Positions 1-40,256 of a stretch of 40,256 nucleotides of DNA are shown here, piece after piece; the stretch's first letter is position 1, and every line of letters begins with the position of its first letter. The translations under genes were made by a program, and so were the position numbers. Origin of the DNA: a virus; the IMG/VR virus record IMGVR_UViG_3300050192_000249, positions 1 to 40,256 of that record. One strand, given 5' to 3'. The notes under the pieces are model-generated. The model was not told the origin of the DNA, ran no database searches, and saw only the letters and a list, made by a program, of their open reading frames with translations.

Positions 1-152
1 TGAGCGACCTGCTCCTCCGTATGCGTCCTCGCATTGCGGATGTAGGGAATCAGGCGGTCGATCGGCCAGCGCTCTACGAGAAGATCGCGCAAGACACGCT
101 CGGGTGTCACGGAACTCCCCTGACTCGCGGTCGTATCTTGCGCGGTCTTCAT
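1..152 (-). CDS. N-terminus of a ParB-like domain protein (partial, cut by window edge)
   Basis: This is the first 50 codons of a leftward gene, starting at the ATG at 152-150. After about 25 variable residues it reads WPIDRLIPYIRNARTHTEEQ, which closely matches WPVERLVPYARNARTHSDDQ near the start of the methyltransferase gene at 1038-2639. In that gene the segment opens a ParB/sulfiredoxin-like nuclease fold. By inference this is a second ParB-domain protein, perhaps also fused to a DNA methyltransferase, but the catalytic part lies outside the window. The gap of 12 bases after the preceding gene fits membership in the same leftward operon. The ribosome site is weak, so the start is uncertain. 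Confidence 0.7.
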   Translation of the reverse strand, partial: MKTAQDTTASQGSSVTPERVLRDLLVERWPIDRLIPYIRNARTHTEEQVA

Positions 153-164
153 TTTGATGGGGAG

Positions 165-344
165 TTAAGCCTTAGCGAGGTGGGCGCCGAGAGCCGAAGC
201 CACGGCCTGCTGGTGAGTCGCCGGAGTCTGGCCGGCGGTGAAAGCGGCTTCGATGGCCTGAACGAGCGCCACCACCTCCTGCGTCAACTGAATGCCGGAG
301 GGAGCCACGCTGAGAATCGTCTGAATGATCTGCAAAAAGTTCAT
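165..344 (-). CDS. Small hydrophobic/amphipathic protein, 59 aa, unknown
   Basis: The frame encodes 59 residues beginning MNFLQIIQTILSVAPSG. The start is supported by AAAGGA six bases before the ATG at 344. The N-terminal 30 residues are rich in Ile, Leu and Val with spaced polar residues, so they could form an amphipathic or membrane-seeking helix. The rest is Ala- and Gln-rich. It follows the Ala-rich 171-aa gene in the same orientation, with a hairpin between them. The size and position in a phage-like block would allow a holin-like or structural role, but no family is recognised and no function is claimed. Confidence 0.6.
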   Translation of the reverse strand: MNFLQIIQTILSVAPSGIQLTQEVVALVQAIEAAFTAGQTPATHQQAVASALGAHLAKA

Positions 345-425
345 CGTCTTATCCTTTCTGGTCCACACGAAAAGGCCCTTGGAGGCGGCCTCGGAGCCGA
401 AGCGTCCGCGACCGCCCCCGGTAGG

Positions 426-446
426 GATCTCCCGTATGGGGAGATC
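426..446 (-). other. Hairpin just after the Ala-rich gene
   Basis: GATCTCCC at 426-433 and GGGAGATC at 439-446 form a perfect 8-bp inverted repeat around a 5-base loop. On the minus strand it begins at the stop codon of the 446-961 gene. No T-run follows, so it is not a classical intrinsic terminator. It may stabilise the mRNA 3' end or separate expression of the two small genes. Confidence 0.4.
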
Positions 447-961
447 TACGCGGCCTTGGCCTGCGTCTGGGAAGGGGTCGACGCCCCTCCGGACGCGGTC
501 ACCACCACCGGCACGAGGGCCGCGATGGTCTGCGAGATGGCAGCGGCCAATGCGCTTGCGATCACCGGCGTCAGCGACGTGAACAGGTTCGCGACGTTGG
601 CAGTGACGGCTTCGGCGCTCACCGCCTCGCCAGCTCCGGCGGCGGCAACGGCGCCCTTGGTGGTTTCGCTGGCCGCCGTGCCGGCTGGCGATACCGTCTG
701 CTGGCCCTCGGTCGTGCCCACCTGGCCGGACAACACGATGCCGGCATTGATGGCGTGATCGATGGTGGCGGCGTTCTGCGCACGCCGGCTTGCGGTCTGC
801 GCCAAGTCCAGCGATACCGCTTCCCAGGCGCGCTGACGCGCCAGGGTTTCGCGGCGGTTGTCCAGCTCTTCGTCGAAGAGCAGCTTGATGTTTTCGGCGC
901 CGCCCAGCAAGCTCGGCTGGTGGGTGACGCACGGGGAGAGATTGGGATTCGTTTCGGCCAT
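446..961 (-). CDS. Ala/Thr-rich protein with hydrophobic C-terminal third, 171 aa, unknown
   Basis: The start chosen is the ATG at 961 (MAETNPNLSPCV), preceded by GAAAGGAC at good distance; the open frame extends further upstream but without a ribosome site. Residues 1-60 are mixed and polar, with a basic/acidic helix-like stretch (FDEELDNRRETLARQRAWEA). From about residue 60 the composition becomes Ala-, Thr- and Val-rich, with a long hydrophobic segment near residues 120-155 and a polar tail. It lies directly upstream of the 59-aa gene and downstream of the ParB-methyltransferase gene. I considered an R-body (RebB-like) protein because of the Ala-rich repeat-like character, but length and motifs do not fit well. 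Function unknown. Confidence 0.65.
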   Translation of the reverse strand: MAETNPNLSPCVTHQPSLLGGAENIKLLFDEELDNRRETLARQRAWEAVSLDLAQTASRRAQNAATIDHAINAGIVLSGQVGTTEGQQTVSPAGTAASETTKGAVAAAGAGEAVSAEAVTANVANLFTSLTPVIASALAAAISQTIAALVPVVVTASGGASTPSQTQAKAA

Positions 962-1037
962 ACGGGAAAAGTCCTTTCGGTTGGAGTTGCGTTTGGGTCG
1001 TGCAGCCCGGATCGCCGGGCCGCTCAAAGAAAAGAAA

Positions 1038-2639
1038 TCAGGATGCCTTCTTAGGTCCGTAGAACGGATTCGGGCCGCGATGTTTGATGGCCCGCGAGTC
1101 CTGTTGCTTGGGGTTCAAAGCCTGATCGACGGGCACGCCGCGCGACTCGGCGGCCGCAGGGAATGTTTCTCCCGTCGCCGCAAGACTTGCCGTCTCACCA
1201 GTCAGGTTCATGATCCGGCGCAGGATCACGTCGCAGTAAGCCGGGCTGATCTCACAGCCATAGCCAACCCGTTCCAACAACGCGGCAGCGGCCATCGTGG
1301 TTCCAGACCCCATGAACGGATCGAACACCAGATCGCCGGCATCGCTAAACGCCAGCAGGAAGAACTCGACAAGCGGGCGCGGGAACGGAGCGGAGTGCGA
1401 TCCCTGACCCGACTCCGTGCGGACCTCGATAACGTTGGAAGGCCGCGCGACGCCCGCGTGGCGCCCTTCGGAATCGTCGGACAGGCTGCTCCGGCTTCGT
1501 TGCCAGGCGCTCTGGTTCTTCCCGCCGTCGGCTGCCGCGCCGCGCGGCCCCGTGCCCAGCAAGCCGCTGCCGGAAGTCGATTTCGGGTTGTTCGGGTTGT
1601 AGTCGAAGCAATCCTCCGACGCGTGCCCGACTGCCTTCGGCCGGAATTTGATCTGCTGCTGCCGGCAGAAATGGTAAATGGGTTCGAATGCGTTTTTGAA
1701 TCGATTTCCCCAGCCGCCCGGCACGCCGTTGTCGGTCTTGCGCCAGCAGAATTCGTCAACGAAGCGCCAGCCCCACTGCCGACGGTGCGCCAGCACCAGA
1801 TCCATCACGTACAGATTCCGCTCGCCTTCATCGGCGTGAGCCTTGATGTTCAGGAAGTAGGAACCGTCCTGTGCCAGAACCGATTCGACCCCACTGGCCA
1901 CCGCGCGGTACCACTCCACATACTCATCCGGCGGCACCGGCTTGAAGCCGCTGGATGGGTCATACTGGCGCTGCGTAGCGTACGGCGGCGACGTGATCAC
2001 CACGTTCGCCTTCTGCCCGCCGAACAATCGTGCGCGCGTCCCGTGGTCGCGGCAGTCCCCGCAAATCAGCCGGTGCTTTCCGATCAACCAGACGTCTCCG
2101 GCCCGCGTTACCGGGTCCGCCGGCGCTTCTGGGATCTCCTCTTCCGCCGCCGCAGGTGCCTCTGTCGCAGGCTCGGTGTCTGCCAGGAGCTTGGCCAGTT
2201 CCTCCTCGGAGAAGCCCAACAGATCGAGCCGCCAATCGGCAGATTGAAGTTCCCCGAGTTCCGCCGCCAGCGTATCTTCGTCCCACCCGGCGTTCTCACT
2301 GATCCGGTTGTCCGCGAGTATGTACGCACGCTTCTGCGTCTCGCTGAGGTGATCGAGCACGACCACTGGCACGCGCTCCAGCCGCAACTTCCGTGCGGCC
2401 AACAACCGTCCATGGCCGGCGATGATCCCGGCGTTGGTGTCCACCAGGACCGGATTGTTGAACCCGAACTCCACGATGCTTGCCGCAATCTGGGCAATCT
2501 GATCGTCGGAATGCGTCCGCGCATTCCTGGCGTATGGCACCAGCCGCTCAACGGGCCACAGTTCGATTTGCCGCGCCATGGCGGGCGGGACACGCGCGTC
2601 AGCCACCAATGCTGTCCACCATTTGAATTCGGCGGCCAA
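1038..2639 (-). CDS. ParB-domain / beta-class DNA methyltransferase fusion
   Basis: The 533-residue product has two parts. Residues about 25-130 match a ParB-like nuclease fold (LVPYARNARTHS, then GIIAGHGRLLAARKL). From about residue 185 there is an N4-cytosine/N6-adenine methyltransferase with motif IV SPPY first and the AdoMet-binding motif DPFMGSGTT late, the order typical of the beta class. SPPY is commonest in N4-cytosine enzymes, but the target base cannot be read from sequence. Such fusions are common in phages, where they modify phage DNA against host restriction. The frame starts with TTG at 2639, overlapping the upstream C5-methyltransferase by 41 bases; the ATG at 2579 (MARQIELWP) is an alternative start that would avoid the overlap. 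Neither has a strong ribosome site. Confidence 0.92.
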   Translation of the reverse strand: MAAEFKWWTALVADARVPPAMARQIELWPVERLVPYARNARTHSDDQIAQIAASIVEFGFNNPVLVDTNAGIIAGHGRLLAARKLRLERVPVVVLDHLSETQKRAYILADNRISENAGWDEDTLAAELGELQSADWRLDLLGFSEEELAKLLADTEPATEAPAAAEEEIPEAPADPVTRAGDVWLIGKHRLICGDCRDHGTRARLFGGQKANVVITSPPYATQRQYDPSSGFKPVPPDEYVEWYRAVASGVESVLAQDGSYFLNIKAHADEGERNLYVMDLVLAHRRQWGWRFVDEFCWRKTDNGVPGGWGNRFKNAFEPIYHFCRQQQIKFRPKAVGHASEDCFDYNPNNPKSTSGSGLLGTGPRGAAADGGKNQSAWQRSRSSLSDDSEGRHAGVARPSNVIEVRTESGQGSHSAPFPRPLVEFFLLAFSDAGDLVFDPFMGSGTTMAAAALLERVGYGCEISPAYCDVILRRIMNLTGETASLAATGETFPAAAESRGVPVDQALNPKQQDSRAIKHRGPNPFYGPKKAS

Positions 2640-3855
2640 GCCACCGCATCACCGGCACCGCCATCGAATTTCCAATCGCACGGTACCGGGGACCGTCGGC
2701 GGCGGGCTTCCCGCGATATGGGATCAGCGTGTAATCGTCCGGCATCCCCTGCAACCGCTCGCACTCACGCGGGGTCAACCGCCTGACCGCCAAGGGCCCA
2801 CCGACCGCGAGCAACGGAGCGGCGTCGCCCCGTCCCGTTCCGCCGGATTGCGCTTTGAGTGGTGGCACAACTGCCGATGGACCGCCCCTGCCATTGCGCG
2901 CCACGCGACTCTCGAAACACACCGCGACCTGGCCGCCGGCGTTCGCATGGCTGCGGTCGTGCGGCATCGCGCGGAGCGTCGGCGCGAGTGGACCGGCGTC
3001 GGCTCCGTGGTCTTTCGCGGAGAACGCCGTCACCAGTGTCTCCGTTTCATAATCGATCCGGTGCATGCCGCCCCCATTCAGACAGTGCGAGACATTGCCC
3101 GTCGAAGCGACCAGATGCTCGTGCGATTCCTGCTTGCGTGCTCGGAGCGTGCCCGCTCCTTCGTGCCAGTAGCCATTGCCTGTGGTGTGGTGCACCGCGA
3201 CTACCGGATCCTGCCCTCGCGAATCGCCGTTTCGTTCGACTCCCCGCCCACTTCGTGTAAGGCTCGGCGCAAGATCGTGGGTAATTCCTTCCCCCGTCTG
3301 GCGGCGCGCCGGAGTATGCCTGCACAGGCCTTCGCGCTCAAGAAGTACCGCTGCGGCACGCCGCCAGTCTCCAAGATGTCCGACAACGAAGACGCGACGG
3401 CGCCGCTGGGGCACTCCGAGGAACTGAGCGTCCAACACTCGCCAGGCGCAACCATACCCGAGTTCCGCCAGCGCCCCGACGATGGAGCCAAAGTCCCGCC
3501 CGCCGTTCGAGGACAGAACACCGGGGACGTTTTCCCAGACGACCCACCGAGGCCGCAGTCGGCCAGCAAGCCGGCAAAACTCGATGGCCAGGTTGCCACG
3601 CGCATCCTCCAGGCCGCCGCGTCTTCCGGCGAGGGAGAAGGACTGGCAGGGAGTTCCTGCGGCCAGAATGTCGATTGGGCCGCAGAGGTCCTGAATCGAG
3701 GTGAAGTCGCCAAGGTTGGGAATGTCCGAATAGTGGTGCGCTAGCAGCGCGGAGCAAAATGGATCGATCTCGGCAAACCATGCCGGCCGGAAGCCCAGCG
3801 GCTCCCACGCCACGGTCACAGCCTCAATGCCCGAACACACGCTGCCGTAAGTCAT
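2599..3855 (-). CDS. C5-cytosine DNA methyltransferase (Dcm/phage type)
   Basis: All key motifs of DNA C5-cytosine methyltransferases are present in the 418 residues: AdoMet motif I near the start (GSVCSGIEAVTVAW), the catalytic loop GTPCQSFSLAGRR with the nucleophilic Cys, ENVPG (motif VI), QRRRRVF (motif VIII), RRLTPRECERLQGMPDDY (motif IX) and YRAIGNSMAVPV (motif X). Between motifs VIII and IX there is an unusually long target-recognition region, about residues 185-345, with four loosely repeated units containing APSLT, GTLRA, APTLRA or VPPLKA. It probably methylates phage or element DNA to evade restriction. It overlaps the ParB-methyltransferase gene, giving a two-enzyme modification unit. 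No cognate restriction enzyme is adjacent, although an HNH nuclease gene lies immediately upstream. Confidence 0.95.
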   Translation of the reverse strand: MTYGSVCSGIEAVTVAWEPLGFRPAWFAEIDPFCSALLAHHYSDIPNLGDFTSIQDLCGPIDILAAGTPCQSFSLAGRRGGLEDARGNLAIEFCRLAGRLRPRWVVWENVPGVLSSNGGRDFGSIVGALAELGYGCAWRVLDAQFLGVPQRRRRVFVVGHLGDWRRAAAVLLEREGLCRHTPARRQTGEGITHDLAPSLTRSGRGVERNGDSRGQDPVVAVHHTTGNGYWHEGAGTLRARKQESHEHLVASTGNVSHCLNGGGMHRIDYETETLVTAFSAKDHGADAGPLAPTLRAMPHDRSHANAGGQVAVCFESRVARNGRGGPSAVVPPLKAQSGGTGRGDAAPLLAVGGPLAVRRLTPRECERLQGMPDDYTLIPYRGKPAADGPRYRAIGNSMAVPVMRWLGRRIQMVDSIGG

Positions 3856-3888
3856 TTAGGATGCCGCTCTGTCTGGCCGGGAGATTCG

Positions 3889-4848
3889 TTATTGAATCGC
3901 GCTCGACGACAACACGGGAGCGTACTGGAGCGGCAGCAATGATTGGCTTGGTTTCGAACCGTACCTCTGTTCGTATTCGGCGATCATCACTGATCGATAG
4001 GGTTCTTGCAGTCTCGCAACCCAGTCGCCGAAATCCCGATCACGTTTGGAAGAGTTACATCGACTGCAGCAGATGATCACGTTGACCGCCCCATGCACTC
4101 CACCTTTGCTCAGCGGAACCATGTGATCCATGGTTTTGGTGCGCCGGTTCATGTACTCCCCGCAATAGGGGCAGGGCTTGCCCTCGGCATCGCTGAACAT
4201 TCGACCGAGGAATTCCACCCACAGTGTGCCGTCGGATTGGCTGATCGCCTGTTGGAGCCGCTTGCCAGCATACTCTCCGCGGGCCTGACGCCGAAGTACT
4301 CCAACGCGTTGCTTGCCCGCCTTGCAGACGATCTGCTCACGCAGTGATCTATTCAGGGCCTCCAGAATCTCGACTTTGCACTGAAGACAACTCCGACTAT
4401 CTGGCGGAAACGCCGTCGTCGGTTTCTTCTGTTGGCACCTGTTGCATGCGATGCTGGCCTTGTTGATTTCGGCCAACTTCCTTCGCAGCGCGGCTACGGT
4501 CTTGTCCCGGTCGATATACTGCTGCTGCTGTTTGGCAACACAAGGCTTACAGATCTTCCTTCTGATCTGCTTGCCGTCTGGGTCGTGGTAGAAATGAAAA
4601 TCGGAAAGCGTCGATTTGCGCTCACCGCAAGCACTGCACACTACCAAACAGGAGTCCGGCGTACCGCCCGCCCAGATAAGGGCAACATCCTCCGTGAGAC
4701 GCTTGAAGAACTTCCGCGTGTTCTCCGCCATCTCAGCATTAGCCTCTGCAAGCACGGCATCTGGATCGATGCCAAAAGCCGCGAGCCTTGCAATGGATTT
4801 TTGCATCCGCGTGACAACCAACGTGACAACCCGCCGCGACAACCTCAC
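3889..4848 (-). CDS. HNH endonuclease with N-terminal cysteine clusters
   Basis: The 319-aa product ends in a clear HNH nuclease domain: CPYC at 226-229, TMDHMVPLSKGG at 239-250 with the Asp-His pair at 241-242, then Asn-rich sequence and CSRC at 261-264, so a structural zinc is expected beside the beta-beta-alpha metal site. Upstream are two further possible zinc sites: C71/C74 with C100/C103, and C135/C138 with C154/C157. They resemble the zinc-ribbon modules often found before HNH domains in phage proteins. The GTG start at 4848 is supported by GAGGG five bases upstream. It may act as a homing-like, packaging-linked or restriction nuclease; the adjacent methyltransferase genes make a restriction role possible but unproven. 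Confidence 0.9.
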   Translation of the reverse strand: MRLSRRVVTLVVTRMQKSIARLAAFGIDPDAVLAEANAEMAENTRKFFKRLTEDVALIWAGGTPDSCLVVCSACGERKSTLSDFHFYHDPDGKQIRRKICKPCVAKQQQQYIDRDKTVAALRRKLAEINKASIACNRCQQKKPTTAFPPDSRSCLQCKVEILEALNRSLREQIVCKAGKQRVGVLRRQARGEYAGKRLQQAISQSDGTLWVEFLGRMFSDAEGKPCPYCGEYMNRRTKTMDHMVPLSKGGVHGAVNVIICCSRCNSSKRDRDFGDWVARLQEPYRSVMIAEYEQRYGSKPSQSLLPLQYAPVLSSSAIQ

Positions 4849-4907
4849 AATATCCCTCTAACTGGTTGAATTGAGCGACATTTCAAGCCGCGGCCGCCGC
4901 TGCCCAG

Positions 4908-5198
4908 TCAGGTCCCTGAATTGCCACGGGCTACCTCGACATGCCGTCTGCGAATCCGCGCCGCGATCGTCAGCGCCGTCTGTTGCGCCACCGTCGCCCC
5001 CTCGCCGCGGCATCGCTCGGCTTCGTCCTCCGCAATCTCCAGGCTGACGGCCTTTGCCGCCCCGATCGCCTGGTCGCGCATCTCAGTGAGTGCCACCCGC
5101 AGGATCTCGGTCAAGTTCTCGGCGTTTTCCTTGGCAGGGAGATCGAGCGTCCTGCAAACGCGCTCCGCCAGGATCTCGGGTGTGATCATGCTTGGCAT
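4908..5198 (-). CDS. Small helical protein, 96 aa, unknown
   Basis: The product begins MPSMITPEILAERV and is mostly charged and Ala-rich, probably all helical; residues 35-75 look like an amphipathic or coiled-coil segment. The ATG at 5198 is chosen because AAGGAG lies nine bases upstream; the longer reading frame to 5261 lacks this. The C-terminus is basic (ARIRRRHVEVARG), which could contact nucleic acid. It sits in the leftward phage-like operon directly before the HNH nuclease gene. No family is recognised. Confidence 0.65.
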   Translation of the reverse strand: MPSMITPEILAERVCRTLDLPAKENAENLTEILRVALTEMRDQAIGAAKAVSLEIAEDEAERCRGEGATVAQQTALTIAARIRRRHVEVARGNSGT

Positions 5199-5374
5199 GG
5201 CTTTGGCTCCTTCACTGGACGGCTGGTCGGCGGTGTTGGCCGTCGGTGTCCACCGAAACACATCGACGCCAGTTCCCGAAGTTCGCGGCGGAACGGCCAG
5301 CCGCTGCCGGTTGGTCTGAGCCCGCGCTGGATCGCGACATGCTTGCCGCCCTTGCCGTTCTTACGTGCCCTCAT
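5186..5374 (-). CDS. Possible small basic protein, 62 aa
   Basis: A frame starting at the ATG at 5374 (MRARKNGKGGKHVAIQRG) is very basic at its N-terminus, and its stop overlaps the start of the next gene by 13 bases, which suits an operon member. GGTGG lies close before the start. The C-terminal half is Pro/Arg-rich and low in complexity, as would be expected of a non-coding frame in GC-rich DNA, so it may be spurious. No family is recognised. It fills an otherwise empty 245-base gap in a dense operon. Confidence 0.35.
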   Translation of the reverse strand: MRARKNGKGGKHVAIQRGLRPTGSGWPFRRELRELASMCFGGHRRPTPPTSRPVKEPKPCQA

Positions 5375-5443
5375 GGTTCCACCCATTTCGGCGGCGGGTA
5401 CTTTGGCGGCGGGGTGACTTCAAAAGTTTTGAAGTCGCCCGCA

Positions 5444-5770
5444 TCAGCAACCCTCAGTCGCCAGGAACGTGTGTCTGCTGGCACCCTTGCGTCGGCCAAT
5501 TCCCAGGGCCACGCCGGGTGCGATCATGGGCAGGTTCGCCAACTCCGCGATCTGTGCCATGCCGGTGTTAGCCGCCCGATCATACGACCAGCGCGTTTGG
5601 TCCACGGACTTCTGCGCAGAACTGTTCCGGTGGTCCGACTGAACAAACCGGATCGAAACTCCGGTCTGCACCCACTCCGCCCGCCCCTGGGCCACAAAGC
5701 GTTTGGCGCGATTCTTGGAGGTGAATCCGCAACCGGACACCGGGTTTTCGATTCGGATGTTTTTGCGCAT
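5444..5770 (-). CDS. Hypothetical phage-like protein, 108 aa
   Basis: The product starts MRKNIRIENPVSGCGFTS, followed by a basic aromatic segment (KNRAKRFVAQGRAEWV) that looks like a small alpha/beta fold. The second half is polar and then Gly/Ala-rich. It lies in the leftward operon between the 231-aa unknown gene and the small basic frame. There is a 154-base gap before it, containing a 6-bp-stem hairpin at 5798-5813. No family or function is recognised. Confidence 0.55.
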   Translation of the reverse strand: MRKNIRIENPVSGCGFTSKNRAKRFVAQGRAEWVQTGVSIRFVQSDHRNSSAQKSVDQTRWSYDRAANTGMAQIAELANLPMIAPGVALGIGRRKGASRHTFLATEGC

Positions 5771-5924
5771 GGCTCTCGCGTGAAGCCCAGATGGGATTGC
5801 GGGTATGCCCGCAGGGAGTTACAGCACGGGAAGGGATCTTTCGGGGAGTGCGCTTGGCGCTGGTCGTCCGAACCGACGCTTCATCTACTAATACCCAGAG
5901 GGCACGGTGCTTTTTCGCCTTTTT

Positions 5925-6620
5925 TCACGGGCTCGCAATTTTCTTCACCCACGGTTGGTCCACATCCGGGTTGTAGAATCGGTGGCGCACCTCCGACGGC
6001 AGCGGGTGAATGATCTCGATGGACTGGAGCGTAACTTCGCCAAGCCGGTCGCCGGGATTCAGAAAGCAAACAAGGCCGCGATCAGGGGCGAAAATACGGC
6101 CGCCACCAGCGGCATACAGCCTTTGTCGTTTCCAGCCAAGCGAAAGGGCATGCTCGCTGATCGAATCGACCAAGGCCATAGCCTCTGGCGAGATCTCGTC
6201 GGCGGCGGATTTGCGCACGCCCGGCACAGGAACGCCCGTCCCTTCATCCTCGGCCACGGGCGGCTTGTAGTCGCCGGCACGAACGGTTCGCACCGCTGCC
6301 AGCAGTTCATCCTCGCCGAAGTGCTCAACGGCCCATTCGTGCACGGCATTGAACCGCACGCGCAAGTCTTCGAACGCGGCCGCGTCGAGTTGCCTGGCTG
6401 TCGCGGCCTTTCTCGCCAGCACCATTCGCGACCGCAGCCAGGCGTAATACTCGGAATCGAGCCGCCGGTACACCGTGTCGTTGATCTGGAAGTCACGGGC
6501 GAACCGATCCGGCTCGCCGGTGAACCAGACATGGAGGGATGTCGCCACGAACAGACTCCCCGGCGCGACCGAGGCGGCCGGAATCTGTAAGTCACACTGC
6601 TCCTCTAGTCCCACGTTCAT
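5925..6620 (-). CDS. Hypothetical protein, 231 aa, downstream of the primase
   Basis: The ATG at 6620 (MNVGLEEQCDLQIPAA) has AGGAGAA nine bases upstream and is preferred over the longer frame to 6686. The sequence has an aromatic-rich N-terminal domain (VYRRLDSEYYAWLRSRM near residue 50), a helical middle and a proline-containing linker around residues 130-150, then a C-terminal beta-rich part ending in WVKKIASP. It follows the primase/helicase gene by 62 bases in the same direction, so it is probably co-transcribed with the replication genes. No catalytic motif is visible, and I do not recognise a family. Confidence 0.7.
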   Translation of the reverse strand: MNVGLEEQCDLQIPAASVAPGSLFVATSLHVWFTGEPDRFARDFQINDTVYRRLDSEYYAWLRSRMVLARKAATARQLDAAAFEDLRVRFNAVHEWAVEHFGEDELLAAVRTVRAGDYKPPVAEDEGTGVPVPGVRKSAADEISPEAMALVDSISEHALSLGWKRQRLYAAGGGRIFAPDRGLVCFLNPGDRLGEVTLQSIEIIHPLPSEVRHRFYNPDVDQPWVKKIASP

Positions 6621-6682
6621 CGTTGTTCTCCTGGCTGAATCTGGAAGCCCCGATGTGTCGGCCCCGCCGTCGAAGCCTAGGC

Positions 6683-9600
6683 TCACGGCGGATCTTTACC
6701 GTGAGCCGCCCGTGCATCCGGCAGCTTGGCGAGGTCAATTGCGCCGCGGCATTCGGCGTGGGGACCTTGGGGAGGCGTTGGGGGAACCTGGTGGAGACGT
6801 TGTCGACCAAACGTCTCCACCGTTAAGTTGCCGTGCTTTGTGCCGGTTAGCGAGGCGGTGGAGACGTTGGGGACGTTTTCGCCATTTTCGGCGGTCCCCG
6901 CAGTGAGGTTTTCACGCGCTCTCCCTTCCAGGTCTGTATCCGGGCGGTCTTCTTGTGTTTTTTGCGCGCGAGCTTCTCTTGAAAGGTCTCCAAGGTCCCC
7001 CACGTCTCCACCGTCGCCGTAATCTGCTGAGTCTAAAGGCTCAATGTGGTGGAGACGTTGGTCGGGCAACGTCTCCACCAAGTCTCCACCAGCAGGGCAA
7101 ACGTCCCCACCGAGCGAATCCAGGAGGCTCAGGTTCCTCGAAGTAGGCCCACCTGGTTTGTCGCCATTCGCCGGGGTCAGAACATAAAGGACGCCTGTCT
7201 TATGATTGCTTTCGCCGACTCGCCTGACGGTAAGCCCGTTGAATACCCGATCACGCTTGACGCCGAGCGCCTTCCCCAGCCGGGTCTGTTGGGAGCGCTC
7301 CGATCCGTCACCTCGCACGGTGAGCATTAGATCCCGTTCTTCGCAAAACTTAGTCAGCTCGCTGACGCGCCTCGGCTCCTCCCGGTATGCTTCCCACCAT
7401 GCACCGGTGAATTCCCGCCATAGCTGGCCATCGCTGTCCGCCGCCGCATAGAGTTCGTTCAGATTGCCAAGGAAGCCGGGGATCTTCGCAACCTCCAGGA
7501 CGCCGCCCATCACCTCGGACCATTTCTCAAACGATCCCAAGCGCCTCGTGTGCAAGGGCCGCCCGGCGGCAATCCAGGCTTGGATCAACGTCAGTGCCGC
7601 GTGGACCAGCACCGAACGATTCGCCTTGGCCCACTCGGCGACCAGCGGATGTTTGAATCCGGCCCTCAGCCATGGCATGTCGATTCTGGGGTCAATACGA
7701 AGCCGGATACAGCGCCGGCTCATCTCATTTGAGAGTTGCGGATTATTGCCGGTCATCAGCCAAAGGGCATGGTTCTTAAGGTCCAGCATCCTGGTGATGC
7801 CGAGAATCCTGTCGGTCCAGGTGGGCTGGGTAACAACGGACGCCAGAGCGGAGGAATCCAGAACTCTCTTCTCGTTGAGATTATCGAGGAGGATCATGGG
7901 GCGGCCGGTGATCAGTTCCGCCGTGATCATCTTCCGGATATCGTCCTCGGCTTCCGGTAACGTGCGCCCTTCCGGGCCCGAACCGGTTGTGATGATGCCG
8001 ATCAGGCCGGCCAGCAAACCCTTCCCGGATCCCTGAGTGGGCGCCTCGATGAGGTGTATGGGAGAAAGGCCTTCGATCATGCGCTCCATGAAGGGCAGAA
8101 GGATTGCCGCCATCGCATGCGCCCGGTCCGAATCCCTCACGAACGGGAAGTCAACCAGCAGCTCATCCACCAGCAACGCTCTGGCGCGCGCGATCTGTTC
8201 TTCGCTTGGGTGGGTTGGGACTTCCCCAACATCCAGTGATGGGTCGGCGCACAGCCACAGGGCATCGTCGCGATGGTAACCAGGCTTAGATATGAGAACG
8301 CCGTCTCTTCCGAATGCCGGCGTGCGAACCACCGATTCCAACGGCGGCAACGTGAAATCCGGGTTGACCAGCATGTCGCGGGCGGTATCTCGCGACGGGG
8401 GCGCTGCAAGCACGGTCTCCTCGGTTATCTTGTGCCAGTTCGCGCTTCGAGCCAACATGCCGTACACCGCCGTCTCGCCGAGAGGCTCGATCTTCGTGCT
8501 CGCGCCGTCGCCGGCAATGCGCACAAGGGCGCCAGCTTTCTGGAAGAGGAATGGCTTGTCAGAGCTACCCGCTCCGGGGGGTTCGTTAATCGCATGAATC
8601 GCGCCCCAGGCATCGGCGATCACGTCACGCAACTGCCGGTTGTTGACCTGGATGCTTCGCAAGGGCGCGGGCTGTGGTTCGTCCATCAGCGCGGTTGCGG
8701 CTGCTCCTCTCCCTCCGCTACTGAATGCACCAGTCGGAGCCGACCTCCGTGGGCGGGCGATTTCCACCACTTTTAACTGCTTCCGTAACGTGGTGACCGG
8801 CATGCGGACCTTGCCACATCGCGTTTGGATCAGCCTGAGGTGCCGATCCTGTTCAATCGGATCGAGCCGGCCGACTTCCGAGAGGATCGGCTCGAGTAGT
8901 CGGCTGAGACCCGCATCCGGGATCTCGATATTGAGTTTCGAGATCGCCAGTTCGAGCGGGGTCTGCGCGGCCGCGAGGATGGCTTCGAAATCGGCTGCCG
9001 TCTTGCCGGACGCGAAGAACTCGTTGACGTCGATTTTGGCGTCGGCCAGTAGGTCGTCGGCTTCGGCGCTGCCGCCATGCAGACCGGCCAGCTTCTCACG
9101 TGCAGCCTGCTGCTTTTCGCCAAGAGGTAAAACGGCCACCCGTGTCGCGATTCCGTGCTGTGCCAGGATGCGCGCCGTTTTCAGCGCTCCCTGCATGCCG
9201 GCCTCCGAGATCTCGTTGTCCTGGCAGATGTAAACGGTCTTTACGCCGGCGAGTTTCGGCAGCAACCGTTCCCAGTCGGCCTCGCGGATCTGCACCGTCA
9301 CCGGCGACACCACCGGGAATCCGTGCTCCATCAGGGAAATGCAGTCCGTGACCCCTTCTGTGATGATGACCCGGTCCGGTTTTGACAGGAGCACGTCTTC
9401 GTTGTAGAGAACGTCGTTCCGGATGCACATCGAGACGTGGCTGTTGTTTCGGTCGTTGTGGATCGCCAGTTTCTTGTACTTCGACTTCTCCCATTCCTGA
9501 TCCGGCGTCCAAGGCGTGCGCCGTCCGATCATGAAGACGACGTGTCCGCGGCTCCAATATGGGAAGACGATCCGGCCATCGAAGAACGGGACCAGGCCGT

Positions 9601-10243
9601 CCTGCGCGGTGGGCCGGAAGACGGAAGTGGCTGCCAGTTCGCGCATGGTGAAGGCGCCGGGCCCGTCCATCAAAGCGCGCGCCACGCTGGGCGAGCCATT
9701 TTCCGCGTACCCGATCTGGAGCCGGCTGATCGTCTCCTCGCTGATCCCGTATTTCCCCCGAAACCAGGCGAGGACTTCCTGATTCCCGACCAAGCGCTGG
9801 TGATACACGTCTGCACACGCGGTTAGCGCCTCACGAATGCGAAGAGTAATTTGGTGAGCTTCCTCGGCTTCTTCCGGGCTGCCGGAAGCGAGCTTTGACA
9901 GCGGCGGCAGTCGAACGCGCGCAGCCAGGAAGTCGCGTGCCCGCCGGTGAGAATCCGGCATCGAGCCAGACTGCCCGCGAGTGACTACGCCGAACCGGAC
10001 GAACTCGACCAACTGCAGCACGTCGCCGCCGGTGCCGCAGGCGTGGCAAAACCAGCCCTGCTTGTCGCGCCAGACGTGAAGCGAACGGTGCGACTGGCTC
10101 CGGTGGTTCGGGCAATCGCAGAACAGGGTCTGCTGCGATTCCTGGGTGATACGGTCGCCGAGGAGTTCGCGGGCGATCTCTCCGATGTCCACATCGGTCA
10201 CCTGCCGGTAGTAAGTGTGGACATCTACCGGAGGCGCAGTCAC
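6683..10243 (-). CDS. Phage-type DNA primase (CHC2 zinc finger + Toprim) fused to a P-loop ATPase
   Basis: The 1186-aa protein begins with a primase zinc finger: C44, H47, C66 and C69 (CPNH and CHACG). A DnaG-like core follows, with the Toprim acidic motif ITEGVTD (E296) and the downstream Asp motif ICQDNE (D341), so it should make RNA primers. After a linker with Gly/Ala-rich sequence near residues 500-520, a second domain carries a Walker A motif APTQGSGKG at about residue 737 and an aspartate-rich strand ILLDNLN, consistent with a replicative ATPase/helicase. The final 130 residues are low in complexity and contain two copies of a VETL/VETF...QRLH peptide, encoded by palindromic DNA repeats. 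It overlaps the RecD2-like gene by four bases (ATGA), so the two are translationally coupled. It is the central replication protein of this element. Confidence 0.92.
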   Translation of the reverse strand: MTAPPVDVHTYYRQVTDVDIGEIARELLGDRITQESQQTLFCDCPNHRSQSHRSLHVWRDKQGWFCHACGTGGDVLQLVEFVRFGVVTRGQSGSMPDSHRRARDFLAARVRLPPLSKLASGSPEEAEEAHQITLRIREALTACADVYHQRLVGNQEVLAWFRGKYGISEETISRLQIGYAENGSPSVARALMDGPGAFTMRELAATSVFRPTAQDGLVPFFDGRIVFPYWSRGHVVFMIGRRTPWTPDQEWEKSKYKKLAIHNDRNNSHVSMCIRNDVLYNEDVLLSKPDRVIITEGVTDCISLMEHGFPVVSPVTVQIREADWERLLPKLAGVKTVYICQDNEISEAGMQGALKTARILAQHGIATRVAVLPLGEKQQAAREKLAGLHGGSAEADDLLADAKIDVNEFFASGKTAADFEAILAAAQTPLELAISKLNIEIPDAGLSRLLEPILSEVGRLDPIEQDRHLRLIQTRCGKVRMPVTTLRKQLKVVEIARPRRSAPTGAFSSGGRGAAATALMDEPQPAPLRSIQVNNRQLRDVIADAWGAIHAINEPPGAGSSDKPFLFQKAGALVRIAGDGASTKIEPLGETAVYGMLARSANWHKITEETVLAAPPSRDTARDMLVNPDFTLPPLESVVRTPAFGRDGVLISKPGYHRDDALWLCADPSLDVGEVPTHPSEEQIARARALLVDELLVDFPFVRDSDRAHAMAAILLPFMERMIEGLSPIHLIEAPTQGSGKGLLAGLIGIITTGSGPEGRTLPEAEDDIRKMITAELITGRPMILLDNLNEKRVLDSSALASVVTQPTWTDRILGITRMLDLKNHALWLMTGNNPQLSNEMSRRCIRLRIDPRIDMPWLRAGFKHPLVAEWAKANRSVLVHAALTLIQAWIAAGRPLHTRRLGSFEKWSEVMGGVLEVAKIPGFLGNLNELYAAADSDGQLWREFTGAWWEAYREEPRRVSELTKFCEERDLMLTVRGDGSERSQQTRLGKALGVKRDRVFNGLTVRRVGESNHKTGVLYVLTPANGDKPGGPTSRNLSLLDSLGGDVCPAGGDLVETLPDQRLHHIEPLDSADYGDGGDVGDLGDLSREARAQKTQEDRPDTDLEGRARENLTAGTAENGENVPNVSTASLTGTKHGNLTVETFGRQRLHQVPPTPPQGPHAECRGAIDLAKLPDARAAHGKDPP
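6791..7110. repeat. Cluster of GTGGAGACGTTG direct and inverted repeats inside the primase gene
   Basis: The 12-mer GTGGAGACGTTG occurs at 6791-6802, 6858-6869 and 7049-7060. Its complement occurs at 7067-7078, with variants at 6809-6820 (one mismatch), 7001-7011, 7079-7089 and 7099-7110. Two pairs make long hairpins: 6791-6801 with 6810-6820 (11-bp arms, 8-base loop), and 7049-7060 with 7067-7078 (12-bp perfect arms, 6-base loop). All lie within the last 430 bases of the primase reading frame. Iteron-like clusters in or next to initiator/primase genes can be replication origins; a protein-coding palindromic repeat is the other reading. Confidence 0.75.
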
Positions 10244-12417
10244 TGCCGTGTCTCCGGGTGGAGCAGGAAGGAGAGGAAGGTGTTTCGGCGGTCCACCTGG
10301 CGTTTGGCGGCACAGTTGTCGATGCCCCAGCGGTCGCCCACGATGATCACGCTCTCCTTCGCCCGCGTCACAGCGGTGTACAACAGATTGCGGTGGTGCA
10401 TGAAGGAATGCGACTTGTGGGCGATCACGACCGCGCAGGGAAATTCCGATCCCTGCACTTTGTGGATCGACGTCGCGTAGGCCAACTGGATATTGCCGAG
10501 CGCATCGCTTCCGCTCTTGATTTCTACCCGCCGGCCATCGAAATCGATGGAAAGGCCACCGTCCGGCACTGCGTCAACTACGACGCCCATCGCGCCGTTC
10601 ATGACGCCCAATTCGTAGTCGTTCTTCGTCTGGATCACCTTGTCGCCTGGATAAGGCCGCGCGCGATGGCCCGCCTCGACGGTAGAGACCTCAACCCCGA
10701 ACAACTTTCGCTGCAGAAGACGCTGCAACTCGATATTCAACTCCACTGTGCCAAGCGGGCCTTTGTGCGTCGGCGTGAGCACCTGAACTTCACGAATCAG
10801 GTCGTAACCGAGCCGCTCCTGCAGCACTTCCTCGAAGAGGAGCAGCAGCATCCGGCGCACGTCCTCGCGATCTGCGAATTTGTCGATGACGTACCAGGGC
10901 CGGCGCGCGCCGACGAACGAATCCGACGTGGGCCGCACCTCGCCGGTGAGGATGGCTGTGGAGTTCTCCTTGAGAACACCTGCCTGGCGGATGATCCGTG
11001 TCAGCACCGTGGTCGGGATCGCCATGGACCGCACAAGGTCCCGCAGGAGGTTGCCCGGGCCCACCGGCGGCAACTGGTTGTGATCGCCAACAAGAACCAC
11101 GGCGGTGCGCGTGCGATCCACCGCCTGGAATAACCGCCACGCAAGCGGGACATCCATCATCGAAACTTCGTCCACCACGAGAACGTCCGCTTCAATCGGG
11201 TTCAGCGCGTCCCGCGAATACGTGTGGCCGTTGAAGCCCAACAGCCGATGGATGGTGCTGGCCTCGTGGCCGACGACTTCTTCAAGGCGCTTGGCCGCCT
11301 TACCCGTGGGTGCGGCCAACACGACCTTCAATTCCAGTCGCTCGGCGATGCTGGTAATGGTCGATACAGCGTAAGTCTTGCCGCTACCGGCACCGCCGGT
11401 CATCAGCGAGATGGAGAAGTTGAGCGCGTTCCTGACTGCATCGCGCTGCTCGGGATTCAATTCGCCGCCTTCAGCATCGAGAAGCTGCTCTACCTCAGTG
11501 ACAGCGTGCGGGCCGCGCCGCCCGGCGGTCTTCAGGACCTCGGCGAGCTCCGTCTCCATGCGGTGGATTTCCGGATCGGCAACTACCAACCGCTCGAACG
11601 GCTGAGAGACAAGCAATCCTTCGACAATCAGGGCTTCGAGATGCCCCTCGATCACCTCGCGGCTGTCGAGCGTGTCCATCACCAGCAGCGTGTTGGCGCG
11701 GTCAAGCAGATCTTCGAATTCCACCCAGCAGTCGCCATCATCGAGCGCGGCCAGCACGCTGTAGTGAAGCCCCGCGCGAATCCGGGATGGCAGATCCTTC
11801 GGAGTTCCCATCTTGCGGGCGATCTTGTCGACCCGTTTGAAACCATAGCCGATGATTTCCCGCATCAGCACATACGGATCGTTTTCCAGGATCGGCACAA
11901 CCTGGCTGCCGAATTTGCCCACCAGCGTGGTGACCTGATGATGCGTCAGGCCGAAAGCCGACAGGTAAGCCATCGCGGTGTTGAAATCGCTGTTGGCGAC
12001 CCAGATGCGCTGCAGGTCGAGCGCGATCTCTACTGGCACCTTCGCGGCGGCCGCCACCGCCTCGGGGTTGGCCCGGATCGCTGCATCGAAGCCGCGCCCG
12101 AACTCATCGGCGATCTGGCGCGCCTTCACCGGACCGATGCCTTTCACGTCCGGGTGATTGGCGAGGAAGTTCGCCAGGCCGTCCGGGTCCATCTCCAGGT
12201 CATGGCCCATGAATTCGGCTTCGAACTGGCGCCCATACTTGGGATGATTCATCCAGTGGCCTTCCAGCAGAACCGGGTCGCTCTCCCTCACAAACACCTT
12301 GCCGGCGAATTTCACGATGGCGCCGTTGGCCGTGCGAAGGCGGCCGGCCGAGAATGCCGGCCCCGAGTAGAAGACCGTCTCCACGACGCCTCGAATGCTG
12401 GTGCGCTCTGCTGTCAT
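10240..12417 (-). CDS. RecD2-like superfamily 1 DNA helicase
   Basis: The 725-aa product has the layout of RecD2 helicases. There is an N-terminal OB-like domain (residues 1-80), then helix-hairpin-helix repeats (VKGIGPVKARQIADEFG near residue 95). The helicase core carries Walker A GGAGSGKT at about residue 340, motif II VVDEVSMMD near 408, the QLPPVGPG segment, and C-terminal motifs SIHKVQGSEF and YTAVTRAK. RecD2 enzymes unwind DNA 5' to 3'. In phage-like elements they support replication or recombination. The ATG at 12417 overlaps the upstream stop (ATGA) with AGGTGG six bases before it; an in-frame GTG at 12426 is the alternative. Its neighbours are the ERCC4 nuclease upstream and the primase downstream. 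Confidence 0.93.
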   Translation of the reverse strand: MTAERTSIRGVVETVFYSGPAFSAGRLRTANGAIVKFAGKVFVRESDPVLLEGHWMNHPKYGRQFEAEFMGHDLEMDPDGLANFLANHPDVKGIGPVKARQIADEFGRGFDAAIRANPEAVAAAAKVPVEIALDLQRIWVANSDFNTAMAYLSAFGLTHHQVTTLVGKFGSQVVPILENDPYVLMREIIGYGFKRVDKIARKMGTPKDLPSRIRAGLHYSVLAALDDGDCWVEFEDLLDRANTLLVMDTLDSREVIEGHLEALIVEGLLVSQPFERLVVADPEIHRMETELAEVLKTAGRRGPHAVTEVEQLLDAEGGELNPEQRDAVRNALNFSISLMTGGAGSGKTYAVSTITSIAERLELKVVLAAPTGKAAKRLEEVVGHEASTIHRLLGFNGHTYSRDALNPIEADVLVVDEVSMMDVPLAWRLFQAVDRTRTAVVLVGDHNQLPPVGPGNLLRDLVRSMAIPTTVLTRIIRQAGVLKENSTAILTGEVRPTSDSFVGARRPWYVIDKFADREDVRRMLLLLFEEVLQERLGYDLIREVQVLTPTHKGPLGTVELNIELQRLLQRKLFGVEVSTVEAGHRARPYPGDKVIQTKNDYELGVMNGAMGVVVDAVPDGGLSIDFDGRRVEIKSGSDALGNIQLAYATSIHKVQGSEFPCAVVIAHKSHSFMHHRNLLYTAVTRAKESVIIVGDRWGIDNCAAKRQVDRRNTFLSFLLHPETRQ

Positions 12418-12863
12418 GTACTCCACCTCGCGTGTGCGGCGAGCAAGTAGGCTTGCACAAAGTGGCAGGCGGCCTGGCGATTCAAACAGAAGAAGACCGG
12501 GATTCGGTAGTCGAGGATGATCGACAGAGCGTTCCCCAGCACCGCATTGGGGTGCGCCTCACCCCGGTAACGCCGCTGCAGAATGTCGGTAATGCCGGCC
12601 TCCACCACAACGCAAGCCGCCCGGTAGTCCGCGAGCTTCTGCAACTCCGCGCGAAACCGGTCCCGGCTGTGGATCACCGTGGAGACGAAATCGTCCAGCG
12701 TCTTCCGCTCCACCGCGACACACGCCTCGATCCCGTCCACGGAGTAATCCCCGGCTGGCAATGCCCGCCGCACTGCGGTTGCCAGCCGGGGATCGAACGA
12801 ATACGGTTCCTGTTCGCGCGTGTCGATGATGACGGTGGCGGGCTGCCGGCTAGAACGGGACAA
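12414..12863 (-). CDS. ERCC4-type structure-specific nuclease
   Basis: This 149-aa protein shows the ERCC4/XPF nuclease signature: IIDTREQEP at residues 12-20, LPAGDYSVDG at 35-44 and VERKTLDDFV at 51-60, giving the acidic and Lys residues of the GDX(n)ERKX(3)D metal site. Enzymes of this family cut branched or flap DNA. Small single-domain versions are common in phage replication-recombination blocks. It overlaps the DUF669 gene upstream and the RecD2 gene downstream, so the three are likely co-translated and probably work together on recombination intermediates. Confidence 0.92.
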   Translation of the reverse strand: MSRSSRQPATVIIDTREQEPYSFDPRLATAVRRALPAGDYSVDGIEACVAVERKTLDDFVSTVIHSRDRFRAELQKLADYRAACVVVEAGITDILQRRYRGEAHPNAVLGNALSIILDYRIPVFFCLNRQAACHFVQAYLLAAHARWST

Positions 12864-13308
12864 GGGCGTCCCCCGCCTCCTGCCGGAACTTGCCCGGTGT
12901 CCGGTCGTTCACGATGCGGCTGTTGAAGTAGATGTTCTCGTTGTCGCCCTTGGTCTTTTTGGTGACCTCGAGCTTCACGTCGAGCAGTTTGCTGAGATTC
13001 CTGGGCAGGTCCGACAGTTTCTCCAGGTCCAGACCGCAGATGTGCAGGTCGGTCTTCACGAACTTCAACGTGTTCGGGGTGAAGACGCTGTTGCGCCACA
13101 TGAGGCGGTTGACGTAGCGTGGCGCGAGGACACGGAGCGTCCACTTCAGCATCGGGTTGCCGGTGGTGTGCGCTTCCGCGATTTCCACCTTCTCCACAAC
13201 GACCTGATACTTCCCGTCGGGAACGCTCTCCATGTCTGAGCGCTCCGCCGGAGTTTCACTCTGGAAGTCGTCGTCAAACTGAGTCAGATCGATCGATTTG
13301 TTAGCCAT
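12850..13308 (-). CDS. DUF669 phage protein, probable ssDNA-binding
   Basis: The 152 residues contain the typical pattern of DUF669 phage proteins: a polar N-terminus rich in Asp/Glu and Ser, then PDGKYQVVVEKVEI, GNPMLKWTLRVL, and a beta-rich core ending in a charged tail (KFRQEAGDALVPF). Members of this family sit next to phage recombination ATPases and nucleases and are thought to act as single-strand-binding proteins; that role is inferred from family and context. The ATG at 13308 has AAGGAGAAG at suitable distance. It is flanked by the phage ATPase and ERCC4 genes. Confidence 0.85.
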   Translation of the reverse strand: MANKSIDLTQFDDDFQSETPAERSDMESVPDGKYQVVVEKVEIAEAHTTGNPMLKWTLRVLAPRYVNRLMWRNSVFTPNTLKFVKTDLHICGLDLEKLSDLPRNLSKLLDVKLEVTKKTKGDNENIYFNSRIVNDRTPGKFRQEAGDALVPF

Positions 13309-13333
13309 GTGCTCTTCTCCTTCGTGTTATGAC

Positions 13334-14101
13334 TTACTGCTTGGCCGCTGCCTGCGCGGGACGGCTCGGCTCGACAGCCTTGGCCGTAGGTGCCGCCACA
13401 GTCGCCGCGTTGTAGCACTCCTTGAACTTGCCGAAATCGAGTTCCAGCGTCTCGGGCAGGCGGCCCGTGCGGTCGCCGGCCTCGTAATACAGGCTCGGCT
13501 TGGTGCGAATCACGCGGCGCATACTCTGCTCCCCTTTTTCGCCGGAGATGGCTTCGAGGTCGCAGAACAGCACCATGTCGGCCATCCCGAGCACGATTTT
13601 GCGGGCCTTGTCGGGCAGCGTAGGTACCACGCGCATGTACTTGCCGGTGCGCGAGTCCACTTCCATCTCCTTGGCGTGCGAAATGAGGAACAACCCGTAA
13701 GGCAGGAAGGCGAGCTTGGTGAGGACGCGCTGGAATTCGTTGTTGACCAGCGCATAGCCCTTGCCGTAGCCCAGATCGGATTCGTGCTCGACCTTGAACT
13801 TTGCCAGGATGTATTCGGTGCAGAATTTGTAGGCGTTGTCGATCGTGTCCAGAATCACCGTCTTGAAAGGGTGTTTGCCTTCGACGATTTCGGCGCACGC
13901 CTTGCGCAGATCCTCCCAGGACTGAATGGGCACCTGATAAACATCCAGGGCATTGAGTCCGGGCTCGGTGGCCAGGAAGAGTGCGCCATCGGCTTGCGAG
14001 CAGAGGGTGGACTTCCCGATTTTCGTTTGCCCATACACCAGCACGGTCAGATCGGCCAGGTCGGGCTTCGGTTGAGTTTTCGTTGTCGGCAGTAACGGCA
14101 T
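13334..14101 (-). CDS. Phage RecA-fold ATPase (AAA_24 / Sak4-like)
   Basis: The 255-aa product carries Walker A GQTKIGKST at residues 24-32 and a Walker B-like strand TVILDTID at 81-88, followed by the HAKEMEVD segment typical of phage RecA-fold ATPases of the AAA_24/Sak4 type. These proteins promote single-strand annealing or RecA-like recombination in phages. The C-terminus (about 30 residues) is Ala/Pro-rich and probably flexible. The start at 14101 is chosen because AAAGGAGA precedes it; the longer frame up to 14245 overlaps the nuclease gene and looks spurious. With DUF669, ERCC4, RecD2 and the Cas4-like nuclease it makes a complete recombination module. Confidence 0.9.
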   Translation of the reverse strand: MPLLPTTKTQPKPDLADLTVLVYGQTKIGKSTLCSQADGALFLATEPGLNALDVYQVPIQSWEDLRKACAEIVEGKHPFKTVILDTIDNAYKFCTEYILAKFKVEHESDLGYGKGYALVNNEFQRVLTKLAFLPYGLFLISHAKEMEVDSRTGKYMRVVPTLPDKARKIVLGMADMVLFCDLEAISGEKGEQSMRRVIRTKPSLYYEAGDRTGRLPETLELDFGKFKECYNAATVAAPTAKAVEPSRPAQAAAKQ

Positions 14102-14118
14102 GGTTGCGTAGTCTCCTT

Positions 14119-15135
14119 TTAGAAAGTGGTCTCGGTGGGATCGTTGGGCAGCACCCGCAACTCCTCGTTGGGCGCCACCCGTTGGTAGAAGTTCTCGATG
14201 ACGTTGGGATTGCCATTCGAGCGGCAGAGCGCGAAGTACGCGCACGGCCTGTGATAGTTGAAGCAGAAGCCGGTATTTTGATAGAAGACGCCGCGGCGGC
14301 GGGCGTCGAGGTATGCCTGGGTCAGTTCCCAGAGTTCACTGCGCAGGATGTCGAAGCGGTCACGGGAGAGGTAAAGTACTTCCCGGTGGAGCATGGCCGG
14401 ATCGGTGTACTTTGCCGCGAGCCGCTCCTGAAACTCCTCGTCCGTCTCCGGCAGCTTCCGCTTTGCCGTGGTCTTGCCCGTCTTGGACTTTGCCAGCAGC
14501 TCCGCGCGGCGCGCCTGGTACTCTTCCTCCGTCTCGCCCTTACCCTGCTGGAGCTTCGCTTTGACGAGGATGTTGTAGAGGATGCCTGTGATGGTGATGC
14601 CCATCGCTTGCTCCACGTAATAGGCGTAGATGGTGATCTGGAAGTCCGTCCATAACCGCTCCAGATAGTCGGCGTCGAGCTGCGCGGCGGTTTTGTGTTC
14701 CAGCAGGAAGTAGTCGTCCCCGATTTGCACGATGCCATCGACCTTGCCGGCAAGGACGAAGCTGCGGGATGCCGCGCCGGTGGCGGGATTGACGATCGGA
14801 CCCTGGAACGTCTTCTCCAGCGCCACAATTTCGAACTCTTCCGTCGCATACCGCGCCGCGTAGGCCTTCATCAGAGCCGTGGCGTTGTGCCAGTCCCGGC
14901 GCTGGCCATCGTCATACAGCCGGTTAGGGCAGAGGGTGCCAATGAGATCCAGCACGCGCCCGAGATCGCGGCACTGCTGCCACAGTTCAAGGCACTGGTG
15001 CACGAGGGAACCGAAATGGAGGTTTCCATCACGCTCCAGACCAACCAGGTGTTGGATGTAGCGCCAGTCCACCGCCTTACGGCAGTTCCGGAACAGCGAC
15101 CACATGGAGTAGGTAGAGATGAGTGGCTGCGTCAT
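14119..15135 (-). CDS. Cas4/AddB-like PD-(D/E)XK exonuclease with Fe-S cysteines
   Basis: The 338-aa protein shows a PD-(D/E)XK active site: FGSLVHQCLE near residue 45, GKVDGIV with D133, and LLEHKTA with E146 and K148. Cysteines C18, C291, C298 and C304 bracket the fold in the arrangement used by Cas4 and AddB nucleases to hold a 4Fe-4S cluster, with the last three in a Cx6Cx5C cluster. A charged insertion of about 60 residues (190-250, many Lys/Glu) interrupts the second half. No CRISPR array or other cas gene is present, so a phage recombination exonuclease is the better reading. It lies directly upstream of the RecA-fold ATPase in the same operon. Confidence 0.88.
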   Translation of the reverse strand: MTQPLISTYSMWSLFRNCRKAVDWRYIQHLVGLERDGNLHFGSLVHQCLELWQQCRDLGRVLDLIGTLCPNRLYDDGQRRDWHNATALMKAYAARYATEEFEIVALEKTFQGPIVNPATGAASRSFVLAGKVDGIVQIGDDYFLLEHKTAAQLDADYLERLWTDFQITIYAYYVEQAMGITITGILYNILVKAKLQQGKGETEEEYQARRAELLAKSKTGKTTAKRKLPETDEEFQERLAAKYTDPAMLHREVLYLSRDRFDILRSELWELTQAYLDARRRGVFYQNTGFCFNYHRPCAYFALCRSNGNPNVIENFYQRVAPNEELRVLPNDPTETTF

Positions 15136-15162
15136 AGTGATTTGCGCTCCAGCGTTGCGGTT

Positions 15163-16203
15163 CTAAACTGCGCAGCGAGTGCCACCCTGAAAGGGATCGG
15201 GCGCGACCAGCCGTCGAATCCGCTTTCCGGCGTTGATGTGGTCCACGACGAGCCGGCTCAAGAGCCCGACACTCGATCCGCTGCAAGCCATTGCCCGGAC
15301 GTTGGGGTCGTTCAGTCCGAACTGGCCGATTTTCTTCTGCATGTCGCGGTCGATGCGGAGGCTCTTGCCGGACCAAAACGCTGGATATTCAGAGATCACG
15401 TCGGCTAGGGCGAAGAGAAAGGCCGACTTCAAGTGAGTGGCGCGGTCCTTGTAAAGGATCCCGCGGATACCCCACGCGCTGTCGAGGAGCTGAAAGAACG
15501 CCTTGACGTTCTCGATCATGGTGGAGTGCCCCACGGTGGACATCATGGGCGGCAGCGCCTGCCACATTCCGGAAACCACCCCGTAGCGGCCCGCCCCGAA
15601 TTGGGAATGAAGGCGCATTACCGTCTTCAGGAACGACAACGCCGTCATCAGTTCCTCGCGGCGCATGTACTGCGACCACGAGACCCGCTGGCACAGAACG
15701 AATGACTCATCGCGGCAGAGCTCGTAAAGGCGGCTGAGGGAGGGGCATTGCGCGGCCCGATTGCGCAGCAGGACGTTCGGGGAGAGCCGCGTCCTGCGCA
15801 TGTTCAGGATGGCGAAGCGCTCCCTTTCCCATTCCTCCGTGGTGCCGAAGTGAAGCATTGCGCCGACCAGCGGCTTGCCGCCGTCATCCACGAATTGCCT
15901 GGCGGCGCTGATCCGTTGGAGCCCGTCGATAATGTACACGTCACCGGCGATCGTGTAAGTTCCATCGGAGTCGGCGCATCCGTAACGGTCGCCACGGACC
16001 GCAAGTTCCACGTCGGGCACGCGCCCGGCGCCGTCGCGGAACGCCTTCATTAATCCCTCAATCGTGGCTTCCCGCAGCGTTTCGCGTTGATATTCCGGCT
16101 TTAGCAAGCCTCCCAGCGAGGCGGGGTCAATCACCCCGCGCAGCACGATCTGACCTTCTGTCAATTCGTCCAGTGCGCCGGACAGGACCTTCAGTGGCGT
16201 CAT
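15163..16203 (-). CDS. DGQQR/ParB-like domain protein, 346 aa
   Basis: Residues 35-130 resemble the ParB/DUF262/DGQHR group: PEYQR at 37-41, a phage-like strand region, then YIIDGLQRISAA at 90-101, followed by the helix ERERFAILNMRRTRLSPN. The rest is mostly helical with no recognised domain. In this fold the DG(Q/H)QR signature contributes to nucleotide binding or hydrolysis; here the motif is DGLQR, so activity is uncertain. The gene is coupled to the ParB-like gene upstream by an ATGA overlap. It may regulate or process DNA with its ParB-like neighbour. Function unproven. Confidence 0.7.
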   Translation of the reverse strand: MTPLKVLSGALDELTEGQIVLRGVIDPASLGGLLKPEYQRETLREATIEGLMKAFRDGAGRVPDVELAVRGDRYGCADSDGTYTIAGDVYIIDGLQRISAARQFVDDGGKPLVGAMLHFGTTEEWERERFAILNMRRTRLSPNVLLRNRAAQCPSLSRLYELCRDESFVLCQRVSWSQYMRREELMTALSFLKTVMRLHSQFGAGRYGVVSGMWQALPPMMSTVGHSTMIENVKAFFQLLDSAWGIRGILYKDRATHLKSAFLFALADVISEYPAFWSGKSLRIDRDMQKKIGQFGLNDPNVRAMACSGSSVGLLSRLVVDHINAGKRIRRLVAPDPFQGGTRCAV

Positions 16204-17069
16204 GATTTGTTCTCCTCAATTCCCAACCGGGATGCGTTCAGCGGATCGGCGGCAACCGCCTTCCGTTCGATTTCCGCGCTCACCGCGGCGACGGCTTCGT
16301 TGATGTTCGACAGCAGCAGTTCCGCCTGGTCAAATTCGCCAGCGATCTCGCCCAGCCAGCCGACCAGATGGGCGAGATGTTTTGTGGCTTCAATGAACGA
16401 GAGAGTCAATCGCGCTAAGCGGTCGATCTTTTCCGAACGCGTGATCCGGCCGGACGTGCGTCGAACAGGCGGGTTGTTGTCCGGATCGGCGGCTCTCGCC
16501 GGTGAGGAGCCCGCGTTTTGCGGCGGCTGCGGTGGTGCTGCATCCTGCGCCAATTCCGGCGTCTTGCCGATTTTGGCCACATTGATGGTCCGTCCGTCGC
16601 GCCCCTTGCGCTTGGTTGACTTCAAAACTTTTGGAGTGGCGTCTATCTGGCGCCGGTAATTGCGGACCATCTGATCGCTGACACCGACATGGACGGCTAT
16701 CTGACCGTCGCTCAGTCCTGCGCCACCTGGATGCTGAAGGGCCGACTTCACCGCCCGCTGCTTATCCTGATTCGTGCGGCGGAGTCCGTTACCCTTGTTC
16801 ACGCCGAAGCTGTACCACTGGGCGTCCTGCTGAGTCCCCTGATGCACTTCGCAAGCAATGTCGTCGCGGCCGGCCTTTTCCGCAGCGTTGATACGGTGGA
16901 AGCCATCGGCAAGCCAGTGGGTGCGGCCATCGTAGAAGACATCCACCGGCGGAAATTCCGCGCCGCTGTCCATGTCGTTCATGTAGTCGGATACGGTCTG
17001 GGGATTGATGGTCGCGCGCGGTTGGGTGCCGCCGTCGAGCCGGATGCTGGAGATGGGAAGACGTATCAT
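16200..17069 (-). CDS. ParB-like DNA-binding protein
   Basis: The 289-aa product starts with a ParB N-terminal-like domain: RLPISSIRLDGGTQPR, then FPPVDVFYDGRTHWLADGFHRINAAEKAG at residues 39-67, where ParB proteins carry the GHRR-type motif. A helix-turn-helix follows near residues 117-140 (LSDGQIAVHVGVSDQMVRNYRR). The middle is Pro/Ala-rich and probably disordered, and the C-terminal 90 residues are helical, probably for oligomerisation. Phage-borne ParB-like proteins can act in partition or as transcription regulators. It overlaps both neighbours by four bases, so it is tightly coupled to the sigma-like gene upstream and the DGQQR protein downstream. Confidence 0.85.
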   Translation of the reverse strand: MIRLPISSIRLDGGTQPRATINPQTVSDYMNDMDSGAEFPPVDVFYDGRTHWLADGFHRINAAEKAGRDDIACEVHQGTQQDAQWYSFGVNKGNGLRRTNQDKQRAVKSALQHPGGAGLSDGQIAVHVGVSDQMVRNYRRQIDATPKVLKSTKRKGRDGRTINVAKIGKTPELAQDAAPPQPPQNAGSSPARAADPDNNPPVRRTSGRITRSEKIDRLARLTLSFIEATKHLAHLVGWLGEIAGEFDQAELLLSNINEAVAAVSAEIERKAVAADPLNASRLGIEENKS

Positions 17070-17632
17070 CGGGCAACCCCGCAGTCCCCCGGCGCGAAGC
17101 CTGCCGCCATGAACGCCGCGCGAATTTGTCTGATCCGCCGATTCACCCGGGCCAGTGAAAGCCCGGTCTTCCGTCGCACGGCCGATACGGGCATCTCGGC
17201 GAGATACCGGGCGATCGTTCGCAGATCCTCCGGCAGCCCGGCGAGGACACGCTCCGTGTCGAGGCCAAGTTCCAGGAGCGGGCGGAAGTCCTCTGCCGGC
17301 TCCTCATCTGCTTTGCCGGTCAAACTGCCGTCCGGCAGTTCGGAGTCGCCGTCGAATTCCACCGGTTGGAACTGCCGGCGTTGAAGCTGCCGCGATGCCA
17401 AGACGCAGGCGTGGTTGCGAACGACGCCGTGGACGAAACCTTTCCAGCTCCCGCGCGATCCGTCGAACCGGGGCAGGCGCCTGAGGCAGTCCAGTGCCAG
17501 ATCCTGCCGGAGATCATCCCAATCATCCGCGGCGAATCCGAAGCTCGTTTGCAGAAGGCTGGCCCGCAGCGCCGTCTGCTGGAGCAGGTACGGAGTGACA
17601 TCAGCCAGGGGTATGGCCACCGCCGGCATCAT
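17066..17632 (-). CDS. Sigma-70 family (ECF-like) sigma factor
   Basis: The 188 residues fit a small two-domain sigma factor. Residues 35-85 resemble region 2 (DDLRQDLALDCLRRLPRFDGSRGSWKGF by position 37-64, then VVRNHACVLASRQLQRR). After an acidic linker, residues 128-178 resemble region 4: LPEDLRTIARYLAEMPVSAVRRKTGLS followed by a basic recognition-like helix VNRRIRQIRAAF. It would direct RNA polymerase to element-specific promoters, perhaps the leftward genes further down, or genes outside the window. No anti-sigma gene is recognised, but the two small proteins upstream in the operon are candidates. Assignment rests on pattern, not a full alignment. Confidence 0.7.
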   Translation of the reverse strand: MMPAVAIPLADVTPYLLQQTALRASLLQTSFGFAADDWDDLRQDLALDCLRRLPRFDGSRGSWKGFVHGVVRNHACVLASRQLQRRQFQPVEFDGDSELPDGSLTGKADEEPAEDFRPLLELGLDTERVLAGLPEDLRTIARYLAEMPVSAVRRKTGLSLARVNRRIRQIRAAFMAAGFAPGDCGVAR

Positions 17633-17982
17633 CGCCGTACCCCTTGGATAGGGCGTTCAATCAGTGCCCGCCGCGGAATGCCATAGCGAACATCGATCCG
17701 CTCGATGTTGCCGTTGCCCAGTTCATCGAGCTGCTCCACCAGCCGAATGACTTCATTCCCCAGTTCGAAGTCCATCAGGTCCATTTCCGGGCGGGGTTCG
17801 TTGCCGGTATCCAGCTTCACCTCGACGAATACCGTCGGCGCGGGGTTGAACACCGGCTCGCCGCTGCGGACTTCGAGGCCTTCGAGGTAGCCGAAGTTGA
17901 CCGACTGGAGCAACCGAACCAGGGCTTGCCGGGGAGCGGTGAGTTGGGAAAAGCGCTTGGCTTGTTTCATGGCCGGCGTCAC
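17629..17982 (-). CDS. Hypothetical protein, 117 aa
   Basis: The frame starts with GTG at 17982, overlapping the upstream stop as GTGA; an ATG four codons later (MKQAKRFSQL) is the alternative. The N-terminal third is basic and helical. The rest has alternating hydrophobic strands (GYLEGLEVRSGEPVF, PTVFVEVKLDTG) and an acidic helix, giving the impression of a small alpha/beta DNA- or protein-binding fold. Its coupling to the sigma-factor gene suggests a shared regulatory job. No family is recognised. Confidence 0.65.
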   Translation of the reverse strand: MTPAMKQAKRFSQLTAPRQALVRLLQSVNFGYLEGLEVRSGEPVFNPAPTVFVEVKLDTGNEPRPEMDLMDFELGNEVIRLVEQLDELGNGNIERIDVRYGIPRRALIERPIQGVRR

Positions 17983-18305
17983 TCCCCCATCCCCGCGCGG
18001 TTGCGGATCAGGAATTCCTCGACGGCGGCGTGCACGCGGGGTGGTTTTGTCGTCTTCGGCTCGAATTCGTCCCGGTGGGCAAGTCCCTTCAGATCCCGCA
18101 GCAACCGGACTCGAATCCGGTCCATGCGTTTGGTCAGCGTCCAGACCAGGTCATCTTCCAGTTGGTGCAAGGCGGCCGCGCCGCCCACCAGCAAGGCAAT
18201 GTCATCCAGGGCGGCCCGCACCAGCGACTCGGTCGGCGGGGCAGAGTCAGCGGGGTCCGGCGTTTCTACTTTCTTGATTGGGGTAGCGGAGGCGTCTGTG
18301 CTCAT
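17979..18305 (-). CDS. Hypothetical protein, 108 aa, first gene of the leftward operon
   Basis: The ATG at 18305 has AGAGGA five to six bases upstream. The N-terminal 30 residues are Pro/Ser/Thr-rich and probably disordered; residues 30-85 are helical with Leu repeats (LVRAALDDIALLVGG, LHQLEDDLVWTLTKRMDRIRVRLLRDL), and the tail is basic. Being the first gene after the 305-base regulatory gap, it could be an autoregulator or accessory protein, but no DNA-binding motif is visible. Function unknown. Confidence 0.65.
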   Translation of the reverse strand: MSTDASATPIKKVETPDPADSAPPTESLVRAALDDIALLVGGAAALHQLEDDLVWTLTKRMDRIRVRLLRDLKGLAHRDEFEPKTTKPPRVHAAVEEFLIRNRAGMGE

Positions 18306-18327
18306 CGTGTCCTCTGCTACTGGTTGG

Positions 18328-18339
18328 GTAACATGTGAC
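18328..18339. promoter_or_regulatory. Operator-like dyad GTAACATGTGAC
   Basis: GTAAC and GTGAC flank a two-base spacer, making an imperfect inverted repeat 22 bases before the leftward start at 18305. It matches the second site at 18435-18446 at 10 of 12 positions (consensus GTAACAYGTKAC), as expected for paired repressor sites. The binding protein is not identified. Confidence 0.4.
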
Positions 18340-18434
18340 CGAACGGGGCACTTTGACGGCCTGCGTTTTGCTATGCCACTGAAAACAAATCAAATGTTGG
18401 TCAGATATTTTTTCTGCGACGAGCGCTGCCGACG

Positions 18435-18446
18435 GTAACACGTTAC
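18435..18446. promoter_or_regulatory. Operator-like dyad GTAACACGTTAC
   Basis: GTAAC and GTTAC form perfect 5-base arms around a two-base spacer. The site is 107 bases from the similar dyad at 18328-18339 (start to start), about ten helical turns, which would allow looping between two bound dimers. The role is inferred only from symmetry, similarity and position between divergent genes. Confidence 0.4.
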
Positions 18447-18610
18447 TTTCGCGAGGAGCGGGCCAATTTTTTTGGCCTGATCGGCGAGATTCGAGATTCA
18501 GGGCAGTTCTTCGGCTACCGGCAGAAGCGTGGTGCGCCCGGAAGTCCGCCGCGATGAGGAGGATGGGCACTGCAACATCCTGTTAGCATTGTGGTTTCAA
18601 CTGGGAGACC

Positions 18611-19393
18611 ATGGGCGTCAATCCACTCAAGCATCCGGTTTACGACCTTCTGCCGCAGCGCACACAGACGAAAATCCTGAGCCCGGTCTCGGAAGACAAG
18701 TTGACGTGGGATTGCTTCTTCGGTCTGCATCGCGCCGGCAAACTCGGCTCCGTGCTCGCCAGCCTACTGAACATCCCGGATGAAAGCCTCAAGGATGCAC
18801 GCCTGGTGCTGTGGGGATTTGAGATCCAGGAAGACGGTGCATCGGTTTGGGAGCCACTGCGGGAAGTGCTGTCCGCGGTGGAGAATTATCGGGACGGAAA
18901 GCCGGCGGGACAGAAGACGGAGCCTGACGCGATCGTCGTTTCCGGCAGATCCTTGGTTGTCGCCGAATGCAAGCGGAGATCCGCCCTGGGGCGGTGCAGC
19001 CGGTTCGAGGACGAGCGTTGTCCGGAGATCCACATGGACAGGCGCAAGCGTCCGTATTGCCAGTATTGGACTCGCGGCCTGCAGGATCTCGTCACGTTCT
19101 CGAAGCCCGTGCCGGCCACTTCGGGTCCCGACTGCAATCAGTATTACCAACTCCTACGCAATTACATGATTGGCGACCGCTTGGCGGCAACCCTGGGTCT
19201 GCCGCTCCACCTGATGGTTGTGAAAGCCGCCAACAGTGCACATTTCGTCGAGACTTCGGCAGAGGTACAGCGCTTCAATTCCACGATGACTCGCGCGCCG
19301 AAGTACGTTGTGGCCTGCTGGAATGGCTTCCGGATCGCCGCAACTCCCGACGTGCTGGCTGACTACGCTGCTGAACTACCGTTGCTCACCTGA
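18611..19393 (+). CDS. PD-(D/E)XK nuclease-like protein, 260 aa
   Basis: The ATG at 18611 follows GGGAGA at good distance. The central segment EPDAIVVSGRSLVVAECKRRS has the PD...ExK spacing of restriction-type PD-(D/E)XK nucleases: PDAI, a hydrophobic hairpin, then E-C-K. Several cysteines after it (near CSRFEDERC and YCQYW) may bind a metal. The C-terminal half is alpha/beta, ending in WNGFRIAATPDVLADY. This is the only rightward gene between the phage-like operon and the four-gene unknown operon, and it converges on the latter. A defence or mobile-element nuclease is likely by inference; specificity is unknown. Confidence 0.7.
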   Translation: MGVNPLKHPVYDLLPQRTQTKILSPVSEDKLTWDCFFGLHRAGKLGSVLASLLNIPDESLKDARLVLWGFEIQEDGASVWEPLREVLSAVENYRDGKPAGQKTEPDAIVVSGRSLVVAECKRRSALGRCSRFEDERCPEIHMDRRKRPYCQYWTRGLQDLVTFSKPVPATSGPDCNQYYQLLRNYMIGDRLAATLGLPLHLMVVKAANSAHFVETSAEVQRFNSTMTRAPKYVVACWNGFRIAATPDVLADYAAELPLLT

Positions 19394-19428
19394 AGCGTGC
19401 TGGCGGTCTCACGGCCGCGGCCTCAGTC

Positions 19429-19938
19429 CTATACCAGCGTCAAGTCTGGCAACTCGCCTGCCAGCAGGCTGCTCAATTCCGGCATCCCGAGCAGGCATGC
19501 GTCGGCATACACGCGGTGGCGGGCAACGAGGGGAAGTACCTTGCCATAGTTCCTGGCGCGGAGCTTGCCGCAGTGGAGAAACGGCGCCAGTTGCTCGTGG
19601 GACAGGCTTCCAATCAACACCGTCTCCCAGGCCCAGGTCCAGACCTTGACATGAACTTTGACGGCGTAGCATCCTTGCGCCACGGTAAGAGTCAGTTTTC
19701 GAGGCTCCGGCGCCGGACTGCGCCCGCGGAGGAGCGGAGACGCCATTTGTTCTGGCTCCTCGATCAGTTCGATCCGCGCCAGAATTTCTTCCTCCCACAA
19801 ATCACGAAGTTCGTGCGCAACCCTGCCGCCGATGCGTCGTTGTATCTTGAGCGAACGCAGCCTCCTGTCGTCCAACTCGCTGTCAAATTGAAATTCCTGA
19901 AACCGCCAACCGGCGGTGTCCGCATCATTCGCCATCAT
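19429..19938 (-). CDS. Hypothetical protein, 169 aa, last gene of the unknown operon
   Basis: The start is taken as the ATG at 19938 (MMANDADTAGWRFQEF), four bases after the preceding stop; the long upstream extension overlaps the 97-aa gene and looks non-coding. The N-terminal half is charged and helical (RRLRSLKIQRRIGGRVAHELRDLWEEEIL). The C-terminal half contains an aromatic beta stretch (YAVKVHVKVWTWAWETV) and Leu-rich ends. No known domain is recognised. It is the fourth gene of a leftward unit that begins at 22608. Confidence 0.65.
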   Translation of the reverse strand: MMANDADTAGWRFQEFQFDSELDDRRLRSLKIQRRIGGRVAHELRDLWEEEILARIELIEEPEQMASPLLRGRSPAPEPRKLTLTVAQGCYAVKVHVKVWTWAWETVLIGSLSHEQLAPFLHCGKLRARNYGKVLPLVARHRVYADACLLGMPELSSLLAGELPDLTLV

Positions 19939-19942
19939 CGCT

Positions 19943-20236
19943 TCACTCGTTCGCCAATGCGGTCTTCGCCTGGGGCTGGCGGCTGCCGGAAACGCCGCCG
20001 GCCCCCTTTGCCACCTTGATCTCGCTCGAGCATGCGAAGACTGCCGTCCAAGATCGGGAAGCTTCGAGCAATCGGAGAGGTTCACCGTCGAGCCCGGTCC
20101 ACGCCCGGAGTTTCTCGGCGAGTTCGAGCGCCACTACGTCGTTGGCGCCGCGCGAGAGCATGCCACCGGCACGGAGCAATTCTGTGAAGGCCGCGCCTTC
20201 TGAAGTAAGCTGGCCCGACTCAGTTCGCAGACCCAT
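19943..20236 (-). CDS. Hypothetical protein, 97 aa
   Basis: The ATG at 20236 overlaps the end of the 406-aa gene by 17 bases, so translation is probably coupled; GGAGG lies only two bases before the ATG, which is tight. Residues 10-60 look helical (LTSEGAAFTELLRAGG, ALELAEKLRAWTG). The remainder is Ser/Gly/Lys-rich. Its position between two co-oriented genes supports a real small subunit or regulator. No family is recognised. Confidence 0.55.
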   Translation of the reverse strand: MGLRTESGQLTSEGAAFTELLRAGGMLSRGANDVVALELAEKLRAWTGLDGEPLRLLEASRSWTAVFACSSEIKVAKGAGGVSGSRQPQAKTALANE

Positions 20237-21440
20237 CTCCTCCAGAGAGTACGTCCGGGTTATTGTTCCACGCTCCTCGGCAACCTCTCCGACGCTCTCG
20301 CCACTTCGGTTTTGCGCCCCGCGTGCCCGAAATTGCTGCCTTTTCCGGAACAGTCACGAGAATTCGGCCATCGATCCGCTCATGGAATGCCAAATCGAGC
20401 CACGTCACGCCGTCCGGCGTCCGGAAGCCGTCATCTCCAGCCAGGCGAATCTCAAACTGACATACGTAGGCTTTCGCCTTCCGGTGATTCTCAATCGGAT
20501 CGCCATCCACCCCAATGAACTCCTGCAGGAGTTGGCGAAGCCGCCGGACCCGCATTTTCACCGGAGCATCTCCAGAGACCAGTTCCTGGATCTTCGTGGT
20601 ATCCATCGTCCCCCGCGCAGCCGCGAAGAGCTTCAACAACTCGACGGGCTGCGACCGCTGGTCGACGCCGAGTTCGGCGAAATCAGTCTCATGAACCTTA
20701 CCGCTGACAGTGATCCGCAACATTCCGTCGAAGACGATGATGGAAACGTCTCGCCAGGTCGCCCCGGCGGGAGCCGGGATGCTCCGCGAGGATTTGCGCG
20801 AAGGTGGCCCGCTGTCAGCACACCGGTCCTCCAGGTATTCGAGATCGACAATCACCTGCGAGCAATCCATCCGCGAGACCGAAATGAAATCGACCGCCTG
20901 ATGGCCGGACGGAATCTCGTCCGGCTTCCCGTCACAACACACGGTGAGCAGGAGCGCCGAGCCTTGGCCGATGGAAGTTCGGATAGCGGCCGACATTTCC
21001 GCCAGCGGTGGCCCGCCGCCGACACCTAAGAAGATGTCGCGGTACCGTCCGCCCAGCCGCCGTCGGCCGAGGCTCCACAGATGCTGGAGTAGCAGCACTT
21101 GAATCGGCGCAGTAATCCCCATCGCTGCACCGGCAAGTTGGGCCAGGCGTCCAGCATCAATCTTCCACTGCCGCAGCCGCCAGGGTTCCACGTTCACCGT
21201 CCCTTCCTCCGGGCACGAAATGAACATCCGCCTGCCGCCAGCCACGCCGATGACTTCCGAGGAGTGCCTCTCCGGGCAGGCATCACACATGATTCGTGTG
21301 GCAGCCTCGGTTTCACGCATAATTCCCAAGTCAACGGCGCGCTCAAATTCGAGCCTGCCCCACCGCCGGAACTCATCGATACCGACGACCGGATCGCCCG
21401 ATGCGAGCCTCTCAAGCAGCCGTGGCCAGATCGTCGGCAT
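20220..21440 (-). CDS. Zinc-finger-like protein of unknown function, 406 aa
   Basis: The ATG at 21440 has GGGGGA nine bases upstream, better than the in-frame TTG at 21449. The N-terminus is a helical, basic domain (about residues 1-45), followed by CDACPERH near residue 52 and a later Cys (FISCPEEG), which could form a small zinc site. Next come a helical region (WRLRQWKIDAGRLAQLAG) and an alpha/beta domain with hydrophobic strands (GSALLLTVCCDG, CSQVIVDLEYLED, VSIIVFDGMLRITV). The C-terminus is basic and Arg/Gly-rich. It is coupled by overlap to the 398-aa gene upstream and the 97-aa gene downstream. I cannot name the family; a DNA-binding regulatory or sensor role is only a guess from the zinc motif. 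Confidence 0.65.
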   Translation of the reverse strand: MPTIWPRLLERLASGDPVVGIDEFRRWGRLEFERAVDLGIMRETEAATRIMCDACPERHSSEVIGVAGGRRMFISCPEEGTVNVEPWRLRQWKIDAGRLAQLAGAAMGITAPIQVLLLQHLWSLGRRRLGGRYRDIFLGVGGGPPLAEMSAAIRTSIGQGSALLLTVCCDGKPDEIPSGHQAVDFISVSRMDCSQVIVDLEYLEDRCADSGPPSRKSSRSIPAPAGATWRDVSIIVFDGMLRITVSGKVHETDFAELGVDQRSQPVELLKLFAAARGTMDTTKIQELVSGDAPVKMRVRRLRQLLQEFIGVDGDPIENHRKAKAYVCQFEIRLAGDDGFRTPDGVTWLDLAFHERIDGRILVTVPEKAAISGTRGAKPKWRERRRGCRGAWNNNPDVLSGGDGSAN

Positions 21441-22608
21441 GTTTTTCAATCCCCCACGCGGGCAGATACCGGCGCAAAAGCTGCTCCTCGAAGGTGTCTC
21501 CCAAGTCGCAGGTCGCCGGCGCGCTGATCTTAAACGGCACGATCGTTTCCTTGTCGTCGGCGTCCCGCATAAAGGCCTGAAGCGTGACCCCGAGAACCGT
21601 GGCGGTTGTCAGCCTGGCGTGTTTTTCCGCGAGTTTGTCGTCAATCAGGTCATACACCGATCCCGTTTTCGATTTCGGATCTTCGATGGCGACGGTAATT
21701 CGTCCGGCGCGGTGACCATGGAATTTGAGCCGCATGGCCTGCACGCGGACCAGGTTGATGTTGTCCGCGGTGTGCGTAGGAAACGTGATGTCCGGGTTCT
21801 TGAAGAGCTCAAGGTTGAATGGATCTTCGGCGAGCCAATCGGGCAAGTGGTCAATTCCGAGAACTACGCGTGCGAAGATCTCCGCCAACGGGTGCCGGAC
21901 TTTCTGACCGCCCTGGACATAGGCGTCGGCGGTGCCATCAGAGCGGTGATATCCAAAAACGACATCAAACGCCGGCCTCCGGCGCTGGAACTCGAACTGT
22001 CCATCGTCGTCATAACCGAAGCGTTCTTCGAGGTAATCCGCCGGATAAGCAAAGAAACAGTCCACATCGCCTTCGCGCCGGCGGTGCTCGACGATGCATC
22101 TTTCGCCGCGCTTCTGAGTGGCCCAGAAGAAACCGGAGAACTGACGCCCGAGTTCCACCAGCATTTCTGGCGTAACCTCGATGGCTTTCGCCGGCAGGTT
22201 CTTCAGCGTCTCCCAGGACCGCTTCGGCAACGTGTCGATGTGCCCCAGCAGGCGGGCGGTCCGGAAGATGCGCTTGTCCCGGAGATAGCACCAGAGGGCG
22301 CGTTCATGGGCGTTCATCCCGCCTGCGATCTCCGCGGCGATGTCGCTGTCAACGTCGCGGGATGCCTCGATCAGCACCTGCGTGCCGACCGGATTGGCCA
22401 GTGATTCCACCGCTCGAAAGATGTTGAAGAGCCTGGCGCATTCGTCCGGCGGGATCAAATTGCATCGCTGGTAGATCGGCTCGACGCGGTGTTCACTCAC
22501 CGCCGCCCAGTCGAAGCCGACGAAGGCGGGAACCGAGGAAAAGAACTGCTCAAGTAATGCGTTTGGGACGTGGCGGAAGAAAGATAGAGGATTGAAGATC
22601 GTCGGCAC
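21412..22608 (-). CDS. Protein of unknown function, 398 aa, first gene of the unknown operon
   Basis: The product starts MPTIFNPLSFFRHVPNALLEQFF, a long amphipathic N-terminus. The middle has many charged helices (LFNIFRAVESLANPVG, ERALWCYLRDKRIFRTARLLGHIDTLPKRSW), a region rich in acidic and basic residues (EERFGYDDDGQFEFQRRRP), and a C-terminal half with likely beta strands (RLKFHGHRAGRITVAIED). No Walker, nuclease or protease motif is seen. It leads a leftward operon with three other unrecognised genes, after a 234-base gap that contains a palindrome. Function unknown. Confidence 0.7.
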   Translation of the reverse strand: MPTIFNPLSFFRHVPNALLEQFFSSVPAFVGFDWAAVSEHRVEPIYQRCNLIPPDECARLFNIFRAVESLANPVGTQVLIEASRDVDSDIAAEIAGGMNAHERALWCYLRDKRIFRTARLLGHIDTLPKRSWETLKNLPAKAIEVTPEMLVELGRQFSGFFWATQKRGERCIVEHRRREGDVDCFFAYPADYLEERFGYDDDGQFEFQRRRPAFDVVFGYHRSDGTADAYVQGGQKVRHPLAEIFARVVLGIDHLPDWLAEDPFNLELFKNPDITFPTHTADNINLVRVQAMRLKFHGHRAGRITVAIEDPKSKTGSVYDLIDDKLAEKHARLTTATVLGVTLQAFMRDADDKETIVPFKISAPATCDLGDTFEEQLLRRYLPAWGIEKHADDLATAA

Positions 22609-22724
22609 AGAACCCCTCCTGCTTTGGCGAAGGACCCTGGTGCACGATTCCTGCTTCGGCGGCAGGTAGTCTTACTCCCCGATATCAGCGCTCGTTTGGA
22701 GTTCCAGAGGCCATGTTTCGCGTT

Positions 22725-22742
22725 TGATAAGATAGATTATCA
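22725..22742. promoter_or_regulatory. TGATAA-N6-TTATCA palindrome upstream of the unknown operon
   Basis: TGATAA at 22725-22730 and TTATCA at 22737-22742 form 6-bp perfect arms around 6 bases, in the most AT-rich part of the 22609-22842 gap, about 115 bases before the leftward start at 22608. On the minus strand the same bases include GATAAT, a fair -10 hexamer. It may be an operator or promoter element for the four-gene unit, or a recombination core next to the recombinase cassette. The rest of the gap holds no supportable gene. Confidence 0.35.
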
Positions 22743-22842
22743 TGGCGAATAAAAGGCGAAGTATCCGAAGCGGTAATGCGCTGATTCTCTTCGGTAAATT
22801 CCTGCAAATTTCAGTTGACAAGATTGTTAGCACAGATGCAGT

Positions 22843-23250
22843 TCAGGCTAAGTGATTGTCCTGCTTAAGTTTACGCCACAACTCCCGTTGCTCAGTCCAT
22901 TCAAATTCCGTGGCGATGCGCCGCGCGGCCACCTCGCTGACCGGGAAGTGCGGCTTGGCCGTGGGCGGGAATTCCAGGATCTCCTGTTGTATGTCCGGGG
23001 CGAGCCAGACCAGTTCCATGATCTGGCTCATCCGCTCACGAGTCAGGCATCCAAGACGGGCGAGGTCGGCGTAGTCCCGCGATTCGCCACGCCGTATCAT
23101 GTCCTGAAATTGGATGGCTAGTGCCATCACCTGCGCCACTCTCGGCAGACGCCCGACGGCATGCCGCCGGATGTCCTTTGGCAATTCCTCTTCGGGTAGC
23201 GTCGGGGCGGCGTTCAGCCGAAATTGAATTTCAACCGCGCTTTTGTGCAT
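22843..23250 (-). CDS. Accessory protein of the recombinase cassette, 135 aa
   Basis: The product starts MHKSAVEIQFRLNAAP, overlaps the recombinase gene end by 20 bases, and is likely co-translated. Residues 40-90 contain a probable helix-turn-helix (AIQFQDMIRRGESRDYADLARLGCLTRERMSQIMELVWLAPDIQQ by position 44-88), where YADLARLGCLTRERMSQIM has the spacing of a HTH. The C-terminal part is basic and helical. Small HTH-like proteins accompany many large serine recombinases with DUF2924. It probably helps control or direct recombination; the role is inferred from context. Confidence 0.75.
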   Translation of the reverse strand: MHKSAVEIQFRLNAAPTLPEEELPKDIRRHAVGRLPRVAQVMALAIQFQDMIRRGESRDYADLARLGCLTRERMSQIMELVWLAPDIQQEILEFPPTAKPHFPVSEVAARRIATEFEWTEQRELWRKLKQDNHLA

Positions 23251-24835
23251 GCTCGTATTTCTCCTTGATGGCCGGTGCCCAACTGCAAAGGTCCTTGATC
23301 CCGCTGGATCGGAAGCCGAGTGTCACCGTGCCCGTCTTGCCGTCGTATCGGACCTGCTCTACCAGCGTGTGAATGAACCGCTCCTGTTCCCATGTCGAGA
23401 GTTGCTCCCACAGTGGATCGAACGCATGTAACGCCGTTTCGAGATCCCTGGGATCGGTCGGCTCCGCGCTGACTCCTTCCAACTGTTGCTGGAGTTCCGA
23501 CAACCGTGCGCGCAGGCGGTTCGCGCGTTGCTCCAGGTCAGCGGGAGGTCTTGTGACGGACCCGCCATCGCCCACCGAACCTGCGCCGCCGATCTCGTCT
23601 CCGACCTTCTGCAACTCGCGCGCGACGTCGGCCTTTTCCTTCGATGCCGCCAAAGCATCCTGGCGGCGGTGCTCCTCAATCTGCCGGAGGACGTTTCGCA
23701 TGATTGTAGGGTTGGCGCCGATGCCACGAAGTTGTTGCAGGACGGCGCTCTCCAGTGCCGGGGCCGACACGCAGCGCGTTTCGCACTGGGCCCAGCCCCG
23801 CTGATGCGCCCTAACGCATACATAGTAGCGATAGACCCGCGTCTTCTTCTGGACATAGGTGTGGATCATGCCGACATCGCAGGTGGCGCACCGCACGAGA
23901 CTCTTCAGCAGCGCACCATGTTTGTTGCCGATATTGCGTCCTCCGTGCCGCCCGTTGCGATTGAGGGTCGTCTGCACTTGGTTCCAGATTTCGTCGTCGA
24001 CGATCCGGGCGTGCTCGCCCTCGTACACCTCGCCGCCGTACTTCACCTTGCCCAGGTAAATCATGTTGGTGAGCAGGTTGTACAAATTGTTCTTGGCGAT
24101 CGGTTTTCCGCCCGCTATCCGGCCGTCGCGTGTGGTCCATTCTTTCATTCGCGACCCGCGGCGCTCGAGTTCTTCCACCACCGGGATCAGCGAGCCCAAC
24201 TCGAGGTAGAGCGCAAAGATCTCCCGCACGCGCTGCGCCTCTGCCTCATTCACCACCAGCGATCCGCCCTTCGGTGCAACATCGTAGCCAAGGACAGGGT
24301 TGCCGCCTACCCACTTTCCTTTGCGCCGTGCGGCGGCCATTTTGTCGTGCGTGCGTTCGGAGATCATCTCGCGCTCGAACTGGGCAAATGAGAGCAGGAT
24401 ATTAAGAGTCAAGCGGCCGAGGGATGTGGTCGTATTGAACTGCTGGGTTACCGACACGAACGTCGCGTTGTTCTTGTCGAGGATTTCGATGATCCTGGAG
24501 AAGTCCAACAGGGACCGTGTCAGGCGATCGACTTTGTAGACCACCACGCAGTTCGCCACCCCGGATTCCACATCGGCCAGCAGTCTCTTCAGGGCGGGCC
24601 GGTCCATGTTGGCTCCTGTGTAGCCGCCGTCATCATACTTCTGTGGCAGCGTGACCCACCCTTCGTGCCGTTGGCTGTTGATGAATGCCTCGCCGGCGTC
24701 GCGCTGTGCGTCGAGTGTATTGAATGCCTGTTCGAGGCCTTCCTCCGTCGACTTTCTGGTGTAGATGGCGCAGCGGACGGATGGATGGCCGCCGGTGCCA
24801 TTGCCGTTTTCCTTCTGCCGTTTCTCAGGACGCAC
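23231..24835 (-). CDS. Large serine recombinase (zinc-ribbon type)
   Basis: The 534-aa product has a resolvase/invertase catalytic domain beginning CAIYTRKSTEE, with the nucleophile Ser at residue 29 in the Y-x-R-x-S context, then CVVVYKVDRLTRS and the SFAQFEREMISERTHDKMAA E-helix. The recombinase domain follows (LYNLLTNMIYLGKVKYGG), then a zinc ribbon (RCATCDVGM...YYVCVRAHQRGWAQC) and a coiled coil at about residues 400-470. Such enzymes integrate and excise phages and islands. The GTG at 24835 is chosen because GGGAGG precedes it by six bases and it overlaps the DUF2924 stop by 11 bases; upstream ATGs lack a ribosome site. It probably mobilises the element of regions A-B. Confidence 0.93.
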   Translation of the reverse strand: MRPEKRQKENGNGTGGHPSVRCAIYTRKSTEEGLEQAFNTLDAQRDAGEAFINSQRHEGWVTLPQKYDDGGYTGANMDRPALKRLLADVESGVANCVVVYKVDRLTRSLLDFSRIIEILDKNNATFVSVTQQFNTTTSLGRLTLNILLSFAQFEREMISERTHDKMAAARRKGKWVGGNPVLGYDVAPKGGSLVVNEAEAQRVREIFALYLELGSLIPVVEELERRGSRMKEWTTRDGRIAGGKPIAKNNLYNLLTNMIYLGKVKYGGEVYEGEHARIVDDEIWNQVQTTLNRNGRHGGRNIGNKHGALLKSLVRCATCDVGMIHTYVQKKTRVYRYYVCVRAHQRGWAQCETRCVSAPALESAVLQQLRGIGANPTIMRNVLRQIEEHRRQDALAASKEKADVARELQKVGDEIGGAGSVGDGGSVTRPPADLEQRANRLRARLSELQQQLEGVSAEPTDPRDLETALHAFDPLWEQLSTWEQERFIHTLVEQVRYDGKTGTVTLGFRSSGIKDLCSWAPAIKEKYEHAQKRG

Positions 24836-25337
24836 GCCGCGCCTCCCGGTCCAGGCCAAAAAAGGCAAAGCCATTCCAGCGCGCGCCTGTGATCTCGCAA
24901 GCGATGGCGCTGAGCGAGGTGAACCGGCGGCCCTCGAATTCGAAGCCGCTATCAAGAACTTTCACCACCAAAGTCCGGTCCTTGTACTTCCTCACGATCA
25001 GGCTGCCCGGCATTGGCAGTCGGCCATCTCGAGGTTGGACCACCGTGGTCGTCACCGCCATGTCCAGCGGAATTTCCCGCAACCGCCTCGACACGTTGTC
25101 GGCGATGCGCATCCGCAGGTCCGCCTCACGGGCTATCGCGATGGCATGCTGCCGCACCGATTCCGGAAGCCCGCCTTCCTTATCTGCCTGGATGTGCCAG
25201 GCGATCTTCCGCCGCAAATGCTGGCAGTTCGAAACCGGATGTTCCGCCCCGAACATCAGGCGATGTGTCGCCTGCAACTGCGCCGCGTTCAATCTCGGCA
25301 GGTCCGAAACCCTCGGCAGTATCCACTCCTTGCTCAT
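24825..25337 (-). CDS. DUF2924 family protein
   Basis: The 170 residues match the DUF2924 pattern: a helical N-terminus (LPRLNAAQLQATHRLMFGAEHP), then LRRKIAWHIQADKEGGLP, and a conserved C-terminus PGSLIVRKYKDRTLVVKVLDSGFEFEGRRFTSLSAIACEITGARWNGFAFFGL by position 108-160. This family is found next to serine recombinases in phages and islands, but its biochemical role is unknown. The ATG at 25337 overlaps the preceding stop (TAATG), and the gene's end overlaps the recombinase start, so the three genes are a coupled cassette. Confidence 0.9.
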   Translation of the reverse strand: MSKEWILPRVSDLPRLNAAQLQATHRLMFGAEHPVSNCQHLRRKIAWHIQADKEGGLPESVRQHAIAIAREADLRMRIADNVSRRLREIPLDMAVTTTVVQPRDGRLPMPGSLIVRKYKDRTLVVKVLDSGFEFEGRRFTSLSAIACEITGARWNGFAFFGLDREARRAS

Positions 25338-25552
25338 TACTGGGCTGACTCCTTTCTATGGCCTCTTTGGCCCGTCAACGTCAGCCCATAAGGGCTCAGT
25401 TCTCCCGTGTTATCAAGGCATTCTGTTGACTGGAGCGCCTCGGTCACCCTCTCCGTCAGCCGCGCACGCGAATACCGCAGGTACGCCTTGGCCAGCAGTT
25501 CCGAGATCTCGCTAACCGCGCTGTCAACTGTGGTTCCCTCGCCGTTTTGCAT
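25337..25552 (-). CDS. Small protein of the DUF2924-recombinase cassette, 71 aa
   Basis: The ATG at 25552 (MQNGEGTTVDSAVSEI) has GGAGG seven bases upstream, which settles the start against a longer frame. Residues 10-45 are helical and Leu/Ala-rich (ISELLAKAYLRYSRARL) and the tail is polar. The stop overlaps the DUF2924 start. Small genes of this kind precede DUF2924 genes in similar cassettes; role unknown. It is the first gene of the leftward recombinase operon. Confidence 0.75.
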   Translation of the reverse strand: MQNGEGTTVDSAVSEISELLAKAYLRYSRARLTERVTEALQSTECLDNTGELSPYGLTLTGQRGHRKESAQ

Positions 25553-25803
25553 GCGTTCGCCTCCGTGCGCGGCCGGCGAAGGAGATTTGTGGATGCGGAC
25601 AGTGGACTGGCGATGCCGCCGGCGGCTCTGGTGTTGGCGCAATCAGTGTCCAGCACCCACAACGAGTCCCGCTTGGCGGCCTGCCCGTTATCTGGTGTTC
25701 CGGAGCGCGTGTGCGCCCCTGTCAACTAATACCCGCGGGAGTTTGAAGATTTTCGGGTTTGTTGGCCAGGTTGGACGTTCATGACGCCAGATGTAATGCA
25801 ATC

Positions 25804-26268
25804 GTGCGCCCACGAGATCTCGAAATCAGAAAATGCCCCTACTGCGGCCAGCAATTTAAACCATCGCGCAGCCATCCACGCCAAATGGTCTGCAGCTCCG
25901 GCGACTGCCAACGTCGCCGCCGCGCTGATTACCACCGCAAGAAGTTGAAGAAGGATCCTCTCTACCGCGCGCTGTGTCAAGACAGCCAAGCGACCTGGTT
26001 GGAACAAAACCCCGAGTACATGAAACAATATCGTTCCGGCCAGCGAGAGGCGAAACCGGATCGCACCGCCGTTGACCCCTTGGTTATCGAGCTGAAACGG
26101 CTGCTTACCTGCGTAAAGAACAACCTGGTAAAGAACACCTCGGCACTTCGTGTAACATGCTGTGCTCCCAATATTTGGGTGCTCGCCCCAAAGGGGAAGG
26201 TCGATGATAAGAACACCTCCGCACCCACTCATGTGGTTGTAATTCATGGCCTTGCGCCTGATGCGTGA
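25804..26268 (+). CDS. Zinc-ribbon protein, 154 aa, likely mobile-element accessory
   Basis: The frame contains KCPYCGQQFKPSRSHPRQ followed by a second Cys pair in VCSSGDCQRRRR, a C2-type zinc ribbon with a basic tail (RRRRADYHRKKLKKDP) suited to DNA binding. The GTG at 25804 (VRPRDLEIRKCPYCG) is taken as start; the frame is open back to a TTG at 25759, and neither has a clear ribosome site. From about residue 80 the sequence is less structured and may be poorly conserved. It lies upstream of the second serine recombinase in the same direction. A regulatory or accessory role is inferred. Confidence 0.6.
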   Translation: MRPRDLEIRKCPYCGQQFKPSRSHPRQMVCSSGDCQRRRRADYHRKKLKKDPLYRALCQDSQATWLEQNPEYMKQYRSGQREAKPDRTAVDPLVIELKRLLTCVKNNLVKNTSALRVTCCAPNIWVLAPKGKVDDKNTSAPTHVVVIHGLAPDA

Positions 26269-26317
26269 GCTAAACCCGCAAAAGAACAACTCTCTGGTAA
26301 TCCCTCTGGGACTGACG

Positions 26318-26323
26318 TATAAA
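26318..26323 (+). promoter_or_regulatory. Candidate -10 element before the second recombinase
   Basis: TATAAA lies 78 bases before the recombinase start at 26401. The region 17 bases upstream (TGGTAA) matches a -35 only partly. The start itself has a very strong ribosome site (GAGGAGAGG just before the ATG). The promoter call is tentative. Confidence 0.3.
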
Positions 26324-26400
26324 GGAAATTGGTTGCAGAACTGCGCAGCGTGACGACAGACCCCAGTCGATTGCCTCTCCTGCATCTATGAGGAGAGGTA

Positions 26401-27972
26401 ATGGACAAGACCGGACCGGCATCTTCAGACCCACAGCGCGTCGAACCCGGTCGAGGCCGGGCGGCAGAATACGTCCGGATGTCCACCGAGCACCAGCAGT
26501 ACTCGACGGAGAACCAAAGGGACGTGATTCGTCAGTGGGCAGAAAAGCGCGGTGTTACAATCGCGCGCACTTACGAGGACGCCGGGAAGAGCGGACTACG
26601 AATAGCCGGCCGCGATGCGTTGCAGCGCCTGATCGAGGACGTCCAGGCCGGTCGCGCGGATTTCGATGTGATCCTCGTCTATGACGTGAGCCGCTGGGGG
26701 CGCTTCCAGGACGCCGACGAGAGCGCCTACTACGAGTACATCTGTCGGAGGGCCAACGTTGGCGTCCAATACTGCGCCGAGCAATTCGAGAATGATGGCA
26801 GCGCGATTTCCACGATGCTGAAAGGCTTTAAGCGATTCTCTGCCGGCGAATATAGCCGCGAGCTTTCCGTGAAGGTGTTTCACGGCCAATGCCGGCTTGT
26901 TGAATTGGGCTTCCATCAGGGCGGCGCGCCTGGTTTTGGGCTTCGCCGCATGCTCCGAGACCAGAGCGGACAGCCGAAAGGCGTCTTGGCTCGGGGCGAG
27001 CATAAGAGTATCCAGACCGATCGCGTGGTCCTCGTCCCAGGCCCACCGGAAGAAATTGAGATTGTCCGGTGGATGTACCTGGCATTCGTGGAAGAGGGCA
27101 AAATTGAATCGGAAATCGCCAAAGTACTGAATGGGCGCGGCGTGCAGACCGATCTCGGCAGGGCGTGGACGCGCGGTACAGTCCATCAGGTGCTGACCAA
27201 TGAAAAGTACGTCGGCAACAATGTCTATAACCGAATTTCGTTCAAGCTCAAAAAGAAACGGGTGCTCAACCCCGCAGACATGTGGATCAGGGCCAACGGT
27301 GCGTTCGAACCGGTCATTTCTGCGGAGTTGTTTGAGGGAGCCCAGAAGATTGTTCTGGAACGCAGCAAGAAGCTCGCAGATGAAGAACTGTTAGAGCGAT
27401 TACGCGCGCTCCTGGCCGAGAAGGGGAACTTGTCTGGGTTGCTCATCGACGAAACGGAGGACATGCCGTCCAGCTCCGTTTATAAAAGCCGGTTCAGCAG
27501 TCTCGTGAGGGCCTATCGTCTGATCGGCTACACGCCGGACCGTGATTACGCCTTCATTGAAATCAACCGCCAGCTTCGCCAGTTGCATCCCCAAGTCATT
27601 ACTGAAATGGTTGAACGCATCACGCGCCTCGGTGGCGTTGTCGTTCAAGATCCGAAGACCGACCTGCTCACTGTGAATGGCGAGTTTACGGTATCCCTGG
27701 TTGTCGCGCGGTGCCGACGGACGGAGTCAGGTTCTTTGCGGTGGTCCATTCGCCTCGACACCGGACTGGCGCCAGACATCACCGTCGCAGCGCGGATGGA
27801 CGAGGAAAACAAGGCGCCCCTCGATTATTACCTGCTTCCCGCCATCGACATCACTCCGGGGAAGCTCCTGCTTGCGCAGGACAATGGGGTCGGCTTGGAC
27901 ACGTACAGGTTCGAAACGTTGGACTTTTTCTTTGGCATGGCGCAACGCGCCAGAATCCGAGAGGCAGCATGA
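26401..27972 (+). CDS. Serine recombinase without zinc ribbon
   Basis: The 523-aa product has the resolvase-type catalytic domain: RAAEYVRMSTEHQQYSTENQ with the catalytic Ser at residue 28, then VILVYDVSRWGRFQD in the position of the conserved VxxxDRLxR segment, and an E-helix. The recombinase domain includes VLTNEKYVGNNVYNR near residue 265. Unlike the recombinase at 23231-24835, it lacks the Cys-rich zinc ribbon and instead ends in a 150-residue domain of unknown type. It heads an operon with two ParB-like genes, the first overlapping it as ATGA. It probably moves this cassette, and perhaps the BREX operon to its right. Confidence 0.93.
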   Translation: MDKTGPASSDPQRVEPGRGRAAEYVRMSTEHQQYSTENQRDVIRQWAEKRGVTIARTYEDAGKSGLRIAGRDALQRLIEDVQAGRADFDVILVYDVSRWGRFQDADESAYYEYICRRANVGVQYCAEQFENDGSAISTMLKGFKRFSAGEYSRELSVKVFHGQCRLVELGFHQGGAPGFGLRRMLRDQSGQPKGVLARGEHKSIQTDRVVLVPGPPEEIEIVRWMYLAFVEEGKIESEIAKVLNGRGVQTDLGRAWTRGTVHQVLTNEKYVGNNVYNRISFKLKKKRVLNPADMWIRANGAFEPVISAELFEGAQKIVLERSKKLADEELLERLRALLAEKGNLSGLLIDETEDMPSSSVYKSRFSSLVRAYRLIGYTPDRDYAFIEINRQLRQLHPQVITEMVERITRLGGVVVQDPKTDLLTVNGEFTVSLVVARCRRTESGSLRWSIRLDTGLAPDITVAARMDEENKAPLDYYLLPAIDITPGKLLLAQDNGVGLDTYRFETLDFFFGMAQRARIREAA

Positions 27973-28859
27973 CAGAAGCCGCACCGTCCGCTCAGATGAT
28001 TCCCATCGCGCAGATCAATATTCTCAATCCCCGCAGCCGCAACAAGGCGACATTCCAAGACATCGTGTCGAATATCTCGAATGTCGGATTGAAAAAGCCG
28101 ATTACGGTCGCCCGCAGAGAGCAACCCTCCGACGGCAAGCTGTACGACCTGGCGTGTGGCGAGGGCCGGCTGGAGGCATACATCGCCCTCGGCCAGACCG
28201 AGATCCCGGCGATCGTGACTGAGGCGACGAAGGAAGACTGCTTCCTGATGAGCCTGGTAGAGAACCTGGCGCGCCGCCCGCACGCGCCGCTGGAATTGAT
28301 GCGGGAGATTAACAACCTCAAGTCCCGAGGCTACAACACCACGGAGATTGCGAAAAAGATCGACCTGGCCAAAAGCTATGTCATTGGCATCGCCCATTTG
28401 TTGGATCACGGTGAAGATCGACTCCTCGCCGCGGTTGACAAGGGCCGAGTACCGCTCTCTGTCGCCATGCAGATCTCAAACTCGGACGACGCCGGCATTC
28501 AGCAGGCACTGTGCGACGCGTACGAGAACAAAACGCTGCGAGGGCGAAAGCTCCTAACGGTGCGTAAGATCATCGAGCAGCGCAAAACTAAGGGCAAGCG
28601 CCTTAACCAAGGTTCGAAGCCCAAGGAAGAGCGCGCGCCAACCGCAGAGGCTCTGGTTCGGGTATACCGCCAGGAAGCTGACCGGCAGAAGGACACTGTG
28701 AGAAAGGCACGGTTGACTGAGAATCGTCTGCTTTTCATCGTCACCGCACTGAAGCAGCTTTTCCGAGACGAGAATTTCGTCACGCTAATGAGGGCGGAAC
28801 AAATGGAAATGTTGCCGGCCTACCTTGCGGAGAGGATTCAGGCCGCAGAGAAAGGGTGA
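27969..28859 (+). CDS. ParB/Spo0J-like protein (first of pair), 296 aa
   Basis: The product starts MTEAAPSAQMIPIAQINILNPR and has the ParB N-terminal domain: FQDIVSNISNVGLKKPITV, DLACGEGRLEAYIALGQTEIPAIV with GEGR in place of GHRR, and SLVENLARRPHAPLELMREI. A helix-turn-helix follows (YNTTEIAKKIDLAKSYVIGI). The C-terminus is long, helical and charged. It overlaps the recombinase stop (ATGA) and is coupled to the next ParB-like gene. ParB pairs beside recombinases are seen in mobile cassettes; here partition, recombination control or regulation are all possible. Confidence 0.88.
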   Translation: MTEAAPSAQMIPIAQINILNPRSRNKATFQDIVSNISNVGLKKPITVARREQPSDGKLYDLACGEGRLEAYIALGQTEIPAIVTEATKEDCFLMSLVENLARRPHAPLELMREINNLKSRGYNTTEIAKKIDLAKSYVIGIAHLLDHGEDRLLAAVDKGRVPLSVAMQISNSDDAGIQQALCDAYENKTLRGRKLLTVRKIIEQRKTKGKRLNQGSKPKEERAPTAEALVRVYRQEADRQKDTVRKARLTENRLLFIVTALKQLFRDENFVTLMRAEQMEMLPAYLAERIQAAEKG

Positions 28860-29749
28860 AAATGGCTAAAGAAGTCCGGATCGGTTTTGACCCAAATGGA
28901 ATGATTCTCCCGATTGGCAGGATCTTGCCTTTGAGGCAACTGAAGGCGGGAGTGAGGGCTTCGCAGAAGTACCAACAGATTCTGGCGTCCGTCCGGGAGG
29001 TCGGAGTTATAGAGCCCATCATTGTCTTTCCCCAGGACCGCAAGGCTGAAATGTACATACTGCTGGACGGGCATCTTCGACTGGAGGTGCTCAAAGACCT
29101 GGGGCAGACATCCGTTCGTTGCCTGGTGTCGACCGATGACGAGTCCTACACGTACAACAAGCGCGTCAGCAAGCTGGCAACCGTCCAAGAACACCTCATG
29201 GTGTTAAATGCCATCAGGGACGGCCATGTCGCCGAGGATCGAATCGCAAAGGCACTGAATCTGGATATTGCGAGCATACGCAGGAAGCGCGATCTGCTGG
29301 TGGGAATTGGCCGCGAAGCAGCGGAGATCCTCAAGAACCGGAATATCTCGCCCAATGTCTTCGCAGCCCTGAAGAAGATGAAACCAATGCGACAACTGGA
29401 AGTCGCCGAGCTCCTGGTGGCCGCGAACAACCTTTCAGTTCCCTATACCAAGGCGCTGCTGGCGGCTACGCCGGCGGAAATGCTGGTCGATCCAGATAAG
29501 CGGAAGGTCATAGACGGACTTACGCCGGAGCAGATCGCGAAGATGGAGAAGGAGATGGATTCCCTCCAGCGAGACCTGAAGCTCATCGAGGCATCGCATG
29601 GCAACGAGGTCCTCAATCTGGTGTTGGCAAGGGGATACCTCGCGAAGCTATTCGGCAATGCCCGCGTAGTCCGTTACTTAGCGCAGAATTTCGGCGACAT
29701 CTTCCGCGAGCTTCAGGCGATTGTCGAGGCCACGTCCTTGGAGAACTGA
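28856..29749 (+). CDS. RepB/ParB-like protein (second of pair), 297 aa
   Basis: The frame starts with GTG at 28856, overlapping the previous stop as GTGA. Residues 15-95 form a ParB-like domain: RILPLRQLKAG, VIEPIIVFPQ, then YILLDGHLRLEVLKDLGQ where the GH(R)RL-type motif is present as DGHLRL. The middle has a HTH-like stretch (AEDRIAKALNLDIASIRRKRDLL), and the C-terminal half resembles plasmid RepB proteins (NISPNVFAALKKMKPMRQLEVAELLVAANNLS). It is the last gene of the recombinase cassette and is followed directly by a hairpin. Its job with the first ParB-like protein is unknown. Confidence 0.87.
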   Translation: MKMAKEVRIGFDPNGMILPIGRILPLRQLKAGVRASQKYQQILASVREVGVIEPIIVFPQDRKAEMYILLDGHLRLEVLKDLGQTSVRCLVSTDDESYTYNKRVSKLATVQEHLMVLNAIRDGHVAEDRIAKALNLDIASIRRKRDLLVGIGREAAEILKNRNISPNVFAALKKMKPMRQLEVAELLVAANNLSVPYTKALLAATPAEMLVDPDKRKVIDGLTPEQIAKMEKEMDSLQRDLKLIEASHGNEVLNLVLARGYLAKLFGNARVVRYLAQNFGDIFRELQAIVEATSLEN

Positions 29750-29762
29750 TCGGATTGGAGTT

Positions 29763-29789
29763 GATCTGGTTCCTTCGGGAACGAAGATC
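29763..29789 (+). terminator. Hairpin with TTCG tetraloop after the ParB/RepB pair
   Basis: Starting 14 bases after the stop of the RepB-like gene, GTTCC at 29769-29773 and GGAAC at 29778-29782 close on a TTCG loop, and outer arms GATCT (29763-29767) and AGATC (29785-29789) extend the stem past a small internal bulge. TTCG loops are very stable in RNA. No T-run follows, so Rho-independent termination is uncertain; it may instead protect the mRNA 3' end. Confidence 0.5.
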
Positions 29790-30338
29790 AATGAAATGCC
29801 AACGCATTCATCCGAACTGGACGTTCAAGTCCTGCATCCGTGTATGGGCATCGGCTGGCGCGGCTCACGGCGTGCCGCCCAACGGCGCAGGAAACCAGTT
29901 TCGGAGATCCGCTGCAATAGACGTAGCGCCCGGATTTAGGCCGCCGAGAGCAGTATGCCTGATAGACAGGCTCTGGCCGCAGTCGAATTCATCGACAGGT
30001 CTCCCGGTGCGGTCGGCATCGTCGTCGCTCTTGCGCCCGTCTCCGCGGCCGCCTGGCCCCCACGGTGGCTGCGGGCGTCGGCGTAGCGACCGTGTTACCC
30101 AATGCACGGACGCCCGACACTTTTCGCGGGGTATTTCTCGACGGATATGTGATTCGGCCAAATCGGTGCGACGAACCGAGACGGCGCCTGAGCCGGTCAG
30201 CCCCTGACGGTGGCCGAATTCTCCCGGCCGATGGTCACAGGGTGGTTGTTTTGGTGCGCATTCCGTGCCTGCCGCACGCCCAGAATCTTCGGCATTGAGC
30301 CGCAAAACGCGACATAATAGTGCATCAGGCCGCAAATC
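29790..30338. other. Gap of 0.55 kb with no supportable gene, before the BREX operon
   Basis: Open frames on both strands here are Arg/Pro/Gly-rich, lack ribosome sites and match no family I recognise, so the stretch is treated as non-coding or decayed. Near its right end CATAAT (30313-30318) is a fair -10 hexamer 20 bases before the first BREX-side gene, and GCCGCAAA is repeated at 30299-30306 and 30329-30336, a 30-base spacing that brackets this -10 and could mark a regulator site. A -35 could not be fixed. Confidence 0.5.
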
Positions 30339-30548
30339 ATGGAAAGCCGTTGGCTGTCAGTCGATGAAATCGCAGAGTACCTCGGTGTGAGCCGGGATAC
30401 AGTTTACCGGTGGATTGAAGGGCGTGGCTTTCCTGCCCACAAGGTGGGACGGTCCTGGAAATCAAAGGTCGCCGAGATCGACGAGTGGGTCAAGTCCGGC
30501 GGCGGTGCGGAGAAAGAGCCCAACGCACATGAGGGGGCACAGGAATAG
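30339..30548 (+). CDS. Small excisionase/MerR-like HTH protein, 69 aa
   Basis: The 69 residues contain a winged-HTH of the excisionase/HTH_17 type: WLSVDEIAEYLGVSRDTVYRWIEGRGFPAHKVGRSW, given here as residues 5-40, followed by a basic-to-acidic tail. Proteins of this type bind DNA as excisionases or simple repressors. Its stop lies one base before the brxA start, so it is the first gene of the BREX operon and probably its regulator. Many BREX loci instead carry a WYL-domain regulator at this position. It could also be an excisionase left by the adjacent recombinase cassette. Confidence 0.8.
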   Translation: MESRWLSVDEIAEYLGVSRDTVYRWIEGRGFPAHKVGRSWKSKVAEIDEWVKSGGGAEKEPNAHEGAQE

Positions 30549-30549
30549 G

Positions 30550-31362
30550 ATGGGGATTCTCGGCGGCATGACGCCTGACATTGGACTAATCCCCGTGGTG
30601 CCCGGTTTGGATCCCCGCATCCCGTATTCGTCGCGGCTGTCTGCCCGGTCGGCCATGTTCACAGATCTGCTGCTTCTGTTGGATGATCGCCCTGAGCCGC
30701 TCCTTTCAGAACAGTACCGAAATCTCGTCGTCGAGGAGAATGCTCTGAGCCGGTCCTCAACCGCCGCAAGGCGCAAGGTATGGGCGGAACTCAGAGGGCG
30801 CTATCTGTTGGACCGGCGCCGGGCTCTTTACGACGCGTTTTGGAGCGAGTGGCACCGCTCAAAGTCCGATCCGGAGCGCGGGCTCACTGCTTACGTACTG
30901 CTGGCATTGAACGACCGCCTCGTGGCTGACTTGGGCAGTCAGTGGCTCTACGCTTACCTCCGCCGAGCGCCTGCGGAGCTTCGGGTCGAAGACGTCCGGA
31001 GCTTTATCCGGCGCGCCGGCGAAGCGGGTCACCCGGAGGTGAGGGCCTGGACGGAGGACACCCAACATCACATCGCACAGCACTATATGGCGAGTATTCG
31101 TGACTTCGGGCTGGCGCGGGGCAAGAGCAAGAAAACGAGTCTGCGCCCAGCGTTATACGGTGCACCCGTAAGGCTCCTCGTGCGGGCACTGCGTTTGGCG
31201 CGCGTCAACGATCTTGAGATCGTAACCTCCCCTGTCTTTCGACTACTGTCCCTTGAAGGCGCCGAAGTGATTGATGCGTTGGGCGAACTGAATCAGCAAG
31301 GCGAGCTCCGATTCCGCATGCAGGGTGACGTGGTCGAACTCGAAATCGGAGGTGAGGAGTAA
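30550..31362 (+). CDS. brxA: BREX protein BrxA (DUF1819)
   Basis: The 270-aa product is assigned to BrxA (DUF1819) from its position directly before brxB and brxC and from its pattern: an N-terminal segment PYSSRLSARSAMFTDLLLLL, a helical Arg-rich middle (ARRKVWAELRGRYLLDRRRALYDAFWSEW, by residue 70-100), and the later segment ARGKSKKTSLRPALYGAPVRLLVRALRLARV followed by winged-helix-like sequence. BrxA binds DNA in studied BREX systems. The ATG at 30550 has AGGA six bases upstream; an ATG at 30568 is a less likely alternative. Its stop overlaps the brxB start (TAATG). Confidence 0.85.
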   Translation: MGILGGMTPDIGLIPVVPGLDPRIPYSSRLSARSAMFTDLLLLLDDRPEPLLSEQYRNLVVEENALSRSSTAARRKVWAELRGRYLLDRRRALYDAFWSEWHRSKSDPERGLTAYVLLALNDRLVADLGSQWLYAYLRRAPAELRVEDVRSFIRRAGEAGHPEVRAWTEDTQHHIAQHYMASIRDFGLARGKSKKTSLRPALYGAPVRLLVRALRLARVNDLEIVTSPVFRLLSLEGAEVIDALGELNQQGELRFRMQGDVVELEIGGEE

Positions 31363-31901
31363 TGCAGGCTTTCTTCTCGGCGCTGCTTGAGCTCATCAGG
31401 GAACCGCTCCGGCCGAATGGCGGCGTGAAGACCGACAGCTCGATCCTCCTGATCTATCCTCCCGAGAAAGAACTGGATTTCCGGGAGTACCTTCTGGATG
31501 CCTTCGTTCCGCAATTGAAGGCCGAGGGCGTTCCGTTCCGATTGCTGGACTTGGCGGGATTTCTATTCGAAGGACTCACCGAGGAGACGATCCAGAATCT
31601 CCAGGAAGACGAGTTTGACGACTACCGGTGGATGAAGCAGGGCCTGTCGACAACCGTGGAGGCCGCCTTGCGCAAGCGCATCTCCCAACTTGCCGAGGAG
31701 TCGCCCGGTTGCGCGGTCATCGTGTACTCCACCGTCGCTCTGCATCCACTGGTGCGTTTTGGCGAGGTCCTTCGCGAGCTTCGGGACGTGCAGTGCCGCA
31801 CCGCGTTGGCTTTTCCCGGCGAGGAGCGCGGCGGAAAGCTTCATTTCATGAACCAGCCGGATGGCGGCAATTACCTCGCGGTGAAGTTGTTCTGGAAATA
31901 G
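31362..31901 (+). CDS. brxB: BREX protein BrxB (DUF1788)
   Basis: The 179 residues match BrxB (DUF1788): SSILLIYPPEKELDFREYL near residue 25, VPFRLLDLAGFLFE, FDDYRWMKQGLS, then VIVYSTVALHPLVRFGEVLRELRDV and the family's typical end FPGEERGGKLHFMNQPDGGNYLAVKLF (residues about 148-176). BrxB is needed for BREX activity in studied systems, but its biochemical role is not well defined. It is coupled to brxA by the TAATG overlap, and brxC starts 15 bases after its stop. Confidence 0.92.
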   Translation: MQAFFSALLELIREPLRPNGGVKTDSSILLIYPPEKELDFREYLLDAFVPQLKAEGVPFRLLDLAGFLFEGLTEETIQNLQEDEFDDYRWMKQGLSTTVEAALRKRISQLAEESPGCAVIVYSTVALHPLVRFGEVLRELRDVQCRTALAFPGEERGGKLHFMNQPDGGNYLAVKLFWK

Positions 31902-31916
31902 CGGGAAGGGCTCACA

Positions 31917-34900
31917 ATGACGATTCGCGAAATCATCAAGAGAGATATCGGCGTAAAGATCGAAGGCGTCGTGAAGGTCTTCGACCGCGCGGCTTTAGCC
32001 TCCGAGTTCCGGGAGTACGTCGTCACGGACAAGATCGAGGATGAGCTCAAGAGGATCTTCGATACCTTCACCCAGGTCAGCGACACCCTGCGCCGGGGCG
32101 GCCGCCCTCGCGACGTCATGGGGATGTGGGTTTCGGGGTTCTTTGGGTCCGGGAAATCTCACTTCGCCAAGGTCCTGGGATACCTCCTGCAGAATGAAGA
32201 CCTCGGCGACGGTTCCGGTGAGCGTTGCATTGATGTCTTTCTGAAGCATCTGTCCGATACGCCACGCGGGCGGGATATCCGGCTTCGCCTGGGAGAAATC
32301 AAGCAGACGACGCAGATCAGAACCTTGGCCTTCGAGATCCGCAGCCGACAAGCCTTGAACAATCCCTCGTCGGTAGGTGAGATCCTGCTGGGCGAGTTCT
32401 ACCGGAGCATGGGGCTTTCCGAGAACTTCATCGTGGCGCGGATAGAGCGTCGGCTGGCCCGACGCAACCTGCTCCCCGCACTGGAGGCCGCGTACGCCTC
32501 CACATTCGGCATCCCGTGGAAGAGTGCGGAGGGCCGCGACGACTTGATGACGGTTCGGCGACGGCTCGCCGACATCCTGCCGCGGATCGACAAGGCTGAG
32601 TGGCAGGATGTGCGGGAGGCCAAGAAATCGCTCGACGATGCATTCCGCCACGAGAAGATCACTGCGGAGGGGATCGCCGACGAACTGGTCGCGTGGGTGG
32701 ATGAGCAGAAGCTCACCGGCGGAAAAGTGCAGCATCTGGTCTTCGTCGTCGACGAGATGGGCTCCTTCATCGGCGATTCCGGAGACAAAATCTCCGAGGT
32801 CAACAGCCTGGCGGAGATGATTGGCAACAAGGGCAAAGGCAAGGTGTGGATGATTTGCACCAGCCAGTTGGACCTGGAAAAGGTCGTTGATCGCACCAAC
32901 TTCCAGCCTGCTTTGGTCGGCCGCCTCAATGCGCGTTTCGAGCTGAAGCCACAGCTCATTTCCGATGAGATCAACAAAGTTGTTGCAGAGCGAATCCTGA
33001 AGAAGCACCCATCCGAGGAAGGAAAAGTGCGCGCCCTTTATCAGGAAGGCTACCTTGCGCAACTGGCCGACCTGAAGGCGAGCCGCCACCTCGGCACGCT
33101 CTCGGAGCGGGCGTTCATCGATTGCTATCCCTTGCTGCCGCATCAGATTCGCCTGGCCCAGGACATCTTCGAGGCGATTGCCGGCTTCCGCGTTTCCGGC
33201 GGCGTGCGGTCCATGATTACGGTCGTCATGGAAGCGCTACAGGATGTGGCTGACGACGAACTCGGGTCCATCGTCAGCTTCGACATGATTTTCGATGCCG
33301 TAGAGAACGATCTTCTGTCGCAGGAGTACCTTGGCGCCTCCGGCGTTCGTTCGATTCGCGAGTCGTTTGAACGTGTCCCAGGCACACCCATCGATCCCGC
33401 GCGCATTCTCAAGGTTCTTTGGCTGCTACAAAAGGTCGCCTGGGTACCGCGCGTGCCGGAGACTCTCGCGAAATTGCTGGTGCGCGACCTGAAGACTGAG
33501 ATTCCGCCGCTCCGCGAAAAGGTGGAGCAGACCCTCGACAAGCTTCAGGAAGCCGGCTACGTGGCGCGCGACGAGGCCACGGGCGAGTGGAAGTTCCTGA
33601 ACGAGAAAGAGCGCACCATCGAGCAGACCATCCAGGAGATGGTGCGGCCAGGAGGACCAAAGAGCATCAGCGTCGCCGCCGTGCGCCGGACATCCCAGGA
33701 GATGGCCAAGACCGACCTGGTCACGAAACGAAAACTCGCAAACTTCACGGTTGCCCATGGCGTAACGAAGGCCACGTTCCCTTACGGCGTCTACTTGGAT
33801 GGCGAGGCTGTCGAAACCGGCTCGGAGCTGGAGGTGCACTTCGTTGGGCCGCTGGCTCCGGGGCGTAAGCAGACTATCGACGAAATCCGGCGACAGAACC
33901 AGGCCGCCGGCGCGAAAGGGCGACGGGTCTGTTGGGCGGCCGCAACTCCCGAGAATCTTGAGACGCGGTTCAAACGGTACGAAGCGCTTGTCAAAGTCAC
34001 GTCCGACAAGCGCTTCACGGAAGACAGCTCCGCCGACACGCAAGACGCACTTTCGGAGAAGCGGAAGGAACGCGACGACCTCCGAACAGCGCTGGTAAAG
34101 GACCTGGAGAAATCATTCCTCGCGGGAACGCTGTTCTATGGCGGCCAAGAGCTAGAACTCGACGGAGTAACGGACTTCAAGGAGCCCGTCCAGACTGCCC
34201 TCAGCGCCGTTATCCCGAACATCTACGCGAGTTTCGGCGTTGGAGACCGTGCCTGTGACTTCGGCAGGCAACTGAAGGCTGTCCTCAATCCGGCGATTTC
34301 CACATTGCATACAGTTGCCCCAGAATTGGATTTGTTCGACACCCAAGGCAGTCTGCAGCAGCAATCCGCGCTGGTGTCGCAAGTGCTGGAGGTGATCTCG
34401 GATCTTGAGGATGAGGATGTCGACCCAGCCGGGTCCATCCTTCTCGAAGCGCCAGATCGCAAGGGCTTCCGAGGCTTCGAGCGTCCACCCTTCGGTTGGT
34501 CCAGTGAACTCGTGCGCCTGGTCCTGGCGGCCTGCTTCCGCGCCGGAGCTATCTATGTTGAGCGTCCCACGCCGTCCGGACCCGCGCCCCTATACGACTA
34601 CAAAGACTCCCACGATCTCTTTGCCAAGATCAACACCTTCAAACACGTCACGTTTCGAGTGGCGGAAACCCGTCTCTCCGTGGACCAGATCAAGCGCGCC
34701 AACAAAGAGCTGATAGCCATGGGCGTGACCGGTACCCCTGAGTCCGGGAACGCGATCGCGGCCGCCGTGCGGAAGTTGGGGGAAGGTCTGAAGGCAGGGA
34801 TACAGGAAGCAAAAGCTCACGCGGATCGCGGCCTTCCCATCCGAGATGCCGTGCTGGGAGGCGCCGCAGCGCTCGCGGAGCCGACCACGGCAAAAGACCC

Positions 34901-35642
34901 TACGAAGGTTGTGACCGCCTTCCTGTCCCACGCTGAAGAGTGGAAGTCCCTGAACCTCTCGCTGGAGGCGCTGCGGGCGTTTCTCGCCGACCAGCGTCAC
35001 CACGAGTACGACACCTCACGCCGCATCGCGGATCTCGCCACCAACCATCCCGTTGACTCGAATCACGGCTCGCAGGCTTTATTAGAGCGGTCGCTGAGGG
35101 ACATGGAAGCGATTATCGCAGAGAAGTCGGTGGTGGAAAGGTGGTCTGACTACCGCCTCGCCTACGACAACGCGCACCGGGCGTATCGGGACGCCTACCG
35201 CGACGCCTACACACAGGTCCAACAAGAAACAGAGCGCGTGGCGTCTGCGATCAGGAGCGGTGCCGCTTACAAGGCAGCGCCGCCGGCAGCGCGTGACAGT
35301 GTGGTTGACAAGGTCTTCGGTGCGGGTGGGCCGTGCCATTATCCTTCCCTGTCGCTGGGTTCTGCCTCGTCACTACTGGACGCTGCTGCGAAGCGTAGCC
35401 TCAGTTCGCTGGCCCAGGCACTGGTAGCGATGCCTGGATACCAGGCGCAGATCGAAACCGACCTTCGCGCACTGACGGTCCCGCCGCCGGCGCCTGGGGA
35501 GAAGTTGTGGGAGTGGCGCCCGGCTTCGGTGCTGGCCGGCCAGCGTTTCCAGAAGGAAACGGAGGTTGATACGGCGCTCCAGCAGGCGGGCGATCAGATT
35601 AAGGCCCAAATCCGCCAGGGATACACGGTGGTGGTGAAGTGA
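31917..35642 (+). CDS. brxC: BREX ATPase BrxC
   Basis: The 1241-aa protein is a BrxC/PglY-type ATPase of normal size. It begins TIREIIKRDIGVKIEGVVKV and has Walker A GFFGSGKS at residues 74-81 and a Walker B strand LVFVVDEMG at about 273-281, followed by SQLDLEKVVDRT. The rest is largely helical with no known catalytic motif. BrxC is an AAA-type ATPase required for phage exclusion and host DNA modification in BREX systems. The ATG is preceded by GGAAGGG. Its stop overlaps the GTG start of the pglX first half, keeping BREX genes translationally linked. Confidence 0.95.
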   Translation: MTIREIIKRDIGVKIEGVVKVFDRAALASEFREYVVTDKIEDELKRIFDTFTQVSDTLRRGGRPRDVMGMWVSGFFGSGKSHFAKVLGYLLQNEDLGDGSGERCIDVFLKHLSDTPRGRDIRLRLGEIKQTTQIRTLAFEIRSRQALNNPSSVGEILLGEFYRSMGLSENFIVARIERRLARRNLLPALEAAYASTFGIPWKSAEGRDDLMTVRRRLADILPRIDKAEWQDVREAKKSLDDAFRHEKITAEGIADELVAWVDEQKLTGGKVQHLVFVVDEMGSFIGDSGDKISEVNSLAEMIGNKGKGKVWMICTSQLDLEKVVDRTNFQPALVGRLNARFELKPQLISDEINKVVAERILKKHPSEEGKVRALYQEGYLAQLADLKASRHLGTLSERAFIDCYPLLPHQIRLAQDIFEAIAGFRVSGGVRSMITVVMEALQDVADDELGSIVSFDMIFDAVENDLLSQEYLGASGVRSIRESFERVPGTPIDPARILKVLWLLQKVAWVPRVPETLAKLLVRDLKTEIPPLREKVEQTLDKLQEAGYVARDEATGEWKFLNEKERTIEQTIQEMVRPGGPKSISVAAVRRTSQEMAKTDLVTKRKLANFTVAHGVTKATFPYGVYLDGEAVETGSELEVHFVGPLAPGRKQTIDEIRRQNQAAGAKGRRVCWAAATPENLETRFKRYEALVKVTSDKRFTEDSSADTQDALSEKRKERDDLRTALVKDLEKSFLAGTLFYGGQELELDGVTDFKEPVQTALSAVIPNIYASFGVGDRACDFGRQLKAVLNPAISTLHTVAPELDLFDTQGSLQQQSALVSQVLEVISDLEDEDVDPAGSILLEAPDRKGFRGFERPPFGWSSELVRLVLAACFRAGAIYVERPTPSGPAPLYDYKDSHDLFAKINTFKHVTFRVAETRLSVDQIKRANKELIAMGVTGTPESGNAIAAAVRKLGEGLKAGIQEAKAHADRGLPIRDAVLGGAAALAEPTTAKDPTKVVTAFLSHAEEWKSLNLSLEALRAFLADQRHHEYDTSRRIADLATNHPVDSNHGSQALLERSLRDMEAIIAEKSVVERWSDYRLAYDNAHRAYRDAYRDAYTQVQQETERVASAIRSGAAYKAAPPAARDSVVDKVFGAGGPCHYPSLSLGSASSLLDAAAKRSLSSLAQALVAMPGYQAQIETDLRALTVPPPAPGEKLWEWRPASVLAGQRFQKETEVDTALQQAGDQIKAQIRQGYTVVVK

Positions 35643-37717
35643 ACGGCGAGCCAAAGGCGCTTTTGGGCGACTTCAAGGATGCTGTCAAAGGATGGGTGCC
35701 AAAGGTCCGCGAGGTCCTCGATAAGGACTTCACCGCCGAGTTGAAGCGCCTCGGAATCCCTTCGACCGGCAAGCCGATCCCGCTCGAAAAGATGAGCCTT
35801 CCTGAGGAAGACAAAAAGGTCAGAACCCGCGTAGAGGCGCTGTTGCACCGCGATTCCCTGTCGGAAGGATCTGAACAGAAGGGTTACGAAAACGTCCGCC
35901 GGGAGTTGAGCTACACCTGCCTCAATCGGCTATTGGGTCTGAAGTGCATGGAGGCGCGCGGGCTCCTGTATCTCCCCCCGCCCGGCGATTCGCAGGGCTC
36001 GCCGGAGCCGACTGAGGTCATCACCTACGTTCCGGGCCAAGCCAGGTCGCGCTTTCTGCGTGATTTGCGCGCGGTCGGAGGCAGCCGGTATAAGTACGGC
36101 GACGACGCAGAGCAAGCTCTGTTACGGGACGGGCTCACCGCCGCCTATCGCTTCATCACGTCCGAAATCCGAATCCTGTTTGATCCCGATCACGAATATG
36201 CCTGCCTCTGGCCCACGCACGGGTCCCTCGTCAAAGTGATCGAAATGATCAACAACGACCTGGTGGATGGCGCCTACCGCGCCCAGGACTTCCTGGGGTG
36301 GGTCTATCAGTTCTTCAACCGAGAGGAAAAAAAGAAGGTTCGCGACGAGAACAAAGGCACGCCACGGACCTCTTACGAGCTTTCCGTGATCAATCAGTTT
36401 TATACACCGTCATGGGTAGTGAAGGCGCTGGTTGACAACACGCTGGGACGGTTGTGGCTGCAAATGCATCCGGATTCGTCGATTCGCCCCACAGAGCCAC
36501 CTCCGCTGCCTGGCGAGGGGAATTGGTATCAGCCGGTCGCAAACTACCTGGTGCCGAACACCGGTGAGAAGATCCGGTACGAACGACTCTCTGACGATGG
36601 CCAGATCGAGAAGTTCAAGCGCGCTGCCGACGTCGGGTTGCTCGACCCGGCGTGCGGCACGATGCACTTCGGCCAGTACGCGTTTGGTCTCTTTCACCAG
36701 ATGTACCTGGATGAAATCCAGCATGCTGGGGAGGCTGGTTGGCCCGCTGAACCGTCGATCCGAGATCCGAAGCAGATTCCGGCGGCAATCATCGAGAAGA
36801 ATCTCTTCGGCATTGACATCGACGCCCGCGCCATCCAGATCGCGTCCTTGTCGCTCCTTCTGACGGCAAAGGAGGCTGCCGCCAGCAACGGCTACTCCCC
36901 ATTGGATGTGAAGTTGCGGAGATCCAATCTTGTCGTGGCGAATGCGGTGAACATCGGCGAGGAACAGCTTCGCTCGCTCGTTAGCGGTCTGAGCGACAGA
37001 CTCGGATCGCGGAACTTACAGCAGGCGCTTTTCAAGACGATCTGGGCCAACCTTCAGAACGTGGGGGAACTCGGCAGCTTGATTCAAGTGCGCGAGGGCG
37101 TGACGCGCGTTCTGGACGAATGGGTGGACCGTCAAGCGAAGGATAGAGGACTCACGCGAATCCGGGCGCCCAAAGACACGGGACAGCTCGTGCTGGAGAC
37201 TATTGTGACTGAGCTAGAGCAGGACCAGCGAAAGCAAATGGAGTTGGAACGGAGCCTTCTGGAGGAGGAGGCTGATCAGATCCGTCAAGAGTTGCTGACC
37301 GGCGTGGAGGAAGCGGCCCGTTCTGAAAGCGATCCCACTCAACGACTGTTTGCCGAGGACACGGCCCGAGGACTGAAGCTACTGGAAGTTCTTTCGAAGC
37401 ACCATGACGTGGTGGTGATGAATCCTCCGTATGGAGCATTCGTACCACAGGTCAGAAGGTTCGTGGCAACCCCGTACAACGACATCGATGCTGCGTTCGT
37501 CGACAGGGGCGCACAGCTAACGTACACCGAGGGTTATGTTGGAGCACTCGTACCGAGAAATTTCGTCGCAAAATCGAGAGGACGAATGGAGGAATTTCGG
37601 ACGCAGCTTCTTCTTAAGAGCAATCCCTTGCTCCTAATGCTCGACCTGGGTCTGGGGATCCTAGATGACGCAACGGTTGAGGCTGCAGCGATCGTTCTGA
37701 AGGGTGGCCGCTCTTGA
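35639..37717 (+). CDS. pglX: BREX adenine methyltransferase PglX, N-terminal half with catalytic core
   Basis: This 692-aa product is the front part of PglX, which is normally about 1200 residues. It has the helical N-terminal domain and the AdoMet-binding motif LLDPACGTMHFGQYAF at about residues 333-348. The catalytic motif IV is NPPY at residues 595-598 (VVVMNPPYGAFV). It ends LDLGLGILDDATVEAAAIVLKGG, the segment that in full PglX leads on to the target-recognition part. The stop TGA at 37715-37717 cuts it there, and the Fic start TTG at 37714 overlaps it as TTGA. The GTG start at 35639 overlaps the brxC stop. The C-terminal half resumes in the third frame down, at 38567, so the enzyme is probably assembled from two chains. 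Confidence 0.9.
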   Translation: MNGEPKALLGDFKDAVKGWVPKVREVLDKDFTAELKRLGIPSTGKPIPLEKMSLPEEDKKVRTRVEALLHRDSLSEGSEQKGYENVRRELSYTCLNRLLGLKCMEARGLLYLPPPGDSQGSPEPTEVITYVPGQARSRFLRDLRAVGGSRYKYGDDAEQALLRDGLTAAYRFITSEIRILFDPDHEYACLWPTHGSLVKVIEMINNDLVDGAYRAQDFLGWVYQFFNREEKKKVRDENKGTPRTSYELSVINQFYTPSWVVKALVDNTLGRLWLQMHPDSSIRPTEPPPLPGEGNWYQPVANYLVPNTGEKIRYERLSDDGQIEKFKRAADVGLLDPACGTMHFGQYAFGLFHQMYLDEIQHAGEAGWPAEPSIRDPKQIPAAIIEKNLFGIDIDARAIQIASLSLLLTAKEAAASNGYSPLDVKLRRSNLVVANAVNIGEEQLRSLVSGLSDRLGSRNLQQALFKTIWANLQNVGELGSLIQVREGVTRVLDEWVDRQAKDRGLTRIRAPKDTGQLVLETIVTELEQDQRKQMELERSLLEEEADQIRQELLTGVEEAARSESDPTQRLFAEDTARGLKLLEVLSKHHDVVVMNPPYGAFVPQVRRFVATPYNDIDAAFVDRGAQLTYTEGYVGALVPRNFVAKSRGRMEEFRTQLLLKSNPLLLMLDLGLGILDDATVEAAAIVLKGGRS

Positions 37718-38580
37718 GCAGCATCCGGTGGCGCTGGGAGGAGAAGGATTTTGGGTTTCGCTTCCGGAGTGGCACGGGAAAGAACAGGGGAGAATTCTAC
37801 CAAGCCTCGATTCCAGGTGAGTTCTACATCATTCCACCCAGTCAGCGGAAGGTGTCGAAGGACAGGTTGGAGCAACTCGAATCTGACGCGAAGATACCCA
37901 CGTCGCCCAAGGTCGTCGCAAATCCCTGGCAGGATTATCACCTTGGGTGGGACTGGGTCAAAACAGCAGACGGCATCTGTCTCAATTACGCTGGCTGCCT
38001 CCACCAAGAGGAGATCAATCGCCGCGAGGACGAAGGAGTGGCTAGAGCCATGGGATTTGTCGCGGCTTTACTGGATCGATCGGAGCCTTCTCCTATCACC
38101 GTCCCGCTAATCCGGCAGATCCACACCGAGCTAATGGGCGAAATTTATCCTTTCGCGGGCGAATGGAGAACGGTTGCATTGCACAAGGGCGAAGGCCCAA
38201 CGAAGTGGCCCCTGCCCATCGGTGGGATCGAACCTGTAGTGGAGGTTTATCAGCGCGATGTCCTAAGTCGGACACCGTTGCTGAATGCCGACAACGATTC
38301 GATCTACGACTTTTGCAGTGAGGCGATGAATGAACTTCTCGCTATTCATCCATTCCGCGAGGGAAATGGTAGAGCTGCCTTCATCTTAGGTAATTTCATC
38401 CTCATGCAGAACGACCTGCTTCCGCTTGATATCTATGACCAGCGTCGGCATCAGGAGGCGTACTATTCAGCTTGTGAGGCCGGACGACTTCACAAGGATT
38501 ACAGGCCATTAGCGGACCTGATCGCGGAATGGGAAGAGGATGCACTTGGTCGGTGGGAGGAAACGAATGGCAGGGAGTAG
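37714..38580 (+). CDS. Fic-domain protein (probable AMP-transferase toxin) inside pglX
   Basis: The 288-aa product has the Fic fold signature. The flap region is MGEIYPFAGEWRTVALHKGEG near residues 145-165, and the active-site loop is HPFREGNGRAAF at 212-223, giving catalytic His212, phosphate-binding Glu216 and Arg220. In canonical Fic enzymes (HPFxxGNGRxxR) a second Arg closes the motif; here it is Phe223. Fic enzymes usually transfer AMP to a target Ser, Thr or Tyr and can halt growth. The first 95 residues match no family I know. The N-terminal LHQEEINRREDEG has no Ser/Thr at the start of an inhibitory motif, so inhibition is probably by a separate antitoxin. It starts with TTG and overlaps both pglX halves (4 and 14 bases), so dosage should be tied to theirs. 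Confidence 0.9.
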   Translation: MSSIRWRWEEKDFGFRFRSGTGKNRGEFYQASIPGEFYIIPPSQRKVSKDRLEQLESDAKIPTSPKVVANPWQDYHLGWDWVKTADGICLNYAGCLHQEEINRREDEGVARAMGFVAALLDRSEPSPITVPLIRQIHTELMGEIYPFAGEWRTVALHKGEGPTKWPLPIGGIEPVVEVYQRDVLSRTPLLNADNDSIYDFCSEAMNELLAIHPFREGNGRAAFILGNFILMQNDLLPLDIYDQRRHQEAYYSACEAGRLHKDYRPLADLIAEWEEDALGRWEETNGRE

Positions 38581-40256
38581 GCGCGTTGACTTACGAAAAA
38601 TCCTAGCTGACCCCGAACTCCGACGCAAACTGATGGTCTCGACCATTCAGGCCACCCAGGCGCGGGAGGGAATTCAGACCACCGAGGAACAGGCGCGGCG
38701 AGCATATTATGTCGTGAGCGAAGCGGAAAGGGCAACTTTCGTCGATCTCACAAAGTTTCGTGGTGGACCGCCTGAAGGCGCCGACTTGCGCCAAGAAGGG
38801 TTCGTTCGTACTCTTCGCGGTGAGACTACCGGAGTGCGGTTCGACATACCGCGTCGAGACTTCGGCACCATCGAAGGCGCGCCCCTCAGCTACCGGCGGC
38901 TGGCCATCATATCTGCTCTCTTTCGCGCGAATCCACGGCTCTCCCCCGCTTACGCTGATATCAAAATTGGACATCAGACCTTCGATGACGATCGGTTCGT
39001 CAGATTTTGGTGGGAGGTGCCATCAGGGGCTCGGGGACCCGGCAAGACTTGGGTACCGTTTGCAAAGGGAGGCGAGTTCTCCAGGTTCTATGCGGATGTC
39101 CACCTTGTTGTGCGCTGGGATGACGAAGCCCATACCGTATACGCGAACCGTACTTCTAACTTTAATGTGCTACTCACGACGAGCAGCAACGAGTATCTTT
39201 ACCGCCCTGGGCTCACCTGGCCCCGTGCGGCTTCCGTCTTCAACGTGCGATTGCTGCCTCCCGGATGCATATTCGCCGACAAAGGTCCGGCCATTTTCCC
39301 TTCTGATGAATCGAATCTATGGTTTCTAGGCGCGGTCCTCAATTCTGAACTTGCCCTATTCACACTCAAGGGACTCACGTCTAGAGAGGACATGGGTGGT
39401 CGCTGGGAAGCAGGCGTTGTGAAACGCCTACCCATTGCGAGTCCGACTAAGGCTCAACACCAGCACCTCTGTGAGTTTGGCAAGGCTATCTTCGATGCGA
39501 AGTCTGAGTGGGACGCGTCTAATGAGACTTCGTCATCCTTTTACCAGCCGTGGCTCGCGCGTCGAGACGATGCAAGCCCAACTGGAATCGCTGGTCGACT
39601 CTCCTCTCTGTTGGCTTTCGAAGACGCGCAGGATGGCTTGGCTCGTCGCACTGAGGATTCTTTGAACGAAGAGGTGTACTCACTCTACGGCATTCCACCG
39701 GGGACGAGGGCGGCAATTCGAGAAAACCTGGGCCAGATGCCACGCGAAGTCATTTGGCAGCAGATGGAACGAAAGACGCTTGATCAGAAGCGCATGGATC
39801 ACGTCTGGCGCCTACTCTCCTATGCAGTTAAGCGGGTCGTAGAAGCCGACGAAGACGGCGTGGTGCCGTTACTGCATGTCTCCGGTGAAGCGAATCTCCT
39901 CGACCGCGTGCGCGCGGAGTTGGGGAAGCTGTTTCCCTCGCGAGACGTAAATGAAGTCGAAGTCGAAATCGTGAACGAAATAAAGCGCAAGGTGAAGCAA
40001 TACGATCGTGTGGAGAGCATCCACGATTGGCTCGAAAACGCCTACTTTGCCTACCACGCCTCGATGTACAAGAGTCGCCCAGTCTTCTGGCACATCTCCA
40101 GCAAACAAGGCAAAGGGCCGGCGGCATTCTCCGCTCTGGTCCACTATCACCGCTTCGACAAAGATCGGATGGCGAAGTTGCGAGGCGTCTACCTGCGTGA
40201 GGCACTTGGCGCCTTCCGCCGCGAAGCAGCTCTCGCTGGCCAGACGGGCCGCGCGG
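38567..40256 (+). CDS. pglX: Antitoxin-like domain fused to the PglX C-terminal half (partial, runs off window)
   Basis: The frame starts at the ATG at 38567, 14 bases inside the Fic gene, and is open for 563 codons to the window end. Residues 1-55 (LADPELRRKLMVSTIQATQA by position 13-32) are helical and contain T30-Q-A-R-E-G35, fitting the (S/T)xxxE(G/N) inhibitory motif of Fic antitoxins such as VbhA. From about residue 56 (RATFVDLTKFRGG) the sequence reads as PglX after the methyltransferase core. It covers likely target-recognition sequence in the middle and the family's late segment PVFWHISSKQGKG and LVHYHRFDKDRMAKLRGVYL near residues 505-545. Together with the first half the length reaches that of a full PglX. 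The true stop is outside the window. Confidence 0.85.
   Translation, partial: MAGSRRVDLRKILADPELRRKLMVSTIQATQAREGIQTTEEQARRAYYVVSEAERATFVDLTKFRGGPPEGADLRQEGFVRTLRGETTGVRFDIPRRDFGTIEGAPLSYRRLAIISALFRANPRLSPAYADIKIGHQTFDDDRFVRFWWEVPSGARGPGKTWVPFAKGGEFSRFYADVHLVVRWDDEAHTVYANRTSNFNVLLTTSSNEYLYRPGLTWPRAASVFNVRLLPPGCIFADKGPAIFPSDESNLWFLGAVLNSELALFTLKGLTSREDMGGRWEAGVVKRLPIASPTKAQHQHLCEFGKAIFDAKSEWDASNETSSSFYQPWLARRDDASPTGIAGRLSSLLAFEDAQDGLARRTEDSLNEEVYSLYGIPPGTRAAIRENLGQMPREVIWQQMERKTLDQKRMDHVWRLLSYAVKRVVEADEDGVVPLLHVSGEANLLDRVRAELGKLFPSRDVNEVEVEIVNEIKRKVKQYDRVESIHDWLENAYFAYHASMYKSRPVFWHISSKQGKGPAAFSALVHYHRFDKDRMAKLRGVYLREALGAFRREAALAGQTGRA

Follow-up and report, generated by a model that had tools for sequence, protein, structure and literature searches.

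An iteron array at the 3′ end of a phage primase-helicase gene: a probable replication origin embedded in the gene of its own initiator

Replication origins located within the coding sequence of their initiator are uncommon, though not exceptional; oriV of repABC lies inside repC, and pAD1 is organised likewise (PMC3155836). In the lambdoid phages, the iterons of the initiator are located within the O gene itself, so that changes in the iterons alter the protein (PMC7466680). The pri-rep-ori modules of PICI/SaPI carry their origin immediately 3′ of the initiator, and one of their helicases, SaPI5 PriRep1, is known structurally (PDB 7ola; PMC6092414). For pWTY27, a plasmid of Streptomyces sp. 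Y27 (NC_013667), repAB and the iteron constitute the basic replication locus, replication is bidirectional, and RepA binds the iteron region adjoining its gene, as shown by EMSA and footprinting (PMC3583192). In PLE, RepA_N and the origin function as cognate pairs only (PMC8263062). A search of the literature returned a few such precedents of in-gene origins, nothing for DUF3987 together with iterons, and nothing for PriRep1.

The DNA analysed here (the window) is the IMG/VR virus record IMGVR_UViG_3300050192_000249, 40,256 bases in length. It encodes a primase-helicase of 1186 residues (6683–10243, minus strand) which, judged from the open reading frame and its translation, Pfam/PHROG matches, an AlphaFold model and Foldseek, consists of a CHC2/Toprim primase, an SF3-type helicase, a winged helix and a low-complexity tail. 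The primase half (residues 37–375; 9119–10135, minus strand) contains a CHC2 zinc finger, DnaG-N and Toprim, with Pfam matches to DNAG_N (4.9e-7), Toprim_2 (4.2e-6) and Zn_ribbon_DnaG (4.9e-5, just below the cut-off). The C-terminal half matched no convincing Pfam family, and searching the sequences of the PDB with a profile of the helicase gave nothing significant, which is why folds were compared instead. In the AlphaFold model (pLDDT 90.2) a winged helix comes after an ATPase domain, and the nearest solved folds found by Foldseek are those of poxvirus D5/E5, ASFV PrimPol, NrS-1 and SaPI5 PriRep1. Because the whole-chain TM-scores to D5/E5, SaPI5 PriRep1 and ASFV PrimPol are modest (0.34–0.43, E about 1e-7), the assignment to SF3/D5 is one of fold class; at that level the helicase half is modelled as an SF3 AAA+ fold (residues about 562–955; 7379–8560, minus strand) with a winged helix at its end (residues 957–1024; 7172–7375, minus strand), recognised by the order of its helices and strands. 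Two ParB-like proteins are encoded, along with a weak sigma-factor-like match, in a stretch that lies upstream of the genes for replication (15163–17632, minus strand). BREX-like defence genes (matches to BrxA, BrxB, BrxC and PglX) and a PDC-S04/Fic-like match occupy 30415–38580 (plus strand); they adjoin phage-type replication genes and two large serine recombinases (23231–24955, minus strand; 26401–27972, plus strand).

Within the last 400 bases of the primase-helicase gene lies a repeat array. A sequence-only reading of the window had noticed about eight copies of a repeat there, with two hairpins of 11–12-bp stems; the repeats and both hairpins stand, while the numbers had to be revised to ten copies of the 9-bp core TGGAGACGT with at most one mismatch (6792–7109, counted in the gene tail) and to stems of 14 and 12 bp. 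Further degenerate outer copies lie at 6727–6778. That the cluster is real can be seen from GTGGAGACGTTG, of which there are four exact copies and ten with at most two mismatches, all in 6758–7110, compared to a mean of 4.1 for the whole window in dinucleotide shuffles (maximum 11); the whole 40-kb window holds 18 such matches. Exact copies of the repeat are, in the 40,256-base record, confined to the tail of this gene. As had been noticed, both palindromes are read in one frame of the 1186-residue protein, as VETLPDQRLHH and VETFGRQRLHQ.

What had been overlooked is that the repeats form a single dyad-symmetric array of about 340 bp (6759–7109, delimited by inverted-pair, motif-count and symmetry analyses and by site mapping) around a site-free centre. 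In the sense of the gene, a palindromic pair is followed by about 40 bp, tandem 9-bp sites, a spacer of about 100 bp and then the mirror image. On the helicase side, the outer sites TGGGGACGT (7101–7109) and TGGAGACTT (7080–7088) are both on the minus strand (7080–7109). They precede the first palindromic pair (7047–7080), whose perfect 14-bp arms (7047–7060/7067–7080) contain sites at 7050–7058 (plus) and 7069–7077 (minus), and two inner tandem sites in 9-bp register at 7002–7010 and 6984–6992 (together 6984–7010, minus strand). Beyond the spacer (6877–6983) follow the inner tandem sites of the other half, 6868–6876 and 6859–6867 (6859–6876, plus strand), the second palindromic pair (6790–6821) with perfect 12-bp arms (6790–6801/6810–6821) and sites at 6792–6800 (plus) and 6811–6819 (minus), and two degenerate outer sites with two mismatches each, 6770–6778 and 6759–6767 (6759–6778, plus strand). 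Altogether about 12 putative binding sites are present, ten close and two to three degenerate; they are found on both strands and in all three reading frames. Judged from the window alone the symmetry is only suggestive, six of eight sites being paired with a null maximum of six.

The closest match among the described systems is pWTY27. Its RepA is homologous to the helicase encoded in the window (tblastn E 1e-43, 31.8% identity over query residues 562–1013), and an array of the same dyad order, [+ + −][+ +] spacer [− −][+ − −], is located beside the 3′ end of repA. Counted from the stop codon, the sites map to 51+, 62+, 78− / 118+, 127+ / spacer / 199−, 208− / 248+, 264−, 275−; the published footprint (record positions 405–509) corresponds to the inner sites plus the spacer. 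Unlike the array of the window, that of pWTY27 is noncoding and lies downstream of the stop, its iteron is GTGGGAAC, the residue equivalent to position 987 (see below) is Arg, and the primase/polymerase is a separate gene. The PICI modules share with the window a helicase of related fold and the location of the (here proposed) origin, and here, too, two sets of iterons flank a candidate melting region at the 3′ end of a pri-rep gene, only that they are embedded in it. PICI origins, however, are noncoding, their spacer is AT-rich and their carriers are satellites; the likeness claimed is one of fold and origin organisation. The lambdoid origin resembles the window in that the iterons of the initiator lie within its gene, but O is not a helicase, and its four to six iterons are found beside an AT-rich tract in the middle of the gene instead of in a two-sided array at the 3′ end. 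The origin inside repC is likewise within initiator coding sequence, but lacks iterons, and its initiator is unrelated. In PLE, the DNA-binding domain of the initiator and the iteron origin covary, as they do here; there, whole modules are swapped, while the family of the window has undergone recurrent switches of single bases and single residues, with mixed words in some arrays.

Scans turned up relatives both in viral contigs and among genomes; of the genomic ones, the closest lie mostly in Acidobacteria assemblies of the Solibacter/Bryobacterales type. Most of the 105 unique loci have an array near the end of the helicase gene; 95 arrays, comprising unique loci and seven named plasmid and viral records, were characterised. 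About 90 relatives share the layout, and the word differs from array to array (for example TGGGGACGT, GGGGAACGT, TGGGGATGT, TGGGGACCT and GTCGGGATCT). The symmetry is clear in them: 12 of 13 sites in one locus (L007; null maximum 7) and 10 of 10 in pWTY27 (null maximum 6). Sites within one array are 0.939 identical, and between arrays with different words, sites in the same slot are no more alike than sites in different slots (0.738 versus 0.736), which means that the array turns over in concert, as expected for the sites of one protein. Phages, plasmids and an archaeal virus alike have the array next to the gene of the helicase. In L020–L029, a module swap, the primase half is unchanged, the helicase is VapE-like, and a two-sided array of the GACTGGAACA type directly follows the stop; since these relatives with the same primase half have a different word, the compared sequences indicate that the array travels with the helicase module. 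The arrays of L020–L029 are probably another set of unannotated origins. No array was detected near the helicase gene in some members of the family, such as L043, L137, L139, L141, L148 and L146; the latter two, phiCbK and RpAliso, are large Caulobacter and Ruegeria phages with homologous helicase genes.

The distance between winged helices predicts the distance between iteron words when the helicase is controlled for (partial Mantel 0.49, permutation p 0.001), whereas helicase distance does not when the winged helix is controlled for (−0.17). This makes the winged helix the candidate iteron-binding domain. Within its recognition helix (residues 982–995), covariation points to Thr987 (codon 7283–7285, minus strand) as the residue which may specify base 3 of the iteron, numbered in the register A-N-N-T-C-C-C-C. 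Where base 3 is G, residue 987 is Thr (Ser in L017), and where it is not, the residue is Ile, Val or similar. In the combined loci, from which some with unclear register and L082 were omitted, all 127 are concordant (91 with G and Thr/Ser, 36 with neither). All 13 pairs representing independent switches agree as well (sign test p 0.00024); they were taken from branches with good support in a tree from which the winged helix had been left out. In the first set, of 71 loci, the register was set manually on the basis of consensus sequences as printed; in a fresh set of 83 viral loci with automatic register, all 56 readable ones were concordant (51 G/Thr, 5 A/Ile). Predictions for held-out loci were fixed before the residues were read, and within the family the predicted residues were found; the prediction of Thr for proteins of the pWTY27 group failed, the distant Streptomyces plasmids having Arg or Asn. 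One locus, L082, has a mixed array of eight ACGT and six ACAT sites with Ile at position 987; it and three others with mixtures of words (L085, L088 and L089) appear to be arrays in the midst of conversion. In L072, L080, L248 and L277, base 3 is C (ACCT) and is accompanied by Ala, possibly a third letter of the recognition code. Helicase residues at a distance from the winged helix share mutual information with position 8 of the iteron, a signal that is probably phylogenetic.

The central spacer, where unwinding is proposed to occur, exceeds the helicase region in AT content in 72 of 79 arrays; in the window (AT about 0.45) it is moderately richer, not strikingly AT-rich. Related spacers contain alternating purine-pyrimidine tracts, the longest run averaging 19 bases versus 6.5 in shuffles, and the window has a weak one of 8. 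In loci such as L129, L057, L100 and L105, tracts of 20–33 bases, prone to form Z-DNA, are placed at the dyad centre; where the array is coding, spacer tracts encode ACARAHAH-like peptides.

Two explanations start from the coding sequence. Selection could act on a repetitive protein tail as such, the DNA pattern being its by-product, which would agree with the way these tails behave: of 43 indels within genes, 36 have a length divisible by three, compared to 11 of 54 in noncoding arrays (these counts, like those by codon position, are only descriptive, because the compared pairs are partly dependent on one another and repeats of 9 bp make indels of that length likely), and related tails close with conserved peptides, either IDLADF-like or W-L-x-x-V-P. 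In the window this end is IDLAKLP (6719–6739, minus strand), encoded past the array and resembling the IDLA-D/K-F/L-like ends of related tails. L130, L131 and L077, which are homologues devoid of the tail, have SSB-like acidic C-terminal tips (DVDDEAPF, DDDDSPF and EPEEELPF). Synonymous recoding of the tail, however, reproduced the repetition in none of 2000 trials; one 9-mer occurs seven times, the maximum in recoded tails being five with the codon usage of the gene body and four when the tail's own synonymous codons were shuffled. Codon position matters in the spacer, which changes at a rate of 0.207 at third positions versus 0.13, while iterons change slowly at all three (0.074, 0.053 and 0.074). 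Arrays also persist where there is no tail: in a tree of 93 helicase loci they lie inside the gene in 70, straddle the stop in 5 and follow it in 18 (some of these assignments are manual, stray matches having stretched the span), with at least 11 changes of state, at least six of them forced by starred branches. In L017 the iteron TAGTCTCCA itself provides the stop codon, and the array continues beyond it. Another locus straddling the stop, L018, was not relied on as a natural truncation because its gene is frame-broken. Homologues that keep the peptide without the DNA repeats, which the sequence-only reading had named as the sign of a by-product, were not seen; instead, the repeats are kept despite an altered peptide or an early stop. 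With the recoding nulls, the spread over strands and frames, the noncoding arrays and L017, the protein repeat was rejected as sole cause and is very improbable. Frame-keeping indels, slowly changing iterons and conserved end peptides indicate constraint on both layers: on the DNA as a set of sites, and on the protein at least in so far as the frame stays open and its end is conserved. The other coding explanation, a palindromic element that spreads through ORFs in the manner of the Rickettsia palindromic elements, had been raised because of the two in-frame palindromes and their similar peptides. It is the least credible of all; the record holds no dispersed copies, and in five Acidobacteria genomes the 12-mer occurs 1–8 times per genome, its scattered copies being at chance level, and is clustered only in G001 and G002, which have an array of the same word. 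Dispersal over unrelated ORFs was seen neither in the record nor in the five genomes, homologues hold other words at the same sites, and arrays exist in noncoding DNA as well; a dispersed element was therefore rejected.

Two further explanations accept the array as a set of protein-binding sites and differ in its purpose. In many plasmids, iterons have a part in control besides their part in initiation, and the array could be an operator or copy-control locus at which the initiator represses its own operon or couples replicons (handcuffing), initiation taking place elsewhere. That the array sits where the gene ends, and not in a promoter region, counts in favour of this reading, but such a 3′ location is ill-suited to promoter repression; the symmetric two-sided layout with its central spacer fits initiation, and an array of the same shape is part of the basic replication locus of pWTY27 (PMC3583192). 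This reading is improbable, though less so than the others. The array could also be a partition or other site for a different protein, such as the ParB-like proteins encoded at 15163–17069, and be located in the primase gene by chance. ParB-like proteins are indeed encoded in the window, but the words track the helicase's own winged helix beyond helicase lineage, the array keeps its place next to that gene whether the carrier is a phage, a plasmid or an archaeal virus, and RepA of pWTY27 itself binds its own array (PMC3583192), which makes this reading very unlikely.

An iteron-type origin inside the primase gene, also proposed by the sequence-only reading, is strongly supported by the comparative evidence and by the homology to pWTY27 RepA. 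We put the probability at roughly 85% that the cluster is the replication origin of the phage, an array of sites for the helicase of the same gene whose winged helix would read TGGAGACGT, with Thr987 specifying one base; a bidirectional origin of the PICI/pWTY27 type embedded in the initiator gene is the best explanation for what is observed directly, namely the array, its symmetry and concerted turnover, the link to the helicase module, the covariation of residue and base, and the retention of frame. From these, we infer binding, melting, ring loading and bidirectional initiation for this phage, binding and replicon activity having been published for the homologue pWTY27. In such a scenario, the winged helix with which the SF3/D5-like helicase ends would read the 9-bp iterons, Thr987 in the recognition helix determining one of their bases; helicase molecules on the mirror-image half-arrays might load as two opposed rings and open the spacer of about 100 bp between them, whereupon the attached Toprim primase would prime bidirectional replication. 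The origin DNA would at the same time encode the linker that joins the winged helix to the short conserved C-terminal peptide. For the family at large, a fair likelihood is assigned to the more general proposal that in a large family of phage primase-helicases a bidirectional origin is overprinted on the 3′ coding part of the gene itself, selection acting on both layers, and that a code of Thr987-G, Ile/Val-A and perhaps Ala-C has switched many times, all 10–16 overlapping sites being converted in concert.

Origins within initiator genes (lambda O, repC, pAD1) are already known, as are origins with iterons on two sides that adjoin helicases of this kind (PICI, pWTY27); new, as far as the searched literature shows, are their combination, its breadth, the dual constraint and the recognition code. 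The same origin organisation accompanies a helicase family that has no model in Pfam; its carriers are phages associated with Acidobacteria, plasmids of Streptomyces and an archaeal virus, and in many of them it is hidden in the gene, where annotation does not look. The location of the proposed origin can be found and its word read from sequence alone. The switches, at least 13 of them independent, may be regarded as documenting in nature how the specificity of an initiator and that of a dozen of its sites shift in parallel, and the covariation makes directly testable how the word of a multi-site origin can change without loss of function.
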